NCBI RefSeq assembly: GCF_003860125.1
Contig: NZ_RQYL01000013.1
Span: forward strand, 1-64,000
Source of the DNA: Fretibacterium sp. OH1220_COT-178
GTDB lineage: Bacteria > Synergistota > Synergistia > Synergistales > Aminobacteriaceae
Length of the DNA: 64,000 nt
Direction of reading: 5' to 3'
Under the pieces are notes generated by a model. The model saw only the letters and a program-made list of their open reading frames with translations, did not search any database and was not told the origin of the DNA. Both the position numbers and the translations under genes were made by a program. How positions within the stretch are numbered: the first letter of the stretch is position 1; each line of letters begins with the position of its first letter. Below are positions 1 through 64,000 of the stretch, piece after piece.

Positions 1-168
1 TAGCCCAAGCGCGATTTCAAACACTTGAATGTCTTTCATAATGTCTCTACTATACCACTTCTGACAATTTCGAACTCATCCTTACCCACTCTAAATATCG
101 AGGAACCAACAGTGTTAAGCTTAAGTCGCGAGACAACAAGCCATCACCTGCGAGGTGCAACGATAATT

Positions 169-1656
169 ATGCCATACAGACTCCCGAAAATCGAGGTCAA
201 GACGACGGATAAAATGCAGGACATTACCCCCTTTGCCGGTCTTCTCCCTGTCGTCGAACTTTGGAACGGACTTCATCTTCCCGAAATCATCGACACTTCC
301 ATAGGAATCCGAAAACACAAAGGGTACAGGGACTCCGAGCAAATCCTGTCGATGGTCCTGTTGAACCTCAGCGGCGGCAGTGCCGTGGAGCACCTGAAGT
401 TCCTGAAGGAACAGCTTGGGACGAAGAGCTGTCCTCTGCCGTTCCCCTCTCCGACGGCAGCGCGGGATTACGCTTGCGGCTTTCATAACGAATCGGAGGA
501 CGAGCACCGAGGCCCTGGCCGTTCTTTCGTCCCTGCGTCTAACGCGGCACTGAAAGGTTTCGAGGAGCTTCATCGTCATCTTCTGCACTGCGCTTTCGAG
601 GCATCTCCTCAGGAGGAGCTGACGCTGGATCAGGACGCGACGTTCATCGAGACGGAGACGTCGGGAGCGTTATACAACTACAAGGGGAAACGGAGTTACG
701 AGGCGCTGAACGTGTATTGTCCTGAGTACGACCTGGCGGTGGCGACGGAATTCCGTGACGGGAATGTGAATCCGGGTTACGGCCAGCTGGAACAGCTGAA
801 GGAGGTACTGGCACACCTGCCCGAGGGAGTGAAGAAGGTGAGGTATCGTTCCGACAGCGCGGGATACCAGACGCGTCTGCTGCGCTATCTTGCGGAGGGA
901 GGGGACGCTCGTTTCGGAGTGATCGAGTTTGCGCTGTCGTGCCCGATCTGTGCGGAGTTCCGTAAAGCGGTCGAGGCAGTTTGCGAGACGGATTGGCATC
1001 CCTTGGGCAACGGACGGGAATGGGCGGAGGTCGTCTATGCGCCGCAGTCTTTGAGTCTCAGCAAGAGGGGGCCGACGTATCGATTTCTTGCCGTTCGGGA
1101 GCCGTTCGATCTGGAGAAATCTGTTAAGAAGCGCCGATTGTCTCTGGAGCTTGAGGACTCTCGCCAGCTGCGCATTCCCGAGCTGATTGAGGACCTGGAG
1201 GGGGAGAAGGAGAGGGCGAAGAAACTGCACCTGACGGAGCTGGGAGGGCGAGTGTACAAGGTGTTTGGTATCGTGACGAACATGGAGGATTTGGATGGAG
1301 GAGCGATAATCCGGTGGCATCGGGAGCGGTGCGGCAAGTCCGAGGAAGTGCACCGAATCCTGAAGTATGACCTGGCCGGAGGTCACGTCATCTCGCACCG
1401 ATTTGGTGCGAACGCATTCTGGTGGAACGTGGCGGTGCTGTCGCTGTCTTTGCACAGTCTGTTGAAGCGCCTGCTGCTGCCCTCTGAAGTGAGGGCGTGC
1501 CGTCCGAGTACGCTGAGATTTTTGTTCTACACGAGTGTGGGTCGTATCGTTCGCCACGCGCGGCGCGTTGTGCTGCGAGTGAAGGAGGGGGTGACGGGGA
1601 GCTGGCTGCTCGGAGCGTACAGGCGACTGGAGAAGTTGTCCTTTTCGCTGGAATGA
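169..1656 (+). CDS. IS1380-family DDE transposase
   Basis: A 495-residue transposase expected to cut and rejoin the ends of its own insertion sequence. Acidic residues fit the DDE pattern of the IS1380 group: the first D in LTLDQDATF (about residue 154), the second in YRSDSAGYQ (about residue 229), and the catalytic E in the RCGKSEEVH stretch (about residue 392). The frame is open upstream to base 25, but ATG 169 is preferred: it has a GAGGTG ribosome site 11 bases upstream and the protein from there begins MPYRLPKIEV with the usual family length. The reading frame is intact, so the copy may still be active. Family call is by motif; the exact IS name is not known. Confidence 0.85.
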   Translation: MPYRLPKIEVKTTDKMQDITPFAGLLPVVELWNGLHLPEIIDTSIGIRKHKGYRDSEQILSMVLLNLSGGSAVEHLKFLKEQLGTKSCPLPFPSPTAARDYACGFHNESEDEHRGPGRSFVPASNAALKGFEELHRHLLHCAFEASPQEELTLDQDATFIETETSGALYNYKGKRSYEALNVYCPEYDLAVATEFRDGNVNPGYGQLEQLKEVLAHLPEGVKKVRYRSDSAGYQTRLLRYLAEGGDARFGVIEFALSCPICAEFRKAVEAVCETDWHPLGNGREWAEVVYAPQSLSLSKRGPTYRFLAVREPFDLEKSVKKRRLSLELEDSRQLRIPELIEDLEGEKERAKKLHLTELGGRVYKVFGIVTNMEDLDGGAIIRWHRERCGKSEEVHRILKYDLAGGHVISHRFGANAFWWNVAVLSLSLHSLLKRLLLPSEVRACRPSTLRFLFYTSVGRIVRHARRVVLRVKEGVTGSWLLGAYRRLEKLSFSLE

Positions 1657-1674
1657 GTTGAGATCGAGACTTGC

Positions 1675-1725
1675 CAATAGCCGAGACTCGGGTGTGAGAA
1701 CAGGCTCACACTGATGAGTCTATTG
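1675..1725 (+). other. Long imperfect hairpin after the transposase
   Basis: Nested inverted repeats lie 18 bases after the transposase stop: CAATAG pairs with CTATTG, ACTC with GAGT, and GTGTGAG with CTCACAC around a six-base loop (AACAGG). No T-run follows, so it is either a factor-dependent terminator or part of the right end of the insertion sequence. Confidence 0.5.
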
Positions 1726-1860
1726 CGACAACAGGAGAGCACTCCTTTTTTGACGGCAGAGGAGGGCCGGAAGCGCCGATTTTTTCAAAACTTCCCCTGC
1801 CGGCTTCATTGACTTGTCCTGCAATTCTCTTGCCTGTGGTTTTGGGCCCCTGCGGTTCGC

Positions 1861-1889
1861 TTGACTTTACCCCGCCGTTGCGGTATAAA
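1861..1889 (+). promoter_or_regulatory. Sigma-70-type promoter for the RNA at 1896
   Basis: TTGACT (1861-1866), a 17-base spacer, and TATAAA (1884-1889) make a near-consensus housekeeping promoter. It lies in a region without credible genes. Transcription should start near 1896. Confidence 0.7.
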
Positions 1890-1895
1890 CTGCTT

Positions 1896-2115
1896 GCGGA
1901 AGAAACGCCGTTCTTTTCGGAAAGGAGGGACTCGAATGCTGCGCTGCGGAGGCACCTGAGGAGCTGTCTTGGATGCACGGGATGCATGCCGTGGTGGGAT
2001 TCCTTCGTTGAGGGAATCGTTCGTTCGGGTCGCGTTTTCCGAGGATTGACGTGTCTTTTCCGCATGCCGTCACTTCCGAATTGAATGGAGGCCGCCCGTT
2101 CGGCCTCCTCTTGTT
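1896..2115 (+). ncRNA. Candidate structured small RNA of about 220 nt
   Basis: The interval lies between a near-consensus promoter and a strong intrinsic terminator. It holds no convincing gene: the only ORF with a good ribosome site (AAGGAGGG at about 1921, ATG 1936) encodes seven residues. By eye the RNA folds into a rod. GACTCGAATG (1930s) pairs with CGTTCGGGTC (2020s), and flanking AAACGC pairs with GCGTTT, enclosing a smaller hairpin GATTCC/GGAATC near 2000-2021 and an ATGCA/TGCAT hairpin near 1973-1987. A rod with an internal bulge resembles 6S RNA in general form, but I see no diagnostic 6S, SRP, RNase P or tmRNA sequence. It could also be a leader of the downstream transporter operon that ends at the terminator. 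Confidence 0.45.
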
Positions 2116-2120
2116 TTTTT
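2087..2120 (+). terminator. Intrinsic terminator
   Basis: GGAGGCCG (2087-2094), a six-base loop and CGGCCTCC (2101-2108) are followed by TCTTG and seven T residues. It ends the transcript that begins near 1896. The 216 bases from here to the next start codon show nothing else I can support. Confidence 0.85.
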
Positions 2121-2336
2121 AAGGATTCCCCCTTACCCCCTCTCGTCTCCCGATCGAAATCGATCGGTCCGTGCGGAACGAGCAGGACCCTTTGTGCCCC
2201 AACCCCAACGGTCCGTCATCCCCGTGAATCTCAATCCCGTAATCGGCGCGCCCGATCGCTTCTGCGCCTGCCAAGGCGACAGCGTCGGGTTCCTCTCCCG
2301 TCCGCTTTGTCCGCATGTTCAGGAGGAACGACATCC

Positions 2337-3281
2337 ATGAAGAAGTTCGTGCTTTCACTTTTTGTCCTTGCGCTGCTGCTCTCCGCCACAAGCGCCATGG
2401 CCGTCCAGTTCGTCAATGTCGCCACGGGCCCGACCGGGGGCACCTACTACCCCGTAGGCTCCGCCATGGCCAAGATATGGACGGACCATATGAAGGGCAT
2501 CAAGGCCAGCGCCCAGTCCACCGGGGGAACCATGAACAACATCCAGTTGCTGGCGGACGAGGAGGCCGAGGCGGCCTTTGCCGACGGCCTCTACTACGAC
2601 GCCTACAACGGACTCGAAAGCTACAAGGGCAAGCCTCAGGCCTTCTTGCGCGCTGCCGCCCCCCTCTATCCGGAGGCCATTCATCTGCTCGTCGCTCGGG
2701 ACAGCGGCATCGAGACCCTTCAGGACCTGAAGGGCAAGAGGGTCTCCGTCGGCGCCGTGGGCGGCAGCACCATGCTGACGGCCTTTCATCTTCTGCGCCT
2801 GGCCGGCCTGGACCCGGAGAAGGACATCGTCCCGGAGAACCTGGGCCATGCAGACACCGTAGCGGCCTTCGCGGACAAGCGCATCGACGCCTCGGTCACC
2901 ATCGGGGCGATCGGCATCGCCAGCGCCGTGGAGACCACCACCGTCGGGACGGCCTCCCTCATCTCCATCCCGCAGGCCATCGTCGGAAAGATCTGCGAGG
3001 AGACCCCCTACTTCAGCCCCATCACGATCCCCGCGGGCACCTACAAGAACCAGCCGGGCCCGATCGAGACCTTCAGCAGCCCCAATATCCTGGCGGTGCA
3101 CGCAAGGCTGGACGACGACCTCGTCTACGGTATGACCAAGGCCCTTTTCGAGCACAAGGAGGACCTCGTCGCCGTCAGCGCGCGGATGTCGGCCATGAAC
3201 CCGGAGTCGGTCGCACAAATCAAGATCCCCCTCCACCCGGGAGCGCTCCGCTACTATAAGGAAATGGGCATCCTGCAATAA
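2337..3281 (+). CDS. TAXI-family TRAP transporter solute-binding protein
   Basis: A 314-residue periplasmic binding protein that should capture the substrate for the fused TRAP permease encoded next. A signal peptide is clear: MKK, a hydrophobic stretch and a cleavage site after about residue 22 (SAMA). The mature protein opens with the TAXI hallmark FVNVATGPTGGTYYPVGSA. Start ATG 2337 has AGGAGG at 2321-2326; the longer open frame from 2085 has no support. It is the first gene of a + strand operon reaching 11911. TAXI proteins are known for glutamate, glutamine or other small organic acids; here the corrinoid genes downstream suggest a methylated organic compound, but that is inference from position only. 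Confidence 0.9.
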   Translation: MKKFVLSLFVLALLLSATSAMAVQFVNVATGPTGGTYYPVGSAMAKIWTDHMKGIKASAQSTGGTMNNIQLLADEEAEAAFADGLYYDAYNGLESYKGKPQAFLRAAAPLYPEAIHLLVARDSGIETLQDLKGKRVSVGAVGGSTMLTAFHLLRLAGLDPEKDIVPENLGHADTVAAFADKRIDASVTIGAIGIASAVETTTVGTASLISIPQAIVGKICEETPYFSPITIPAGTYKNQPGPIETFSSPNILAVHARLDDDLVYGMTKALFEHKEDLVAVSARMSAMNPESVAQIKIPLHPGALRYYKEMGILQ

Positions 3282-3292
3282 GCCCATCAGCG

Positions 3293-5209
3293 ATGCGCCG
3301 CGACCTTGGGGGACGGATCGAACGCAGTCCGTCCCCGGCCGACCGAAAAAGGGACCCTGCGGATCTCAGGACGACCGCGATCTTCGTCCTCTGCATCGCC
3401 ATGTCCCTGTTCCATCTCTACACCGCGGGGATCGGCCTCCTCCAGACGCCCGTCCAACGGGCCATCCACCTGGGGTTCGTCCTGGTCCTGACCTTCCTGC
3501 TCCACCCGCTGAAGGGGGGATGGGGGCGGCTCGACGGTATCCTGATCCTCTGTGCCCTCGCCGGAACGGGCTACATCGCGCTCTTTTTTGAGCCCATCGC
3601 CCTGCGGGGAGGGAAGGCCCTGCCCCACGAGATCGTCCTGGGATGCCTCACCATGCTGACCGTCCTGGAGGCCGGCAGACGCGCTCTGGGAAGGACGCTC
3701 CCCCTGATGGGGCTGGCCTTCCTGCTCTATTGCCGCTACGGCCGTTACGCTCCGTCGATCTTCATGCATCGGGGCTATTCCCTGGAGCGGATCGTCCAGC
3801 ACATGTACCTGACGACGGAGGGCATCTTCGGCGTGGCGCTCGGGGTCTCGTCCACGTTCATCTTCATGTTCATCCTCTTCGGGGCCTTCCTGTCCCACAG
3901 CGGAGGCGCCAGGCTCTTCAACAACCTGGCCCTTTCCCTGGCGGGAAAGAGGCCGGGGGGCCCCGCCAAGATGGCCATCGTCGCCTCGGGGCTCCTGGGG
4001 ACCATCAACGGCTCCTCCATCGCCAACGTGGCCACTACCGGAGCCTTCACCATCCCGCTGATGAAGGAGGTCGGCTACACTCCGGAGGAGGCCGGGGCCA
4101 TCGAGGCCTGCGCCTCCACGGGCGGCCAGCTCATGCCGCCGATCATGGGGGCCGGGGCGTTTGTCATGAGCGAGTTTCTGAGCGTCCCCTACATCAGGAT
4201 CCTCTCGGCCGCGACCGTCCCGGCCCTGCTCTACTATGCGGGGCTTCTCACGAACGTCCATCTCGGGGCCCGCAGGGCGGGCATGAGGGGGATCGGCGGG
4301 GAGGCCCCCAACGTCGGGGCGGTGCTGCGGGCCGACGGACACCTCCTGCTTCCCCTCCTTCTCATCGTGGCGATGCTGATGAGCTCCTACACGCCGCTCA
4401 AATCGGCCTTTTGGGCCATCGTCCTGATGGTAGGCATCTCCTCACTGCGGCGGCATACCCGCATGGGCCCCGGTCTGTTGGCCCGTACCCTGGCGGACGG
4501 CGCACGCAGCGCGGTCGGCACCGGGATCGCCTGCGCCGTCGTGGGGTTCGTCGTCGGCGGAAGCTCCCTGACCGCCCTGGGACTGACGCTCTCGGACAAC
4601 ATCCTGGACCTCGCCGGGGGCGCTCTGCCGTTCGCCCTGATCCTGTCGATGGGCGCCTGCCTTCTTCTGGGCATGGGACTGCCGACCACCGCCAACTACA
4701 TCGTGACCAGCACGGTGGTGGCCCCGGCCCTCGTCAAACTGGGAGTCATGCCGCTCGCCGCCCATCTGTTCGTCTTCTACTTCGGGATCATGGCGGACAT
4801 CAGCCCCCCGATCTGCCTGGCCTCCTTCACGGCTGCGGGCATCGCCAAGGCGGACGCCACAAAAACGGGGATCAAGGCCTTGTTCCTCGCTCTCTCCTCC
4901 TTTTTGCTGCCCTATCTCTTCGTCTACCGCCCTGAAATCCTATTGGAGGCGGGGTCCCCATGGGACAGCCTGGTGGCCGCATCAGGAGCACTGGTCGGCG
5001 TCGCCGCCCTGGCCGTCGCCGTCCAGGGATGGTGGGGCAGGCCCTTGGGCGTCGCTATGCGCATTGCCGCCTTCATCCTGGGGCTCGCGTGTTTCGCCCC
5101 CTCCCCCACGCTGCGCATCGCCGCCGCATTGGCGGCGGCCGGGCTGGGATGTGCGGTTCGCTCCGAAAAGACAAGCTCCGCTTGGGAAAGGATAAGGGAT
5201 CCCAAATGA
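3293..5209 (+). CDS. TRAP transporter permease, DctQ-DctM fusion
   Basis: A 638-residue inner-membrane protein with many hydrophobic segments. The N-terminal part (to about residue 180) resembles the small 4-helix subunit and the rest the large 12-helix subunit of TRAP transporters, the fused form usual with TAXI binding proteins. Characteristic stretches include GSSIANVATTGAFTIP (about 245-260) and GMGLPTTANYIVTS (about 460-475). It uses an ion gradient to import the ligand held by the preceding binding protein. ATG 3293 lies 12 bases after that gene; no strong ribosome site is visible, so translation may be coupled. Its stop overlaps the start of the next gene (ATGA). Confidence 0.9.
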   Translation: MRRDLGGRIERSPSPADRKRDPADLRTTAIFVLCIAMSLFHLYTAGIGLLQTPVQRAIHLGFVLVLTFLLHPLKGGWGRLDGILILCALAGTGYIALFFEPIALRGGKALPHEIVLGCLTMLTVLEAGRRALGRTLPLMGLAFLLYCRYGRYAPSIFMHRGYSLERIVQHMYLTTEGIFGVALGVSSTFIFMFILFGAFLSHSGGARLFNNLALSLAGKRPGGPAKMAIVASGLLGTINGSSIANVATTGAFTIPLMKEVGYTPEEAGAIEACASTGGQLMPPIMGAGAFVMSEFLSVPYIRILSAATVPALLYYAGLLTNVHLGARRAGMRGIGGEAPNVGAVLRADGHLLLPLLLIVAMLMSSYTPLKSAFWAIVLMVGISSLRRHTRMGPGLLARTLADGARSAVGTGIACAVVGFVVGGSSLTALGLTLSDNILDLAGGALPFALILSMGACLLLGMGLPTTANYIVTSTVVAPALVKLGVMPLAAHLFVFYFGIMADISPPICLASFTAAGIAKADATKTGIKALFLALSSFLLPYLFVYRPEILLEAGSPWDSLVAASGALVGVAALAVAVQGWWGRPLGVAMRIAAFILGLACFAPSPTLRIAAALAAAGLGCAVRSEKTSSAWERIRDPK

Positions 5210-6114
5210 AGATATTGATCGTATCCGGCTTTCTGGGGGCCGGGAAGACCACGTTCATCCGGGACGCGGCGCGCCGGATCGGCGGCTCAATCGTCGTCCT
5301 GGAGAACGAGTTCGGCGAGGTGGGGGTGGACGGGGATCTCCTGTCGGACGCCCCCCTCGAGGTCGTCGAGCTGGCCCAGGGCTGCATCTGCTGCTCCATG
5401 AAGACGGATTTCCTGCGGGCCGTCGCCGAGATCGACTCTCGTTTCCACCCCGATGCCCTCCTCATCGAGCCCACCGGGATCGGCTCCCTGAGCCTCATCC
5501 TCGCGTCCCTCTCTCAGGACATGGGGAACGGCGCCGTCCTCGCCCGTCCCGTCACGCTCGTCGACGCGGAGGCGTTTTTGGACTACCTCGAGATCTTCGG
5601 CGAGTTCTATCGCGATCAGATCGTCAACGCCTCCACCCTGATCGTCACGAAATCGGAGGAACTGCCACCCGAGGAGCGCGAGAGGGTGTTCTGGAGCCTG
5701 GCCGACCTGAACCCGAAGGCCGAGATCGTCCTCCCCCCCTACGAGGAGCTCCCTCGGGAGTGGTGGGATCGTCTGCTGGAGCCCTCCGGGGCGAGGTGCG
5801 CCGTCCCGGCCGGGAACTCCGCGGCGCTCTCGCTGGAGAGCCTGGGGCTGAGGGACCTGGCCTTCAGAAGTCGGGACGCCCTGGAGGAGTGCCTCGACCG
5901 TCTGGGCTCCGGCTCGTTCGGCCGGATCCATCGGATCAAGGGCATTGCCCCCGCAGGCGAAGGGTGGCTGCGCTTCGACGTCGCGCGCCGGAGGCGGACG
6001 ATAGGGGCGTGGCGGGCGGAGAAAGCGTCCAGCAAGATGACGCTGATCGGCGAGGACCTGGACACCGCGGGAATCCGAAAGGCGCTGTCCGAGTTTCGGG
6101 CCGGGACCGTCTGA
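5206..6114 (+). CDS. CobW-like P-loop GTPase (metallochaperone family)
   Basis: A 302-residue member of the CobW/COG0523 group of G3E GTPases. The Walker A motif GFLGAGKTT lies at residues 8-16, and the metal-binding CxCC motif reads GCICC with cysteines at 60, 62 and 63. The Asn of the usual NKxD guanine motif is replaced, reading TKSE. The start ATG overlaps the stop of the TRAP permease, so it belongs to the same operon. CobW-like proteins insert metals or help cobalamin enzymes; sitting before a corrinoid protein and its activator, this one probably services the corrinoid or zinc sites of the methyltransferases. That role is inferred from context. Confidence 0.85.
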   Translation: MKILIVSGFLGAGKTTFIRDAARRIGGSIVVLENEFGEVGVDGDLLSDAPLEVVELAQGCICCSMKTDFLRAVAEIDSRFHPDALLIEPTGIGSLSLILASLSQDMGNGAVLARPVTLVDAEAFLDYLEIFGEFYRDQIVNASTLIVTKSEELPPEERERVFWSLADLNPKAEIVLPPYEELPREWWDRLLEPSGARCAVPAGNSAALSLESLGLRDLAFRSRDALEECLDRLGSGSFGRIHRIKGIAPAGEGWLRFDVARRRRTIGAWRAEKASSKMTLIGEDLDTAGIRKALSEFRAGTV

Positions 6115-6171
6115 GGTCCGGCCGGCGCCGACGGCGTGAATTTCCGAGAGGGAACGGAAGGGAGAACGGAT

Positions 6172-6846
6172 ATGCCGATGAGCAAGGAGGAGTATCTCAA
6201 GCAGCTTTCGGACTGCGTTCTGGAGATGGAGGACGAAAGGGTCGTAACGGTTGCGGAGGAGTACGTCCGAGAGGGACACAGCGCCCTGGACGGGATCAAC
6301 CTCGGCCTGGTGGACGGCATGAATCGCGCGGGGCTGCTTTACGAGCAGGAGGAATACTTCGTGACGGACCTCCTGCTCTGCTCGGACGCCATGTACAACG
6401 GACTGGACGTCCTGAGGCCACGGCTGAAGGCCGAGGCCGCGGATACGGGGGAGCCGATCCCCTGCGTCATCGGGGTCGTGCAGGGGGACACCCATGATAT
6501 CGGAAAGAATCTCGTGAAGATCATGATGGAGACGGCGGGGTTCACGATGCACGATCTGGGCCGGGACGTGCCCATCGAGTCCTTCGTGGACAAGGCCCAG
6601 GAGGTGGGCGCGCGTCTCATCTGCCTCTCCACCCTCATGACCACGACGATGGTCGGGATGCAGCGCGTGGTGGAGCTCCTGAAGGAACGCGGGCTCCATG
6701 GAAAGGTCAAGGTCATGATCGGCGGCGGGCCCGTCTCCCAGAGCTTCTGCGACAAGATCTCCGCGGACGCCTACACGGGCAATGCGATGGAGGCCGTCCG
6801 CGTGGCGAAATTGCTCCTGAAGGGCGAGCCGGTCCCCGCCTCCTGA
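6172..6846 (+). CDS. Corrinoid (B12-binding) methyl-carrier protein
   Basis: A 224-residue cytoplasmic corrinoid protein of the MtaC/MtbC type. An N-terminal helical cap (about 1-90) precedes a Rossmann-like cobalamin domain with the signature DTHDIG at 106-111, whose His supplies the lower ligand to cobalt. The late GGGPVSQSF segment fits the nucleotide-loop region. Length matches the family. ATG 6172 is preferred over an upstream GTG at 6136 because GGGAG lies seven bases before it. It would carry a methyl group between a substrate-specific methyltransferase and a UroD-type methyltransferase encoded nearby. Confidence 0.92.
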   Translation: MPMSKEEYLKQLSDCVLEMEDERVVTVAEEYVREGHSALDGINLGLVDGMNRAGLLYEQEEYFVTDLLLCSDAMYNGLDVLRPRLKAEAADTGEPIPCVIGVVQGDTHDIGKNLVKIMMETAGFTMHDLGRDVPIESFVDKAQEVGARLICLSTLMTTTMVGMQRVVELLKERGLHGKVKVMIGGGPVSQSFCDKISADAYTGNAMEAVRVAKLLLKGEPVPAS

Positions 6847-6913
6847 CAGGCAGGCGCCGGCCCGATGCAACACCTAAAAGCGCCTGAAACGACGCTCGCC
6901 GGCAGGCCTGCTT

Positions 6914-6931
6914 ATCGCCCCTGTGGGCGAT
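6914..6931 (+). other. Small hairpin between operon genes
   Basis: ATCGCCC and GGGCGAT form a 7-bp stem around CTGT in the 152-base gap between the corrinoid protein and the first UroD-like gene. No T-run follows; it could stabilise the upstream mRNA. Confidence 0.4.
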
Positions 6932-6998
6932 GGGGCAACGGAGGGTCCCCTGAGCGGGGATTCGAGGGAGGGCAGGATCTGCGGAAGGAGGGAACAGC

Positions 6999-8048
6999 GT
7001 GAACGAAAAGGAAAGGCTCCTCGGGGTGCTCCGCGGCGATCCCATCCGTGAGGTGCCCTGCATCTGTCCCGGCGGCATGATGAACGCCATCGTCGTCGGC
7101 CTGATGGACCGGTGCGGGATCGCCTGGCCGGAGGCCCACACGGATCCGGTCAAGATGGCCGAGCTCGCCAGGGCCGTGTACGACCACGACATGTTCGAGA
7201 ACTACGGGGTGCCCTTCTGCATGACCGTGGAGGCCGAGGCGATGGGGGCCCCGGTCGACATGGGGAACAGGGAATGCGAGCCTCACGTGACGGACTACGT
7301 CCTGAGCTCGGTGGACCGCTGGGAGGATCTGGCCGATCCCGACCCGTACCGCGGGCGTCCCGGGGTCGTCATACGGGCCATCGAGGAGCTCCGGAGGACG
7401 GGAAGGGACGAGGTCCCCATCATCGGCAACCTGACGGGCCCCCTCAGCCTGGCGACGTCCCTGGTGGATCCCATCGATTTCTACAAATCCCTGCGGCGTA
7501 AAAACGAACAGGCCCACGCCCTGATGCGGAAAGTGACCCACACGCTGATCCGCTTCGGAGTCGCCCAGACGGCGGCCGGAGCGGACGTCCTGGCCATCTC
7601 CGACCCCAGCGGCACGGGCGAGATCCTCGGTGCGCGCTATTTCGAGGAGTTCGCCGTCCGATACCTCAACGAGCTGATCCGCGGCGTGCGCCGGGTCTTC
7701 CCCGAACTCCGCTTCATCGTCCACATCTGCGGCAGGATGAAGAACGTGTTCGGCGAGCTGCGGGCGGTGGAGGCCAACGCCTTCAGCTTCGATGCGATGG
7801 TGAACCTGCGCGAGGCGCGAAAGCAGCTGGCGCCCCGCAAGGTCATGGGCAACGTCAGCTCCTTCGGCCTGGTCTTCGCCTCCGGGGAGAGGGCCGAGGC
7901 CATGGCCCGAGCCGCCATCAACATGGGCTCGGACATTCTGGCGCCGGCCTGCGGCCTGGGTACGCAGTCGGACATCCGCTCCGTGCAGGGCCTCCTGAGG
8001 GCGGCCAGACGGAACCGGGAGGAGGCCCCCCTTTCATGCACGCCCTGA
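6999..8048 (+). CDS. UroD-fold corrinoid methyltransferase (MtaA/MtbA type)
   Basis: A 349-residue protein of the uroporphyrinogen-decarboxylase fold used by MtaA/MtbA/CmuA methyltransferases. The zinc site common to the methyltransferase branch is present: His242-x-Cys244 (VHICG) and Cys318 in PACGLG. It should move a methyl group to or from the cob(I)alamin of the adjacent corrinoid protein, with a thiol such as coenzyme M or an unknown acceptor as partner. The start is GTG 6999 with GGAAGGAGGG at 6983-6992. Its 3' end overlaps the next gene by 13 bases. Whether it is the substrate-side or acceptor-side enzyme cannot be told. Confidence 0.85.
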   Translation: MNEKERLLGVLRGDPIREVPCICPGGMMNAIVVGLMDRCGIAWPEAHTDPVKMAELARAVYDHDMFENYGVPFCMTVEAEAMGAPVDMGNRECEPHVTDYVLSSVDRWEDLADPDPYRGRPGVVIRAIEELRRTGRDEVPIIGNLTGPLSLATSLVDPIDFYKSLRRKNEQAHALMRKVTHTLIRFGVAQTAAGADVLAISDPSGTGEILGARYFEEFAVRYLNELIRGVRRVFPELRFIVHICGRMKNVFGELRAVEANAFSFDAMVNLREARKQLAPRKVMGNVSSFGLVFASGERAEAMARAAINMGSDILAPACGLGTQSDIRSVQGLLRAARRNREEAPLSCTP

Positions 8049-9820
8049 AGGTCCCGGCCAGGGGGCTTTCCCTCCCCCTGGCGCCGGGCGTGGATCTCCT
8101 GACGGCCCTGCGGTCCGCAGGACTTCGGGTCAACGCGGCCTGCGGGGGGCGGAGGACGTGCGGCAAGTGCAAGGTCCGCATACTCGACGGGACGGTCGAC
8201 CCCGCGAGCGGGGAGGAGCGGCGCTTTCTCTCCGAGGAGGAGCTGAGCGGCGGCGTACGCCTGGCCTGCTTCGTCCGCCCGAGGGGGGACGTCAGCGTCC
8301 TGCTCCCCGACGCGGAGGAAAGGGGACACCCGATCCTGACGGACGGCTTCGTCCCCGACTTCGCCTTCGACCCGCCCCTGCGGCGGGAGACCGTCGCCGT
8401 GAACGCCCCCACCCTCGAGGCCCCGCTCTCCCTGGACGAGCGCCTGGCCCAGGCGGCAGGACTGAGGACGATACCGATCGCCACCCTGAGGCGACTCCCC
8501 TCCGAGGGGACCCGGTTCTCCATTCTGACCCACGATGGGGAGTTTCTGACGGCGGAGCCCGAGGTCGGCGAAGGCCTCTTTGCCGCGGCGGTGGACATCG
8601 GGACGACCACGGTCGTCGCGTCGCTCATCGATATGGATACGGGGCTCGAGCTGGGCAGCGCCTCGGCCGTCAATCCGCAGAAGGAACATGGGCAGGACGT
8701 TCTGACCCGGATCACCTGGGTTCAGGAGACGGGGTCGGAGGGCGTCGACCGGATGCGGGGCGAGATCGTCCTGGCCGTCGAGGAACTGATCCTGTCCCTC
8801 TGCGAAGCCCGATCGATCCCGCCCCGACGGGTGCTCCAGCTCAACGTGGGGGCGAACGCGACCATGACCCACCTCCTGCTCGGCGTGGATCCCCGCTCGA
8901 TCGGCTGCTCCCCCTACGCGCCCCGGCTGAGGCACGAGCGGTACGAACGGGCCTCGGATCTGGGGTTCACACGCATCCATCCGGAGGCCCGGGTATTCTG
9001 CCTTCCGCAGATATCCTCCTTCGTCGGAGGGGATATCGTCGCCGGCATCGTCACGGCGGACCTGACGGGGACGCAGGACAACGTCCTGTTCATCGACATC
9101 GGGACGAACGGCGAGATGGTCCTCTCCCGAAGGGGGGAGCTCTTCGCCGCCTCCTGCGCGGCAGGGCCGGCCCTCGAGGGGATGAACATCGGCTGCGGGA
9201 TGCGCGCCCAGGAGGGGGCCGTCGAGGAGGCGTCCCTGCGGGAGGGCCGTCTGTCCCTGGCCACGATCGGGGGAAGGCCGCCTCTCGGCCTCTGCGGCAG
9301 CGGAATTCTGGCCGTCGTTCGGGAGTTCCTCTCGGCGGGCTTGATCACGAAGCGGGGCAACATCGCCCGCGCGGAGGAGGTGAGCGCGGAGCTGCGCCCG
9401 TTCATCGGGGAGGCGGGAGGGAAAAGGAGCCTTGTGCTGTGCGGCGGCCCCCCTTCCCTGTTCCTGACCCAGAGGGACGTGAGGCAGATCCAGCTGGCCA
9501 AGGGCGCCATCCTCTCCGGGGCCCTCTGCCTGGTCTCCGCCGCGGGACTGGCGCCGGACGAGGTGGACCGGGTCGTGATCGCCGGACAGTTCGGAAAGCA
9601 CCTGGCCCCGGAAAGCCTGGTCGGCGCAGGGCTGCTCCCAGCCTCCTTCGGGGATCGGATCCATTACATCGGAAATTCCAGCAAGACGGGAGCCTATCTT
9701 TCCCTGGTGTCCCGCGAGCATTACCACAGGATGACCCACGGCATCCGCCAGGTCCGCTACATCGAGTTGAGCACGCTCCCGGGCTACGACAGAACCTTTG
9801 CCGAAGCGCTGCTCTTTTGA
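8036..9820 (+). CDS. RACo/RamA-like ASKHA reductive activator of corrinoid proteins
   Basis: A 594-residue ATP-dependent activator that reduces an inactive cob(II)alamin back to the methyl-accepting cob(I) state. The N-terminal ferredoxin-like domain has the plant-type [2Fe-2S] pattern: Cys36, Cys42, Cys45 and Cys78 (AACGGRRTCGKC). The remainder is the ASKHA-like ATPase region, with AVDIGTTTVVAS near 190 and FIDIGTNGEMVL near 360. The start overlaps the preceding methyltransferase gene, which argues for coupled translation. Corrinoid methyl-transfer systems normally need such an activator, so this strongly supports the operon being a functioning methyl-transfer pathway. Confidence 0.92.
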   Translation: MHALKVPARGLSLPLAPGVDLLTALRSAGLRVNAACGGRRTCGKCKVRILDGTVDPASGEERRFLSEEELSGGVRLACFVRPRGDVSVLLPDAEERGHPILTDGFVPDFAFDPPLRRETVAVNAPTLEAPLSLDERLAQAAGLRTIPIATLRRLPSEGTRFSILTHDGEFLTAEPEVGEGLFAAAVDIGTTTVVASLIDMDTGLELGSASAVNPQKEHGQDVLTRITWVQETGSEGVDRMRGEIVLAVEELILSLCEARSIPPRRVLQLNVGANATMTHLLLGVDPRSIGCSPYAPRLRHERYERASDLGFTRIHPEARVFCLPQISSFVGGDIVAGIVTADLTGTQDNVLFIDIGTNGEMVLSRRGELFAASCAAGPALEGMNIGCGMRAQEGAVEEASLREGRLSLATIGGRPPLGLCGSGILAVVREFLSAGLITKRGNIARAEEVSAELRPFIGEAGGKRSLVLCGGPPSLFLTQRDVRQIQLAKGAILSGALCLVSAAGLAPDEVDRVVIAGQFGKHLAPESLVGAGLLPASFGDRIHYIGNSSKTGAYLSLVSREHYHRMTHGIRQVRYIELSTLPGYDRTFAEALLF

Positions 9821-9863
9821 GCGGGCGAACGGCCCGCATCGCCGGGCGGAGCGGTTCGCCCGC
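9821..9863 (+). other. Hairpin directly after the activator gene
   Basis: GCGGGCGAAC (9821-9830) and GTTCGCCCGC (9854-9863) form a perfect 10-bp stem with a 23-base GC-rich loop right after the stop codon. No T-run follows; a second small hairpin (GGCGG/CCGCC) lies 10 bases on. It may tune expression of the two downstream methyltransferase-like genes. Confidence 0.5.
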
Positions 9864-9935
9864 ATCGAAGGCAAGGCGGCTTCGTCCGCCGAGCCGGGGA
9901 GATCCGCCCGGCAGGAAACCGAGGGAGGGAGGATC

Positions 9936-10733
9936 GTGAAGATCTATCAATGCAAGTCTGAGGACGCGCCGAGCCTCGTCCCCGTCCTGCGGGAGCTGGG
10001 GCTGAGCTACGAGGAGACCCTGAGGGAGGGAGTGGCCCTCGCGCGTGCGGCGGAGGGGGTGCGGGAGAAAAACGGCATGGTCCACACCATGCTCCCCCTC
10101 TCGGAATGCCTGATGTCGGCCTGCCTGGGGGCCTCCATCAAATGGGATCCGGAGTACGGGGACCGCGTGGCCAGAGAGGCCTTCTCCGACTGGGAGGAGG
10201 CCGAGGCCTTCCGGTCAGAATCCATTGGTCGGGCCCTCCTGGAGCCCCTCTTCGAGGCCGTCGGGATGCTGAAGGAAAAGGGCGCCAGGATCGTCGTCGG
10301 CGTGACGGGGCCCATCTCCCTGCTCTCGGCCCTCCTTCCGACGGAGGAGGTCTATCGGGCCATGGCGAAGCGGAAGGATCCCTTCCCCAGGCTTTTAGGG
10401 ATCGTCGAGGACTTCGTCGCGGAGCACATCGAGCGGTTGGACGCACTCGGACCGGAGCTGATCTACCTCGTCGACACCCTCGGGTCCCTGGACCTCGTGG
10501 GGCCCCGTCTGTTCCGGCAGGTTTCCGGCCCCAGCTACCTGCGCGTGCTCAGACGGGCGGAGGCCCTGGCGACGCCCATCTACATGTGCCCCAAGAACAT
10601 GACGTCGCTCTTCTCCGTGGGGTTCCTGGAGAAGGCCGAGGACGGGAATCTTTGTGCGGGGCCATGCCTGGCCCGGAGGTTCCGGGAGCTGCGCTGGGGG
10701 AGGTGCCGCCTCGCCCCGGAGGCTCCGGCGTAG
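9936..10733 (+). CDS. Short UroD-fold protein, methyltransferase-like
   Basis: A 265-residue protein with weak but recognisable similarity to the UroD/MtaA fold, such as VGVTGPISLLSALLP near 121-135. It is about 80 residues shorter than its two neighbours. The expected His-x-Cys zinc motif is replaced by Tyr-Met-Cys (Cys218), with further cysteines at 240 and 244. It may be a degenerate or accessory subunit rather than a full enzyme. GTG 9936 is chosen because a GAGGGAGG site precedes it. It lies within the corrinoid operon, so a role in methyl transfer is likely but unproven. Confidence 0.6.
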   Translation: MKIYQCKSEDAPSLVPVLRELGLSYEETLREGVALARAAEGVREKNGMVHTMLPLSECLMSACLGASIKWDPEYGDRVAREAFSDWEEAEAFRSESIGRALLEPLFEAVGMLKEKGARIVVGVTGPISLLSALLPTEEVYRAMAKRKDPFPRLLGIVEDFVAEHIERLDALGPELIYLVDTLGSLDLVGPRLFRQVSGPSYLRVLRRAEALATPIYMCPKNMTSLFSVGFLEKAEDGNLCAGPCLARRFRELRWGRCRLAPEAPA

Positions 10734-10828
10734 CCTTTCGGGCTCCGGATCGTCGGCCGAGGACGCCGAAACGGCGTCCGGGCATCATGATTTTCCAGTT
10801 TTTCAATACGGAAAGGAGCGTTCGGGAC

Positions 10829-11911
10829 ATGAGCCATGCGGCAAAAAAAGGAACGGGGCCTGCGGCGGACCGGCAGGAACGCCTCAAGGTCTCCATCTCG
10901 CTGTGCGAGACGGCCATCACCCTCTTCGGCGTGAACACGAGGGATTACTATTTCAACGCCGACACCATGGCCGACGTCGAGGCGCGGTTCTGGGAGCGGT
11001 TCCGGCCGGACGGCGCGAGCATCTCCATCACGCTGCGCGGCATGGCGGAGGCCATGGGTTCCGTCATATCCTACAAGAACCACTGCATCCCCAGCGTGGA
11101 GACGCCGCGGGTCCGGGAACCCAAGGACGTCTACGGGCTCAGGGTCCCCGATCCCCTCAAGGACGGCCGTCTGCCCATCGTGCTGAACGCCCTCGTCAAG
11201 CTCCGGAAGAGGCTGGACGGAAAAATTGCCGTGGGCGCCGGAATGGCCGGCCCGGTGAGTGTCGCCATCGCCGTCTGCGGCGCGGAGAACTTCCTGCGCT
11301 GGACGCGCCGCCACCCCGAGGAGATCAAGCACATGATGGACATCATCGTGGAGGGGAACAATCGGTACATCGACGAGCTCGGCAAGCGCGGGATCGTCGG
11401 GCTCTCCTTCTCGGACCCCGTGGCCTCGACGGACCTGTTGGGCTACAAGCAGTTCCTCGAGTTCTCCCTCCCCTACTTCACGGCCAACGTGCGGTACGGC
11501 GGCAAGGTCCTGGGAAAGAATCCCGGCACCCACATCTGCGGACACACCAAGGGGATCTGGAAGGACATCGTGGGGTCCGGGGTTTCGAGCTTCAGCATCG
11601 ACAACGTGGAGGACCTGGCCGAGGCCAAGGAGATCATGGGGGACAGCATCGCCATCATCGGGAACGTGCCTCCGGTCAACGTCCTGAACCTGGGCGGGGA
11701 GGAGGATATCAGGAGATCCGTCGCGGAGTGCATCCTGAAGGGACACGACTCCCCCAAGGGCTACGCCCTGGGATCCGGCTGCCAGGTGCCCCTTTTCACC
11801 CCCGCGGAGAACATCGACGCCTACATCCGGTGGGGAAAGGAGTTGGGTAAATTGCCCATCGACGTCGAAAGGCTGCAGCGCATCGCGGCCGGCGAGGAGG
11901 GCGCCGCGTGA
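10829..11911 (+). CDS. UroD-fold corrinoid methyltransferase
   Basis: A 360-residue MtaA/MtbA-type methyltransferase. The zinc ligands are visible in THICGHT (His235, Cys237, with His239 nearby) and Cys318 in GSGCQVP. The fold signature GAGMAGPVSVA lies near 136-146. ATG 10829 follows AAAGGAG by ten bases; an in-frame ATG at 10788 lacks one. This is the last gene of the operon that begins with the TRAP transporter. With no MttB, MtmB or MtaB homologue in the window, one of the UroD-like proteins probably acts on the methylated substrate itself. Confidence 0.82.
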   Translation: MSHAAKKGTGPAADRQERLKVSISLCETAITLFGVNTRDYYFNADTMADVEARFWERFRPDGASISITLRGMAEAMGSVISYKNHCIPSVETPRVREPKDVYGLRVPDPLKDGRLPIVLNALVKLRKRLDGKIAVGAGMAGPVSVAIAVCGAENFLRWTRRHPEEIKHMMDIIVEGNNRYIDELGKRGIVGLSFSDPVASTDLLGYKQFLEFSLPYFTANVRYGGKVLGKNPGTHICGHTKGIWKDIVGSGVSSFSIDNVEDLAEAKEIMGDSIAIIGNVPPVNVLNLGGEEDIRRSVAECILKGHDSPKGYALGSGCQVPLFTPAENIDAYIRWGKELGKLPIDVERLQRIAAGEEGAA

Positions 11912-11980
11912 GCGGCGGTGCCCCCGAAAAATCCCGGAGCCCCGTACCCTGACTGGGTGCTCGTATTCCCGCCGCGGGCC

Positions 11981-12017
11981 GGATGGCCGGGGGATCTGCA
12001 CAGGCCCCCGGCCATCC
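11981..12017. terminator. Convergent terminator-like hairpin
   Basis: A perfect 13-bp stem, GGATGGCCGGGGG and CCCCCGGCCATCC, with an 11-base loop lies between the + strand methyl-transfer operon and the - strand redox genes. Neither side has a clear T-run, so termination may need a factor. Confidence 0.55.
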
Positions 12018-12043
12018 TTCGACGAAAAAACGGCGGAGGCCGG

Positions 12044-13672
12044 TCAAATTTCGTCCAGAAGCTGCTGGATGCTCTTCTTTCCGAAAATCACCTTGTCGTC
12101 GTCGACCACGAGGCAAGGGACGCTCATCACGTTATACCGTTCCTTCAGCGCTCCAAAGTGGTTGATGTCGTACACGTCCGCCGTCACCAACGGATTCAGC
12201 GACGCAATCTGCTGGGCGGCTGCAACCAGCTCCGGACACATCGTACAGGAGAGGGAGATCAGGATTTTCATATCGATCTTTCTGTCGATCCCCCGAACCC
12301 GCCCCCTCGTCTCCTCGTCCAGGGGCTGCCCCGGTCCGGAGGCATTGTAGAGCCCCAGCATGAAGGAGGTGAATTCGTGCCCGCCGGGCACGCCGTGAAA
12401 GGCCAGGCCCGTCTCCGTACCATCCTCCCTCAAAATCCTGACACAGGGCAGCTCCGAGGATGCCATCCCCTCGCCCGTCGACACGGTCAGCTTGTCCGTC
12501 AGTTGCGCCAGCTCCTCCATATAATTCCGGAGCTCGTGCGAGACGGGCCGGGAATCGAGGTAGAGCTTCAGGATCAAGTTCCGCTCCATCCGGGAAAAGA
12601 TGACGTCCATCTGCTGACGCATATCCGGAGAGAACAGGCCGCCTGCCGAAGGCTGAGGGGCCTCGCCCTTCGCCTCCGGGGCCGGAGCGGCCTCCCTGCG
12701 GACCGGCTTGAGCGGGTGGATGCCCGTCTTGGCCTGCATCGCCGCCGCATACCGCTCCAGCTCCGTCGCCGCCGTGGCCCCATCGCCAACGGCGGTAACG
12801 ACCTGCCGCAGGTTTTTCACGCAGACGTCCCCCGCCGCGTAGACGCCGTCCAGACCGGTCTTCTGGTTGCGGTCGGTGACGACATAGCCCTGCGGGTCGA
12901 GCTCCACTTTGCCCTTGACCAGCTCCGTGGCCGGCACATAACCGGCGAACACGAACACGCCAAAGGTGTCGTTCCCCTCCGTCGAGAACACGGTCTCCTC
13001 TCCGGTCCGGGAGTTCCTGTAGCGGATCCTGCGAAGGGCGGTGTCGCCCGACACCTCCTCCACCTGCGTGTTCGTCAGCACCGTAATCCGGGGATGGTCC
13101 CGCGCCTCCTGTGCCGTGGCCCCCGCGCAGGAAAAGTCGTTCCCGCGGATCAGCACCGTCACATGGCTGGCGTATCGGGTCAGGAAAACGCTCTCCTCCG
13201 CCGCGGCAAAGCCGCCGCCGACGACAAAAACCTCCTTGCCCGTGAAAAACTCGCCGTCGCACGTGGCGCAATAGGCCACGCCGCGGCCGCGGAATTCCGC
13301 CTCGCCGGGGAAGCCGAGCATCCGCGGATGGGCGCCGGTCGCGATCAGCACGCCGAAACAGGAGTAGACGCCCCGATCCGTATGGACCTTTTTGACATCC
13401 CCATCCAACTCCAGGCCCACGACCTCCGCCATCAGGAACTCGGCGCCGAAGTTCTCCGCCTGAACGCGCATGGCCTCGGTCAAGCTTTTTCCATCCGCCC
13501 GCCCGACCCCGGGGTAGTTCACGACCTCGGAGGTGATCGTAATCTGACCGCCGAAGGCCTCCTTTTCAACGATCAGGACACGGTAACAGGCACGGGCGAG
13601 GTAGAGGCCTGCCGTCAAACCGGCAGGCCCCCCTCCCACTACAACGACATCATAAAAGTTCCGGTCGTCCAT
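12044..13672 (-). CDS. Thioredoxin-reductase-like flavoprotein with C-terminal AhpF-NTD-like module
   Basis: A 542-residue NAD(P)H-dependent disulfide reductase expected to recycle the peroxiredoxin encoded just upstream. The FAD site VVVGGGPAGLTAG is at 9-22 and the redox pair C135-A-T-C138 is in the reductase half. After an Ala/Pro/Glu-rich linker (about 320-350) comes a double thioredoxin-fold part ending with the pair C476-T-M-C479. AhpF carries that module at its N-terminus; here it is at the C-terminus. ATG 13672 shares one base with the AhpC stop (TGATG), so the two are translationally coupled. The role as AhpC reductase is inferred from this pairing. Confidence 0.85.
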   Translation of the reverse strand: MDDRNFYDVVVVGGGPAGLTAGLYLARACYRVLIVEKEAFGGQITITSEVVNYPGVGRADGKSLTEAMRVQAENFGAEFLMAEVVGLELDGDVKKVHTDRGVYSCFGVLIATGAHPRMLGFPGEAEFRGRGVAYCATCDGEFFTGKEVFVVGGGFAAAEESVFLTRYASHVTVLIRGNDFSCAGATAQEARDHPRITVLTNTQVEEVSGDTALRRIRYRNSRTGEETVFSTEGNDTFGVFVFAGYVPATELVKGKVELDPQGYVVTDRNQKTGLDGVYAAGDVCVKNLRQVVTAVGDGATAATELERYAAAMQAKTGIHPLKPVRREAAPAPEAKGEAPQPSAGGLFSPDMRQQMDVIFSRMERNLILKLYLDSRPVSHELRNYMEELAQLTDKLTVSTGEGMASSELPCVRILREDGTETGLAFHGVPGGHEFTSFMLGLYNASGPGQPLDEETRGRVRGIDRKIDMKILISLSCTMCPELVAAAQQIASLNPLVTADVYDINHFGALKERYNVMSVPCLVVDDDKVIFGKKSIQQLLDEI

Positions 13673-14235
13673 CAGAGCTTGCCAACCAGATCGAGGCTGG
13701 GCTTCAAGGTATCCGCACCGGGCTGCCACTTGGCCGGGCAGACCTGATCCCCATGCTGGGCCACAAACTGGCAGGCCTGCAGGCGGCGGAACAGCTCATC
13801 GACATTACGGCCCACGTTGCCGGCATTGACCTCGTACACCACGATCTTTCCATCAGGATTGACGATAAAGCTGCCGCGCTCCGCCAGGCCAACCTCCTCG
13901 ATCAGCACGTTGAAGTCCCTGCTCAGCGCGTGGGTGGGGTCCGCCAGCATCGGATAGGAGATCTTGCCGATGCGCTCGGACCCGTCATGCCAGGCTTTAT
14001 GGACAAAATGGGTGTCCGTGGAAACGGAGTAGACCTCGCAGCCCGCCTTCTTGAAATCGGCGTACTTGTTCTGAAGGTCCTCGAGCTCCGTGGGGCAGAC
14101 GAAGGTAAAGTCCGCAGGGTAGAAGAAGAAAACGCTCCACTTACCCAGGATATCCGCCTTCGTCACGGTCTTGAACTCACCGTTGTGGTAGGCCTGAACC
14201 TTAAAATCGCTCACTTCTTTGTTGATCATGGACAT
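13672..14235 (-). CDS. ahpC: Alkyl hydroperoxide reductase subunit C (2-Cys peroxiredoxin)
   Basis: A 187-residue typical 2-Cys peroxiredoxin that reduces peroxides. The peroxidatic Cys47 is in FTFVCPTEL and the resolving Cys166 in QVCPAKW, both at family positions. A strong AGGAGG precedes the ATG. The gene overlaps the flavoprotein gene downstream and follows a PerR-like regulator gene on the same strand, so the set behaves as a peroxide-response unit. It is a useful Cys-containing comparison for the selenocysteine peroxiredoxin at 15012-15626. Confidence 0.95.
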   Translation of the reverse strand: MSMINKEVSDFKVQAYHNGEFKTVTKADILGKWSVFFFYPADFTFVCPTELEDLQNKYADFKKAGCEVYSVSTDTHFVHKAWHDGSERIGKISYPMLADPTHALSRDFNVLIEEVGLAERGSFIVNPDGKIVVYEVNAGNVGRNVDELFRRLQACQFVAQHGDQVCPAKWQPGADTLKPSLDLVGKL

Positions 14236-14337
14236 CGGAAAATCCTCCTTTGGATCAGTTCGTCAGTTTACCCGACTTGCCGTTTTATTGCAGGGCGGGA
14301 GCCCTCGTGTACAGCAGGCCCGCCCGGTCAATCCCTC

Positions 14338-14721
14338 TCACTGCTTCCGTTCCGTGGGGCATGCCCTTCCCCGGCACTCCTTGCAGACATAGGACAGTTT
14401 CAAATCGTAAGATTCGATATCCAGGCCGGTCTCCGCCTTCAGTTGCTCCGTGAGGTCGCCCAGGAAGACGTCCTGGATCCTCCCGCAACACCGGCAAAGC
14501 AGGTGATCGTGCCGCGAATTGCGGTCGTAACGGTCCGGCTGGCCCTCGACGCTCACCCTTCGAATCAGCCCCTGTGCGGAGAGCGCGTTGAGGTTGTTGT
14601 AGATTGTGGCCATGACGATAGAGGAGTGCTGTTTTTTCATCTCGAGGAAAATCCGCTCCGCGGTCATGTGCGTACCGGCCCTGTTCACGAGCTCCAAAAT
14701 ACCGTTGCCGTACCTGCCCAT
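14338..14721 (-). CDS. Fur-family regulator, PerR-like
   Basis: A 127-residue winged-helix metalloregulator. The helix-turn-helix region includes MATIYNNLNALSAQGLIRRV, and the structural zinc site has the two CxxC-type motifs CRCC and CKEC plus a later Cys. Position between two peroxiredoxin genes favours PerR (peroxide sensing) over Fur (iron). ATG 14721 is used; the frame opens at a TTG nine bases earlier. Its own promoter overlaps an AT-rich partial palindrome, consistent with autorepression. A GGGCGGG/CCCGCCC hairpin in the gap before ahpC may attenuate read-through. Confidence 0.85.
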   Translation of the reverse strand: MGRYGNGILELVNRAGTHMTAERIFLEMKKQHSSIVMATIYNNLNALSAQGLIRRVSVEGQPDRYDRNSRHDHLLCRCCGRIQDVFLGDLTEQLKAETGLDIESYDLKLSYVCKECRGRACPTERKQ

Positions 14722-14735
14722 AGCCCCCAAAATAG

Positions 14736-14779
14736 AATTGATTTAAATCTAATTTACCCTATAGATATCAATTCGTCAA
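14736..14779 (-). promoter_or_regulatory. Promoter and likely Fur/PerR-type operator
   Basis: Read on the minus strand, TTGACG (14779-14774), a 17-base spacer and TAAATT (14756-14751) form a promoter for the regulator gene. The palindrome GATTTAAATC (14740-14749), set in AATT-flanked AT-rich sequence, covers the expected start point. It is not a perfect match to the Per or Fur box consensus as I know them. Confidence 0.55.
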
Positions 14780-14933
14780 GCACTTTTTTCTCCCCTTGGC
14801 GACGTTCAGGGACAGAAATATTTTTGTTGCGGAGACAGCACCGGACATAACTTCCCCGGGGAAAGAGAACGAAGCCTGGAGCGATGGTCAACGGGAATGA
14901 ACCACGCGCGGATGCGCCCCGCCTCGATGGAGG

Positions 14934-14971
14934 AAAAAGCGAGAGGCACCGGGCTCTCTCGCCCGGCGCCT
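14934..14971 (-). terminator. Intrinsic terminator of the selenoprotein peroxiredoxin gene
   Basis: On the minus strand, AGGC-x-CCGGGC type arms (14971-14961 and 14954-14944) form a hairpin with one mismatch and a six-base loop. After three bases and GC comes a run of five T (14938-14934). It lies 40 bases after the stop codon at 15012. Confidence 0.75.
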
Positions 14972-15011
14972 CCCATAAATTAAAGTACGGTTCAATCCAT
15001 CGCGATCCTAT

Positions 15012-15626
15012 CTACTTCTTGAGGGTTCTCCAGATCTTACCCGAATTTTCATAGCTGGGGTCCAGGGTCTCCCTACCGGGAGTCCAGGACGCGGGGACGA
15101 CCTTGCCCGTCTTGGCGTGCTCCTGAAGCGCCTGAATGCCGCGTATGATCTCGTCGGCGTTACGCCCCAGAGGAGGGACGTTGACGGACAGCCAGTTGAC
15201 GACTCCGTCGGGGTCGATGACCACGGTCGCACGGATGTCCACTCCGGCGGCCGGGACGTAGGCTCCATAAACATCGCCCAAGACCCCGCCCGGGTCCGTG
15301 AGCATGGGGAAGGGAACGCAATCCTTCATGCAGTCGATATTGCAGAGTTCGAAATCGTGCCAGTTCTTGTGAACAAACTTACTGTCCGTGCTGATCAGCA
15401 GGACCTGAACGCCCATCGCCTCGAAATCCTTTGCCCGCTCTGCCAGAGCGGTCAGCTCCGTGGGTCAAACGTAGGTGAAATCCCCCGGATAGAAAAAGAG
15501 CAAAACCCACTTCTTGGCGTAATCCGAAAGTCTGAAAGTGTCAAAAGCCTTTTTGAAATACCCCTCGGCCGTGAAGTCCGGCGCCTTCTCGCCAACCCGG
15601 ACCCTGTTGCTGCAACAACCTTCCAT
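15012..15626 (-). CDS. prxU: Selenocysteine-containing peroxiredoxin (in-frame UGA)
   Basis: A 204-residue peroxiredoxin if the in-frame TGA at 15467-15465 is read as selenocysteine (residue 54). The TGA sits exactly where AhpC has its peroxidatic Cys: FTYV-U-PTEL here, FTFVCPTEL in the Cys paralogue 1.3 kb away. Homology continues on both sides, so this is not a pseudogene stop. ATG 15626 has a perfect AGGAGG. A SECIS-like hairpin starts 13 bases after the TGA. The usual C-terminal resolving Cys is absent (KVVPASW, where AhpC has QVCPAKW); other cysteines at 4, 5, 95, 99 and 103 could serve. A gene caller that treats TGA as stop would report only the 134-residue fragment from 15416. Confidence 0.88.
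15435..15467 (-). promoter_or_regulatory. UGA codon plus bacterial SECIS-like hairpin
   Basis: The UGA occupies 15467-15465. After 13 bases the minus strand reads CCGCTCT-GGC-AGAGCGG (15451-15435), a perfect 7-bp stem with a G-containing tight loop. Distance and loop G fit what SelB needs in bacterial selenoprotein mRNAs. Confidence 0.8.
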
Positions 15627-16110
15627 GACAACCCCTCCTTGAAATAAACACGAAGACCAAAATTACACTAAACTACTTGGTATTCTATCGCTCCCGCAAA
15701 ACACGGGGACCGTCAAAAATACCTAGTTCAAACCCACGAACGGATTACCTCAGGAAGCCTTCGACGACCTCGGACCATTGATCTAACAATATCCGTTCTG
15801 AACGTACTTCTTCCGCCCCTAGCGCTGGAGCCCCCCTCAGACCTTGACAAGGGATAAGACCCCAATTATTATTTGTTTGCTTAGAAAAACAATTTAATGG
15901 ATCGACAAATCTCTGCTGCTGTTTTTCAAGCTTTGTCGCTGTATTTTTGTTTTGCCTCGATGATTTTTGTTTCTCTAGCTTACCCAACGATGGGAGGAGG
16001 GAGTTTGCATCCTAAGTCGTTAGGTGGGCGGAGCAGTTATGGAGCCGAAATCTTCGGGCTCCGACATGACGCAGCGGATGCGCGGCATCCGGAAAGGAAG
16101 GATCGGCACA
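15627..16110. other. Intergenic region between divergent genes
   Basis: 484 bases, more AT-rich than the surroundings, lie between the divergently transcribed peroxiredoxin and surface-protein genes and should hold both promoters. I could not pick a convincing -35/-10 pair for either. A minus-strand open frame of 80 codons (15745-15987) has an unusual, polar, Gln/Asn/Lys-rich translation and no good ribosome site, so I do not call it a gene. Confidence 0.6.
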
Positions 16111-18633
16111 ATGAGCAGAAAGGGTCTATGCGTACTGGGCGTGCTGCTGGCCTTCGTGCTGGTGGCCGGAGGACAACCTCGATTCGCTTCGGCGGAAAAT
16201 CTTCCGAACACGATGAAGGTGGTCCGTACCTTCGGCGGAGAGGAGGTTGAGGATGCCTACAAACTGATGGGAGGCTGCGCGAACCGCCGCATGTCCTATC
16301 GCCTGATGCAGGTGTTGGAGAGGAATCAGTACGGGGACCGCGTCTTTCGTCCCTATGATCTGAGCCTCCGGTCGGAGTGGATGTTCGGCTGCGCGCTGAA
16401 CTTCTTTCAGAGGGAAAAGTACACGGGGGAAGACCAGGGGATCTGGCTGAACTGGCGTTTTGCCATGACGGCCGGCGCCCCGAAGTTTCAGTTTTCGGGG
16501 CGCTCCCGTTCCTCCGGGGAGCGTTTCCTCTGCACGCCTCCCAAAGCGGTGGCCGAGGACCTCTTTACGGTCAATGCCGAATGGAACAAGAGGCTCGGAC
16601 AAAGGTGGAGCGCCCTGCGTGCGAAACTGATGAAGGAGATCCTCGAAGCGGACTTCCCGGGGAAAAAACCAAAGGATCTGACGGAGGAGGAGCAGGAGAG
16701 GCTTCTCGAGAAGCTGAACGCAAAGATGGCCGTCGAGTGGCCCAAGCAGCTCAGCCCCGAGGAAAAGAAACTGGACGACGAGAGCAATCGCCTCGGCGGC
16801 GAACTGGAGAGGGTTCTGACCACTCCCCAGGAGAAGGACTACGAGTACAGGGTACTGGAGAAGGGCGTCGGCGTTCCGGTCCTCGTTCGGGACGGCAAGC
16901 TGAAGTACGACGGCGGCACGCTCGAGCTTAGTGCACAAAACCGCGGCCTGACGGAGACGATGCTTTTCAGGATGGTTCAGATCGCCTCCGGGCTGTGGCC
17001 GGATGGTGTGTTCCGATCCGGCGGCGTGTCGATCGAGACGGGATGGAACGACTCGAAGGTCAGGGGCTTCCTGACGAACGAGCTGAAGGTCCCCGCCGGT
17101 AAGGTCCGGATGGGGGCGGCGGGGAACCTGACCGCGGGGAAGGACCTGACGCTGGCCGACGCATGGTTCCGCGTCACTGCAGCCTCGACGGGCAAGACTC
17201 TGCTGTTCCGGGCTACGGAGCGGATGCTGTCGCCCCGGTATTTCGAGCTGAAGAGGCAAGGCGCATCCACGGAGGTGGAGGAAAACCGCTTGGCTGCATT
17301 GGCGAAGGCATCCCCCTTCCTCGGCGGGTTCGAGGTCCGCGACCACACGGCCGCAGAGAACCTGAACGACGTCCTGTACGGCAACAAGCTCGTATACCTG
17401 AGGCAGGACGGCTCCAAGGCTGAGCTGGAGCTGGGCGCTCTGCTCCAGCAGATAAAGGGAACCCCCAACGTCAGCGCCGACAGTCTCTTCAACGCCGTTG
17501 CCGGTTTCCGCTCCGCTCAGCTCGTCTCCCAGGCCTGGAGCGACGGTGCCTTCAGGCCGTCGGACGTCGCCGTTGCCGTCGGCCCTGCCCTGGGCGGGAC
17601 CAACCCCGGGGATTTCTGGAGCTCCCTGGGCGTCGACGATGTGACCATCGATGCGGGGGCCGGAGACGGAAGGCTGAGGGTGACGGTCCGGGTCAAGTCC
17701 ACGGGCGACACCTACACGATTCGCGAGGCCGAGGACCTGGGACGCCGGGACTACGCGAACCTGAAGGGTTATGCCGACAAGATCCGGCCCACCGCCGAAA
17801 AGGAAAAAGGATCCGGGAGCGTCGGAACTCATGGGCTTGCCGCGGACAGGGCGGTATCTGCGCTCGGCACCGTTCAAGCCGCACACGCACATACGGGCTG
17901 GAGAGGCGCGCTCCACATCACCGAGGAGAGCATGGAGGCGCTGGAGGAGAACCTGACTTCGGTACCCAGCGTGGGCTACGTCCTCGTCTCGAAGGCGCAA
18001 CAACCCGGAGGTTCGGAGCCGGGGACACCCGAGCCGGACGCTCCCAAACCCGACCGGCCCAAGCCCGACGTGCCCAAGCCGGACGTTCCGAAACCGGACG
18101 TGCCCAAGCCGGACGTGCCCAAGCCCGATGTCGGACAGAAAGAACGTGTTTTGGGCGATTTCCTCAAGGCGCCCAAAAACTGGAGCATCAGCGAAACCCG
18201 ACAGGGCCCGGTCACCAGGGTCTCCCTCTCGATCCGCTTCGAGACCGATCTGGACCTGAAGACCGTTCGTCTGATGACGCAGGGATTCCGTCAGGACACG
18301 GTGAAGGCCGAGCTCGTCCCCGCTGTGGCCGTCAAGTCGCTCTCCGCTGCAGCAGCCGGCAAGCGCGCCTATACGCTGAAGGCGTCGGGGGAGTTCGAAA
18401 CGGCGAACAGGGACAAGGCAGCGATCACGGGCATCCGCTACACCACGGCCGACGACGCCGCGGAGAGGGAGCTGCCCCTCCCCTCGTCCGGAATTCCGCT
18501 GAGCGAGATGAAGCAGGCCGCCCCGGAGGGCGAAAAGAAGAGCGGCGGCAGCGGGTGTGATGCCGGGCTCCTGTCGTTTGCAGCTCTGATCCTGGCGCCC
18601 GTCGCGGTGCGCTCCGGCAGAAGGTCCAGATAG
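16111..18633 (+). CDS. Large secreted protein with Synerg-CTERM sorting tail
   Basis: An 840-residue exported protein of unknown function. It starts with a signal peptide (MSRKG, a hydrophobic core, cleavage near FASA at about residue 28). The body contains repeated-looking domains and a charged helical segment near 195-245. At about 635-675 a Pro/Lys/Asp linker has tandem copies of the five-residue unit PKPDV, typical of wall or membrane spacer regions. The last 30 residues form a sorting tail: SGGSGCDAG, a hydrophobic helix, then SGRRSR. This is the Synerg-CTERM pattern and suggests processing at the Cys and attachment to the cell surface. ATG 16111 is preferred over upstream ATGs because it gives the signal peptide and has AAGGAAGG before it. 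Confidence 0.85.
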   Translation: MSRKGLCVLGVLLAFVLVAGGQPRFASAENLPNTMKVVRTFGGEEVEDAYKLMGGCANRRMSYRLMQVLERNQYGDRVFRPYDLSLRSEWMFGCALNFFQREKYTGEDQGIWLNWRFAMTAGAPKFQFSGRSRSSGERFLCTPPKAVAEDLFTVNAEWNKRLGQRWSALRAKLMKEILEADFPGKKPKDLTEEEQERLLEKLNAKMAVEWPKQLSPEEKKLDDESNRLGGELERVLTTPQEKDYEYRVLEKGVGVPVLVRDGKLKYDGGTLELSAQNRGLTETMLFRMVQIASGLWPDGVFRSGGVSIETGWNDSKVRGFLTNELKVPAGKVRMGAAGNLTAGKDLTLADAWFRVTAASTGKTLLFRATERMLSPRYFELKRQGASTEVEENRLAALAKASPFLGGFEVRDHTAAENLNDVLYGNKLVYLRQDGSKAELELGALLQQIKGTPNVSADSLFNAVAGFRSAQLVSQAWSDGAFRPSDVAVAVGPALGGTNPGDFWSSLGVDDVTIDAGAGDGRLRVTVRVKSTGDTYTIREAEDLGRRDYANLKGYADKIRPTAEKEKGSGSVGTHGLAADRAVSALGTVQAAHAHTGWRGALHITEESMEALEENLTSVPSVGYVLVSKAQQPGGSEPGTPEPDAPKPDRPKPDVPKPDVPKPDVPKPDVPKPDVGQKERVLGDFLKAPKNWSISETRQGPVTRVSLSIRFETDLDLKTVRLMTQGFRQDTVKAELVPAVAVKSLSAAAAGKRAYTLKASGEFETANRDKAAITGIRYTTADDAAERELPLPSSGIPLSEMKQAAPEGEKKSGGSGCDAGLLSFAALILAPVAVRSGRRSR

Positions 18634-18666
18634 CTTCAGCACTTCATCTTTCGTCCCAGCGACAAG

Positions 18667-18760
18667 CGCAAGGCCGCCCTCTTGAAAGGGGCGGCCTTGC
18701 GTCACGCTACGGACGTTTTTTCGAGAGCGGGGGGCTTTGCGTGGTCCCAAAACGCAAGGC
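18667..18760 (+). terminator. Hairpin pair after the surface-protein gene
   Basis: A perfect 13-bp stem (18667-18679 with 18689-18701, nine-base loop) follows the stop by 34 bases, and a T6 run lies 14 bases after it. A second hairpin, GCTTTGCGT with ACGCAAGGC (18734-18760), shares the core CGCAAGGC with the first, so the arms could exchange partners. The rest of the 331-base gap up to 18964 shows nothing but the terminator listed next. Confidence 0.6.
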
Positions 18761-18900
18761 TCCGTTTCCCGATCATGCACAAGCGACGGCCGATGCCCCT
18801 TGAATGAAGATCCGCTTCCACTCGGAGAAAGGCCGGTCCGAGCCCGACGCAGCGGACCGGAGACGATCGGCAATCACGGGATCGACCGGCGGTCTCCTGC

Positions 18901-18936
18901 AAAAGACGGGGCCGCGGATCCCCGCAGCCCCGTCTT
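18901..18936 (-). terminator. Intrinsic terminator for the secreted-protein gene
   Basis: Minus strand: AAGACGGGGC pairs with GCCCCGTCTT across a 14-base loop and runs into TTTT at 18904-18901. It lies 29 bases after the stop codon at 18965. Confidence 0.8.
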
Positions 18937-18964
18937 AATGGTACGACGCAGGTTCGTACGCCGG

Positions 18965-19510
18965 CTACTTCTTGACCTTGACCTTCTTGGCCGGAGCCTT
19001 CTTGCCCGAAACTTTCTTGGCCGGAGCCTTCTTTTCGGGCGCAGGGGCCTTGCCGCGGGCGTAGGCCAGCCCCTTGCCGGGGGTGGACTTGGGGTCGACC
19101 GCCGCAAAAACCTTTTTGGTCGCCTCGGCGCTTCCGTCGAACACCGTGCCGTAGATCTCGTTGCCCAGCATGTCGAAATGCTTCAGGTACGTCACCGCAA
19201 ACTGCTTGCCGTCCGGGGTGTACTCGTAGCCGTACTCGGTGAAATAAAGGCTGCCCGCAACCTCGGGAGACAGGCTGTACTTGGACATCAGCAGGTCGAC
19301 CGTCTGCTGCTTGACCGAGGTGTTGGTGTAGTACTTACGGGCAACCGCGAAAAGAACGCCGTCCTTCTTGCCGTAGTCCAGGAGGTACCACTGCATCTTG
19401 ACATGGTCCTGCCCCAGATTCTTCTGTTTGGCCGGGTCCCAAGCCAGTGCAGGAGAGGAGGCGAACAGGGCCGCCGCCAAAACCAACGCGCAAACGAGCA
19501 CTTTCTTCAT
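18965..19510 (-). CDS. Secreted protein with Lys/Ala/Pro-rich basic tail
   Basis: A 181-residue protein of unknown function with a clear signal peptide (MKK, then a hydrophobic Ala/Leu/Val core, cleavage after SSPALA near residue 23). The central part is rich in Tyr and aromatic residues and is not a family I recognise. The last about 30 residues are repeats of the form KKAPAKK, like tails of histone-like or anionic-polymer-binding proteins. ATG 19510 is preferred over the TTG at 19534 because it starts the signal peptide directly. The tail may bind envelope polysaccharide or extracellular DNA; that is inference. Confidence 0.7.
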   Translation of the reverse strand: MKKVLVCALVLAAALFASSPALAWDPAKQKNLGQDHVKMQWYLLDYGKKDGVLFAVARKYYTNTSVKQQTVDLLMSKYSLSPEVAGSLYFTEYGYEYTPDGKQFAVTYLKHFDMLGNEIYGTVFDGSAEATKKVFAAVDPKSTPGKGLAYARGKAPAPEKKAPAKKVSGKKAPAKKVKVKK

Positions 19511-19664
19511 TTCCCAACACACAACCTTCCCCAAAAGGAAATTAGGATAGCGGCGTCACCGCCCTATCCATTATTTTCGCTATTTTAGCACAGAAAAACA
19601 CGGCGGGGCAGCGAATTTACCTCCGCATTTTTGACGAAAAGCGCCCAGGACCGGCATATCCGGA

Positions 19665-21449
19665 CTATTTTTTGTTCCGGGCCCCGATCCCGTTGCTGAC
19701 GGGGCGTTCCCTCCCCTCCGAGGGAGCGTTGTAGAGCTTGCCGTCGATCAGGATCTCGGAGGACCCCCCTCCGTCCAGGTTCAGGGCGTAGGCGACGTCG
19801 TGCGCACTCAGAATTTCCGCGGCCTCCTCCAGGGTCGCTCCCGAAGCGTGCAGCCCGTTGCGCCCGTCGATGACCATAAAGAACCACCTTCCGTCCTCGG
19901 TCAGGCCGACGACGGAACGCGGGTGCCTGAGCGAGACCAGGGAGTTGCCGAACCCCTCGGCATCCACCCGCACCTCTCCGTCGCTGAGCAGGAAGGGCCC
20001 CGCCTGGACAATATTCTTCATCTCGCTCCAGGATTCCCCGCCGTTGCCGGTCAGTTCGCTTTGCACCCCAACCGCAGCGCCCACGGGGAAATACCCCTCC
20101 AGCAGGGCCGCATTGCTCCCATATCCGGCCAGCACCCAGGAACCGGGCTCCAAGGGGCCGCCGCCGCCGAAGCGCAGGCCGGCGCTCCGCCCGTTTCGAA
20201 CCACGACCTCCGCCGCCGGAACGGACGTCACTAGCGGCGTCGAGGCCCCATAGTGCGGCGTGTAGAGCACCAGCGTGTCGCCCTTGACGAAGCGGTTCAC
20301 GGCGTTCAAAGCAAGATCCCCCTGCTCGGTGCGGACGGAGCCGCTCCAGAGCACCTCGCCGAACGCCGCCTCGTTTTCGTCGTTCCATCCCAGACAGGTG
20401 CGCCCCTGGTAGGGTTTGTTCACAAGGGCCCCCCGGACCCGGAGCGTGCCGATGGGCGCACCGCGACCGCGGCCCGTCACGGAGAAGAATCCCCCATTGA
20501 TGGCCGCTCGGACGCGAGCGGCGCGGGCGATCTCCGACAAAGGCGCGAGGGTGGACACCCCTTCGGGGGGAAGGATCGGCTCCAGCTTGTATCGATCGGG
20601 ATCGAGCGTCAGCATCACCCAGTAGCGCGGCGCCGTCTCCAGGCTGACGTTCGAGACCGACGGGAGGACGCGCACCTTCAGCCTCCGGGACCGGATGAGG
20701 TCCGCGAGACGGCGTACCTGAGCGTAGTCCTCCAGGAGTGCGCTGCGCAGATGCCACTCGTAGTTCGGCTGGGAGGCCGTCATCTCGAACCCCTTGCCCT
20801 TCAAAAACCGCTGCATCGCCTCGACTGCCGGCTTATCGTCGAATCCGTCCGCATAAACCCTCCACTTGGGAACCGCGGTCGCCACACCGCTTCTGTGGAC
20901 GTGCAGCGTCGTACCCGCCACGGGCGAAAGGGTCACCTCCAGCAACAGGTTGGCGCTGGCCTTGCGCACCGCGGACAGAAGGCTTGCCGCCTCCCGGTCC
21001 GTGAGCTTGTGGTCGCCCCTGAAGGTCTTGGCCTTCTGAATGAGGGGCGGATCCATGCGCGTCGCCACGGTCAGGCAGCCCCGTTCGTAGGCGGACAGGC
21101 CTCCCGCATCCTTGAAGGAGACCGGCATGTTGGAGAGGATTCGGGCCTCGACCTCGAGCCCCAGGGCCTGGACGACCCATCGAAGTGCCTCCCGGCGCGT
21201 CGCCGGGGCGTCCAGGCTCTTCACCCGCTCCGTCACCAAACCGCTCCTCAGAACAAAGGCCGCCCCGCTTCGCTCCTTCGCCGTATTCCAGGAAAGTCCC
21301 CGGGCCTCCAGAAGGCCCGAGAGAAAAGCCCCCCTGGAGACCGACGGCGCCGCCTCCGCGGCCAGAACAGACAGCCAGAGCAGAAGAAGGGCGGACAGCC
21401 CCCGAAGCGCAGCGCGCTCCGCACGATTCCTCAAAAAACGCAATCGCAT
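19665..21449 (-). CDS. Phosphodiester glycosidase (NAGPA-like) exported protein
   Basis: A 594-residue exported protein. The C-terminal half is a NAGPA/EpsL-like phosphodiester glycosidase domain, recognised by INGGFFSVTGRGRGAPIG near 320 and the terminal NLDGGGSSEI motif starting at about 557. These domains cleave GlcNAc-type phosphodiesters in cell-wall or capsule metabolism. An N-terminal hydrophobic segment acts as signal peptide, followed by a region around 35-110 that resembles an S-layer-homology repeat. ATG 21449 is chosen from the signal-peptide position, although only a weak AAGGGG precedes it. It stands alone, flanked downstream by a secreted-protein gene on the same strand. Confidence 0.82.
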   Translation of the reverse strand: MRLRFLRNRAERAALRGLSALLLLWLSVLAAEAAPSVSRGAFLSGLLEARGLSWNTAKERSGAAFVLRSGLVTERVKSLDAPATRREALRWVVQALGLEVEARILSNMPVSFKDAGGLSAYERGCLTVATRMDPPLIQKAKTFRGDHKLTDREAASLLSAVRKASANLLLEVTLSPVAGTTLHVHRSGVATAVPKWRVYADGFDDKPAVEAMQRFLKGKGFEMTASQPNYEWHLRSALLEDYAQVRRLADLIRSRRLKVRVLPSVSNVSLETAPRYWVMLTLDPDRYKLEPILPPEGVSTLAPLSEIARAARVRAAINGGFFSVTGRGRGAPIGTLRVRGALVNKPYQGRTCLGWNDENEAAFGEVLWSGSVRTEQGDLALNAVNRFVKGDTLVLYTPHYGASTPLVTSVPAAEVVVRNGRSAGLRFGGGGPLEPGSWVLAGYGSNAALLEGYFPVGAAVGVQSELTGNGGESWSEMKNIVQAGPFLLSDGEVRVDAEGFGNSLVSLRHPRSVVGLTEDGRWFFMVIDGRNGLHASGATLEEAAEILSAHDVAYALNLDGGGSSEILIDGKLYNAPSEGRERPVSNGIGARNKK

Positions 21450-21459
21450 CGACCCCTTT

Positions 21460-21513
21460 AAGCAGGCAACCGCCCCCTCGATACCGTCAGGGCCCGAGGG
21501 GCGTGTTGTTCGC
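21460..21513. repeat. Hairpin-containing intergenic repeat, copy A1
   Basis: A 54-base unit shared at high identity with 21543-21597. It contains inverted arms (CCCCTCG and CGAGGGG) around a CCGTCAGG-containing loop and ends in GTGTTGTTCGC. Changes in one arm are matched in the other relative to A2, which argues that the hairpin itself is maintained. Confidence 0.75.
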
Positions 21514-21515
21514 CT

Positions 21516-21536
21516 CGACACCGCAGGAATTGCCGC
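21516..21536. repeat. Short repeat B1
   Basis: The segment around CCGCAGGAATTGCCGC recurs almost exactly at 21743-21763. It lies between copies A1 and A2. Confidence 0.65.
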
Positions 21537-21542
21537 GGCTCG

Positions 21543-21597
21543 AAGCAGACAAACGCCTCCTCGAGACCGTCAGGACCCGAGGAGGCGTGTTGTTCGC
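21543..21597. repeat. Hairpin-containing intergenic repeat, copy A2
   Basis: Second copy of the unit at 21460-21513. Its arms CGCCTCCTCG and CGAGGAGGCG make a perfect 10-bp stem. On the minus strand the stem is followed by TTTG, so it could also help terminate hutI transcription. Confidence 0.75.
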
Positions 21598-21742
21598 ATG
21601 ATCCGAGGGCGAAACCCATAAACGAAGGACCGGCAAACGCAGTGCACCGAACCAGTCGCTCATAAGTGACGCCGCAAACCTTCGAGTTGCGCGTTGCTGG
21701 CTTGGGAGCTCTATCGGGAACGTCATGCAGCGGCTCCGCCTT

Positions 21743-21763
21743 CGACGCCGCAGGAATTGCCGC
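21743..21763. repeat. Short repeat B2
   Basis: Second copy of the 21516-21536 sequence, lying just after the hutI stop. The 322-base gap 21450-21771 holds these repeats and no gene I can support. Confidence 0.65.
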
Positions 21764-21771
21764 AGCACGAG

Positions 21772-23016
21772 TCAGGCTACGCACTCCCCCAGTTTCCACA
21801 CGGACCTTATCGGCCGCGCTCCGGAGGCGTAGGCAAAGACCGCCGGCGTCTCGCCGTCCAGCACCAGGAAGTCGGCCATCTTGCCCGGCTCGATGCTGCC
21901 CGCCTCGCGAGACATCCCGATCGCCCAGGCGGCGTTCAGGGTCGAAGCCGTCAGGGCCTCCTCCGGGGTCAGTTCCATCCCCATGACGGCGAGGCTGAAG
22001 ACGAAGGGCATGGACTCGCAGAAGCACGACCCCGGGTTCAGATCCGTCGCCAGCGCAACGGGGACCCCCTTCTCGATCATCGTCCGGGCGCGGGCGAACG
22101 GCTTGCGCAGGCTGTACGCCGTCGCCGGCAACAGCACGGCCACAACGCCCTCCTTCGCCATGGCCGCTATCCCCGCATCGGAGGCGGCCAACAGATGCTC
22201 GGCGGAGACGGCGCGCATCTCGCCCGCCATCGCGGCTCCGCCCAAGTCGTGCACCTCGTCGGCATGGACCTTGAGACGGAACCCCCACTCGCGGGCGCGC
22301 TGCAGAACCCGGCGGCTTTGTTCGACGGAGAAAACCCCCTCCTCGCAGAAGATGTCGCAGAACCGGGCGATCCCCTGTTCCGCAATCGCCGGAAGCATGT
22401 CCTCCCTCAAAAGGCTCACGTATCCCTCCGGGTTGTCCTTGAACTCCTCCGGAACCGCGTGGGCCCCCATGAAGGTCGGGACGACGGTCTGCGGCGTCTC
22501 CCGGCCCAAGCGGTCGATCACGCGCAGCATCCGGAGCTCCGTCTCCGTGTCCAGACCGTAACCGCTCTTGATCTCGATCGTCGTGGTCCCGTAGAAGAGC
22601 GTCGAGGCCAACAGGGCGCGGGAAAAGTCGAACAGCTCCTGGTCCGAGGCCGACCGGACCGACCGGACCGAGGAGAGGATTCCGCCTCCCGCCTTGAGGA
22701 TCTCCAGGTACGACTTGCCCTCGAGGCGCATGGAGAACTCCGTCTCGCGTCGGGCGGCGAAGCAGGCGTGCGTGTGCGGATCGACGAACCCCGGGATCAC
22801 CGCAGCCCCTTCCAAATCGAACTCCTGGTCCGGGCAACGGTCCTCCAGGCACTTTTCCACATCCGCCATCGCCCCCACAGCGGCAAACTGCCCGTTATCG
22901 ACCAGAAAACAGCCGTCCTCGTAAAAGGCCAGCTTACCCTGTTCTCCCCCCGCAGCCGGATCCCTGCCGGTGAGGGGCGTATAGATGCGTCCGTGCTTGA
23001 AAAGCTTCAAGGTCAT
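21772..23016 (-). CDS. hutI: Imidazolonepropionase
   Basis: A 414-residue zinc amidohydrolase that opens the imidazolone ring in histidine degradation to give N-formimino-glutamate. The metal-binding PGFVDPHTH motif has His81 and His83, further ligands lie in KVHADEVHD and the late DLNPGS segment, and length matches the family. ATG 23016 has GAGGAGGGAG upstream; the frame extends to a GTG at 23040 that would place the ribosome site inside the gene. It follows hutH on the same strand 145 bases downstream, with a terminator between. Confidence 0.95.
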   Translation of the reverse strand: MTLKLFKHGRIYTPLTGRDPAAGGEQGKLAFYEDGCFLVDNGQFAAVGAMADVEKCLEDRCPDQEFDLEGAAVIPGFVDPHTHACFAARRETEFSMRLEGKSYLEILKAGGGILSSVRSVRSASDQELFDFSRALLASTLFYGTTTIEIKSGYGLDTETELRMLRVIDRLGRETPQTVVPTFMGAHAVPEEFKDNPEGYVSLLREDMLPAIAEQGIARFCDIFCEEGVFSVEQSRRVLQRAREWGFRLKVHADEVHDLGGAAMAGEMRAVSAEHLLAASDAGIAAMAKEGVVAVLLPATAYSLRKPFARARTMIEKGVPVALATDLNPGSCFCESMPFVFSLAVMGMELTPEEALTASTLNAAWAIGMSREAGSIEPGKMADFLVLDGETPAVFAYASGARPIRSVWKLGECVA

Positions 23017-23054
23017 AGCCGCGACTCCCTCCTCGAACACAAAAATTTAAAGAC

Positions 23055-23084
23055 AAAATGCGACGGCATACGGATGCCGCCGCA
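23055..23084 (-). terminator. Intrinsic terminator between hutH and hutI
   Basis: An 11-position stem (minus strand TGCGGCGGCAT with ATGCCGTCGCA, one mismatch, ACGG-type tetraloop) is followed by TTTT. It suggests hutI has partly separate expression or relies on read-through. A second small hairpin, GGGGAA/TTCCCC, lies near 23105-23125. Confidence 0.65.
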
Positions 23085-23161
23085 CTTGCAAGCGTTCTCT
23101 CATCACGGGGAATCCGTAGGGTTCCCCACCATTATAATATACTCTCGGCGCGTCAGGGCTC

Positions 23162-24697
23162 CTAGGCCAGAGATCCGACGGCCCCCTCCGCCGCCTCCAG
23201 GACCGCGCCGCTCATGGTCAATTCAAGGACGCGCTCGATGAGCGGGTGGAGGTATTCGTCCTTCTTCAGGAAGGGAACCACGGAACGGATCCGGGCGTGC
23301 GCCGCCGCCGTCCCCTTCCCCGGCTTCAGGTCCCCGAGGCTGAAATCCAGGGCCTGGGCCCCCATCAGCAGCTCCACCGCGACGATCTTGCGGACGTTTT
23401 CCAGAATCGTCACGGCCTTTCGGGCGGAGTAGCCCCCCATGGAGACGTGGTCCTCCTGATTCGCAGACGTCGGGATGGAGTCCACGCACGACGGGTGGGC
23501 CAGCACCTTGTTCTCGGAGACCAGCGAGGCGGAGACGTACTGCGGGATCATGAACCCGCTGTTCAGTCCGCTGCTCTCGATCAGGAAGGGGGGCAGGCCG
23601 GAGAGCGAGGCATCGACCATCCGAGCCTGACGCCGCTCGGAGATGCTGCCGAACTCGGCCAGCGCGATCCCGAAAAAGTCCATGGCCAGGGCCAGCGGCT
23701 CGCCGTGAAAGTTGCCGCCGCTCAGCGCCTCCTCGTCGTCCGGGAAGATCAGCGGATTGTCCGTTACGGAGTTGATCTCCGTCTCCAGGACGCCGCGGAC
23801 GTAAGCCAAAGCGTCTCTGCCGGCTCCATGCACCTGCGGCACGCAGCGCAGGGAGTAGGCGTCCTGCACGCGATCGCCCTTGTACTTCTCGACAATCCCG
23901 CTGCCCTCAATCAGGCGGCGCAGGTTCGAGGCGACATCGTTCTGTCCTCTGAAGGGCCTGAGCGCATGGGTGCGGGCATCGTAGGCATAGGGGACGCCGT
24001 GCAGGGCCTCCATGGACATCGCCGCCGCAACGTCGGCGGTTCGGACCAGCCTTTCGGCGTCCAGCAAGGCCAGTGCGCCCACCGCGTTCATGACGGTGGT
24101 CCCGTTGTTGAGGGCCAGCCCCTCCTTGGCCCCAAGCGAGATCGGAGCGAGCCCCGCATCCGTCAGCGCCTCGGCGGTGGGAACGACCCTGCCCCGATAC
24201 TCCGCCATCCCCTCCCCCATGAGGGCCACGGCCAGATGCGAGAGGGGACAGAGGTCCCCGGAGGCCCCGACCGATCCCTGGCAAGGAATCAAAGGATGAA
24301 TGCCCGCATTCAGCAGGTCGGCGAGGGCGGACAGGGTCTCGAGGCTGATGCCCGAATTTCCCCGGCTGAGCGTGTTGATCCGCAGCAGCATGATGGCCCG
24401 CGTCACGTCCACGGGGTAGGGGTCCCCGACGCCGCAGGCGTGGCTGCGCAGCAGGTTCTCCTGAAGCCTGCTGCGATCCTCGCGCGAGATGCGGACCGAG
24501 GCCAGATCGCCGAACCCCGTGGTGATGCCGTAGACCGCCCGATCCGAGGCCGCCCAGCGCTCCACGAGGGCAGCCGCCCTCTTCACGGCCCGGACCGCCC
24601 CCTCTCCGAGGCATACCTTGTCTCCGTGTCGCGCAACGCGCTCAATGTCGTCAAATTTCAAAGAAAGTCCATCCAGGGCGATCGTGCGTCCGCTCAA
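23162..24697 (-). CDS. hutH: Histidine ammonia-lyase
   Basis: A 511-residue lyase that removes ammonia from histidine to give urocanate. The MIO-forming triad Ala145-Ser146-Gly147 is intact in GSVGASGDL, and YGITTGFG near 56-63 carries the catalytic Tyr. The chosen start is TTG 24697, preceded by a perfect AGGAGGTG seven bases away, giving a normal family N-terminus. An upstream in-frame ATG at 24787 would add 30 residues unlike the family. With hutI it forms the first and third steps of the histidine pathway; the urocanase gene is at 60537. Confidence 0.95.
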   Translation of the reverse strand: MSGRTIALDGLSLKFDDIERVARHGDKVCLGEGAVRAVKRAAALVERWAASDRAVYGITTGFGDLASVRISREDRSRLQENLLRSHACGVGDPYPVDVTRAIMLLRINTLSRGNSGISLETLSALADLLNAGIHPLIPCQGSVGASGDLCPLSHLAVALMGEGMAEYRGRVVPTAEALTDAGLAPISLGAKEGLALNNGTTVMNAVGALALLDAERLVRTADVAAAMSMEALHGVPYAYDARTHALRPFRGQNDVASNLRRLIEGSGIVEKYKGDRVQDAYSLRCVPQVHGAGRDALAYVRGVLETEINSVTDNPLIFPDDEEALSGGNFHGEPLALAMDFFGIALAEFGSISERRQARMVDASLSGLPPFLIESSGLNSGFMIPQYVSASLVSENKVLAHPSCVDSIPTSANQEDHVSMGGYSARKAVTILENVRKIVAVELLMGAQALDFSLGDLKPGKGTAAAHARIRSVVPFLKKDEYLHPLIERVLELTMSGAVLEAAEGAVGSLA

Positions 24698-24813
24698 TTC
24701 GTGACACCTCCTGCAAGGAAAGGGCAAGGCAAGGCCTCGCAACGATGAAAACGGTAACGTCCCGTCCGCGGTACAGTGCAATTCCATTCACTACCCCCAA
24801 AAACCTGAACCCG

Positions 24814-24842
24814 ATTCTAATCAATTTTTCGAAAATCAGCAA
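24814..24842 (-). promoter_or_regulatory. hutH: Probable hutH promoter
   Basis: Minus strand: TTGCTG (24842-24837), 17 bases, TAGAAT (24819-24814). The predicted start lies about 110 bases before the TTG start codon. Confidence 0.55.
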
Positions 24843-24886
24843 TAGCAACGATTTACAACAAAAACGCATCCCACAGACAGTCCATC

Positions 24887-24925
24887 GCATCGATGCTGCG
24901 ACAGTTCGATGCATCGATATGCAGC
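24887..24925. promoter_or_regulatory. Cluster of overlapping palindromes between divergent hut and fdh units
   Basis: Three overlapping palindromic blocks (GCATCGATGC, CGATGCATCG and ATCGAT-containing sequence) lie between the minus-strand hutH promoter and the plus-strand promoter at 24955. They look like an operator for an unidentified regulator. Confidence 0.4.
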
Positions 24926-24954
24926 AGGGACAGGGGCAAGGTCGTCCGCACCGG

Positions 24955-24984
24955 TTGGGCATATCCCCGCAGGTCTGATATAAT
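24955..24984 (+). promoter_or_regulatory. Promoter upstream of the fdhD leader
   Basis: TTGGGC (24955-24960), an 18-base spacer and a perfect TATAAT (24979-24984). The start point near 24991 leaves a leader of about 260 bases before fdhD. Confidence 0.65.
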
Positions 24985-24990
24985 AGGGCA

Positions 24991-25253
24991 AAGACGGATA
25001 AACCCTGCGGTGCTCGTGATCGCGATAATGTCTTGAGCCAACGCTCGATTTCCATGAGGATCCATGGTCCTTGTCGGGGATGACGACGGAACGTTGACTG
25101 AACTGAGGCGAGGCAGTCCTCACTTTAATGGGAACGGGTCAAGACTTTCAAGACACGGCTCTCGCGGGGACAGATTCGAAAGAGGACCGGGGCGGCCGAG
25201 AAAGCCGCCCCGGTCCTCTTTCCCCGCCCCAAGGCTTCGACGGGGACCGCAGA
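24991..25253 (+). promoter_or_regulatory. Long fdhD leader with a 16-bp terminator hairpin
   Basis: The leader has no convincing ORF. At 25181-25219 it forms a perfect 16-bp stem (AGAGGACCGGGGCGGC and its complement) with the loop CGAGAAA, followed by TTT and CCCC. A terminator placed between promoter and start codon suggests attenuation or a riboswitch; alternatively the terminated piece is a small RNA. I do not recognise a known molybdenum-cofactor or other riboswitch sequence. Confidence 0.5.
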
Positions 25254-26012
25254 ATGGAATGGACGGACAACGAACGAAAGGAGAGGGACGCAGCCCCCTC
25301 GACAGGGAGCGCGGTCCCGAAGCGTCGCATGCAATCATTCGTCAGAGTCGCCGCCACCCGCTGGACGGACGACGGGCGATCGACGGTCATCGAGGAGTCG
25401 GTGCTGGTGGAAAGGGAGTTCCTCCTGCTCGTCAACGGCCGTCCGTTCAACCGTCAGGCCTGCACCCCGGGCAATGCGCGCGAGCTGGCCGTGGGGTTCC
25501 TGTGTTCCGAGGGCTACATCTCCAACGCGGAGGAGATTCTGGAGCTGGAATCCGACGAGGCGGCGGTCAGGGCGAGCGTCCGGCTCGCCGAGCCCTTGAG
25601 GCGCCGCGGGCCGATGCGCCTGCCGCCGCTGCATTGGGACCCGCGGACCGTCATGAACCTCTCCCGCGCCTTCCTGGAGCGGTCCGCACTCTTCAGGGAG
25701 ACGGGCAGCGTCCACTCCGCCCTGATCGCGAGGGACACGGAGCCGCTCTGCTTCGCCGAGGACCTGGGACGGTTCAACGCCCTGGACAAATGCCTGGGCA
25801 AGGCGCTTTTGGCGGGAGCGGACCTGGCACGCTGCGCCCTCTTCACCAGCGGCCGCCTGCCCCTGGGCATCGCGCTCAAGACGATACGCGCGGGCATTCC
25901 GCTGGTCGTGTCCCGCTCCGCGCCGACCGACGCGGCGCTCGAACTCGCCTCACGCTGCCGCCTGCAGATCGCCGGCTTCGCCCGGGGCGACCGCATGACC
26001 GTGTACTCATAG
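25254..26012 (+). CDS. fdhD: FdhD-like formate dehydrogenase accessory sulfurtransferase
   Basis: A 252-residue homologue of FdhD, which passes sulfur to the molybdenum cofactor of formate dehydrogenases. Family-typical stretches are ETGSVHSALIA, AEDLGRFNALDKCLGKAL and FTSGRLPL-to-SRSAPTDAALELA. The CxxC motif that carries sulfur in the E. coli protein is missing; the corresponding region reads RRRGPMRLPP. ATG 25254 gives the usual length, but no strong ribosome site is visible and a later ATG (25329) is possible. It converges on the NuoG/F/E-like genes of the formate dehydrogenase. Confidence 0.85.
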   Translation: MEWTDNERKERDAAPSTGSAVPKRRMQSFVRVAATRWTDDGRSTVIEESVLVEREFLLLVNGRPFNRQACTPGNARELAVGFLCSEGYISNAEEILELESDEAAVRASVRLAEPLRRRGPMRLPPLHWDPRTVMNLSRAFLERSALFRETGSVHSALIARDTEPLCFAEDLGRFNALDKCLGKALLAGADLARCALFTSGRLPLGIALKTIRAGIPLVVSRSAPTDAALELASRCRLQIAGFARGDRMTVYS

Positions 26013-26025
26013 CCCCTTTCCCGAC

Positions 26026-26057
26026 AAAGAGCTCCCCGGCCGTCCGGGGAGCTCTTT
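26026..26057. terminator. Bidirectional terminator
   Basis: A perfect 14-bp stem (AAAGAGCTCCCCGG with its complement) and a CCGT loop, with TTT on the outgoing side in both directions, lies between convergent fdhD and the NuoG-like gene. Confidence 0.8.
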
Positions 26058-26076
26058 CAGCACTCTCTCGAAAAAA

Positions 26077-27021
26077 CTATTTTTCGGGCTTCGCGTCCGC
26101 CTCGTTCAACTTGTCGAGCAGCTTCTGGAGCCCCAGCACCTTGGCCCAGGACGCCTTCTGGAACTTGCCCCCCAGCTTGCGGTAGGGGGCGTCCGGCTCG
26201 GGCACGTTCAGGAGCTCGGTCGTCAGCCGTCCCTTCAGACAGAGGGGACGTCCGGGGCCCGGAGGCAATGCCCTGACCGCCACCGCCTTCCCGTTCTTCT
26301 TGAGCACCTCGAACGAGCAGCCGTAGTCGCAGACCCGGCAGTGCTTGACTTCCTTCGCGAGGTCCCACGTCCTGCCCTTGCGCGCCGCGCGCCGGTCCGT
26401 CAGGGCCCCGACGGGGCAGACGGAGACGCAGCGGTTGCAGGATACGCACTTCGAGGCCTCGAGCGTCAGATCGTCGTCCGCGACGATCCGCGTGCCGTAC
26501 CCGCGCCCGGCGAAGGCCAGGACCTGACGCTCCTCCTCCACCTGATAACAGACCCTGACGCACTTGCCGCAGAGGATGCACTTGCTGTCGTCCTTGACGA
26601 TGTAGGGGCTGGAGAGGTCGACGTGCTCCGGCCTGCGGACGCCGTCGTGCTCCCGAAAGGCCACCCCGTATTGCCAGGCGTACTTCTGGAGGAGACACTC
26701 CCCGGCCTTGTCGCAGGTCAGGCAGTCGTTGGGATGGCTGTCCAGAAGGAACTGCAGGATGGACCGGCGGTAGCGGACGATCCGGTCCGTCCCGGTCCTG
26801 ATGTCCATGCCGTCCCGGGCCAGCAGGGAACAGGAGGTCTGGAGCTTGGAGCTCCCCCCCACCTCGACGATGCACAGCCGGCAGGCGGAGGCCACGGGCA
26901 GGCTTTTGTCGTGACAGAGCGCCGGGATCTCGATCCCGAGCTCCCGGGCCGCGTCCATGACGGTCGTCCCGGACGGGACGGAGACCGCCCGGCCGTCGAT
27001 GCGCAGAGCGACGTTTGCCAT
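26077..27021 (-). CDS. NuoG-N-terminal-like iron-sulfur protein
   Basis: A 314-residue electron-transfer subunit. In order it shows a [2Fe-2S] domain (cysteines in ALCHDK, ACRLC and SCSLL), a His/Cys [4Fe-4S] motif (HPNDCLTCDKAGEC), two ferredoxin clusters (CILCGKCVRVC and CVSCNRCVSVC), and the start of a molybdopterin-type [4Fe-4S] domain (CRVCDYGC) that stops short. It thus resembles the N-terminal part of NuoG or FdhA without the active-site domains. ATG 27021 is used; it lies 13 bases after the NuoF-like gene. It probably passes electrons between the formate dehydrogenase and the flavin subunit. Confidence 0.88.
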   Translation of the reverse strand: MANVALRIDGRAVSVPSGTTVMDAARELGIEIPALCHDKSLPVASACRLCIVEVGGSSKLQTSCSLLARDGMDIRTGTDRIVRYRRSILQFLLDSHPNDCLTCDKAGECLLQKYAWQYGVAFREHDGVRRPEHVDLSSPYIVKDDSKCILCGKCVRVCYQVEEERQVLAFAGRGYGTRIVADDDLTLEASKCVSCNRCVSVCPVGALTDRRAARKGRTWDLAKEVKHCRVCDYGCSFEVLKKNGKAVAVRALPPGPGRPLCLKGRLTTELLNVPEPDAPYRKLGGKFQKASWAKVLGLQKLLDKLNEADAKPEK

Positions 27022-27034
27022 GACGGGCCTCCCC

Positions 27035-28642
27035 TCAGCGCTTCTCGATGGCGCCCACCGGACAGGCGGCCGCGCAGGCACCGCACTTGACGCACTGGGC
27101 GGGGTCGATGACGTGGCGCTCCCTGGGCTTTCCGGAGATGCAGGAGGCGGGACAGCCCCTCGTGCATTTCGTGCAGCCGATGCACTTCTCCGTGATGAAG
27201 AAGGAGAGCAGCGCCTTGCAGGAGTGTGCGGGACACGTCCGTTCCCTCACGTGCGCCTCGTACTCGCCGCGGAAATAGTGGAGCGTGCTGAGCACCGGGG
27301 TCGCCGCGGTCTGCCCCAGCCCGCAGAGCGAGGTGGCGGTGATCACGTCCCCCAGATCCGCCAGCACCTCGAGGTCCTCCGCCTCTCCCCGGCCGCCGGT
27401 GATCTTCTCCAGGGTCTCGAGCATCCGTTTGGTCCCCTCCCGGCAGGGCACGCACTTGCCGCAGGACTCCTCCACGGTGAACTCCAGGAAGAAGCGCGCG
27501 ATGTCCACCATGCAGTCGGTGTCGTCCATCACCACCATGCCGCCCGACCCCATGATGGAGCCGATCCGGGCCAGGGACCCGAAGTCCACGGCGGTGTCGA
27601 AGAGCTCCCGGGGGATGCAGCCGCCGGAGGGCCCGCCGGTCTGGACGGCCTTCACCTCGCGCCCCTCCGCGGCCCCGTCGCCGATCCCGTAGACGATCTC
27701 CTCGATGGTGGTCCCCATGGGCACCTCGACGAGCCCCGCATTGCGCACCTTGCCCACGAGCGAAAAGACCTTGGTCCCGGGCGAGTCCTCGGTCCCGATC
27801 CCCAGGAACCAGTCGGCCCCCCGGTCCAGGATCAGCGGGACGTTCGCGAACGTCTCCACGTTGTTGATGATCGTGGGACAATCCCAGAGGCCCCTGTGGG
27901 ACGTACGGTAGACCTTGGTGCGCGGCATTCCCCGTTTGCCCTCGATGGACTCGATCAGCGCCGTGCCCTCGCCGCAGACGAAGGCGCCCGATCCGAGCCG
28001 GAGCTCGATGTCGAAGGCGAAGTCCGTCCCCAGGATTCCGCGCCCCAGCAGGCCCCGTTCCCGGGCCTGAGCGATGGCGTGCCGGAGGTGCTCCACCGCC
28101 AGCGGGTACTCGGCGCGAACATAGATGAAGCCGGTATCGGCCCCGGTGGCGTAGCCGGCGATGGCCATGCCCTCCAAAACGGCGTGGGGATCGTTCTCCA
28201 GGATGGAGCGGTCCATGAAGGCCCCCGGATCGCCCTCGTCGGCGTTGCAGACGATGTACTTCTGGGGCACATCGTGGCGGAAGGCCTCCGCCCACTTCTT
28301 TCCGGTGGGGAACCCCGCTCCGCCCCGGCCCCTGAGGTTCGAACGCGTCATCTCCTCGATGACCTCACCCGGCTTCATCGCCGTCAGCGCCTTGGACAGG
28401 GCGGCGTAGCCGCCGATCGCCACGTAGTCCTCCACGTTCTTGGGATCGATGATGAAGCAGTTCCGCAGCACGAGCCGCAGCTGTTTTTCGTAAAAGCTCC
28501 CCGCCAGACGGTACTCTCCGTCGACAAACACGACATCCGACCTCTCCCGCAGCCGTTCGTCCAGGCGTTGCCGGGCCCGGGCCCTCAGATCCCCGAGCGT
28601 GCCGGTCGTGATCTCCCTCACCTCCGCAGTCGTCGCCGCCAT
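27035..28642 (-). CDS. NuoF-like NAD(P)H-binding flavoprotein subunit
   Basis: A 535-residue diaphorase subunit binding FMN and NAD(P). Typical motifs are LRGRGGAGFPTGKKW and CNADEGDPGAFMDR in the nucleotide/FMN region, a [4Fe-4S] site in ESCGKCVPCREGT, and a C-terminal pair of ferredoxin clusters (CIGCTKCTRGC and CVKCGACAAAC). This layout is that of HndC or the NuoF-type subunits of bifurcating hydrogenases and formate dehydrogenases. ATG 28642 has GAGGGGGAG upstream. It is the middle gene of the minus-strand NuoE-F-G-like operon, divergent from the catalytic subunit gene. Confidence 0.92.
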   Translation of the reverse strand: MAATTAEVREITTGTLGDLRARARQRLDERLRERSDVVFVDGEYRLAGSFYEKQLRLVLRNCFIIDPKNVEDYVAIGGYAALSKALTAMKPGEVIEEMTRSNLRGRGGAGFPTGKKWAEAFRHDVPQKYIVCNADEGDPGAFMDRSILENDPHAVLEGMAIAGYATGADTGFIYVRAEYPLAVEHLRHAIAQARERGLLGRGILGTDFAFDIELRLGSGAFVCGEGTALIESIEGKRGMPRTKVYRTSHRGLWDCPTIINNVETFANVPLILDRGADWFLGIGTEDSPGTKVFSLVGKVRNAGLVEVPMGTTIEEIVYGIGDGAAEGREVKAVQTGGPSGGCIPRELFDTAVDFGSLARIGSIMGSGGMVVMDDTDCMVDIARFFLEFTVEESCGKCVPCREGTKRMLETLEKITGGRGEAEDLEVLADLGDVITATSLCGLGQTAATPVLSTLHYFRGEYEAHVRERTCPAHSCKALLSFFITEKCIGCTKCTRGCPASCISGKPRERHVIDPAQCVKCGACAAACPVGAIEKR

Positions 28643-28683
28643 CTTTCTCCCCCTCTCGCAGCGTCCAGGATGACCCACGAAAT

Positions 28684-29172
28684 CTATCGGTACTTGTCCA
28701 GCGTCGCCTTCACCGTCGCCGGGGTCAGGTTTCCGTGCTGCTCCCCGTCGATGGCGATGACCGGAGCGATGCCGCAGGCACCGAGACACCGTGTCGGGGT
28801 GATGGAAAACTGGAGGTCCGGAGTGGTCTCCCCCGCCTTGATGCCCAGCTCCTGCTCGAGGGCATGCATGACGCCCTCGACGCCCTTGACGTAGCAGGCC
28901 GTGCCCAGGCAGACGCTGATGTCGTGCTTTCCCTTGGGGATGAAGGTGAACTGAGAGTAGAAGGTCGCCACGCCGTAGACCTCCGACATCGGGACCTTGA
29001 GCCCCTTCGACACGATCTCCAGCACCTCCTTCGGGAGGTACCCGAAACGCGTCTGGGCATCCTGCAGCACGGGCATCAGCGCCCCCCTGCGCCCCTTGTT
29101 GTCCTCGATAAACGCCTCAAACGCCCTGAGCTTCTCGCGGTTCTCCTCCATATCGAACTTGAACTCAGCCAT
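28684..29172 (-). CDS. NuoE-like [2Fe-2S] subunit
   Basis: A 162-residue thioredoxin-fold subunit. The four cluster cysteines are visible in CLGTACYVKG (two) and TRCLGACG (two), and GVATFYSQFTF is family typical. It is the first gene of the NuoE-F-G-like operon and shares the 255-base divergent intergenic region with fdhA, so the catalytic and electron-transfer parts are likely expressed together. The mix of subunits fits an NAD(P)-linked, possibly electron-bifurcating formate dehydrogenase. Confidence 0.92.
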   Translation of the reverse strand: MAEFKFDMEENREKLRAFEAFIEDNKGRRGALMPVLQDAQTRFGYLPKEVLEIVSKGLKVPMSEVYGVATFYSQFTFIPKGKHDISVCLGTACYVKGVEGVMHALEQELGIKAGETTPDLQFSITPTRCLGACGIAPVIAIDGEQHGNLTPATVKATLDKYR

Positions 29173-29427
29173 TCCGGGCCCCCTTTCGAAAACGGCTCAA
29201 CCGACGACACGCCCCTCTCCGCGGGGAAAGAGCGCCCCTCTCCCCCATTCCATGATACAATAATCCAGCAGAAATTGGATATTTCAAGCAATTTATCGCC
29301 CCGTCTATTGTAGCGTTAAAGTATCAAATTGACCATTACGGATGTGCCGGGTCAACTCCAGAGTCGATTTTTCAGGGACATTTGCAGTGTTCCGCCGAAA
29401 GGGGAATTCGAAAGGAGGCTTCGGAAC

Positions 29428-32172
29428 TTGATCAAGCTGAACATCGACGGCCGCGACGTCGAGGTGAGTCCGGGGACGACGATCATCGAAGCGGCCCGCA
29501 AGCTGGGCGTGGAGATCCCCAATCTTTGCTACGACAAACACCTGACCGCCTTCTCGGGGTGTCGGATGTGCGTCGTCGAGCTCGAGGGATCGAGCAAGCT
29601 GGTAACCGCCTGTTCCACTTTGGTCAGGGACGGCATGGTCGTGCGAACGAAGACGGACCGGATCGTCCGCTACCGCCGCAGCCTCCTGGACCTCATCATG
29701 GGCAACCATCCCCAGGACTGCCTGACCTGCGAGAAGGTCGGGAGCTGCCAGCTCCAGAACCTGTGCTACGAGTACGGGGTCAAGAAGAGCCGCTGGACGA
29801 GGACCAACACCGACCTTCCGCTGGACGAGGCGAACCCCGTCATGATCCGCGACCAGAACAAGTGCATCAAGTGCGGCAAGTGCGTCCGGGTCTGCCGCGA
29901 GGTCCAGGTGACGGGCACCATCGACTTCGTGGGGCGCGGCGTCGACTCGACGGTGACGACGGCCTTCGACCGGCCCATCGACCGCGAGATCTGCCGGATG
30001 TGCGGACAGTGCGTCGCCGCCTGTCCCACGGGCGCCCTGATCAACAAGCATTTCGTCGGAACGCGCCCGTGGGAGGTCAAGAAGGTCCGGACCACCTGCC
30101 CCTTCTGCGGCACGGGCTGCAACTTCGACCTGAACGTCAAGGACGGGCGGGTCGTGGGGGTGACCCCGGCGGAGGACGCCGTCATCAACGGCACGCAGCT
30201 CTGCGTCAAGGGGCGCTTCCACACCGACCTGATCCACAGCCCGGAGCGGCTGACGCACCCCCTGATCAAGGTGGACGGAAAGTTCCAGGAGACGACCTGG
30301 GACAAGGCCATCCGGTTCGCCGCCGACCGCTTCACCGAGATCGTGGAGCGACACGGGCCGGACGCGGTCGCCGGCCTCTCCTCGGCGCGCTGCACCAACG
30401 AGGACAACTTCGCGTTCCAGAAGTTCATGCGCGTGGCGATCGGCACCAACAACGTCGACCACTGCGCCCGGACCTGACACGCCCCCACGGTCGCAGGTCT
30501 TGCGACCTCACTGGGAAGCGGCGCCATGACGAACTCGGTGAACGAGATCCTGGACGAGGACCTGCTCTTCGTCATCGGCTCCAACACCACCGAGGCCCAT
30601 CCCGTCATCGGCATCAAGATGAAGCAGGCGGTCCGGCGGGGCACGAAGCTCATCGTCGTGGATCCGCGCCGCACCGAGCTCGCCGGGATGGCCGACCTCT
30701 GGCTGCCCCTGCGCTCGGGGACGGACATCGCCCTCATCAACGGGCTCATGCACATCATCGTCAAGGAGGGCTGGCAGGACGAGGCGTACATCCGGGAGCG
30801 CTGCGAGGGCTACGAGGAGCTCCTGAAGACCGTCGAGAGCTACACGCCCGAGCGGGTGGAGTCCCTGACGGGGATCCCGCGCGAGCAGCTCCACGAGGCC
30901 GCGCGCCTCTACGCCACGACCCGGAAGGCCGGCATCTTCTACACGCTCGGGATCACGGAGCACATCTGCGGGACGAACAACGTCAAGAGCCTGGCCAACC
31001 TGGGGCTCCTGACCGGACACATCGGCTTCCCGAACGCGGGCATCAACCCGCTGCGCGGACAGAACAACGTGCAGGGCGCCTGCGACATGGCCGCACTGCC
31101 CTCGGACTTCCCCGGCTACCAGAAGGTGACGGACCCGGAGAAGCTGGCCTTCTTCGAGCGGCTCTGGGGACGGAAGCTCTCCGGAAAGCCGGGCCTGAAG
31201 ATCCCCGAGATGTTCGACGCCGCGCACGAGGGGACCCTGAAGGCCATGTTCGTCATGGGCGAGGACCCCGTGATGAGCGACGCCGACGCCAACCACATCA
31301 AAAAGGGCTTCGAGGCCATGGAGTTCGTCGCGGTGCAGGAGATCTTCATGTCCGAGACCGCGAAGTTCGCCGACGTGATCTTCCCCGCGGCCTGCTACGC
31401 CGAGAAGGACGGGACCTTCACCGCCTCCGAACGCCGGGTTCAGCGCGTCCGCAAGGCCGTGGAGCCGCCGGGGGAGGCCCGCGTCGACTGGCAGATCGTC
31501 GCGTCCGTCGCCCGGGCCATGGGCGCCAAGGGGTTCGACTGGCGCACCTCCGAGGACGTGTTCGACGAGATCCGGGCCGCCATGCCCACCTACAGGGGCA
31601 TGACCTACAAGCGCATCGACAAGGAGGGGCTCCAGTGGCCCTGTCCGACGGAGGACCACCCGGGCACCCCCTACCTCCACAAGGACGTCTTCTCCATCGG
31701 CAAGGCCAAGATGACCGCGATCGAGCACGTGGAGCCCGCCGAGCCGGTCTGCGGGGAGTATCCCTTCCTGCTCATCACCGGGCGGAGGCTCGAGCACTAC
31801 AACGTCACGACGCGCTTCTCCCGGACGCTCGACGCCATCGTGCCCTGCGAGATGGCGGAGCTCCACCCCGACGACGCCCAAAGGCTCGGGCTCGCCGAGG
31901 GGGAGCTGGCCCACGTGACCTCGCGGCGCGGGCAGGTCATCACCCGCGTGACGCTGACCGACCGCGTCAAGCCCGGCTCCATCTTCATGACGCTGCACTT
32001 CAAGGAGTCGCCCGTGAACGAGCTGACCATCGGGGCCTTCGACCCCATCACGCTCACCGCGGAGTACAAGGTCGCCGCCGTCCGGGTCGAGAAGGTCGAG
32101 AGCGACTACGACCCCGCGACCGTCGAGCGGTTCGTGAACCTGCGCCACGCCGCCGGCTTTGACAAGGGCTAA
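29428..32172 (+). CDS. fdhA: Selenocysteine-containing formate dehydrogenase catalytic subunit
   Basis: A 914-residue molybdenum or tungsten formate dehydrogenase if the TGA at 30475-30477 is read as selenocysteine (residue 350). The context HCART-U-HAPTVAGL matches the active-site Sec/Cys position of FdhF/FdhA. N-terminal domains in order: [2Fe-2S], His/Cys [4Fe-4S] (HPQDCLTCEKVGSC), two ferredoxin clusters (CIKCGKCVRVC, CRMCGQCVAAC), then the molybdopterin [4Fe-4S] motif CPFCGTGC and the two-part cofactor-binding region. A SECIS-like hairpin follows the TGA. TTG 29428 is chosen as start because AAAGGAGG lies nine bases before it. A standard caller would split this into two genes at the TGA (29428-30477 and 30526-32172). 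Confidence 0.95.
30475..30507 (+). promoter_or_regulatory. fdhA: UGA codon plus SECIS-like hairpin in fdhA
   Basis: Eleven bases after the TGA, GGTCGCA and TGCGACC make a perfect 7-bp stem (30489-30495 with 30501-30507) around the loop GGTCT. Spacing, the leading G in the loop and the loop sequence resemble the known fdhF SECIS of E. coli. Confidence 0.88.
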
Positions 32173-32185
32173 AGGACCGGAGAAC

Positions 32186-32342
32186 GTCCCGGGACTCCGT
32201 CCCGGACTCTGCCAAGGGAGCAAGCTCCCTTGGATCCCTTTCTACCGTTCCGGGAGGGGGGGCGTTGCCCCCCCTCCCGGAACGGTCAATGGGGGTGCAG
32301 GGGGACACGTTCCCCTGCTGGGGGTCTGGGGGCGAAGCCCCC
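32186..32342 (+). repeat. Array of five strong hairpins between fdhA and mobA
   Basis: In about 160 bases: a GTCC/GGAC-type stem (32186-32207); CCAAGGGAGC/GCTCCCTTGG with an AA loop (32212-32233); a perfect 20-bp stem with a 3-base loop (32244-32286); GCAGGGG/CCCCTGC (32297-32318); and GGGGGC-GAA-GCCCCC (32328-32342). None has a following T-run. The block looks like a mobile palindromic intergenic element rather than a simple terminator. Confidence 0.75.
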
Positions 32343-32372
32343 GGGTCCTCTTCGGTCTTTGAGCTTTTGACC

Positions 32373-33011
32373 ATGCTCACGGCGGCGGTACTGGCGGGAG
32401 GCGCGAGCTCGCGGATGGGTCGGGACAAGGCGGCGCTCCTGCTGGGGGGCGTCCCGCTGCTGAGACGGGCGGCAGACCGGGCCGCGGCCTGCGCGGACGA
32501 GGTGCTGGTGGTGGGCCGGGAGGGCTTTCCCGGCCTGTCCGGCGTCCGGCTCGTCCCGGATCTCGGCGGGCCTCCCAGCTCGATGCGGGGGCTGCATGCG
32601 GCCCTGACCCATGCGGCGGAGGATCGTGTCCTGCTCCTGGCCTGCGACATGCCCTTTTGGGACCCGGGACTGGTGGATTATATGAAGGGGCTCTGTCGTG
32701 ACGCGGACGTGGTGGTGCCGCGCCCCGGCGGGCGGTACGAGCCCCTCTGCGCGATCTACCGCACCGCGCTCGCGGCGCGGGCGGAGGCGTTGCTGGCGGA
32801 GGGGAGACTGAAGCTCCGGTTCCTGCTGGAGGAGCGAGGGGTTCGGGTGCGCACCGTCGAGGACGGAGACTATCCCTTCGGAGAAAATGCCTTTTTCAAC
32901 ATCAACGCGCCGGAGGACTACCGCCGGGCCCTTGAAATTTTTGCGGCAGAGCACTCGAGGCGGAGAGACGGAGGGGAACATGAGGAATTTTGCCAAGGAG
33001 AGGAAGGATGA
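32373..33011 (+). CDS. mobA: Molybdenum cofactor guanylyltransferase
   Basis: A 212-residue nucleotidyltransferase that adds GMP to molybdopterin, making the dinucleotide cofactor used by FdhA. The signature LAGGASSRMGRDKAAL lies near residues 8-23 and the metal-binding ACDMPF near 93. ATG 32373 gives the family N-terminus, although no strong ribosome site precedes it. Its 3' end overlaps moeA by 32 bases. Position after fdhA fits cofactor supply for that enzyme. Confidence 0.92.
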   Translation: MLTAAVLAGGASSRMGRDKAALLLGGVPLLRRAADRAAACADEVLVVGREGFPGLSGVRLVPDLGGPPSSMRGLHAALTHAAEDRVLLLACDMPFWDPGLVDYMKGLCRDADVVVPRPGGRYEPLCAIYRTALAARAEALLAEGRLKLRFLLEERGVRVRTVEDGDYPFGENAFFNINAPEDYRRALEIFAAEHSRRRDGGEHEEFCQGEEG

Positions 33012-34218
33012 CCGCACGGGGGTCGACCTGGAGACCGCGCTGGCGCTCATCGCACACGACGTCGCTCCCATAGCCGAAACGGAGAGCATCCCGCTGGCCG
33101 AGAGCCTGGGACGGATCCTCTGCGAGGACGTGCACGCACAAGGGGATCTCCCGCCGTTCGACCGCTCGCCGCTGGACGGCTACGCCCTGAGAAGCGAGGA
33201 CACGGTATCGGCCGGTGAGGTCTCCGTCGTTCTGTCCGTGGTGGATACGGTCCATGCGGGCCGCATGGGGGACGTCCCGGTGACCCGGGGAACGGCGGTC
33301 CGCCTGATGACCGGCGCCCCCATCCCCAGCGGGGCCGACTGCGTCGTGCCCTTCGAGAGGGTCGAGGAGGACGGGGAGACCATCCGGCTCTCGCGTCCGC
33401 TCGCACGCCACCAGAACTACTGCTTCCGCGGCGAGGACGTGCGGAGGGGTGCGGTGGTCGTGCGGTCCGGGGCCAGGGCGGACGCCCGGTCCATCGGCGT
33501 CCTGGCCTCGTCGGGACGGGGGACGCTTCGGGTCTTCCGGCGTCCCCGGATCGCGGTGTTCTCGACCGGCGACGAGCTCGTACCGGCGGGGACGCCCCTC
33601 GGTCCGGGTTCCATTCACGACTCCAACTCCCTGATCATGGAGTTTGCGCTTCGGGCGCTGGGCATGGCCCCGACCAACCTCGGCTGCCTGCCCGACGACG
33701 AGGGACGGGTCGCCGAACTCATCCGGAGCCTGTCGGACCACGACCTGATCGTGACCTCGGGCGGCGTGTCCGCCGGAGACAAGGACATCTTTCACGACGT
33801 CCTCGACCGGCTCGGAGCGGAGACGATCTTCCGGCGGGTGAGGGTCAAGCCGGGGACCCCCGTGATGGTCAACCGGGTGGGGCGATCCGTCCTGGCGACC
33901 CTGTCGGGGAATCCGTTCGCGATGTTCGTCAACCTCCAGCTCTTCGTCCGTCCGATCCTCGCGGCCCTTACGGGGGACTCCGGCCTGCTTCTGCAGGCGG
34001 GAAGCGCGGAGATGGAGAACGATTACCCCAAGGCGAGCCCCATGCGCAGGTTCCTCCGGGCGACGCTTCGCGGCCCGCGCGTCCGCGCGCCCGAGGGGGA
34101 CTCCCCGGGGATGATCGGCAACATGGCGGACAGCGACGTGCTGATCGACATCCCAGCCGGGAACAAGGGCCTGCGTGCGGGCGAGACCGTAAGGCTCTGG
34201 CACATCCGCCCCCGATGA
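32980..34218 (+). CDS. moeA: Molybdopterin molybdotransferase
   Basis: A 412-residue MoeA homologue that inserts molybdenum into adenylylated molybdopterin. Typical motifs are PPFDRSPLDGYA near 55-66, GAPIPSGADCVVPFE near 110, and STGDELVPAG and TSGGVSAGDKD in the MoaB-like domain. The start ATG has GGAGG six bases upstream and lies inside the mobA 3' end; the stop overlaps mobB (ATGA). The three genes are translationally coupled. Confidence 0.93.
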   Translation: MRNFAKERKDDRTGVDLETALALIAHDVAPIAETESIPLAESLGRILCEDVHAQGDLPPFDRSPLDGYALRSEDTVSAGEVSVVLSVVDTVHAGRMGDVPVTRGTAVRLMTGAPIPSGADCVVPFERVEEDGETIRLSRPLARHQNYCFRGEDVRRGAVVVRSGARADARSIGVLASSGRGTLRVFRRPRIAVFSTGDELVPAGTPLGPGSIHDSNSLIMEFALRALGMAPTNLGCLPDDEGRVAELIRSLSDHDLIVTSGGVSAGDKDIFHDVLDRLGAETIFRRVRVKPGTPVMVNRVGRSVLATLSGNPFAMFVNLQLFVRPILAALTGDSGLLLQAGSAEMENDYPKASPMRRFLRATLRGPRVRAPEGDSPGMIGNMADSDVLIDIPAGNKGLRAGETVRLWHIRPR

Positions 34219-34709
34219 GGCCGGCCATCCCCGGGCCCCCCACCGTATGCATCTGCGGCCACAAGAAGTCGGGAAAGACCCTGCTCGTGACGCGGCTGGT
34301 GCGCCATCTCTCGGACCTGGGACTGGCCGTCGGGACGATCAAGCACGACGGGCACGATTTCGACCTCGACCGTGAGGGCACGGACAGCTGGCGGCACCGC
34401 GCGGCGGGAGCGAGGGCTTCGGCCGTCTTTTCCTCGAAGCGCTGGGCGCTGTTCCGCGACGGAGAGCCCGCGCTGGGGACGATCCTCGCGTCGATGGCCG
34501 ACATGGATCTGATCCTCGTCGAGGGACTCAAGGGATCCGCATGGCCGAAGATCGTGGTTTATGGGGAGGGGGAACGTCCGGAGGCCGCAGAACCGATCCT
34601 GGCGGTCGTGTCGCGGGAGCCCGTGGAGCTGCCGTACCCCCGATTTCGCCCGGACGAGGTCGAGGCCATCGCCGCACGGATCCGGTCCGGGATTCGGGAT
34701 TGCCCATAA
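34215..34709 (+). CDS. mobB: MobB-like GTP-binding protein
   Basis: A 164-residue P-loop protein of the MobB family, an accessory to molybdenum guanine dinucleotide synthesis. The Walker A motif is GHKKSGKT near residues 15-22, and IKHDGHDFDLDREGTDSWRH is the family-typical switch region. The start overlaps the moeA stop. It closes the fdhA-mobA-moeA-mobB gene group. Confidence 0.9.
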   Translation: MRPAIPGPPTVCICGHKKSGKTLLVTRLVRHLSDLGLAVGTIKHDGHDFDLDREGTDSWRHRAAGARASAVFSSKRWALFRDGEPALGTILASMADMDLILVEGLKGSAWPKIVVYGEGERPEAAEPILAVVSREPVELPYPRFRPDEVEAIAARIRSGIRDCP

Positions 34710-34714
34710 GCGGC

Positions 34715-34743
34715 CACGGGGCGGCCTTTGCGGCCGCCCCGTG
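34715..34743. terminator. Convergent terminator-like hairpin
   Basis: A 12-bp stem (CACGGGGCGGCC and its complement) with a TTTGC loop follows mobB by six bases and faces folD. No T-run follows on either strand. Confidence 0.6.
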
Positions 34744-34779
34744 TGACAGTGCGTAAAAGGAAGAGATCGCGAGTCGGAC

Positions 34780-35631
34780 TCAGTGCGTCTGCAGCCGGGC
34801 CGCCTTGAGGACGTTCTTGGCCAGCACCGAGGTCGTCACCGCACCGACGCCGCCCGGGACGGGGCTGATCATGGAGACGATCGGCTCCACGGCGGCGAAG
34901 TCGACGTCGCCGCAGAGCTTGCCCTCCGCGTCGACGTTGATCCCCACGTCCACGACGATGCTCCTGTCCGTAACGCAGTCCGCACCGATCATCCCCGCCT
35001 TGCCCGCCGCAGCCACGAGGATGTCCGCCCTGCGGCAGACCGAGGGCATGTCGACGGTCCGGGTATGGCAGATCGTCACGGTGGCGTGCTTCGCCAGCAT
35101 CAGCATCGCCAGGGGGCGCCCCACTACCATGCTGCGCCCGACGATCGTCACGTTTTTCCCCTTGGGGTCGATCTTGAAGTGCTCCAGCATCTCCATCACC
35201 GCACCGGGCGTGCAGGGCGCAAACCCGTCGTCCTCGCCCGCAAAGACCTTGGCGGCGCTGAGGGGGCTCATGCCGTCCACGTCCTTGCGCGGGTCGATGG
35301 CGCGACGCGGGGCGTCGCCGTCCAGGTGCTTGGGCAGGGGCCGGAACAGCAGGATGCCGTGAACCGCAGGGTCCGCATTGATCTTGCCGAACTCGGAGTC
35401 GAAAGCACGCTGATCGATATCCTCCGGAAGTTCGTACACCTGCGCGGCGATGCCCAGCCCCTCGAAGCGCTTCAGCGCACCGCGTTCATACGCCAGGTCG
35501 TCGCCCCGGGCACCGACCCGAACGATGGCCAGCTTGGGCTCGATCCCCTTGGCCCGCAACGCGGCGTGCTCCGCCTGCAGGGCCTCCTTCATGCTCGCGG
35601 AAACTTCCGATCCCTTCATGAGAACAGCCAT
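34780..35631 (-). CDS. folD: Bifunctional methylenetetrahydrofolate dehydrogenase/cyclohydrolase
   Basis: A 283-residue enzyme interconverting methylene-, methenyl- and formyl-tetrahydrofolate. Family motifs include YERGALKRFEGLGI (the YxxxK-type active-site region, here YERGALK), DVDGMSPL, and VVGRSMVVGRPLAMLM in the nucleotide site, ending with PVPGGVGAVTTSVL. Length is normal. Next to formate dehydrogenase and molybdenum-cofactor genes it links formate to folate one-carbon units, and it could also serve formimino-glutamate from histidine breakdown. Confidence 0.95.
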   Translation of the reverse strand: MAVLMKGSEVSASMKEALQAEHAALRAKGIEPKLAIVRVGARGDDLAYERGALKRFEGLGIAAQVYELPEDIDQRAFDSEFGKINADPAVHGILLFRPLPKHLDGDAPRRAIDPRKDVDGMSPLSAAKVFAGEDDGFAPCTPGAVMEMLEHFKIDPKGKNVTIVGRSMVVGRPLAMLMLAKHATVTICHTRTVDMPSVCRRADILVAAAGKAGMIGADCVTDRSIVVDVGINVDAEGKLCGDVDFAAVEPIVSMISPVPGGVGAVTTSVLAKNVLKAARLQTH

Positions 35632-35762
35632 GTCCTTCGTCTCCCTTCTCGGATCTCAACGATCGGGCGCGGTGCTCCGGCGCACCGCTTTCCTTATCCT
35701 ACCTTAAAGTACGATAACACAAAATCCTGAAAAAGGGGCGCCGGATGCAGCGGTTCGCGGAC

Positions 35763-35796
35763 AAAAAAAGGCCCCGGCCAGAACTTTTCCAGGACC
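35763..35796 (-). terminator. Intrinsic terminator of the rhodanese gene
   Basis: Minus strand: GGTCCTGG pairs with CCGGGGCC (two G-U pairs) across an 11-base loop and is followed by seven T. It begins two bases after the stop codon. Confidence 0.75.
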
Positions 35797-35798
35797 CT

Positions 35799-37103
35799 TC
35801 AAGGACAAGGAGAGGCGTCGCCGACCTCTCGTCGGGCTCCGCCGGGCCCTCCGGTCTCGACCGGGTATCCGGAATTGCTCCAGCGAATCCAGCCGTCGCT
35901 GTACTTCGAGACGTTGTTCAGCCCCATGGCACGGGCATAGAACCAGACCTCGGCGGCCCTCCAGCCCATGCCGCAGGAGAAGATCAGGTGGCGGCTCCAA
36001 TCGATGCCGCAGCGCCGCCAGAGGCTCAGGATCTCCGAGTCCTGCCGCATCGTGTCGTCCACGTTGCGGTAATAGTCCAGGGAGTGGGGATCGCCCAGGC
36101 CCGCATACCCCAAAACGGCCCCGGGAATGTGTCCCACGATCTCCTGATGGTCGTAGCCCGAGACGTCCCCGCGGTACTCCTCCAGGGAGCGGATGTCCAC
36201 GAGCTGCGACGTCCCCCAATCCGAGCGGAGCGCCTCGATCTCGTCGATCGTCCTCAAAACCTCCCCACGGCCGGGGACGGCGATGCCGAAGGACGATGCC
36301 GGCACGGGCCGGACCGCCTCGGTCGACAGGGCGTATCCCCGTCGTTTCCAGGCCCCCAGTCCGCCGTTGAGGACCCGAACGTCCCGGACTCCCAGATAGT
36401 GCAGGGCCCACGCCGCACGGCACATGGCCATGGGCGAGGCGCCGGTCACCACCACGCAGTCCTCCGAGGTGATGCCCAAAGCCAAAGCCGCTTCCTCCAG
36501 GGCTTTGGGATCGGCCAAGCGATACCGCGTCTCGGGCACGAGGTTTTTGTCGCTGTACAGATGGTCCACATCCAGATGGACCGCTCCGGGCACGTGTCCG
36601 AGTGCATGGGAGACCTCGGCGCCGCCCTTGCTGGCCTCGACGACCTTGACGCCCCGGCCGGAGTCGAAGGTCTCGGCCGGGCGTCCCTCGAGCCGCTCCC
36701 TGAGCGCGAAGGCGGACACCAGGAGTCCGTAGCCGGGATAGCGCTCCAGAGGACGGCCGTCGGCCCGAGCCCAGATTCCGAGGTCGAAGGAGGAGATCCT
36801 CTTGAAGCCTCGTCTCCGGAGCCAATCGCCCAGCCGGGCCGTCTCCTTCCCTCCGACGTCGTAGAGGAGCAGCTCCCGATCGGGAGTCATCCCCTTCTCG
36901 GTCAACGCCTCGGAGAGGCGCTCCTCCAGATCGTCCCGGCAAACGTCCAGCCATCCCGCATCGAAGCTCACCGCCCCGGGCGCGTGCCCGCCCCATGAGG
37001 GGCACCCATCGCTCCAGCCGTTGTACAGATCGCTTCGGCGGGCATCCACGAGCAAGGCGCCGTCACGACGCAGGGCGTTCCTCAGCTCCTCGGCGTTCAG
37101 CAT
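35799..37103 (-). CDS. Triple-rhodanese-domain sulfurtransferase
   Basis: A 434-residue protein with three rhodanese-like domains. Each domain has a DxR-type entry (LLVDARRSDLY, HVPGAVHLDVD, LVDIRSLEEYRG) and a loop where the persulfide Cys should be. Only the third keeps the Cys (IFSCGMGWRA near residue 380); the first reads YDVGGKET and the second VTGASPMA. So the protein probably has one catalytic and two structural or docking domains. ATG 37103 has GGAGG before it. It follows a BCCT transporter gene on the same strand and may handle sulfur released from a thiol-bearing substrate; that link is inferred. Confidence 0.82.
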   Translation of the reverse strand: MLNAEELRNALRRDGALLVDARRSDLYNGWSDGCPSWGGHAPGAVSFDAGWLDVCRDDLEERLSEALTEKGMTPDRELLLYDVGGKETARLGDWLRRRGFKRISSFDLGIWARADGRPLERYPGYGLLVSAFALRERLEGRPAETFDSGRGVKVVEASKGGAEVSHALGHVPGAVHLDVDHLYSDKNLVPETRYRLADPKALEEAALALGITSEDCVVVTGASPMAMCRAAWALHYLGVRDVRVLNGGLGAWKRRGYALSTEAVRPVPASSFGIAVPGRGEVLRTIDEIEALRSDWGTSQLVDIRSLEEYRGDVSGYDHQEIVGHIPGAVLGYAGLGDPHSLDYYRNVDDTMRQDSEILSLWRRCGIDWSRHLIFSCGMGWRAAEVWFYARAMGLNNVSKYSDGWIRWSNSGYPVETGGPGGARREVGDASPCP

Positions 37104-37215
37104 CGTCAAGCCTCCTTTTTTTCCCAGACCCTTCACGACGGCCGGGCCCCCGAGCCGAACCCGGGGACCCGCCGATACGCGTTCCGTGCCGTTGTTTTCC
37201 CTGCGCTCCTCCGGG

Positions 37216-38778
37216 CTACTCCACCACGTCGTCCACCAGGAAGAGCTTGACCGCGGAGCACACCTGGAGGATGAAGATGAAGAGGACCACGAAGCCTCCG
37301 GCCGCCCCGAGGGATTTGACCCCCTCGACGCCCTGTTCGGTGCCTCCGAACGCCGCCATGATGATGGCGATGGCGCCGATGATCACGCCCCAGAGCACCT
37401 TGAGGTAGCCCGGCGCCTCGGTTCCGATGGGGACGTCCTTGATGCACATGGAGGAGATGCTGTTGGTCGTGGCGTTCGCCGCCGTGACGTAGGAGATGTA
37501 GATCACGAAGAGGTTGATCGGGACCACGATGTAGCCCAGGTTGAAGGGCAGCACCCTCAGGAACTCCCAGAGCGCCGTCACGGCGTTGGAGTTCTTGATG
37601 GTCCCGACCAGGTCGACGCCTCCGGCCATCTGTATGGACAGCGCCGAGTTGCCCCAGATGGAGAACCAGACGAGCCCGAAGACGGCGGGCAGCACGAGGT
37701 TCACGATCAGGAACTCGCGGATCGTCCGCCCTCGGGCGATCATGGCCAGGAAGATGCCCGTCACGGGGGCGTAGGCCACCCACAGCGCCCAGTCGTAGAG
37801 GGTCCAGAACTGGTTCAGAGGCACGCCGGCGATGTCCACGGGGTCCAGGGACCAGAGCCAGAAATTGTTCAGCCACGTGGCCAGCCCGGCGGTGGCGTTA
37901 CGCACGATGAAGAGCGACGGGCCGGTGATCACCAGAAGGATCATGAGGCCGTAATAGAAATAGGCATTGAGACCCGCGATCTTCTTCATGCCCTTGTCGA
38001 GCCCCACGTAGGTCGACGTGGTGAAGCTCAGCACGATGAAGATTCCCGTGACGACGAAGAGGGACAGCGTTTTCTGCAGGCCGTAGATGTGCTGCACCCC
38101 CGTGGTCAGCAGGGTGATGCACATCGTGAGCCCGGAGGTCAGGCCCAGGATGATGGCCATCATGGAAAGGGTGTCCACCAGACTGGCCGTCACGCCTCGC
38201 GCGACCCAATCCCCCAACAGGGGCTTGAGGGTCGAGGTCACGGCCAGGCGATCCTTCTTGTTGTAGTAGATGTAGGCCATGAGCACGCCGCTCAGGGCGT
38301 AGATGGCGTAGGGGATGAACGTCCAGTTGTGGAAGCACCGGGCCATGGCGAACTGGGCGGCCTGAGGGGTTCCCGGGGCGATGCCCAGGGCGTCCAGCTC
38401 CCGATAGACGTTGCCGTAATAGATCAGGGGCTCGTTGACGCTCCAGGTGACGATGCCGACGGCTACGCCGCCGGTGAGCGTCATGGCGAACCAGGTCCAG
38501 AAGGGATACTTGGGCTCCGCATCCCGGCCGCCGATCCGGACGGACCCGATCTTGGAGAACATCAGGTACAGCACCAGCAACAGGGTGACGAGGGTGACGA
38601 GGGCATAGGCCCAGCCGAAGGTGAGCAGAGTCCATCGGAAGAAGCTGCGCGCGGTCGCGGTCATCGACTTGTTGTCCCACAGGCCCCAGACGGCCGCAGC
38701 CCCTATCAGAACGAAACCGGGAATGAAGACCTCCCACCTCAGCTCTCGTTTGTCCTGAATTCTTGTCGCGTCACTCAT
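37216..38778 (-). CDS. BCCT-family (betaine/carnitine/choline-type) transporter
   Basis: A 520-residue inner-membrane transporter with about 12 hydrophobic segments. Family signatures include LMFSKIGSVRIGG near 80-92 and the conserved region WTLYDWALWVAYAPVTGIFL with ARGRTIREF after it. The usual aromatic box for trimethylammonium groups is only partly conserved (YDWALW rather than FYWAWW), so the ligand may differ from glycine betaine. ATG 38778 has AAAGGAG upstream. Its neighbours suggest import of a quaternary-ammonium amino-acid derivative; the substrate is not known. Confidence 0.88.
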   Translation of the reverse strand: MSDATRIQDKRELRWEVFIPGFVLIGAAAVWGLWDNKSMTATARSFFRWTLLTFGWAYALVTLVTLLLVLYLMFSKIGSVRIGGRDAEPKYPFWTWFAMTLTGGVAVGIVTWSVNEPLIYYGNVYRELDALGIAPGTPQAAQFAMARCFHNWTFIPYAIYALSGVLMAYIYYNKKDRLAVTSTLKPLLGDWVARGVTASLVDTLSMMAIILGLTSGLTMCITLLTTGVQHIYGLQKTLSLFVVTGIFIVLSFTTSTYVGLDKGMKKIAGLNAYFYYGLMILLVITGPSLFIVRNATAGLATWLNNFWLWSLDPVDIAGVPLNQFWTLYDWALWVAYAPVTGIFLAMIARGRTIREFLIVNLVLPAVFGLVWFSIWGNSALSIQMAGGVDLVGTIKNSNAVTALWEFLRVLPFNLGYIVVPINLFVIYISYVTAANATTNSISSMCIKDVPIGTEAPGYLKVLWGVIIGAIAIIMAAFGGTEQGVEGVKSLGAAGGFVVLFIFILQVCSAVKLFLVDDVVE

Positions 38779-38856
38779 CGAACTCGCTCCTTTCAATCCA
38801 ACGATCGTCAATCCAACGATTCGGTCTCGAGACCGTCCCGATTTGCAGCCGCGCCC

Positions 38857-40251
38857 TCATTGCCAGTGCAGCAGGACCGCACCGACGGTAAAAGCCGCCG
38901 CGACCAACCAGGAGATCAGCACGTAGGGCATGATGAAACGAAGCCACTTCGAAAAGGGGACCCGAGCATACGTCAGGTACCCCACCAGGACAGCCACGGC
39001 AGGGTAGCACAGATTGGACAGCCCGTCTCCGAACTGGAAGGCCAATATGGCCGTCTGTTTGCTGACCCCGAGGATCTCCGCCATGGGGAGCATGATCGGC
39101 AGGGTCGCCATGGCCTGTCCGCTTCCGGAGGGAATGAAGAAGTTTATGACCGTCTGCACGGCGAACATGGCCGACGCCGTAAACGTCGTAGGCACGTCCT
39201 TCAGAGGCGACGAAAGCGCGTGAATGACCGTATCGATGACCCCGGACTTCTCCATGATGACGGACAGCGCCCTCGCGAGGCCTATGGAGAGGACTCCGGC
39301 ATAGATCGAACGCCCTCCCTCCACAAAAACGTCCGCAATGCGGTTCGGTGTATACCGGGCCACAAGGCCGGCCGCAACGGCACCGAGAAGGAAGAAGGCC
39401 GAACGCTGCGCGTTCTTCCATCCCCAGTACACCGCTCCATAGACCGTGAGGCCGAGAACGGCCAGAAAAATCAACAAAATGACCTTATGAGCGAAAGTAA
39501 AGGGACATTCCTCGAGGTCGACGTGTTTCTCCTCCAGCACGCCATCGACCTTCCACAAGACGCTGCTCGACGGACGCCTCTTGACCCTGGCGGCGTACGG
39601 CAGGATGTAGGCCAGCGATACGGCCCACAGCACCACGAGGACCAAGGTCCTGTACCCCATCCCCGAGAAGATGGGGAGCCCCGCCATGGTCTGGCCGGTC
39701 CCGACGGTCCAGGGGTTGGTGGGGCCGGCGGTCCAGCCTATGACCACGGCCACCACAGGAGTGGCTATGCCGACGATGACGTCATACCCCAGGGCCAGCG
39801 CTATGGTCACGCAGATGGGAGCGAAGGGAATGGCCGCCTCCAGCATGCCGGGGAAGGCGCCGAGAATGGCGAAAAAAGAAAAAATCAGGACCAGAACCCA
39901 CGAGGAACGGTTGGAACCGAAACGCCGGGCGAAAGCCGCCACGACGCCCGTAATCGCTCCCGTGCTCTCGAAGACCTTGATCGATCCGCCAATCATCAAA
40001 ATCATGAAAATCAGAGGTCCCGCAGCGCTGAGTCCTTGATGAACGGTGCTGACAAAATCGACAAAAGAAAAAGCCGGCCGTTCCGTGTAATGAAACGAAA
40101 GCGGATCGATGACCTTCTTTCCGTTCACCATCACCGACTCGTACCGTCCCGCCGGGGTCAGCATCGATACCGCTCCCACCACGACGATGAGCAGCATGAG
40201 CAAAACAATGGCGTTCGGCATGAGGCTCCGTTTCGAGGCATTGCGCTCCAT
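38857..40251 (-). CDS. YfcC-family membrane carrier
   Basis: A 464-residue integral membrane protein of the YfcC/DcuC-like ion transporter superfamily, with about 12 hydrophobic segments. Recognisable stretches are MLTPAGRYE near residue 30, a GxFPGMLEAAIPF-like loop near 130, and FFIPSGSGQAMATLPIM near 375, a hallmark of this group. Members import peptides, short-chain acids or basic amino acids. It lies 78 bases upstream of the BCCT gene on the same strand. Confidence 0.85.
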   Translation of the reverse strand: MERNASKRSLMPNAIVLLMLLIVVVGAVSMLTPAGRYESVMVNGKKVIDPLSFHYTERPAFSFVDFVSTVHQGLSAAGPLIFMILMIGGSIKVFESTGAITGVVAAFARRFGSNRSSWVLVLIFSFFAILGAFPGMLEAAIPFAPICVTIALALGYDVIVGIATPVVAVVIGWTAGPTNPWTVGTGQTMAGLPIFSGMGYRTLVLVVLWAVSLAYILPYAARVKRRPSSSVLWKVDGVLEEKHVDLEECPFTFAHKVILLIFLAVLGLTVYGAVYWGWKNAQRSAFFLLGAVAAGLVARYTPNRIADVFVEGGRSIYAGVLSIGLARALSVIMEKSGVIDTVIHALSSPLKDVPTTFTASAMFAVQTVINFFIPSGSGQAMATLPIMLPMAEILGVSKQTAILAFQFGDGLSNLCYPAVAVLVGYLTYARVPFSKWLRFIMPYVLISWLVAAAFTVGAVLLHWQ

Positions 40252-40439
40252 GTCCAGATCCGACCTCCTTTGTCCTCACCAAGTCCTTCTCCGATACAAT
40301 GCCGCATCTTGTTTTCGGAACGCGGGCAAAGTGGGGTGCCGATACCCAATCAAACCGAAGCCGGAGGCTTTGCATGTACTTCCGAAGGCTTACGGAATGA
40401 AGTCATACGCTATTCATATTTCTGGGGATTCGTCGTGTT

Positions 40440-41441
40440 TCAGTGAAAGTCCACCTGGGCTCCCAGCCCCATCTCCCGCGCCTTGTCGTAGATCAGGCTC
40501 GCCAGGGCGATGTCGTTCAGCGAAAGCCCGCGGTGCCAGAACAGGATGCGCTCCCGGTCGTTCTCGCGGCCCGGCTTCTTGCCCGCCACAATTTCGCCCA
40601 GCTCCGAGTGGAGGGTTTTCTCCGTCAGCTTGCCCTCGTCGACGTGGCGCCTCAGAGAACCGAACTTGCCGCCCTTGCACTGGCCCCAGTCGTCGACCAC
40701 GATCTTGTCCATCACGTCGGTCAGCGAGAACTCCACGGCGCTGATCGTCCCATAGGGAACGACGAAGGTTCCCGGGGTCACCCACTCCGTCTTCAGCAGC
40801 GGTTCGGGCGTCGTCAGGCGCGTGGCCTCCACCATGATATCGGCCCCCACCAGGCACTCCTCGCTCGTCTCGACGGCCTTGACCTCCTTGCCCAGGCGCT
40901 CCGAGAGCCGCTTGGCGAAATCGTTTCTGGACTCCGGCCGACGGCTGTTCACCCGGATCTCCTCGAAGTCGAAGATGTTGTCCAACAAAACGACGTTCCA
41001 CCAGGACGTGCCGCGCGATCCCAGATGCCCCAGAACCTTGCACTTCTTCTTCGCCAGATGCTTGGCCCCCAGAGCCGTGAGCGCCCCCGTCCGCATGCAG
41101 GTGATCTCCGTGCAGTCCACGATGGCCCTGGGGACGCCCGTCCGAGGATCGTACAGCGTGATCAGAGCCAGCTCCGAGGGCAGGCCGACCTTGTAATTGT
41201 CCACGTAGTCGCCCACGACCTTGACTCCGGCCATGTCCAGCGGGGCGATATAGCCGCGGAGGATGTTGAAATGCCCGTTGAAGCTCGGATCGGGGATCAG
41301 GTGCTCGCGCGGTTCGATCACGACCTGTCCCTGTCCCTGCGCCAACAGGCTCTTCTCGACGGCTCCGACGATCTCGTCGTCCGTCAGGGCCATCCTCTCG
41401 ATATCGCTCCCACTGATGAAATGGATCTTCAAAGCACTCAT
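40440..41441 (-). CDS. Ornithine cyclodeaminase / mu-crystallin family protein
   Basis: A 333-residue Rossmann-fold protein of the OCD/mu-crystallin family, whose members are NAD(P)-dependent cyclodeaminases, imine reductases or amino-acid dehydrogenases. The family core is seen in ALITLYDPRTGVPRAIVDCTEITCMRTGA. The nucleotide loop reads LGHLGSRGTSWW, unlike the usual GxGxxA, so cofactor use may differ. ATG 41441 has AGGAGG before it. It follows the lyase-like gene on the same strand by 200 bases and could act on the lyase product, but the reaction is unknown. Confidence 0.82.
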   Translation of the reverse strand: MSALKIHFISGSDIERMALTDDEIVGAVEKSLLAQGQGQVVIEPREHLIPDPSFNGHFNILRGYIAPLDMAGVKVVGDYVDNYKVGLPSELALITLYDPRTGVPRAIVDCTEITCMRTGALTALGAKHLAKKKCKVLGHLGSRGTSWWNVVLLDNIFDFEEIRVNSRRPESRNDFAKRLSERLGKEVKAVETSEECLVGADIMVEATRLTTPEPLLKTEWVTPGTFVVPYGTISAVEFSLTDVMDKIVVDDWGQCKGGKFGSLRRHVDEGKLTEKTLHSELGEIVAGKKPGRENDRERILFWHRGLSLNDIALASLIYDKAREMGLGAQVDFH

Positions 41442-41641
41442 GACGGCAACCTCCTCATACGAAGAATAAGAAAGACACAATCCTGCGGCAAAAATTCAGG
41501 ACTCCGCACACGGACGGCCCGGCAACTAAAGCGCGTCGTGCGCAACCCCTCGGGGGGCACCCCCGGAAACTCCCAGGGGGCATCGTCTCAAAAAACGCGG
41601 CAGCATCCGAAACCGAACGGCCTCATCGCTCCGACAGGCTC

Positions 41642-43141
41642 TTAGAAGGAGGGAAGCAGGTCCCCCGACGCCAGGAGCTCCCGCGCCTTCTCGATATCCC
41701 GGCTCAGGTTCCTGTCGCGGTCGTAGAAGGGCACGGCCCTGCGGAAAATTTCATAAATTTTCCGGGTCCCCTCGCCCAGGGGTTTTTTGCCCCTGAGGTC
41801 CACGGCCTGGGCCGCGTGCATCAGCTCGATGCCCAGAATGTAATGGAGGTTCCCGACGATCCGGGAAGCCTTGTCCGCGGCCAGGGGAAGGTTGCTCGCG
41901 TGATCCTCGATCGTCCCCGACACCGCGTAGTAGTCCATCGAGGAGGGATTGGCCCAGAGCCTGTTCTCCGCGTCCAGCATCGTGAAGGTCTTCTGGACCG
42001 TGGTGAAGGCCAGCACCTCGACCTCCTTGGGGGTAAGGGCCCGGGTGAGCTTGGTGAAGGCGGGATCGGCGAGCTTGAGCATCCGGTAGCAGGACATCTT
42101 CGACAGGTGGCTGAGGGCGGACGCCGCCATCTCGACCGCCAGGGCCAGGCTCAGCGTCTCGAAGTTGGGGCTGACGTAGCTCCTGCCGGCCTCCAGGAGG
42201 ATGCAGGGATTGTCGTCCGTGGCGTTGATCTGAACCTCCAGAATGGAGCGCACGTAGTCGAGCGCGTCGTAGACCGTTCCGGAGACCGCGTGGGCGCACC
42301 GGAAGCACAGAGGGTCCTGCAGCGCCCGGGCCGGGTCGGGAAGATGCAGAAAGCTGCCCTCCAGCAGCGCCCGACACTCCCAGGCGGAGCGAATCTGGCC
42401 CGCAAGGCCGCGGACGCCGTTCACGTCCTCCCGCAGGGACTCCATGACCCCGTTGAGCCCCTCGAGGCTGAGGGCAAAAACGCCGTTGGCCGTAGCGACC
42501 AGCGTCTCTGCATCCCTGAGAAACAGCGCCGCGAGGGCCTCGCCCTGAGCGTTGGACGAGAGGATCCCCAGTCCGTCCTTGGGCCCCAGCACGACGGGCT
42601 TCAGCCCACAGAGCTTCAGGGCCTCCCCCGCAGGAAGCACCCTGCCGCCGTACTCGACCGTGCCCTCCCCGATGAAGGCCAGTCCGATATGGGCCAGGGC
42701 CGTGATGTCCCCCTCGCCCACGGACGAGCGCCTGGGGACCTGCGGATGGATGCCCTCGTTGAGGAAGGCGCAGTAGAGCTCCAGAATCTCGACCGAGATG
42801 CCCACGTGCCCGAGCAGCGCCTTGTTCAGGCGGATCAGCATCATGGCGCGGACCTCCTCGGAGGAGCTGAGGTCCCCGACCCCAACGCTGTGGGTATTCA
42901 GCACGTTTTTGTTGTACTGCTCGAAGAAGGACGAATCGAACTCGGTATCCTTGTTCCACCCGACTCCGCGATTCAGGCCGTAAACGGGCTTGCCGGCGGC
43001 CGCCATATCGAACAGGATCTGGCGCGAAGCCATGGCGCGCTCCTTGGCCCGCTCCTGGAGGGCCACCTTCCTGCGGTCGTAAACCACCGAATAAAGATCG
43101 GCAAGCGAGAGATCTTTCCCCGTCAGCACCAAGGGCTCCAT
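41642..43141 (-). CDS. Aromatic-amino-acid-lyase homologue lacking the MIO triad
   Basis: A 499-residue member of the histidine/phenylalanine ammonia-lyase superfamily. The fold is well kept: VYGLNRGVGWNKD with the catalytic-type Tyr54, LNTHSVGVGD, and QINATDDNP near 310. The segment that should read G-A-S-G-D, which cyclises to the MIO electrophile, reads SVGEGDI (Gly142-Glu143-Gly144-Asp145), one residue shorter and without Ala-Ser-Gly. The DNA there is clean, so this is a real difference and not a frameshift. The enzyme therefore cannot use MIO chemistry. I recall that ergothionase, a trimethylamine lyase, belongs to this fold without MIO, and the BCCT transporter nearby would fit, but this is unverified. 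Confidence 0.85.
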   Translation of the reverse strand: MEPLVLTGKDLSLADLYSVVYDRRKVALQERAKERAMASRQILFDMAAAGKPVYGLNRGVGWNKDTEFDSSFFEQYNKNVLNTHSVGVGDLSSSEEVRAMMLIRLNKALLGHVGISVEILELYCAFLNEGIHPQVPRRSSVGEGDITALAHIGLAFIGEGTVEYGGRVLPAGEALKLCGLKPVVLGPKDGLGILSSNAQGEALAALFLRDAETLVATANGVFALSLEGLNGVMESLREDVNGVRGLAGQIRSAWECRALLEGSFLHLPDPARALQDPLCFRCAHAVSGTVYDALDYVRSILEVQINATDDNPCILLEAGRSYVSPNFETLSLALAVEMAASALSHLSKMSCYRMLKLADPAFTKLTRALTPKEVEVLAFTTVQKTFTMLDAENRLWANPSSMDYYAVSGTIEDHASNLPLAADKASRIVGNLHYILGIELMHAAQAVDLRGKKPLGEGTRKIYEIFRRAVPFYDRDRNLSRDIEKARELLASGDLLPSF

Positions 43142-43273
43142 CGATTTTCCTCCCGTTTTCGGAATATAAGCACCGCAGACGCGGCGTGCCCGCTCGGGTT
43201 GTAAGGGCGGGCACCCCCCGAACTCGTCGGAGGAAGGTCCGAAATGCCGCCATCGTCTGCCGCAACAGAATCG

Positions 43274-43301
43274 ATTTTAGCGTGATCCGGCGGGCAAACA
43301 A
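43274..43301 (-). promoter_or_regulatory. Probable promoter of the lyase-like gene
   Basis: Minus strand: TTGTTT (43301-43296), 16 bases, TAAAAT (43279-43274), about 130 bases before the start codon. Confidence 0.45.
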
Positions 43302-43322
43302 AATACAAAAATTTTATGCGGT

Positions 43323-43384
43323 CGATAGGTTTTTTCCTATCGCACGAAAAGGCCCGGCTCCCGAGGCCGGGCCTTTTCGTGCGA
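43323..43384 (-). terminator. LysR-gene terminator overlapping a second hairpin
   Basis: A perfect 19-bp stem (43340-43358 with 43366-43384) contains AAAAGGCC/GGCCTTTT and could stop transcription in either direction. A second hairpin, CGATAGG-T6-CCTATCG (43323-43342), shares three bases with it, so the two may be alternatives. Confidence 0.75.
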
Positions 43385-43400
43385 CGACGCATGGGCCCCC

Positions 43401-44294
43401 TCAGCGGCCGAAGCTGCCGTCAAACGCCTCCACCGCCTCGATAAAGACGCGCACCCCCCGGGAAAGAAACTTGTCGCGGTGCCAGGCCAGACAGAAAAAA
43501 CGTTCCATGGGCTCGCAGTCCTTCAGCGGGACGATCCTGAGGCGGTCGGCGGCGAGGTCCTTCCGGATCAGACGCGACGAGATGACGGTGACGCCCAGCC
43601 CCTCCGAGACCGCGTTGACGATGGCCTCCGCGTTGTTGTACTCGCCCCGGACGTTCAGGGTCAGCCCCCTGGCCCGAACGGCCTCCTCGAACCGAGCCCG
43701 CGTTCCGCTGCCCTTCTCCCTGAGGATGAAGGGAAAGACGCAGGCCTCTTCCAGGGTCAGATCCTCGCGCTCCGCCAGAGGGTGGGCGGCGTCGCAGACG
43801 AATACGAGGGTGTCGGGGATCATGGGACGGGTGAGGATCTCCCTGCTCCGAATCCTCCCCTCGACGAGCGCGATGTCCAGATCGTTGTTCAGCAGTTTGC
43901 GCTCGATGACCCCCGTATTGTTGACGTACAGATACACGTTGACGTCCGCATGGTCGTGCATGATCTGCCGCACGATACCGTTCAGCACGCAGGTCCCCAC
44001 CGTCACGGTGCCGCCGACCCGGATCAGGTCCATCGCGTTGTGCTCGCGCATGGCCTTTTCCAGGCTGGTCTTGGCCTGGAGCGTGTGCGTGGCGTAGCGC
44101 AGCAGCAGGCGCCCCGAATCGGTGATCTTCAGTTCCTTGCTGAACCGTTCGAACAGCTTCGTCTCGTAGACCTTTTCAAGCTCCGCAATGACCTGGCTGA
44201 CGGTCGGCTGGGAAATGTGCAGGTTCGATGCGGCACGGCTCATGGTCCTGGTCGTCGCGACCTCGACGAAGATCCGAAGGTGTCGAAGCGTCAT
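43401..44294 (-). CDS. LysR-family transcriptional regulator
   Basis: A 297-residue regulator with the winged helix-turn-helix at residues 1-60 (LRIFVEVATTRTMSRAA through SQPTVSQVIAELE) and a two-lobed ligand-binding domain after about residue 90. It is encoded immediately upstream of the lyase-like gene on the same strand, separated by a strong terminator. It probably controls the lyase-to-rhodanese gene group in response to the substrate or a product, inferred from position. Confidence 0.9.
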   Translation of the reverse strand: MTLRHLRIFVEVATTRTMSRAASNLHISQPTVSQVIAELEKVYETKLFERFSKELKITDSGRLLLRYATHTLQAKTSLEKAMREHNAMDLIRVGGTVTVGTCVLNGIVRQIMHDHADVNVYLYVNNTGVIERKLLNNDLDIALVEGRIRSREILTRPMIPDTLVFVCDAAHPLAEREDLTLEEACVFPFILREKGSGTRARFEEAVRARGLTLNVRGEYNNAEAIVNAVSEGLGVTVISSRLIRKDLAADRLRIVPLKDCEPMERFFCLAWHRDKFLSRGVRVFIEAVEAFDGSFGR

Positions 44295-44464
44295 GTTGTC
44301 CTCCCCCTCGATACTCGGTTTCCAAAGGCGCCTCTACTCCTCCGAGGACGCGAAAATGGGGAAAAGCCCGCGATTTCCTGCCGGAATGATCCGCGAGCCC
44401 TCCCCCATCCATTATGCCATGCCCGGGCCGCTGGGGACTCTATCCGCCCCCTACGGGCCGATTT

Positions 44465-45304
44465 TTAAGAACGCGCGTCCTTCAGGTAGGCGAACCAGTA
44501 GGCCAGCCCCACGAAGAGCGTGCCGCCCAGGATGTTCCCAAGGGTGACGGGAAGCAGGTTCGCCAAGAACATGGACCTCCAGTTCAGTGCCTCCATCTGC
44601 TGAAGTGTGACCCCCAGCTCCAGAGCCTTGTCCATGAACAAGGGGTCGGCCTTGGCCATGATCCCCGCGGGAATGTAGTACATGTTCGCGACGCTGTGCT
44701 CGAAGCCCGAGGTCACGAAGAGCCAGATGGGGAAGAAGATCGCCAGGACCTTGCCCGCCACGTCCTTGGCCCCGTAGGCCATCCCGACCGCGAGGCAGAC
44801 CAGCCAGTTGCAGAGGATCCCCATGATGAAGGCCTTCCTGAAGATCAGCCCCGTCTTGGAGGCCGCAATCTTTATGGTGAAGCCCCCCAGAAGGCCCTCG
44901 GTGTATTTGAGCTGCCCCGTCTTGAGGACCAGGTAGGCCACCAACACGGAGCCGATCAGGTTGCCCACATAGACGACAATCCAACTGCGCAACAGGGCCC
45001 TGAGGGTAATCCTGCGCTCCGCCAGAGCCATGACCATCAGGCTGTTTCCCGTAAACAACTCTCCCCCAGCCACCACAACCAGGATCAGCCCCGTGGCGAA
45101 GAGCGCCCCGGCCAGAGACTTGCCCAGACCGACGGACTTGATGGTGTGAATGGCCTCGTTGGACCCCTGAGAGGCGAACGCGATGAACGCCCCGGCCAAA
45201 ATCCCCAAAACCAGCTGTTTAGATATGGAAAGTTCCGCTTTGCTCTGTCCCACGCTGACGACATACTCCGCGATCTCGGCCGGACTCAGATAACCGTTCT
45301 GCAC
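44465..45304 (-). CDS. Formate/nitrite channel, FocA/NirC family
   Basis: A 279-residue membrane protein with six hydrophobic helices. Family motifs are GILAGAFIAFASQGS near 34-48, GGELFTGNSLM near 80-90 and FILP-type turn sequences such as MGILCNWLVCLAVGM near 160. It moves formate or a similar monovalent anion across the inner membrane. With a formate dehydrogenase in the same window, formate is the most likely substrate. It stands alone between two hairpin-bounded gaps. Confidence 0.9.
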   Translation of the reverse strand: MQNGYLSPAEIAEYVVSVGQSKAELSISKQLVLGILAGAFIAFASQGSNEAIHTIKSVGLGKSLAGALFATGLILVVVAGGELFTGNSLMVMALAERRITLRALLRSWIVVYVGNLIGSVLVAYLVLKTGQLKYTEGLLGGFTIKIAASKTGLIFRKAFIMGILCNWLVCLAVGMAYGAKDVAGKVLAIFFPIWLFVTSGFEHSVANMYYIPAGIMAKADPLFMDKALELGVTLQQMEALNWRSMFLANLLPVTLGNILGGTLFVGLAYWFAYLKDARS

Positions 45305-45402
45305 GCAAAGTCACTCTCCCTTCGCAAGACTCGAAAAAGCACCTACGACCGGAAAAACGCAACTTAGACGATACAAACAATCTCTCGAAAATCCGATTCC
45401 CC

Positions 45403-45448
45403 TTCGGTGTTCTCCCGGACCGGATTTTCGGCCCGGGAGAACACCGAA
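45403..45448 (-). terminator. Hairpin after the peptide-transporter operon
   Basis: A perfect 16-bp stem (TTCGGTGTTCTCCCGG and its complement) with a 14-base loop lies about 100 bases after the binding-protein stop. T residues are not adjacent. Confidence 0.6.
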
Positions 45449-45551
45449 CGCTTCTCAGGGAAATGCCCGTCGTGTCGGCTCTACCCCTCAGAGGTGACGG
45501 AAGGCTGGGGTGTGGCGCTGCCCCTCGAGACCCGGGGCGAAAAAACGGAGG

Positions 45552-47150
45552 CTATTCCACGATCTCGGCGCCGCGGAAGAACACCCAATTGCGAGGAGAG
45601 ATGTAGATGCCCTTCACCCGGGCGCTCTGCATGTAGGGCGTCGAGTAGAAGTAGATCGGCAGCACCGGCAGGTCGCGCATCAGGATCGCCTCGGCCCTGT
45701 GCAGGGAATCGATGCGCTTGGCCCGGTCCATCTGCCTGAGGGAGTCCTTCACCAGCGCGTCGTACTCGGCGTCGGAGAAGTTGGCCACGTTCTCGGGAAC
45801 GCCCGTCTGCCACAGCTCCAGCAGGCTGCCCGCATCGAAGAAGTCCACGATGTAGGCGTGCCGCGCCACGTCGAAGTTCTTCTGGATGCGCGTGTCGATG
45901 AACACCTTCCACTCCTCGTTCGAGAGCTCCACCTCCACGCCCAGGTTCTGCTTCCACATGGCCTGGAGCGCCTCCGCGACGGCCTTGTTGATGGGGTTCA
46001 GGTTGTACTTGTAGGTCACCTTGGGAAAGCCCTTGCCGTCCGGGTACCCGGCCTCGGCCAACAGCTTTTTGGCCGTCTCGACATCGGCTCTCTCCGGCAG
46101 ATACCCCTTGTCCTCCGCGCGGAAGTCCTTGCCGGATTCGACGCCGGGGATTCCGTAGGGGATGAACGCGACGGCCGGCTTCTGGCCGCCCAGCGTCACC
46201 TTCTCCACCATCGCGGTCCGGTCGATCGCCAGGTTGAAGGCCCGGCGCACCAGCGGGTTGTCGAACGGCGGCCTCTTGACGTTGAAGACGGAGAAGGAGG
46301 TGCCGAGCGTCGGGGCCACCTTCGCCTCGCCGCTCTTGACGAGCTGCGGCGTCATCTGCGGCGGAATCCGGTCGATCAGGTCGACCCTGCCCGCCTTGAA
46401 CGCGGCCAGGGCCGTGTTGGTGTCCGTGATCATCACCAGACGGAGCTTGTCCACCTTCACGTTGTCCGCGTCCCAGTAGTGGGGGTTCTTCATCAGGGTC
46501 ATCTCGCTGTTGTGCTTCCACTCCGTGATCATGAACGGCCCGTTGCAGGGGGTCGTCTCCGGCCTGGAGCTCCACCCGCGCGGGTCCTTCTCCACCACTT
46601 CGGCCCGCGCCGGATAGAAGATGTGGTAGGACAGGTAGTCCAGCATCAGCGGGGACGGATACTCCAGATCGATGCGGAACGTGGCGTCGTCCACCGCGAC
46701 CAATCCCACGTCCTCGGCCTTGGCCTTCTCGTTGAAGAACGCCTCGCCGTTCTTGATGAAGAAGCCCAGGTGGGCGTAGGGGGACGCGTTTGCGGGGTCG
46801 AGCGCCCTCAGAAACCCGTAGCGGAAGTGCTCCGCCGTCATCTGCGTCCCGTCCGCCCACTTGAGGCCGGGACGCAGATGGAACGTCCAGGACAGGCCGT
46901 CCTCGGCCACCTCCCACCTCTCCGCACACCCCGGCTCCGGCGCATCGTCGAAGCCGATGCGCACCAGCCCCTCGAAGAGGTTGAAGATCACGTTCGACCC
47001 GTCCACCGCGTTGTTCAGCACCGGGTCGATCGTCCGGGGCTCGACCCCCAGGTTGTAGACGACCTCCCTCTCCGCCGCGAATCCCGCACCGGCCAGCGCC
47101 GGAGAGAACACCGCCGCCAGCACCAGAAGCCACTGCATACACCTTCTCAT
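45552..47150 (-). CDS. ABC transporter substrate-binding protein, family 5 (oligopeptide type)
   Basis: A 532-residue periplasmic binding protein with a signal peptide (MRRCMQW, hydrophobic core, cleavage near GFAA at about residue 25). Mature sequence begins REVVYNLGVEPRTIDPV, the classic OppA/DppA start, and DGLSWTFHLRPGLKWADGTQMTAEHF is family typical. AGGAGG precedes ATG 47150. It is the last gene of the five-gene operon. Ligands in this family are peptides, but also nickel, opines or sugars; none can be chosen from sequence. Confidence 0.92.
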   Translation of the reverse strand: MRRCMQWLLVLAAVFSPALAGAGFAAEREVVYNLGVEPRTIDPVLNNAVDGSNVIFNLFEGLVRIGFDDAPEPGCAERWEVAEDGLSWTFHLRPGLKWADGTQMTAEHFRYGFLRALDPANASPYAHLGFFIKNGEAFFNEKAKAEDVGLVAVDDATFRIDLEYPSPLMLDYLSYHIFYPARAEVVEKDPRGWSSRPETTPCNGPFMITEWKHNSEMTLMKNPHYWDADNVKVDKLRLVMITDTNTALAAFKAGRVDLIDRIPPQMTPQLVKSGEAKVAPTLGTSFSVFNVKRPPFDNPLVRRAFNLAIDRTAMVEKVTLGGQKPAVAFIPYGIPGVESGKDFRAEDKGYLPERADVETAKKLLAEAGYPDGKGFPKVTYKYNLNPINKAVAEALQAMWKQNLGVEVELSNEEWKVFIDTRIQKNFDVARHAYIVDFFDAGSLLELWQTGVPENVANFSDAEYDALVKDSLRQMDRAKRIDSLHRAEAILMRDLPVLPIYFYSTPYMQSARVKGIYISPRNWVFFRGAEIVE

Positions 47151-47201
47151 CTCACACCGCCTCCTTATGGCATTGAATGAACGGAATGGCTCGCACCCGC
47201 G

Positions 47202-48164
47202 TCAGGGAAGTTTCGGGCACGCGCACAGGTGCCCGTTTCCCACGTCGGTCAGTTCCGGGACGACCCGCCGGCAGGCGTCGTCGGCATGGGGGCAGCGCGT
47301 GTGGAACTTGCAGCCCGAGGGAGGGTTCAGGGGACTTGGGACCTCGCCCGACAACGCGATGCGCCGGCGGGCGTCCGACAGGTCCGGGTCCGGGATGGGG
47401 ATGGCCGAGAGCAGGGACCGGGTGTAGGGGTGCATGGGGTTGGTGTAGAGCTCGTTGCTCTCGGCCAGCTCCACGATGCCGCCCAGGTACATCACCGCGA
47501 TGCGGTCGCTGATGTGCTTGACCATCGACAGGTCATGGGCGATGAAGAGGTACGTGAGCCCCAGCTCGTCCTGCAGGTCCTCCAGGGTGTTGACGATCTG
47601 GGCCTGGATCGAGACGTCCAGCGCCGAGATCGGCTCGTCGCAGACGATGAACTCCGGCTCCACGGCCAGCGCCCGGGCGATCCCGATGCGCTGGCGCTGA
47701 CCGCCGCTGAACTCGTGCGGATAGCGGTTGGCGTGTTCGCTGTTCAGCCCGACCAGCCTCAGAAGGCGCCGAACGCGGTCGGGCCGCTCGTCCCTGGGGA
47801 AACCGTGGATGACCATCGGCTCCATCACGATGTCCCCCACCGTCATGCGCGGGTTCAGCGAGGCGTAGGGATCCTGAAAGATCATCTGCATCCGTTTGCG
47901 CCATGGAAGCATCTCCCTCTGGGAGAGGCGCGAGATGTCCTGCCCCATGAAGCGGACCGATCCGTCCGTGGGCTCGTAGAGCCTGACGATGGTCCGCCCC
48001 GCCGTGGTCTTGCCGCAGCCGGATTCCCCCACCAGCCCCAGGGTCTCCCCGGCGCGGATGGAGAAGGAGATCCCGTCGACCGAACGCACCGTGCCGCCCG
48101 AGACGGCAAAGTGCTTGGCCAGTCCGCACACCTCCAGCAGGGGGGCGCCGTTTCGTCCGCTCAT
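47202..48164 (-). CDS. ABC transporter ATPase, OppF/DppF type
   Basis: A 320-residue ATP-binding subunit. Walker A is GESGCGKTT near 43-51, the ABC signature is SGGQRQR, and Walker B is IVCDEPIS (with Ser in place of the more common Thr, usual for OppF). The C-terminal oligopeptide-type extension with [11 protein letters not shown] is present; these cysteines bind a [4Fe-4S] cluster in some homologues. The start ATG overlaps the stop of the neighbouring ATPase gene. Confidence 0.93.
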
Positions 48165-49222
48165 CGTCCCTCCTCCCCTCCCGGCCGGGCCGAGAGCCAG
48201 CAGGCCGTCCCGTGCGTGTCCGAAAGTCGGGTCCGCGGGGGCGGATACCCCATGCAGATCCGCATCGTCTCCGGACAGCGCGCCGCGTAGGGGCAGCCTG
48301 CGGGCGGGTTCAAGAGGTCGGGCGGCTGCCCGTCGATGGGGATCAGACGTTTTTTCGCCAGCTCGTCGGGGTTGGGCACCGACCTCAGGAGCCCGCGCGT
48401 ATAGGGGTGTGCCGGGGCGTAGAAGACGTCGCGCCGGGACCCCTCCTCCACGATCCTCCCGCCGTACATCACCAGGACGCGATCCGCCATTCCCGCGATG
48501 ACGCCCAGGTCGTGGGTGATCAGGACGATCGACGTCCCGAACTGGGACTGAAGCTCCTTCATCAGCTCCAGGATCTGGGCCTGGACCGTCACGTCCAGGG
48601 CCGTGGTCGGCTCGTCGGCTATCAGCAGGTCGGGATTGCAGATCAGCGCCATGGCGATCATGATGCGCTGGCGCTGGCCGCCGCTGAACTGATGGGGATA
48701 CTGGCCGATGCGACGCTCCGCGGGCTCTATGCCCACGCGGCGCAGCATCTCGAGCGCGCGCTCCCGACACTCGCTCGAAGTTCGGCCGCCGTGCCGCCTC
48801 AGGGGCTCCTGCAGCTGGTAGCCGATGGAGAGCACCGGGTTCAGGCTCGTCATGGGGTCCTGAAAGATCATGGAGATGCGCCTGCCCCGCAGGTCGGCCA
48901 TCCGCCGTTCGGGGAGCGTCGTCAGTTCGGTCCCGTCGAAGTCGATGCGCCCTCCCACGACGCGTCCGGAGGTCCCGAGCAGCCGCAGCAGCGACAGCAT
49001 GGTCACGCTCTTGCCGCTGCCGGACTCGCCCACGATCCCCAGCACCTCGCCCCGCCTCAGCTCGAAGGACACCCCCCCGACCGCCTTGACCTCCCCCACC
49101 GGGGTGAAGAACGAGGTCCGCAGGCCCTCCACGCGCAGAATAACGTCCCTCGCCGTCACGGCGCTTCCCTCCCTCGCCATCGTCTCCGCCCCCCTCGAGT
49201 CCCGGCAAAAAGGCATGGTCAT
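48161..49222 (-). CDS. ABC transporter ATPase, OppD/DppD type
   Basis: A 353-residue ATP-binding subunit. Walker A is GESGSGKSV, the signature [11 protein letters not shown], Walker [13 protein letters not shown] and the C-terminal extension [14 protein letters not shown] 49222 overlaps the permease stop (ATGA); an internal ATG at 49180 with a nearby GGAG would give a shorter N-terminus closer to the family and is a fair alternative. It pairs with the OppF-type ATPase to drive the importer. Confidence 0.92.
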
Positions 49223-50172
49223 TTCCTCAGGCGCGGGTCCAGCGCATCGCGCAGGCCGTCGCCCAGGAAGTTGAAGGCCAGGATGGTGACCGAGATCGCC
49301 GCGGCGGGAAAGAAGAGCTGCCACGGATAGATCGCCAGGGCCCCGATCGCGTCGTTGCACAGCACCCCCCAGCTCGCCATCGGCGCGCTGACGCCCAGTC
49401 CGACGAAGCTCAGGAACGCCTCGGCGAAGATGGCCTGGGGGATGGAGAAGGTGAGCGTCACGAGGATGGGCCCCATCGCGTTGGGGATGAGGTGCCGCAG
49501 CAGCATCCGGGTGCCGGACGCGCCCAGGACCCGGGCGGCCAGGACGAACTCCTCGTTCTTGATCCTCATGACCTCCGAGCGCACGATGCGCGCCATGGAC
49601 GCCCAGTAGGAGATGCCGAGGGTGAGGAAGATGCTCTTGAGGCCGGGGCCCACCACGACCATCAGGAGGATGACGTAGATCATCAGCGGAACGCTGTGGA
49701 TGGTGTCGACGATGCGCATCATCAGGTTGTCGGTGCGCCCGCCGACGAAGCCGGAGACGCCGCCGTAGATCACGCCGATCGTCAGGTTGATGAGGCTCGC
49801 GACGAACCCCACGGCAAGGGAGATCCGCGCGCCGTAGAGCACCCGCACCAGGAGGTCCCGTCCGAACATGTCGGTTCCGAACCAGTGCTTCGGGCTCGGC
49901 ATTTCGTTGGACTCCATGAAATTCTGCGCGTCGTAGGTGTAGGGCGAGAGCCAGGGGCCCACGACGGCCAGGAGCAGGATCGCCAGGATCGCCGCCCCGC
50001 CCAGAAGGGCCAGCCGGTCCCGTCTGAGGCGTCCCCAGGCGTCCTGCCAATAGCTCCGGGAGGGGCGCAGAAATTCCGCGCCCCGCTTCTCGGCCTCTCC
50101 GACGGGCTCGAACAGGGAGGGATCGTTCAGGTCCGGGGACGCCGGTACGGCGGCTCCATCGAAGACATTCAT
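49219..50172 (-). CDS. ABC transporter permease, DppC/OppC type
   Basis: A 317-residue inner-membrane permease. After a polar N-terminal stretch and the first helix (near 57-73), it has [18 protein letters not shown], typical of OppC, and the ATPase-docking EAA loop [18 protein letters not shown]. It pairs with the DppB-type permease, whose gene lies 13 bases upstream. Confidence 0.93.
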
Positions 50173-50185
50173 CGCGTTGACCCCC

Positions 50186-51103
50186 TCAATGAAGCTTGAT
50201 CCGCGGGTCGATGAACCCGAGGCAGATGTCCACGACCAGGTTCAGGAAGACCAGCAGGGCGCTGTAGAAGATCGTGACCCCCATGATGGTGGTGTAGTCG
50301 CGGTTGGAGATGCTGGTGACGAAGAAGGTGCCGAGCCCGGGAACGCCGAACACCTGCTCCACGACGAAGCTGCCCGTCAGTATTCCTGCGGCCAGAGGGC
50401 CCAGATAGGTGACGACCGGGATGATGGCGTTGCGCAGCGCGTGGATGTAGACGACCGTGCGCTCCCTCAGGCCCTTGGAGTAGGCCGTGCGGATGTAGTC
50501 CTGCTGGATGACCTCCAGCATGCTGGAGCGCGTCAGGCGGGAGATGAAGGCCGTGGGGTACCCCGCCAGGGTCAGGGCGGGGAGCAGGGCCGTGGGCAGC
50601 CCCTCCCAGAAGCCCACCGTCACCCAGCCCCACCGGTAGGCGAAGAGGTACACCAGCGCGGTCGCGATGACGAAGTTTGGAATGGTGATGCCGAGCGTGG
50701 CCAGGACCATCGCGCTGCGGTCCTGCCATCGGCCGCGACGCAGTGCGGAGACGATGCCCGCGGGGATCCCCACGGCCAGCGCTATCGCGAGCGCCATGGA
50801 CCCCACCATCAGGGAGACGGGGAATCCGTCGCGGATGAGCTCGTTGACCGTTATGCCCTCGTAGCGATAGGAGGGCCCCAGGTCGAGGCGAAGGACGTCC
50901 CAGAGATAGCGCCCGTACTGCACGTGGAGCGGGTCGCTCAGACGATAGCGGTCCATGATCTTGGCGAGGATGTGCGGGGGGATCCCCTTCTCGTCCGTGA
51001 AGGGACCGCCGGGGATGGCGCGCATCATGAAGAAGGTGAGGGTGATAACCACGAACAGGGTCAAAAGGCTGGTCCAGACCCTTTGGAAGATGTATTTTCG
51101 CAC
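50186..51103 (-). CDS. ABC transporter permease, DppB/OppB type
   Basis: A 305-residue inner-membrane permease with the N-terminal OppB signature (RKYIFQRVWTSLLTLFVV, then MRAIPGGPF) and the EAA loop QQDYIRTAYSKGLRERTV. It is the first gene of the importer operon B-C-D-F-A. The promoter region lies in the 327-base gap shared with the divergent glucan gene. Confidence 0.93.
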   Translation of the reverse strand: MRKYIFQRVWTSLLTLFVVITLTFFMMRAIPGGPFTDEKGIPPHILAKIMDRYRLSDPLHVQYGRYLWDVLRLDLGPSYRYEGITVNELIRDGFPVSLMVGSMALAIALAVGIPAGIVSALRRGRWQDRSAMVLATLGITIPNFVIATALVYLFAYRWGWVTVGFWEGLPTALLPALTLAGYPTAFISRLTRSSMLEVIQQDYIRTAYSKGLRERTVVYIHALRNAIIPVVTYLGPLAAGILTGSFVVEQVFGVPGLGTFFVTSISNRDYTTIMGVTIFYSALLVFLNLVVDICLGFIDPRIKLH

Positions 51104-51188
51104 CGTCCGAAACCTCCCGGAAGACTCGATTTAAAAACGGGAATGCCGCCGGTTCGGAAAAAATCGAGGACACGGCAGTGCCGGATCG

Positions 51189-51197
51189 ATTATAGCA
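51189..51197 (-). promoter_or_regulatory. Extended -10 promoter for the importer operon
   Basis: Minus strand reads TGCTATAAT, a perfect extended -10 (TATAAT at 51194-51189). A -35 box is not clear, as is usual for extended -10 promoters. The start point would be near 51182, about 80 bases before the first gene. Confidence 0.5.
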
Positions 51198-51250
51198 CTG
51201 TCGTCCTTCGGCGACGGGGAAACGACCGCCCCCCCTTTCGCCGATCGGTC

Positions 51251-51300
51251 TCCCCGTCCCTCCCGGACGGTCCGTCGGGGAGGGGACGAGGGCTTTTTTG
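51251..51300 (+). terminator. Terminator-like hairpin before opgG
   Basis: Imperfect GC-rich arms (around CCCCGTCCCTCCC and GGGAGGGGACGAGGG) run into TTTTTT at 51295-51300. It points toward opgG with no gene before it on that strand, so it may be an attenuator. The rest of the gap 51104-51430 shows only the promoter listed for the minus strand; I could not fix the opgG promoter. Confidence 0.45.
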
Positions 51301-51430
51301 TGCTCCTACCCTTGACGCCAAGGGGCTTTGTGGTTGAATAGGGTACACTCGGGCCTGGACGTCCGTCCGGACGCCCAGGCCTGCAGGACGCGCCGCCGTT
51401 CGGCAAAAGGAGCGCGCGACGAGGAAGGAG

Positions 51431-53101
51431 TTGAGTTTTTCTTTGACCTGGTTCGGAGCTCATATCAAAACCCGTTGTGGTTTGCTGGCGATGTGGATTC
51501 TCGTTTCGGTCGGGGCCGGGCTTGGGAGCGCGGCGCCGCAGGAAGGAGGGGCGTCCGCGGATATCGCGACCGTCTCCCCGGACGTCCTCTCGAAGGACAT
51601 CGCCTCGGGGGATGCCGCCCCAGCAAGCGCCGATCGGACCTTCGGTTTCGAGGACGTGATCGAGAGGGCCAGAGAATCGGCCGGGAAGCGCTACGTCCCC
51701 CCGGCGCCTCCGCCCGAATCCCTGCGGAACATGAACTACGATCAGTGGCGCACCGTCCGCTTCAAGCCGGAGCGCGCGCTGTGGCGCTTCGAGAAGCTGC
51801 CCTTCGAGCTCCAGTTCTTCCATTCGGGCGTCTACTACGACCGCAGCGTGGACATCAACATCATCGAGGAGGGCCGGGCCGTGCCCGTCCCCTTCTCCAC
51901 GGACCTCTTTCAGTACCCCAACGACGATCTCAGAAACCGCGTCCTCTCCTCCGACGTCGGGTTCGCCGGCTTTCGCATCCATTACGCCATCAACAGGCCC
52001 GACTACAAGGACGAGGTGGCCGTCTTCCTCGGAGCCAGCTATTTCCGCGCCGTGGGAAAGGACACCAAATACGGGCTGTCCGCTCGGGGCCTGGCCCTGA
52101 ACACGGCGCTTCCCTCCGGAGAGGAGTTCCCCTGGTTCCGCGAGTTCTGGATCCGGAGGCCGGAGAGCGACGACGTCGAAATCGAGCTCTACGCGCTGCT
52201 GGACAGCCCCAGCTGTGCGGGGGCCTATCACTTCGTCGTCACGCCCGGACCCGAGACGAAGATGCGGGAGGAGTTCCGGGTTTTCTTCCGGAAGGGCGTC
52301 GAGAAGGCCGGGCTGGCCCCCCTCACGAGCATGTACTTCTACGGCGCGCCCGAGAACGGCCGGACCGGGGACTACCGTCCCGAGGTCCACGACTCCGACG
52401 GACTCCTGCTCCACAAGGACGGCGACATCTGGCAGTGGCGCGCGCTGCGGAACGGGGAGCGGCTGGGCGTGGCCTCGATACCGGTGGAGCGGCTGTCCGG
52501 CTTCGGGCTGCTGCAGCGGAACCGGAACTTCGACCGCTATCAGGACCTGGAGGCCGACTACGAGAAACGCCCGTCCCTCTGGGTCGAGCCGGAAGGGGCC
52601 TGGGGTCCCGGATGGATCGAGCTGATCGAGATCCCGACGGACTCCGAGTACAACGACAACATCGTGGCCTTCTGGGTGCCGAAACGTGAGGCCCCCGACG
52701 AGCCCGTCTCGGGCGCCTGCACCCTCTACTGGGGGCATCACGAGGAGCGCCTCCACACCCTGGGGCGCGTCGCGGCCACGCGCCAGGCGACCGGGGACCG
52801 GAAGAACTGGGTGCGCTTCCTCATCGACTTCGAGGGGGGCGAGCTCGACGCCCTGCCCGCGGACTCCGGCATCACCAGCATCGTGGAGGTGGAGGGGGCC
52901 AAGCTGGTGCAGAAGCACCTCGAAAAGAACTCCCGGACCGGCGGATGGCGCCTTTCCTTTCAGGTCGAGCTGGAGGCGGGCGGAGGGTTCACCGTCTTTC
53001 CCGCCCTTCCCCCCTCCGTGAAGCTCACCGCGGTGCTGAAGAAGGGCGAGAATTTTCCGAACCCCCTCACCGAGACCTGGTCCTACGCCTTCGGGAGGTA
53101 G
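51431..53101 (+). CDS. Glucan biosynthesis protein of the OpgG/MdoG family
   Basis: A 556-residue periplasmic protein for making branched periplasmic glucans. The family core begins FGFEDVIERARESAGKRY near residue 70 and includes LPFELQFFHSGVYYDR and the HYAINRPDYKDEVAVFLGASYFR segment, all OpgG-typical. An N-terminal hydrophobic stretch after KTRCG is the signal peptide. The start is uncertain: TTG 51431 directly abuts GGAAGGAG, TTG 51443 lies 12 bases from it, and ATG 51491 would shorten the signal peptide. It forms an operon with the glycosyltransferase OpgH downstream. Confidence 0.87.
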   Translation: MSFSLTWFGAHIKTRCGLLAMWILVSVGAGLGSAAPQEGGASADIATVSPDVLSKDIASGDAAPASADRTFGFEDVIERARESAGKRYVPPAPPPESLRNMNYDQWRTVRFKPERALWRFEKLPFELQFFHSGVYYDRSVDINIIEEGRAVPVPFSTDLFQYPNDDLRNRVLSSDVGFAGFRIHYAINRPDYKDEVAVFLGASYFRAVGKDTKYGLSARGLALNTALPSGEEFPWFREFWIRRPESDDVEIELYALLDSPSCAGAYHFVVTPGPETKMREEFRVFFRKGVEKAGLAPLTSMYFYGAPENGRTGDYRPEVHDSDGLLLHKDGDIWQWRALRNGERLGVASIPVERLSGFGLLQRNRNFDRYQDLEADYEKRPSLWVEPEGAWGPGWIELIEIPTDSEYNDNIVAFWVPKREAPDEPVSGACTLYWGHHEERLHTLGRVAATRQATGDRKNWVRFLIDFEGGELDALPADSGITSIVEVEGAKLVQKHLEKNSRTGGWRLSFQVELEAGGGFTVFPALPPSVKLTAVLKKGENFPNPLTETWSYAFGR

Positions 53102-53107
53102 ACGGCG

Positions 53108-53473
53108 ATGAACGTCAACGGACCGGCGCCGGGAGAGCTCCTCAGGGATCGGCTGCTCCTCTACGTCCGCGCCCTACGCCTTCCTCCGCGCGAAGGACTC
53201 GAGCTGGTGCTGGAGACCCTGGACGGGCTCCGGGACTCCGGGATGGAGGAGGTCTCGCACCCCAGCGCCCGGGACCTTCAGGCGGCCATGGAGAGACTGA
53301 CGCGGCTGTGCGCCGAGCGGGGCTTCGGGCGTGCGGAGGCGCTGCCGGCCTCCGCGCCGCCCTACAACCGCGGGTCCATGCCGCCGGCGTGCATCTCCGC
53401 AACGCGCGGCGGCCCCTTGCTCGGCGGCGCGGCGCGCCTGCTGAGGCGGCTCCTCGGGAGGGCTCCGCGATGA
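53108..53473 (+). CDS. Small protein between opgG and opgH, unknown
   Basis: A 121-residue open frame that fits tightly between its neighbours: it starts six bases after opgG and its stop overlaps the opgH start (ATGA). The first 75 residues look helical and charged; the rest is Arg/Gly/Pro-rich and ends LLRRLLGRAPR. I recognise no family. Tight packing and coupling support it as a real gene, perhaps a regulator or partner of OpgH. Confidence 0.6.
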   Translation: MNVNGPAPGELLRDRLLLYVRALRLPPREGLELVLETLDGLRDSGMEEVSHPSARDLQAAMERLTRLCAERGFGRAEALPASAPPYNRGSMPPACISATRGGPLLGGAARLLRRLLGRAPR

Positions 53474-55530
53474 CGTCCGCGGTGCCGGCAAAGCCCGCCT
53501 GGCGCTTCTCGGCCCTGTGGCGGCGCTGGCTGTTCCTGTTTCTGATCGTGGTCCCGTCCGCACTGGCCGCCTCGTACATGGCGCTCCTCCTTCCGGAGAA
53601 GGGCGGCACGCCGGTGGAGGTCGTTCTGAGCGTGCTTTTCGGCATACTCTTCGCCTGGATATCCACGGGCTTCTGGACGGCGCTCTTCGGATTTTTCGTG
53701 CTGCTCTTCCGGCGCTCGGGCTACCGGATCATCGACCCCCAGGCGCCGCTCCCCGTCCTGCCGGAGGAGGCCAGGACGGCCGTGCTCGTCCCCGTGTACA
53801 ACGAGGACCCACGCAGCGTCGGCGCAGGGATCCTCGCGATGTGGCGTTCCCTGGCCGACACGGGCATGGGGAGGGGATTCGACTTCTTCATCCTGAGCGA
53901 CACCACGGATCCGGACGTCTGGGTCCGCGAGGAGGAGATGTGGAACGAGCTGCGCGAGCGGCTGGGGGCGGAGGGGCGCGTCTTCTACCGCCGCAGGGCC
54001 TCGAACGCAAAGAGGAAGAGCGGCAACGTGGCCAACTTCTGCCGCCGCTGGGGCCGGAACTACCGCTACATGATCGTTTTGGATGCGGACAGCGTCATGT
54101 CCGGGGACACCTGGGTGCGCATGGTCGACGCGATGGAGCGCCATCCCCGGATCGGAATCCTTCAGACGCCTCCCAAGGGGGTGAACCGGGAGACCCTGAT
54201 CGCGCGGGTCCAGCAGTTCGCCAACAGCCTGTACGGCCCGGTCTTTGCGGCCGGTCAGAACTTCTGGCAGCTGGGCGACGCGCAGTATTGGGGGCACAAC
54301 GCCATCATCCGCGTGGAGCCGTTCATGCGCCATTGCGAGCTGCCGAGGCTTCCGGGCCGGGGCCCGCTGAGCGGGGAGATCCTGAGCCACGACTTCGTCG
54401 AGTCGGCCCTGATGCGCCGTGCGGGGTACGAGGTGTGGCTGGCCTATGGGGTCGGCGGCAGCTACGAGGAGACCCCCCCGACCCTCATCGACGAGCTGAA
54501 GCGGGATCGGCGCTGGTGCCAGGGGAACCTCCAGCATCTGCGCCTGATCTTCACCTACGGCTTCTTTCCCACGCACCGGGCGCTCTTCATCAACGGTATC
54601 CTCTCCTACGGCTCCGCACTGCTGTGGCTGATCTTCCTGGCGGCGAGCTCGATCCAGGCGCTGATGGACGTCCTGACGGTCCCCGTGTACTTCCCGGAGC
54701 ACAACATGCAGTTTCCGCGATGGTACGTCTGGTCCCCCGAATGGGCCCTGACGCTCTTGAGCTGTACGGCGCTGCTGCTCTTTCTCCCCAAGCTGCTCTG
54801 CCTGGTCCACGCGCTTCTGGTGGCACGGACCGGGCCGAGCTACGGCGGAACGGCCCGGGTGCTGCTCGGCGTGGTGGGCGAGACCCTGCTCTCCGTGCTG
54901 CTGGCTCCGATCCGGATGATCTGTCACAGCCGCTTCGTGGTGGTGACCCTGCTCGGCTGGGGAACGAGCTGGGGCGCACAGTCCCGGGACGACCGGGGGA
55001 CCACCTGGGGCGAGGCCCTGCAGGCGCACTGGTGGGCGGTCGCCGTGGGACTGGTCTGGGGCTGGCTGCTCCACAGGGTCACGCCCTCCTTCTTCCTGTG
55101 GCTGCTGCCCGTGATCCTGCCGCTCGTCCTCTCCGTCCCCATCTCGGTGTTCACCAGCCGCGCCTCTCTGGGGAGGGCCGCAAGGCGCCTGGGGCTGTTC
55201 GACATCCCCGAGGAGCGCCGTGTGCCGCAGGAGCTGGCGGACAAGGCGGCGGAGCTGAAGGAGCGCCGCCATTACGCGCCCCTCTCCCTCCCCGAGGAGG
55301 AGGGGTTCCGTCGGGCGGTCGCCGACCCTCTGCTGAACGTCCTGCACATCGCGCTCAACCGCCGGCGGAGGGGCCCGGTGATCCCCGAGCGGGTCGAACG
55401 GGCCCTGTCGGGAGCCGTGCTGTCCCGGCAGGAGAAGATGGACCTGCTGAACAGCCCCGCCTCGATGCGCGAGCTGCACCGAAGGGTCTGGATGCTCCCC
55501 GGGGACGCGGGCGCCCCCTGGGGACTCTGA
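53470..55530 (+). CDS. opgH: Glucans biosynthesis glucosyltransferase OpgH/MdoH
   Basis: A 686-residue inner-membrane family 2 glycosyltransferase that polymerises glucose into the glucan backbone. Two N-terminal helices (near 20-40 and 50-80) precede the catalytic domain with VPVYNEDP, the metal-binding LDADS, HDFVESALMRRAGYEV and the acceptor motif DRRWCQGN; several more helices follow. It is somewhat shorter than the E. coli protein. Start ATG overlaps the preceding small gene. The pair OpgG-OpgH indicates an outer membrane and periplasm. Confidence 0.93.
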   Translation: MTSAVPAKPAWRFSALWRRWLFLFLIVVPSALAASYMALLLPEKGGTPVEVVLSVLFGILFAWISTGFWTALFGFFVLLFRRSGYRIIDPQAPLPVLPEEARTAVLVPVYNEDPRSVGAGILAMWRSLADTGMGRGFDFFILSDTTDPDVWVREEEMWNELRERLGAEGRVFYRRRASNAKRKSGNVANFCRRWGRNYRYMIVLDADSVMSGDTWVRMVDAMERHPRIGILQTPPKGVNRETLIARVQQFANSLYGPVFAAGQNFWQLGDAQYWGHNAIIRVEPFMRHCELPRLPGRGPLSGEILSHDFVESALMRRAGYEVWLAYGVGGSYEETPPTLIDELKRDRRWCQGNLQHLRLIFTYGFFPTHRALFINGILSYGSALLWLIFLAASSIQALMDVLTVPVYFPEHNMQFPRWYVWSPEWALTLLSCTALLLFLPKLLCLVHALLVARTGPSYGGTARVLLGVVGETLLSVLLAPIRMICHSRFVVVTLLGWGTSWGAQSRDDRGTTWGEALQAHWWAVAVGLVWGWLLHRVTPSFFLWLLPVILPLVLSVPISVFTSRASLGRAARRLGLFDIPEERRVPQELADKAAELKERRHYAPLSLPEEEGFRRAVADPLLNVLHIALNRRRRGPVIPERVERALSGAVLSRQEKMDLLNSPASMRELHRRVWMLPGDAGAPWGL

Positions 55531-55550
55531 GAAACGGAGGATGAGGTTTC

Positions 55551-55961
55551 ATGTCGCACTACGACAAGTTGGGTGAGCACGGGGAGATGTGGACCTATCT
55601 GGGCTTCGAGCCCTGGGAGCACCGTGGGATGGCGGGCGTGGCCCGGAAGATCACGATGACGAAGACCAGCCTGCTCGGGCCGGTGGCCCGGTACTATGCC
55701 TGGGATTACGTCGTCTGGCGGCACGGCGGGGACGCCGATGTCGACTACCTGATGCGGGAGTGGAAGCCCATGCCGGACGTCATCATGCAGCGTTTTCTCC
55801 TGGTCGGCTCCTCCCTGCGCGGGCGGAGGGCGCGCAGCTTCCTCCTCGGCTTCAGGGGGTTTCTGGAGGTCTACGGCTACCTGCCCGGGGTCCAGTTCCA
55901 CAAGAAGGTCGCGGACCTCGTCCCGCCCGTGGAGCTGGCATTGAAGGAGGAACGCGCCTGA
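55551..55961 (+). CDS. Small protein downstream of opgH, unknown
   Basis: A 136-residue protein with a good ribosome site (GGAGG) and only 20 bases from opgH, so likely in the same operon. It is rich in Tyr, Trp and Arg (MWTYLGFEPWEHRG, YYAWDYVVWRHGGD) without a signal peptide or clear membrane helix. I recognise no family. It may assist glucan synthesis. Confidence 0.65.
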   Translation: MSHYDKLGEHGEMWTYLGFEPWEHRGMAGVARKITMTKTSLLGPVARYYAWDYVVWRHGGDADVDYLMREWKPMPDVIMQRFLLVGSSLRGRRARSFLLGFRGFLEVYGYLPGVQFHKKVADLVPPVELALKEERA

Positions 55962-56004
55962 GGCCCGCCCGACGGAAGGGCGTCCACGAGCACCCGTTCG
56001 GATC

Positions 56005-56034
56005 GGAGGGGGGACGGTTGTCCCCCCTCCTTTT
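56005..56034 (+). terminator. Intrinsic terminator of the opg operon
   Basis: GGAGGGGGGAC and GTCCCCCCTCC form an 11-bp stem with a GGTT loop and are followed by TTTT. A perfect TATAAT at 56044-56049 just after it may be the -10 box for cstA, without a visible -35. Confidence 0.8.
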
Positions 56035-56179
56035 GCGTTGCGCTATAATTAAGGAACCTAAGACATCCACATATTTTTCCGACCGTGGGAGAGGAGGCGT
56101 CGGCGGAAGCGGAGCAGCGGTTTCGTCTGCGGACGAGGGGGGATACGCCGCCTCAGGGGGACGCGTCCCAGGGCAGAAG

Positions 56180-56193
56180 ACGAAAATTTTCGT
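56180..56193 (+). promoter_or_regulatory. 14-base perfect palindrome before cstA
   Basis: ACGAAAATTTTCGT ends eight bases before the ribosome site of cstA and is followed by a short T-run. It could be an operator or a weak hairpin terminator in the leader. Confidence 0.4.
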
Positions 56194-56215
56194 TTTTTGA
56201 GGAGGAGAGGGTAAA

Positions 56216-58105
56216 ATGCTTCTTGGATTGTTGGTTGGAGCGATGGTCTTTTTCGCCCTGTGCTACAGGCTTTACGGAGGCTACATGTCGCGAATCTACG
56301 GGCTGAGCGACAGCAACAAGACGCCGGCGGAGGCCATGTACGACGGCGTCGACTACTGTCCGGCACACCCTGCGGTCTTGCTGGGGCACCATTTTTCCTC
56401 CATTGCGGGTGCAGGCCCCATCGTCGGGCCCATTACGGCGGCGGGCATGTTCGGCTGGCTGCCCACCTATCTTTGGTGCGTCATCGGCTCCGCGTTCCTC
56501 GGCGGGCCCCACGACATGGGCGGACTCGTCTCCTCCATGAGGCACGAGGGCAAGTCCGTCGGGGAGGTCGTCGACCGTTGGATCGGCCGTGCCGGGAAGG
56601 TCCTCTTCCTGTGCTTCACCATTTTGACGTTGATTCTGGTCGTGGCCGTGTTCCTGCAGCTCTCCGCCAGCTCCTTCGCGTCGGATCCGGCCGTCGCGTT
56701 CGCGGCGACGCTCTACATCTTCATGGCCCTGATCTTCGGCCTCCTCATCTACCGCATGAACTGCCCGCTGTGGCTGATGACCATCATCATGGTGCCCATC
56801 ATCATCTACGCCTGCTGGCTCGGCAACGGAAACCAATTGATCTCCCGCTACTTCTCCCTGTCCGGAAACCCCGTCCTCGAGTTCCATCAGGCCGGCATCG
56901 ACATGCCTCTGGCGGACGCCGCCGCCTTCGACAAGGCCAAGACCAAGAACGCCGAGGCCGTCGCGGCCTATGCCGACTTCGACGCCTACAAGGCCGCCCG
57001 AGAGGCTCGCTTCCAGGAGCTGAAGGCGACGGACGAGGTGCTGCAGAAGAGCGGCGCCGCGAGCTACGAGGAGTTCGCCAAGGCCCAGAAAGCCCTCAAT
57101 GTCAAGAACACGGAGAACTGGCGCTGGGTCCTGGTGGTCTACATCATCCTGGCCTCCGTGATGCCGGTCTGGCTGCTGCTTCAGCCGCGCGACTACCTGG
57201 CCTCCTACTTCCTCTACTTCGCCGTCATCATCGGCACCATCGGCATGGTGCTGGGCAGCAGCAAATTCACCGTCGAGCTGCCCGCCTTCAAGGGGTTCGT
57301 CGCCGGCAACAATTACCTGTGGCCGATGCTCTTCATCATCGTGGCCTGCGGCGCGCTCTCCGGGTTCCACTCCCTGGTGGGAAGCGGCACGACCTCCAAG
57401 CAGATCCGCAGGGAAAAGGACTCCGTCCTGGTGGGATACGGATCCATGCTGATCGAGGGGCTCGTGGCGGTCATCGCCCTGGGGACGATCATGATCTCCG
57501 GGGAACTCCTGGGGGACCCCAGCGCCACCTACGCTACGGGATTCGGCCGCTTTGCCGCGCTGATCGGCATCGACCCCAAGATCGGAAAATCCCTGGGGCT
57601 CCTGGCCCTCAACAGCTTCCTTCTGACCTCGCTGGACACGGCCACGCGCCTGACCCGCTACCAGATCCAGGAGCTGACCAACATGAAGGTCGACCGTTAC
57701 ACGGCGACGTTCATCGCCGTCGCGGCCGCGATGGGGCTGCTTTTGACCAAGACGCACACGGCCACCGGCGCGGCCATTCCGGTGTGGAAGGTCATCTGGC
57801 CGGTGTTCGGGGCCGCCAATCAGCTGGTCGGCGCGCTCGTTCTGCTGGCCCTGGCCGTCTGGGTCGCCCGGGCTCTGAAGAAGCCCAACAAGTGGCTGAT
57901 GATCCCCATGTGGTTCATGCTGATCACGACGGTCGCGGCCCTGGGGCTGATGGTCCGCGACAACCTGATCAACGCGGCGAAGCCCAACTGGGTCCTGGGC
58001 GGCATGGCCATCCTTCTTCTGGTGCTCGCCCTTCTGATGGTCCTTCAGGCGTTCTCCGCCCTGAACCGCAGGGACGGCACGCCGCTGAGCCACGCCGGGG
58101 ACTAG
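56216..58105 (+). CDS. cstA: Carbon starvation protein A family transporter
   Basis: A 629-residue inner-membrane transporter; CstA and relatives import pyruvate or peptides. Family motifs near the N-terminus are clear: PAHPAVLLGHHFSSIAGAGP followed by a GGPHDMGGLVSS-type segment. Between about residues 215 and 305 a charged, Ala/Lys/Glu-rich helical insert (such as KAKTKNAEAVAAYADFDAYK) interrupts the membrane domain, and it looks unusual for the family. ATG 56216 has a strong GGAGGAG. The gene stands alone between two strong terminators. Confidence 0.92.
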   Translation: MLLGLLVGAMVFFALCYRLYGGYMSRIYGLSDSNKTPAEAMYDGVDYCPAHPAVLLGHHFSSIAGAGPIVGPITAAGMFGWLPTYLWCVIGSAFLGGPHDMGGLVSSMRHEGKSVGEVVDRWIGRAGKVLFLCFTILTLILVVAVFLQLSASSFASDPAVAFAATLYIFMALIFGLLIYRMNCPLWLMTIIMVPIIIYACWLGNGNQLISRYFSLSGNPVLEFHQAGIDMPLADAAAFDKAKTKNAEAVAAYADFDAYKAAREARFQELKATDEVLQKSGAASYEEFAKAQKALNVKNTENWRWVLVVYIILASVMPVWLLLQPRDYLASYFLYFAVIIGTIGMVLGSSKFTVELPAFKGFVAGNNYLWPMLFIIVACGALSGFHSLVGSGTTSKQIRREKDSVLVGYGSMLIEGLVAVIALGTIMISGELLGDPSATYATGFGRFAALIGIDPKIGKSLGLLALNSFLLTSLDTATRLTRYQIQELTNMKVDRYTATFIAVAAAMGLLLTKTHTATGAAIPVWKVIWPVFGAANQLVGALVLLALAVWVARALKKPNKWLMIPMWFMLITTVAALGLMVRDNLINAAKPNWVLGGMAILLLVLALLMVLQAFSALNRRDGTPLSHAGD

Positions 58106-58129
58106 CGCTCCCAACATCGAAAGGCACGT

Positions 58130-58177
58130 CCGTACGAGACGAGGCCGGGGGGCACCCCCCGGCCTCGTCTCGTACGG
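58130..58177. terminator. Very strong convergent terminator hairpin
   Basis: A perfect stem of 22-23 bp (CCGTACGAGACGAGGCCGGG and beyond, 58130-58152 with 58155-58177) with an almost absent loop, followed by AATTTT. It separates cstA from the convergent nifU-like gene. Confidence 0.8.
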
Positions 58178-58202
58178 AATTTTGGCCCCAGGGCGCCGGG
58201 AG

Positions 58203-58640
58203 CTACACGGCGCAGTGGTCGTGATCGTGATCGTGGTCGTAATGCTTCATCGGGATGGCCTCCATCCCGTGCTTCACGCGATAGTCGTTGATGGCCATGT
58301 GGATGGCCTCCTCCGCCAGGACGGAACAGTGCATCTTGATGGGCGGCAGGCCGTCGAGCGCCTCGGCTACGGCGCTGTTCGTCATATCCCACGCCTCCTC
58401 GACGGTCTTGCCCTTGATGAGCTCCGTCGCCATGCTGGACGACGCGATGGCCGACGCGCAACCGAAGGTCTTGAACTTGACGTCCTCGATGACGTTGTCC
58501 CTGACCTTGAGATAGATCTTCATGATGTCCCCGCACTTGGGGTTTCCGGCCTCGCCGATGCCGTCGGCGTTCTCGATCTCCCCCACGTTGCGGGGGTTGC
58601 TGAAATGGTCCATAACCTTTTCGCTGTAATTCATCGCCAT
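58203..58640 (-). CDS. IscU/NifU-like iron-sulfur scaffold protein
   Basis: A 145-residue scaffold on which [Fe-S] clusters are built. The three ligand cysteines are in GNPKCGDIM (Cys36), FKTFGCASAIAS (Cys61) and MHCSVLAEE (Cys104). An unusual His/Asp-rich tail, KHYDHDHDHDHC, ends the protein and could bind metal ions. The gene follows the cysteine desulfurase by 47 bases on the same strand, forming an Isc/Nif-type set with the IscR-like regulator. Confidence 0.93.
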   Translation of the reverse strand: MAMNYSEKVMDHFSNPRNVGEIENADGIGEAGNPKCGDIMKIYLKVRDNVIEDVKFKTFGCASAIASSSMATELIKGKTVEEAWDMTNSAVAEALDGLPPIKMHCSVLAEEAIHMAINDYRVKHGMEAIPMKHYDHDHDHDHCAV

Positions 58641-58687
58641 TTTTTCTTCCCCCTCAGGAATGCGTATGTCGCTTCTCCGTCCTCACG

Positions 58688-59878
58688 CTAACGGCCGCCG
58701 TTCTTCTTCAGAAAATCCTCCCAGAGCGGCGACATGGAACGGCGCCGGGCCACGATCTCCGGCAGGACCTCCAGGACGTAGTCGACCTGCTCGTCGGTCG
58801 TCCCCCGTCCCAGGGTCATCCGGAGCGAGCCGTGCGCCATCTCGTGCGACAGCCCCAGCGCCATGAGAACATGGGAGGGGTCGAGCGAGCCGGAGGAACA
58901 GGCGCTGCCCGTGGAGGCCGAGATTCCCTTGGAGTCCAGGTCCAGCAGCAGGGTCTCCCCCTCGATGCCGATGAAACTGAAGTTCGTGTTGTTCGGCAGC
59001 CGTTCGTCCCCGCGCGCGCCGTTCAGCTTAGCGTGGGGTATTTTGCTCAGGACCCCGTCGATCAGCCTGTCCCGCAGGGCGCAGAGACGAGGCTTCTCCT
59101 GAGGCAGACGCGCCTTCATCCTCTCGAAGGCGGCCCCCAGTCCCACGATCCCCGCGATGTTCTCGGTGCTGGCGCGGCGGCCCTTCTCCTGACCGCCGCC
59201 GTGGATGAAGTTCTCGAGCCGTAAACCCTTGCGCAGGTAGAGGACCCCCGTCCCCTTGGGCCCATACATCTTGTGCCCCGACAGGGACAGCATGTCGATG
59301 TTCAGGGCCTTGACGTCGATGTCCAGCTGGGCCGCAGCCTGGACGGCATCCGTATGGAACAGGACGCCCCTCTCGCGGCACAGGGCCCCGATCGGTCCCA
59401 CGGGCTGGATGGTCCCCACCTCGTTGTTGGCGAACATCACGGAGACCAGGACGGTCTTGTCCGTCATGGCGGCCTCCAGATCCTCCAGGCGCACGCGCCC
59501 TTCGGCATCCACGGGCAGATAGGTCACGCGGAAGCCCTCCACCTTCTCCAGGTACTCCGCGGTGTGAAGGATGCCGTGGTGCTCGATCTTCGTCGTGATC
59601 AGATGGTCTCCCTTGCTCCTCAGGCGCTCCAGGGTCCCCTTCAGGGCCCAGTTGTCGGCCTCGGTCCCGCTGCCGGTGAAGAATATTTCGTCCGGACCGG
59701 CGTTCAGGGCCTCGGCGACCTGATTGCGCGCCGCGTCGATCGCCTTTCTGCTCTTCGAGGCGAAGGAGTAGACGGACGAAGGGTTGCCGAAGAGCTCCGT
59801 GAAATAGGGCATCATCACGGCCAGGACTTCGGGGTCCGTCGGTGTCGTCGCCGCGTAATCGAGATATACGTTCTGCAT
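58688..59878 (-). CDS. Cysteine desulfurase (NifS/IscS)
   Basis: A 396-residue PLP enzyme that releases sulfur from cysteine for cluster assembly; in selenoprotein-making cells such enzymes can also supply selenium. Motifs include YLDYAATTP at the N-terminus, TSxK-type lysine context in LSLSGHKMYGPKG (PLP Lys) and the persulfide Cys loop STGSACSSGSLDPSHVL. ATG 59878 has GAGGGG upstream. It lies between the IscR-like regulator and the scaffold gene. Confidence 0.95.
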   Translation of the reverse strand: MQNVYLDYAATTPTDPEVLAVMMPYFTELFGNPSSVYSFASKSRKAIDAARNQVAEALNAGPDEIFFTGSGTEADNWALKGTLERLRSKGDHLITTKIEHHGILHTAEYLEKVEGFRVTYLPVDAEGRVRLEDLEAAMTDKTVLVSVMFANNEVGTIQPVGPIGALCRERGVLFHTDAVQAAAQLDIDVKALNIDMLSLSGHKMYGPKGTGVLYLRKGLRLENFIHGGGQEKGRRASTENIAGIVGLGAAFERMKARLPQEKPRLCALRDRLIDGVLSKIPHAKLNGARGDERLPNNTNFSFIGIEGETLLLDLDSKGISASTGSACSSGSLDPSHVLMALGLSHEMAHGSLRMTLGRGTTDEQVDYVLEVLPEIVARRRSMSPLWEDFLKKNGGR

Positions 59879-59894
59879 TGTTACCCCCTCCAGT

Positions 59895-60344
59895 TCAAAG
59901 TGAGTCGGAATCCTTGCCCGCAACATCCCCGCCCCCGAGAAACATCCCGTCCCGGATCAGGGCTTCGAGGGTCGTCGTCGTCAGGATTTCGTCGATCGAA
60001 TTCTTGACCTTCCGCCATAGATGGAACGTGGGACAGTCGGGCGCATTTTTGCATCCGGCCTCCGTCTGACAATCTCCGAAGGCAATGGACTCCCCCAGGG
60101 CGTCCACGACCTCCGCAATGGTGATCTCCCCTGCGGGCCGCGCCAGGAGGTACCCTCCCTGCGCGCCTCGCACGCTGCGCAGGATGTTGCCCCGCCGCAG
60201 CCTGGCGAAGAGCTGCTCCAGATAATTGGCGGGAATGTCCTGGCGTCTGGCGATATCACTGACGGCGACAGGCCCGTCCCCGTCCTGTGCGCAGAGGTCG
60301 GAAAGGGCCCGCAGACCGTATCGTGTGGTGGTCGACAACTTCAT
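59895..60344 (-). CDS. IscR-like Rrf2-family regulator
   Basis: A 149-residue Rrf2 winged-helix regulator. The DNA-binding part reads KLSTTTRYGLRALSDL through GYLLARPAGEITIAEVV, and three cysteines in the pattern DCQTEAGCKNAPDCPTFH can hold a [2Fe-2S] cluster. It would sense cluster status and control the desulfurase and scaffold genes that follow 16 bases later. GGAGGAGGA precedes ATG 60344. A -35-overlapping inverted repeat upstream fits autoregulation. Confidence 0.92.
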   Translation of the reverse strand: MKLSTTTRYGLRALSDLCAQDGDGPVAVSDIARRQDIPANYLEQLFARLRRGNILRSVRGAQGGYLLARPAGEITIAEVVDALGESIAFGDCQTEAGCKNAPDCPTFHLWRKVKNSIDEILTTTTLEALIRDGMFLGGGDVAGKDSDSL

Positions 60345-60374
60345 AGAAGAATCCTCCTCCCCGATCTCAGGCAG

Positions 60375-60410
60375 AGGATAGCATATCCGATAATTCTTAT
60401 CAAGATTATC
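60375..60410 (-). promoter_or_regulatory. Promoter and inverted-repeat operator of the isc-like operon
   Basis: Minus strand: TTGATA (60403-60398), 17 bases, TATCCT (60380-60375). The -35 lies inside an inverted repeat, GATAAT and ATTATC spaced by ten bases (60389-60410), a likely site for the IscR-like protein. Confidence 0.6.
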
Positions 60411-60443
60411 CTCATCCTTGTTTCGGCGGATTTCTCGCTGTCG

Positions 60444-60452
60444 TGTTATAGT
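60444..60452 (+). promoter_or_regulatory. hutU: Extended -10 promoter for hutU
   Basis: TGTTATAGT fits the extended -10 pattern TGnTATAnT. It lies divergent from the isc-like promoter, about 85 bases before the hutU start. Confidence 0.45.
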
Positions 60453-60536
60453 TCTGGAGAAGAAATAACGAAAAAATAACGCTGTGAGCTTAAAATGTAC
60501 AAAATAGCTTCCCGACAGGGAAAGGAGATGCTTGCG

Positions 60537-62552
60537 ATGAGGGACGGAACGGTAACGATGGCTTTGGACTTTCCGAACGGGCTGCCCAAGCGGCCCGCGT
60601 TCGACCCCCAATACCGCCGCGCGCCCGACAGAGGGCACACCCTGAACGAACGGGAGACGGTGCTGGCGCTCAAGAACGCGCTGCGCTACATCCCGGAACG
60701 ATTCCACAGGGAACTGGCGCCGGAGTTTCTGGAGGAGCTGCGCACCCGCGGCCGGATCTACGGCTACCGCTTCCGCCCCGAGGGGCGGCTTTGGGGAAAG
60801 CCCATCGACGAGTACAAGGGGCTCTGCACGGAGGGCCGGGCGTTCCAGGTGATGATCGACAACAACCTGGACTTCGACATCGCGCTCTACCCCTACGAGC
60901 TCGTCACCTACGGCGAGACGGGACAGGTGTGCCAGAACTGGATGCAGTACCTCCTCATCAAGAAGTACCTGGAGGTGCTGACGCCCGACCAGACGCTTGT
61001 CGTGGAGTCCGGACACCCGCTGGGGCTGTTCCGCTCCAAGCCCTCGGCGCCGCGCGTCGTCATCACCAACGCGATGATGGTGGGGCTCTTCGACAACCAG
61101 GAGGAGTGGCACCGCGCCATGCAGCTCGGCGTGGCGAACTACGGGCAGATGACCGCGGGCGGCTGGATGTACATCGGCCCTCAGGGCATCGTGCACGGGA
61201 CGTTCAACACGGTGCTGAACGCTGGGCGCATGAAGTTCGGCGACACCCCCGACGTGCTCAGGGGACGCCTCTTCGTCACCTCGGGCCTGGGCGGCATGAG
61301 CGGCGCCCAGCCCAAGGCGGCCGACATCGCGGGCTGCGTATCGATCACGGCCGAGGTGGACGAGTCCCGCATCGAGACCCGGCACAGCCAGGGCTGGGTC
61401 AAGGAGATCGCCAGGACGCCCAAGGAGGCGTTCGACCGTGCTCACGCCCTGATGAAGGGATCCGAGGTCCGCTCCATCGCCTTCCACGGCAACGTGGTGG
61501 ACCTGCTCCAGTACGCGGTGGACAACCATATCGGGATCGACCTGCTCTCCGACCAGACGAGCTGCCATGCGGCCTACGACGGCGGATACTGTCCCGCGGG
61601 CATCACCTTCGAGGAGCGCACGCGCCTCCTGAAGGAGGATCCCGCCAAGTTCCGCGTCCTGGTGGACGAGACGCTGAGGCGCCACTTCAAGCTGGTCAAG
61701 GCCCTGGTCGACAAGGGCACGTACTTCTTCGACTACGGCAACGCCTTCCTCCGCGCGGTCTTCGACGCGGGCGTGAAGGAGGTGGCGAAAAACGGACAGG
61801 ACACCCACGAGGGCTTCATCTTCCCCAGCTACGTGGAGGACATCATGGGGCCCATGCTCTTCGACTTCGGCTACGGGCCGTTCCGCTGGTGCTGTCTGTC
61901 GCGGAACCCCGAGGACCTGAGAAAGACCGACAGGGCGGCGATGGACTGCATCGACCCGAACCGCCGTTTCCAGGACAAGGACAACTGGGTCTGGATCCGC
62001 GACGCGGAGAAGAATGCCCTGGTGGTCGGCACCCAGTGCCGCATCCTGTACCAGGATGCCGAGGGCCGCGTGCGCATCGCGCTGAAGTTCAACGAGATGG
62101 TCCGCAACGGGGAGATCGGCCCGGTGATGCTGGGCCGCGACCATCACGACGTCTCCGGGACGGACTCCCCCTACCGGGAGACGTCCAACATCAAGGACGG
62201 CAGCAACATCATGGCGGACATGGCCACGCAGTGCTTCGCGGGCAACGCGGCGCGCGGCATGAGCCTGGTGGCGCTGCACAACGGAGGCGGCGTGGGCATC
62301 GGCCGGTCGATCAACGGTGGGTTCGGCCTGGTGCTGGACGGCTCGTTCCGGGTGGACGAGATCATCAAGAGCGCCATGAGCTGGGACGTCATGGGCGGTG
62401 TGGCGCGAAGGGCCTGGGCCCGCAACGAGAACGCGCTCTCGACCGCCGCGGCGTTCAACGAGAAGCGCACGGGCGAGCACATCACCCTGCCCTACATCGC
62501 CGACGAGGCGTACCTGACGGAGCTGGTGGGAAATCCATCGACGGGAGGCTGA
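60537..62552 (+). CDS. hutU: Urocanate hydratase, long variant
   Basis: A 671-residue NAD-dependent hydratase for the second step of histidine breakdown. It is about 110 residues longer than the Pseudomonas enzyme. Family stretches include SGLGGMSGAQPKAADIAG, SDQTSCHAAYDGGYCP, GYGPFRWCCLSRNPEDL and VALHNGGGVGIG. The Cys preceding the GPFRW motif in the Pseudomonas enzyme (FCRGIGPFRW) appears to be replaced here (FDFGYGPFRW). ATG 60537 follows AAAGGAG; ATG 60528 is a near alternative. It is 36 kb from hutH and hutI in this window. A relative, thiourocanate hydratase, has the same fold, so the substrate is not fully certain. Confidence 0.88.
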   Translation: MRDGTVTMALDFPNGLPKRPAFDPQYRRAPDRGHTLNERETVLALKNALRYIPERFHRELAPEFLEELRTRGRIYGYRFRPEGRLWGKPIDEYKGLCTEGRAFQVMIDNNLDFDIALYPYELVTYGETGQVCQNWMQYLLIKKYLEVLTPDQTLVVESGHPLGLFRSKPSAPRVVITNAMMVGLFDNQEEWHRAMQLGVANYGQMTAGGWMYIGPQGIVHGTFNTVLNAGRMKFGDTPDVLRGRLFVTSGLGGMSGAQPKAADIAGCVSITAEVDESRIETRHSQGWVKEIARTPKEAFDRAHALMKGSEVRSIAFHGNVVDLLQYAVDNHIGIDLLSDQTSCHAAYDGGYCPAGITFEERTRLLKEDPAKFRVLVDETLRRHFKLVKALVDKGTYFFDYGNAFLRAVFDAGVKEVAKNGQDTHEGFIFPSYVEDIMGPMLFDFGYGPFRWCCLSRNPEDLRKTDRAAMDCIDPNRRFQDKDNWVWIRDAEKNALVVGTQCRILYQDAEGRVRIALKFNEMVRNGEIGPVMLGRDHHDVSGTDSPYRETSNIKDGSNIMADMATQCFAGNAARGMSLVALHNGGGVGIGRSINGGFGLVLDGSFRVDEIIKSAMSWDVMGGVARRAWARNENALSTAAAFNEKRTGEHITLPYIADEAYLTELVGNPSTGG

Positions 62553-62561
62553 GCAAGCCAC

Positions 62562-63725
62562 ATGGATGACAGAGCCGCATACCGCATTCGGCGGATCGGG
62601 ATCGAGGGGTTTCGAAGGCTGCGCTCGGTGGATATTGCGGTGAAGCCTTTCATGGTTCTGATCGGCGCCAATGGCGTGGGAAAGACCTCGTTGCTGGACG
62701 CCCTTACCCTCCTGTCCGCTTCGGCCGCGGGAAAGCTGGGGGAGACCCTGTCCCGGTTCGGGGGGGTCGCAAAATTGCTCACTCGCAGCAAATGTGGGGG
62801 GATCACCTTGTCGGTGGAGATGGAGGTCCCCGGCCACGAGCCACTCATGTATCGGCTTCGACTGGAGTCCGAGGGGGTGGGATTTTCCATCGCCGAGGAG
62901 ACGCTGTCGCAACGCAAACTGGGGTATGCTCAGCCCTTCCTCCATATCGATTCCCGCCACGGAAGAATTCAATATTTCAACGCAGAGGCAGGGAAGCTCG
63001 ACGCCCCGAATTGGGACTACAACCCCGTGGAGACAGCCCTTGCGCAGGTTCCCAAGATGTTCCGCCAGCCGGAGGCCCTGCGGCGCATTCTGGCGACCGC
63101 TACGCAGTATCACGCCTTGGACGTGGGAAACCGTGCCCCGGTGAGGCTGCCCCAGTCTGTGAAGCCCGTGGGACTCCCGGGGGCCAATGGAGAGGATCTT
63201 CTCCCGTTCCTGTACGCTCTGCGGGAGAGTAACCGGTCGCGCTTCGACGCGGTGACGGATGCCCTGAAGGCGGCGTTCCCGGACTTTGAGGCGTTGAGCT
63301 TTCCGCCCGCGGCCTCCGGGATGCTGGCGTTGTCCTGGAAGGACAAAAAGTTTTCCAGCCCGATGTATGCAGACGAGCTTTCCGAGGGCACCCTGCGCTT
63401 TCTCTGGCTGACGGCGCTGCTCCAGAGCCCAGAGCTCCCGATGATGACGCTGATCGACGAGCCCGAGGTAAGTCTGCACCCCGAGCTTCTGGCCTTGTTA
63501 TCCGATCTGATGCGGGAGGCCTCCGGCAGGACGCAGCTGATCGTCGCGACCCATTCCGACCGATTCGTCCGCTTTTTGAAGCCGGAGGAGGTCTATGTGA
63601 TGGATGTCGGCGAGGAAGGGGAGGCGACGGTGACCCCTGCGGACGCCCTGGGTCTCGAGACCTGGCTCGAAGATTATGCTTTGGACGAGGTCTGGCGGAT
63701 GGGGCGGATGGGAGGGCGGGCGTGA
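62562..63725 (+). CDS. AAA/ABC-type ATPase of the predicted-ATPase (COG4637-like) group
   Basis: A 387-residue soluble ATPase related to RecF/OLD-type proteins. Walker A is GANGVGKTS near 36-44, an ABC-like signature LSEGTLR near 277, Walker B MMTLIDEPEVSLHP near 295-308 and a switch His in ATHSDRF near 328-334. It begins ten bases after hutU and overlaps the next gene (GTGA). ATPase plus DUF4276-like partner pairs are commonly regarded as candidate defence or toxin systems; no function is proven here. Confidence 0.85.
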   Translation: MDDRAAYRIRRIGIEGFRRLRSVDIAVKPFMVLIGANGVGKTSLLDALTLLSASAAGKLGETLSRFGGVAKLLTRSKCGGITLSVEMEVPGHEPLMYRLRLESEGVGFSIAEETLSQRKLGYAQPFLHIDSRHGRIQYFNAEAGKLDAPNWDYNPVETALAQVPKMFRQPEALRRILATATQYHALDVGNRAPVRLPQSVKPVGLPGANGEDLLPFLYALRESNRSRFDAVTDALKAAFPDFEALSFPPAASGMLALSWKDKKFSSPMYADELSEGTLRFLWLTALLQSPELPMMTLIDEPEVSLHPELLALLSDLMREASGRTQLIVATHSDRFVRFLKPEEVYVMDVGEEGEATVTPADALGLETWLEDYALDEVWRMGRMGGRA

Positions 63726-64000
63726 AGATCTCGATTATCGTGGAAGGAAGGACGGAGACGGCCTTTAAGGAGGCCCTCTCCGATTTTTTGAGAACACGGA
63801 TTGCCCGGATGCCAAAATTGGATTTCGTCCCCCAAGACGGTCGCGTTCCCAAGGGAGAAAAATTGAAACGGTTGGTGCTGGCCCTGCTGGCGGACGGAAC
63901 GGATCACGTTGTCGCGCTGACGGACGTCTACACGGGAACCCGACCGCCCGATTTCCATGACGCCGACGACGCGAAGAGAAAGATGCTCGGCTGGGTAGGG
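63722..64000 (+). CDS. DUF4276-like protein, truncated by the window end
   Basis: The first 93 residues of a protein starting at GTG 63722, which overlaps the stop of the ATPase gene. It opens KISIIVEGRTETAFKEAL, the typical beginning of DUF4276 (a Toprim-like fold with an acidic EGxTE motif), and shows LTDVYTGTRPPDF further on. It is probably the effector or partner of the adjacent ATPase. The rest lies outside the window. Confidence 0.75.
   Translation, partial: MKISIIVEGRTETAFKEALSDFLRTRIARMPKLDFVPQDGRVPKGEKLKRLVLALLADGTDHVVALTDVYTGTRPPDFHDADDAKRKMLGWVG

Follow-up and report, generated by a model that had tools for sequence, protein, structure and literature searches.

Nature of the TGA in the peroxiredoxin gene

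The window, by which we mean the whole stretch of 64,000 nucleotides analysed here, contains a peroxiredoxin gene, prxU, with a TGA in its reading frame. Is this TGA decoded as selenocysteine (Sec), and how would the resulting enzyme work? The following features define the gene:

15012..15626, minus strand: peroxiredoxin gene prxU; 204 aa with a single TGA in frame and a TAG stop (by translation)
15465..15467, minus strand: TGA codon 54, putative Sec at the peroxidatic position (alignment with homologues)
15627..15643, minus strand: Shine-Dalgarno region of prxU, TTCAAGGAGGGGTTGTC 5' of the ATG

When the TGA was read as U, the minus strand from 15626 to 15012 gave 204 residues with a single U and then TAG. 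In the alignment, every Cys homologue had its peroxidatic Cys at the place of codon 54, and the characterised PrxU had its TGA there. The original prediction, that a TGA stands in place of the peroxidatic Cys codon at 15467-15465, was therefore confirmed by both translation and alignment, and the motif comparison behind it (FTYV-stop-PTEL against FTFVCPTEL) was correct, as the AhpC encoded at 14235-13672 does carry FTFVCPTEL. The homology said to continue on both sides of the TGA was also found: prxU was 57% identical 5' of the TGA and 56% identical 3' of it, both to the Sec gene of genome G164 and to the Cys gene of G097, and frameshifts were absent. Because identity is equal on both flanks, the 15626-15012 frame is one gene. 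Its UGA stands in frame where a redox-active Cys is expected, with homology around it, which is the pattern used to recognise selenoproteins. The ribosome site, AGGAGG 7 nt upstream of the ATG, was found as predicted. Taken together, it is highly probable that prxU encodes a peroxiredoxin with Sec inserted at codon 54.

Family assignment and comparison with characterised PrxU

The prxU product has the Pfam domains AhpC-TSA and 1-cysPrx_C, and its AlphaFold model (pLDDT 92.4) predicted a fold whose top matches were Prx2, Prx4 and AhpC. The best NCBIfam model was PrxU (NF040737, E=2.2e-73), and the score of 246.8 bits was below the curated cut-off of 270 because the sequence sits in a divergent clade made up mostly of Cys proteins. 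The active site YPGDFTYVU has the PxxxTxxU motif of NF040737, and the protein has the matching peroxiredoxin fold; under this model the exact label of the window protein is "PrxU-like".

PrxU of Peptoclostridium (Eubacterium) acidaminophilum was characterised by Sohling et al. 2001 (doi 10.1515/BC.2001.123, as cited in PMC8533274). Its sequence, from record NZ_CP007453.1, was the top match among plasmid records. It aligned with the window protein at 49% identity with the TGA at the same site, so the comparison with known PrxU proteins favoured the prediction. Both proteins have Sec at the same residue and are without a resolving Cys (APSGW in PrxU), and both genes have a G-loop hairpin directly 3' of the UGA. 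The Peptoclostridium hairpin has an AGUU loop at 17 nt, that of the window gene a GGC loop at 20 nt; the Peptoclostridium active site is FTFVUATEV instead of FTYVUPTEL, and the tree placed the two in different clades. By all the sequence evidence, prxU thus appears to be a real selenocysteine peroxiredoxin that belongs to an already known kind, PrxU.

Sec peroxiredoxins in bacteria were already listed by a 2006 survey (PMC1794560). A scan of viral contigs for peroxiredoxin gave 35 loci with identities of 43% or less, and a contig-database scan with the window protein gave only two relatives, both Cys proteins from Synergistaceae MAGs, by which the window is assigned to the phylum Synergistota.

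Predicted selenocysteine decoding in the host genome

The host genome (G000; 2.86 Mb, 105 contigs, 99.96% complete) was searched for the Sec machinery. The family scores of selA, selB and selD were 546.7, 343.4 and 326.9 bits, respectively, all above the cut-offs, and selA and selB adjoin on contig C3. A tRNA-Sec was found at 74.3 bits (cut-off 47), and ARAGORN confirmed its anticodon UCA. All four genes that the original prediction had named as its check, selA, selB, selC (the tRNA-Sec) and selD, are therefore present. Two further genes of the host have a TGA of their own:

G000:C2:39932-40867: selD (L018), own TGA at the Sec site, TSGUAAKIG
G000:C16:40897-41334: grdA (L088), glycine reductase protein A, in-frame TGA in the CFVU motif

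The host selD is thus predicted to be a selenoprotein itself (TSGUAAKIG). With grdA, this predicts that the host decodes UGA as Sec at no fewer than two sites besides prxU. Both ahpC and grdA end with an ordinary TGA stop, which excludes a global change of the code. From the Sec machinery, the Sec sites of selD and grdA and these ordinary stops, it follows that UGA is the default stop and is read as Sec in context. The host also has three grdB copies (L089-L091), and together with grdA they point to fermentation of glycine or other amino acids.

Clades in Synergistota and the position of the hairpin

The TGA of prxU is followed by a hairpin:

15435..15451, minus strand: SECIS-type hairpin, stem CCGCUCU/AGAGCGG, loop GGC starting 20 nt after the UGA

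This 7-bp hairpin with a G-containing loop, starting 13 nt past the TGA, had been described in the original prediction and was found as described. Published constraints for bacterial SECIS elements require a stem-loop after the UGA, a G in loop positions 1-2 and a loop 16-37 nt from the UGA (PMC13188914), and the prxU hairpin, with its 7-bp stem and GGC loop at 20 nt, agrees with all of them. Taken alone, the hairpin is weak evidence and could have arisen from the codons by chance: its score was reached by 1018 of 20,000 synonymous-codon shuffles (~5%) and by 56 of the 1554 TGA triplets of the window (3.6%), the local fold around the TGA had an MFE z-score of only -1.1, and an Rfam search of the prxU region gave no match above chance. 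The hairpin carries weight because of the comparison with relatives and not because of these single-gene statistics.

For this comparison we used 188 Synergistota genomes and a match threshold of E <= 1e-40. The window protein had matches in 68 of the 188 genomes, and a TGA-bearing gene of PrxU type was present in 36. The earlier statement that PrxU is known in a few anaerobes thus understated its spread. The alignment and tree of the matches gave three groups, namely AhpC, clade B and clade A.

Clade B is a large Sec clade (FTFVUATEV and similar), from which 33 Sec genes were scored; the Cys protein of G017 also falls within it, on a long branch. Its Sec peroxiredoxins (e.g., L037 and L061) are about 44-53% identical to the window protein. 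They share with it the TGA at the same codon, the G-loop hairpin and, with the exception of G109, the lack of a C-terminal Cys. Clade A (FTYVxPTEL) contains 22 genes, of which only two, the window gene and that of G164, are Sec genes and 20 are Cys genes. These Cys orthologues (G093-G097 and family f8; e.g., L023, L025 and L052) include the closest Cys proteins, with up to 56% identity. They have the same active-site motif, FTYV-x-PTEL, but differ from the window gene in having Cys for Sec, no hairpin in register, and Cys180 (PACW).

A strong G-loop hairpin (score 16-24) was present in 35/35 scored Synergistota TGA genes and in none of the 27 Cys genes, whose scores were at most 15. The loop starts 17 nt after the UGA (GGUC, AGUU or GGUU) in all 33 scored Sec genes of clade B, unlike the window gene, and the same 17-nt register was found in Peptoclostridium and Chloroflexota genes. 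The 20-nt register with a GGC loop is common to the window gene and G164, the only Sec members of clade A. Their stems differ by two double compensatory changes, and in both genes all seven pairs still form; full 7/7 pairing is kept in 0/20 Cys members of the clade.

In the tree, each of the two clade A Sec genes branches basal to a Cys group. A history of a single Sec gain and three losses is as short as one of three gains and a single loss, at four changes each. Common Sec ancestry within clade A is favoured, because G000 and G164 share the hairpin register. In the phylum scan, both Sec genomes of clade A had selA, as did the four Cys genomes of f1. It was found in only 2 of the 14 Cys genomes of f8, the other 12 giving no match, a distribution consistent with f8 having lost the Sec trait when it swapped to Cys or later.

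Resolving cysteine and proposed catalytic cycle

The two kinds of clade A protein differ at a second site, near the C terminus:

15084..15095, minus strand: PASW near the C terminus (residues 178-181); neither 177 nor 180 is a resolving Cys

Position 180 is Cys (PACW) in 20/20 clade A Cys orthologues, and the Sec members have PASW (window protein) and PANW (G164) at this site. With V177 and S180, the window protein lacks the C-terminal resolving Cys (VCP) of typical 2-Cys peroxiredoxins (AhpC/Prx1). The Sec proteins of clade B and PrxU have TPSGW, APSGW or similar sequences without Cys, and Cys177 is present in the AhpCs and in G017, the Cys protein of clade B. Overall, a C-terminal Cys at 177 or 180 was found in 27/27 Cys proteins and was absent in 36/37 Sec proteins; the tree holds only three independent swaps, too few for significance (sign test p=0.25). 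We give about even credence to the proposal that the Sec-for-Cys swap goes with the C-terminal resolving Cys (180 in clade A, 177 in G017), separating 1-Sec from 2-Cys forms, and that the clade A hairpin is also shifted by about one codon against all other PrxU examined. The only Sec peroxiredoxin with Cys177 is that of G109 (L075), possibly an intermediate between the Sec and 2-Cys forms.

For the window protein, we propose that SelB delivers Sec-tRNA-Sec to UGA codon 54, guided by the hairpin directly downstream, and that the 204-residue product would be a peroxiredoxin that attacks peroxide with its Sec. In reducing H2O2 or organic hydroperoxides the selenolate would become a selenenic acid, and an external thioredoxin-like thiol protein would then recycle Sec54 directly. 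Such a 1-Sec cycle is probable, with some reserve, because the window protein is without the resolving Cys of its Cys orthologues. Our hypothesis is that a single Sec, served by an external thiol, suffices for the cycle, but that an enzyme with Cys depends on a resolving Cys as well. A partial literature search found no publication on such a coupling in peroxiredoxins. Glutathione peroxidases, a different family, offer only a parallel to the Sec/2-Cys contrast: their thioredoxin-specific Cys forms use a resolving Cys and their Sec forms need none (see PMC7763103).

The window protein has further cysteines at positions 4, 5, 95, 99 and 103. Residues 95-103 (15318-15344, CNIDCMKDC) contain a two-residue insertion seen in no other relative examined, and Cys95, Cys99 and Cys103 could bind metal or serve as resolving thiols. 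If UGA is recoded to Sec but one of these three resolves, the protein would not be a 1-Sec enzyme. Both Sec proteins of clade A carry Cys95, a position occupied by Ser or Ala in its Cys members, and the window protein offers Cys99, Cys103 and the N-terminal Cys4 and Cys5 in addition. However, Cys99 and Cys103 sit in the private insertion, and Sec members outside clade A have Ser95 and still no C-terminal Cys. The alpha-3 resolving Cys of Tpx and PrxQ, moreover, lies about five residues earlier in the sequence. We therefore consider a resolving role of these cysteines rather unlikely, though a serious rival to the 1-Sec cycle.

Error, pseudogene or true stop

A single base change converts TGT or TGC to TGA, and 20 of the 22 clade A genes are Cys genes, so that a Cys peroxiredoxin of the usual kind, interrupted by a nonsense mutation or miscalled at one base, must be weighed. 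Against such a pseudogene or sequencing/assembly error, conservation is equal on both sides of the TGA, the separate genome G164 shares both the position of the TGA and the register of the hairpin, and the Sec machinery is present in the host. A fresh error would also not explain why the window gene is without the C-terminal Cys of every Cys orthologue. We regard this explanation as very improbable. Even less credible is a real stop at the UGA, leaving a 53-residue fragment or a downstream part from the internal start ATG 15416: an ORF of 134 aa does begin there, and selenium supply governs how far bacteria read through UGA, but neither part would contain the complete active site and the whole frame is conserved as a single peroxiredoxin fold.

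Genes adjoining prxU

The features adjoining prxU are:

14738..14752, minus strand: palindromic operator-like site TTAGATTTAAATCAA 5' of the regulator (pattern search; putative function)
14338..14730, minus strand: Fur/PerR-family regulator (Pfam FUR E=2.2e-20; best NCBIfam models are PerR models, below their cut-offs)
13672..14235, minus strand: ahpC, Cys paralogue with canonical resolving Cys (NCBIfam AhpC TIGR03137, above cut-off)
12044..13672, minus strand: ahpF-like flavoprotein gene (NCBIfam TIGR03143 AhpF_homolog, above cut-off)

The order on the same strand is prxU, the Fur/PerR-type regulator, ahpC and the ahpF-like gene; the stop of ahpC and the start of the ahpF-like gene overlap in TGATG. 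The ahpF-like product has a thioredoxin-reductase domain and a thioredoxin-like domain, and this adjoining AhpF/thioredoxin-like system would be a candidate reductant of the prxU product. The site TTAGATTTAAATCAA is a near-perfect palindrome that occurs nowhere else in the window when up to three mismatches are allowed, and is probably the autoregulatory operator of the PerR-like gene. The pattern search of the window found no palindrome of this type upstream of prxU, and PerR control of prxU is therefore putative. Around the G164 gene and the Cys relative L052 the neighbours differ, so this gene order is not a general one. Further along, at 6999-11911, inspection of the translations by eye suggested a run of uroporphyrinogen-decarboxylase/MtaA-like methyltransferase genes, with a corrinoid-activation-type protein at 8036-9820 among them.

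The original prediction had also presented the Cys and Sec paralogues beside one PerR-like gene as a good natural pair. Both paralogues are there, but the pair is less well matched than this implies. AhpC shares with the prxU product the peroxiredoxin fold, with Cys at the equivalent position, but it is a distant paralogue (about 40% identity) with a canonical resolving Cys (VCPAKW), from a separate, ahpF-coupled subfamily. The Cys orthologues of G093-G097 and family f8 are the better natural controls.

Implications

Genes of the prxU type are split or truncated at the TGA by standard gene calling; here a full selenoenzyme is nearly certain. What is new beyond the known PrxU kind is the clade-specific register of the hairpin and, as a hypothesis, the linkage between Sec and the resolving Cys. 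Clade A supplies a case in which branches of a single gene family place the SECIS element differently. In its Sec and Cys orthologues, which share about 56% identity, the swap is accompanied by a second, linked difference in the resolving Cys, and with these natural proteins the requirements for an enzyme to drop or adopt selenium become testable.

Follow-up and report, generated by a model that had tools for sequence, protein, structure and literature searches.

In ergothionase (ergothioneine trimethylamine-lyase), the adjacent carbon is deprotonated and the quaternary ammonium group leaves as trimethylamine. A quaternary ammonium group departs readily by itself, so this elimination needs no electrophilic cofactor such as MIO. 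The enzyme destroys the dietary antioxidant ergothioneine and yields trimethylamine. Maurer et al. in 2019 are reported to have defined four essential catalytic residues in ergothionase, and PDB entries 6s7j and 6s7q (a ligand complex) are the Treponema denticola ergothionase of that work. That ergothionase has no MIO is stated in PMC13405746 (2026). From a BLASTP search started with the Burkholderia enzyme, this paper concluded that only a few genera have ergothionase; it also warns that divergent homologues might be missed, and cites reported ergothionase activity in C. symbiosum. In the gut ergothioneine pathway of Feng et al. (JACS, cited in PMC12771579 and PMC13405746), the C-S bond is cleaved by a xanthine-oxidase-family enzyme. 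PMC12771579 describes a xanthine oxidase homologue of a gut bacterium that, in the breakdown of ergothioneine, cleaves an aromatic C-S bond reductively.

The window, which is the whole stretch of 64,000 nucleotides analysed here, carries a lyase gene with an intact frame, coding-type composition and GGGAGG just 5' of its ATG (Table 1). A preliminary description of this DNA had stated that the protein keeps the motifs of the lyase fold, including a tyrosine of the catalytic type; in agreement with this, the protein matches Pfam Lyase_aromatic with 438 bits, and the tyrosine is Y54, within YGLNRGVGWNKD. It had also read the cofactor loop as SVGEGD instead of SVGASGD, which would make MIO impossible, and had pointed to a true HutH with an intact triad in the same window. 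Both observations were borne out, the second by a HutH match above the NCBIfam cut-off (Table 1). Residues 139 to 145 read SSVGEGD, and the Ala-Ser-Gly triad is missing in all 80 fetched relatives as well, which have GEGD, GEAD, GAAD, GQAD or similar loops; therefore, its absence is neither a reading error nor chance. Judging from its sequence, the window lyase cannot form MIO. The family-specific motifs are nevertheless kept, namely, YGLNRGVGWNKD, QK384 and IE412D. Residues Y54, N57, G59, V60, G61, N63, K64 and D65 are invariant in 25 relatives, and Q383, K384 and E412 are likewise invariant. The family-invariant candidates for catalytic residues (Y54, K64, K384 and E412) are all present in the window lyase.

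Table 1. Positions of the lyase, its diagnostic residues, the surrounding and downstream genes, and the loci with GSVGY-L lyases
Feature	Position	Strand	Remarks
MIO-less lyase, ergothionase by homology	41642..43141	minus	499 aa; ATG at 43141, stop at 41642
Cofactor-loop codons 139-145	42707..42727	minus	SSVGEGD replacing GSVGASGD of HutH; from translation and alignments
Y54...K64 of motif YGLNRGVGWNK	42950..42982	minus	common to ergothionase; HutH shares only the Tyr
K384, QK motif (HutH: QY)	41990..41992	minus	invariant in 25 relatives; lost only in a separate subclade
E412, IED motif	41906..41908	minus	equivalent of the HutH QED Glu
LysR-type regulator, upstream of lyase	43401..44294	minus	related LysR (32-36%) beside lyase in L082, L085
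OCD/mu-crystallin family enzyme	40440..41480	minus	likely ATG at 41441; directly follows the lyase gene
YfcC/DcuC-family transporter	38857..40251	minus	65% identical copy beside paralogue on C37
BCCT betaine-type transporter	37216..38811	minus	likely ATG at 38778
Multi-domain rhodanese	35799..37136	minus	likely ATG at 37103; closest among solved structures: EanB 197 bits, then YnjE 175 bits
True HutH, intact Ala-Ser-Gly	23162..24787	minus	called ORF, with the match beginning at 24682; 660.8 bits, NCBIfam cut-off 539.15
HutI imidazolonepropionase	21772..23040	minus	461.8 bits, cut-off 298.15
HutU urocanase	60495..62552	plus	sole copy in genome
GSVGY-L lyase loci	L009:5390-6979 (= C5:59428-60903); L010, L013, L017, L028, L039, L046
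GSVGY-L lyase loci, further	L060, L061, L067, L068, L070, L082

The best PDB match of the window lyase is 6s7j, with 62% identity over the full length, no gaps, an E value of 1e-209 and 700 bits; the next best is a HutH (E 5.6e-69, 237 bits). Identities fall to 48 to 49% for three paralogues in the same genome and to 35% for HutH, and the NCBIfam hutH equivalog gives 362.9 bits, under its cut-off of 539.15. In a maximum-likelihood tree of 46 lyases (support given as two-figure values), the window lyase grouped with T. denticola ergothionase and the Anaerosphaera and Acidaminococcus members (L010 and L017) with a support of 100/97, and all ergothionase-type sequences formed one group (100/100) apart from the MIO-bearing lyases. 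The AlphaFold model, with a pLDDT of 89.6 and residues 59 to 64 poorly modelled, had 6s7j as its top Foldseek match (TM 0.97), and VIA-align gave a Z of 51.7 for 6s7j, with 1.2 A over 493 residues, and 44.6 for HutH. At 57 compared positions, the protein has approximately the same residues as the T. denticola enzyme. The preliminary description had considered an MIO-free elimination of a trimethylammonium group to be plausible, and this gains support, being what ergothionase does and ergothionase being the closest match in PDB, fold and clade. The alignment it had recommended showed that the T. denticola loop is also MIO-less, and the outcome that it had named as contrary evidence, a grouping with some MIO-less family that has another function, did not arise. 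Since the family is known and a structure has been solved for it, the chemistry of the window lyase is not new.

To place the lyase among its relatives, 84,980 species genomes were scanned with an alignment of four paralogues as query. At least 151 loci with ergothionase-type relatives were found, 80 of which were fetched; together with the four of the window's own genome, 84 loci were surveyed, counting as neighbours the genes within four of the lyase. A xanthine-oxidase-family large subunit was a neighbour in 55 of the 84 loci and a BCCT transporter in 53, the usual order being xanthine-oxidase small, medium and large subunits followed by the lyase and the BCCT, as in C. symbiosum (L032). 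Because BCCT, lyase and xanthine-oxidase genes stand together, and given the C-S cleavage described in PMC12771579, this common operon can be read as a series of import, removal of trimethylamine and desulfuration. At the window cluster, a BCCT gene is beside the lyase, but xanthine-oxidase genes are absent from the cluster; the clusters of most relatives, also of the nearest ones in the tree, do have them. Contigs C5 and C37 of the same genome carry xanthine-oxidase-family genes next to the paralogues, and those genes are placed among the lyase-linked ones. We also observed an operon type without xanthine-oxidase genes in Paenibacillus, Neobacillus and relatives (L052, L056, L062, L063, L065, L071, L075 and L078), where lyases with a GAAD loop adjoin a conserved protein of about 390 residues that a family search did not identify, often with a HutU homologue and an OpuC-type importer.

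Around the window lyase, the same-strand order is FNT channel, LysR regulator, lyase, OCD enzyme, YfcC/DcuC transporter, BCCT transporter and multi-domain rhodanese. The BCCT protein is up to 64% identical to those adjoining other ergothionase-type lyases, and is a probable importer of the betaine substrate. The OCD protein is 63 to 70% identical to lyase neighbours in L082, L085, L088 and L089, with 70% for Cuneatibacter and 63% for Bordetella, Achromobacter and C. symbiosum, each encoded beside an ergothionase-type lyase. In Polaromonas, the OCD gene is again close to the lyase, in a LysR-lyase-OCD arrangement that includes a YeiH-family gene. The lyases in the loci with an OCD partner belong to other subclades, 41 to 46% identical to the window lyase; because the OCD gene is kept beside them, this partnership across phyla is probably functional. 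The rhodanese keeps the Cys in its CGMGWR loop, and its membership of the lyase cluster is suggested by position only. It was ruled out as a conserved lyase partner, since no homologue was found beside the lyases of the other 83 loci. The FNT channel (44465-45304) was rejected as a hydrosulfide channel, as its FocA score (187 bits) exceeds that of the 3tdo group (95 bits). No Rfam elements were found in positions 34000 to 46000, and a promoter scan gave one weak match, at chance level.

Overall, it is highly probable that the window gene encodes an ergothionase, for which the family, clade, fold, motif conservation, lost triad, betaine-transporter neighbour and downstream genes of the genome provide the support; from these, we infer its substrate, the catalytic roles of single residues and the pathway flux. 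In the proposed route, the BCCT transporter would import ergothioneine, and the lyase would remove the proton beta to the trimethylammonium by acid/base catalysis and expel trimethylamine, giving thiourocanate. Desulfuration to urocanate would follow, probably by the xanthine-oxidase-family enzyme encoded beside the C5 or C37 paralogues; the 2-thiouracil-desulfidase family PF04463 was rejected as the desulfuriser, being missing from the genome. Urocanate formed in this way would be taken by HutU and, through HutI, could be converted to glutamate. Since the trimethylamine methyltransferase MTTB (PF06253) was not found in the genome, an MttB-type use of trimethylamine is not expected.

Two further regions of the window, both on the plus strand, were observed. 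At positions 6136 to 9820, three ORFs form a methyl-transfer cluster: one encodes an MtbC/MtgC-like corrinoid protein that scores below cut-offs, one a URO-D methyltransferase-like protein, and the third begins like a ferredoxin-type corrinoid activator; the genome is nonetheless without MTTB. At 29329 to 32172, a formate dehydrogenase frame contains one in-frame TGA (30475-30477, in the context CART-U-HAPTVAGL), with a hairpin predicted just downstream, and this codon likely encodes selenocysteine.

An identity of 62% is insufficient to fix the substrate, and members of this family may use ergothioneine sulfonate, S-methyl-ergothioneine or other betaines. In addition, since the genome has three further paralogues, one or more of its ergothionase-type copies may have shifted substrate. 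The window lyase could be a member of the ergothionase family that works without MIO but mainly on a betaine related to ergothioneine, for example ergothioneine sulfonate, S-methyl-ergothioneine or hercynine. This would fit the unusual neighbours (OCD enzyme and rhodanese), a cluster without a xanthine-oxidase desulfhydrase, an OCD gene so similar to the partners of lyases from quite different subclades, the Polaromonas arrangement and the four paralogues in one genome, which suggest divided substrates. We consider it unlikely, however, given that the protein lies inside the T. denticola ergothionase clade, agrees with that enzyme at nearly all compared positions, and has clade mates that carry the standard operon. 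Much less probable still is a dead pseudoenzyme or structural paralogue of HutH, as the loss of the triad needed for ammonia elimination might suggest, since the ergothionase-conserved residues are all retained, the frame and composition are those of a coding gene, the betaine transporter is conserved alongside, and the nearest protein of solved structure was deposited as an enzyme that degrades ergothioneine.

Besides the putative ergothionase of the window, the lyase superfamily has five other members in the genome: the three paralogues, the true HutH and a lyase on C5 with the loop GSVGY-L. The paralogues have the loops SIGEGD (C22), SVGEAD (C37) and SLGEAD (C5), and the Lys and Glu motifs are kept in all four ergothionase-type copies. 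Their neighbours are a BCCT gene on C22, YfcC and a xanthine-oxidase gene on C37, and a complete xanthine-oxidase gene set on C5. By their loops, five lyases of this genome are MIO-less, four of the ergothionase type and one of the GSVGY-L type.

The GSVGY-L proteins formed their own group in the tree (98/99) and are a separate, apparently uncharacterised MIO-less type, in which the QY and QED motifs of HutH are kept and the Ala-Ser-Gly stretch is deleted. The C5 member is 43% identical to the window HutH versus 32% to the window lyase. Independent loss of MIO in the two lineages is not claimed, as the AU test does not reject a single clade (p 0.50). At 13 of the 84 loci, a member of this type shares an operon with an ergothionase-type lyase; in Anaerosphaera, for example, the operon comprises xanthine-oxidase genes, lyase, BCCT and GSVGY-L lyase. 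Two plasmids carry such lyases, with the loop GSVGY-L or GSLGY-L and annotated as aromatic amino acid ammonia-lyase or hutH. On Klebsiella aerogenes pKA04-3 (L135:4902-6434), the MIO-less lyase adjoins genes for an OpuAC glycine-betaine-type binding protein and a ProV-type ATPase, and hutU, hutC and the formimidoylglutamate deiminase gene are close by; on a Priestia megaterium plasmid (L133:277-1815), hutU and hutI are in the vicinity of the lyase, and MFS transporters are encoded in between. The lack of MIO, the supply of HutU and the company of a betaine importer suggest that this type converts hercynine into urocanate and trimethylamine, and it is predicted here to do so. To our knowledge, a hercynine trimethylamine-lyase giving urocanate directly has not been reported.

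Two other groups were observed. The otherwise invariant Lys384 is lost (QD, QN or MN) in an ergothionase-type subclade comprising L039, L046, L050, L061, L066 and the second lyase of L038, which suggests yet another reaction; several of these adjoin GSVGY-L lyases. A Haloarcula plasmid lyase next to hutU (L136:971-2452), annotated as aromatic amino acid ammonia-lyase, has the loop GSADN without Ala-Ser-Gly on a long branch, and is possibly another MIO-less type.

The window gene itself is ordinary, its family being already known. Less ordinary are the four ergothionase-type lyases in one genome, the cross-phylum OCD partner, the adjoining EanB/YnjE-like rhodanese and the second MIO-less type. 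In comparison with the few genera of PMC13405746, many of the loci found here are in gut or oral anaerobes (Peptoniphilus, Blautia, Clostridium, Acidaminococcus and Synergistales), often with the lyase in an operon with xanthine-oxidase-family genes. Such lyases are annotated as histidine or aromatic amino acid ammonia-lyases in public databases, and a check for Ala-Ser-Gly would correct many annotations, including those of the Klebsiella and Priestia plasmids. We treat three points as leads rather than as results: the unrecognised breadth of the ergothionase-type lyases, the OCD partner and the second MIO-less type. A joint reading, put forward tentatively and somewhat doubtful, is that the five MIO-free lyases serve different betaines, that the GSVGY-L type is a hercynine trimethylamine-lyase, and that the window cluster serves a variant form of ergothioneine catabolism, where the OCD enzyme, possibly with the EanB/YnjE-like rhodanese, replaces the molybdenum desulfhydrase.

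Compared with known systems, the window lyase resembles HutH (P. putida 1b8f and the window HutH) in fold, architecture, the YGxxxG Tyr and the ED-motif Glu, but differs in lacking Ala-Ser-Gly, in having QK instead of QY, and in its low identity and NCBIfam score. The rhodanese resembles EanB, the anaerobic ergothioneine synthase of C. limicola, and E. coli YnjE in its multi-domain build and C-G-x-G-W-R loop, with the approximate scores of Table 1; however, it has CGMGWR rather than CGTGWR, is assignable to neither, and has no lyase linkage in the other genomes examined. With the gut ergothioneine pathway of Feng et al., the genome shares an ergothionase-type lyase, lyase-linked xanthine-oxidase homologues and HutU, although its xanthine-oxidase genes are on C5 and C37 and not beside the window lyase. 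The closest system is the T. denticola ergothionase, with the loop SSIGEGD, the same YGLNRGVGWNKD, QK and IEDH motifs and the same fold. The loci of its clade mates consist of xanthine-oxidase genes, lyase and BCCT, whereas the window has OCD, YfcC, BCCT and rhodanese genes around the lyase, in a genome with three further paralogues.
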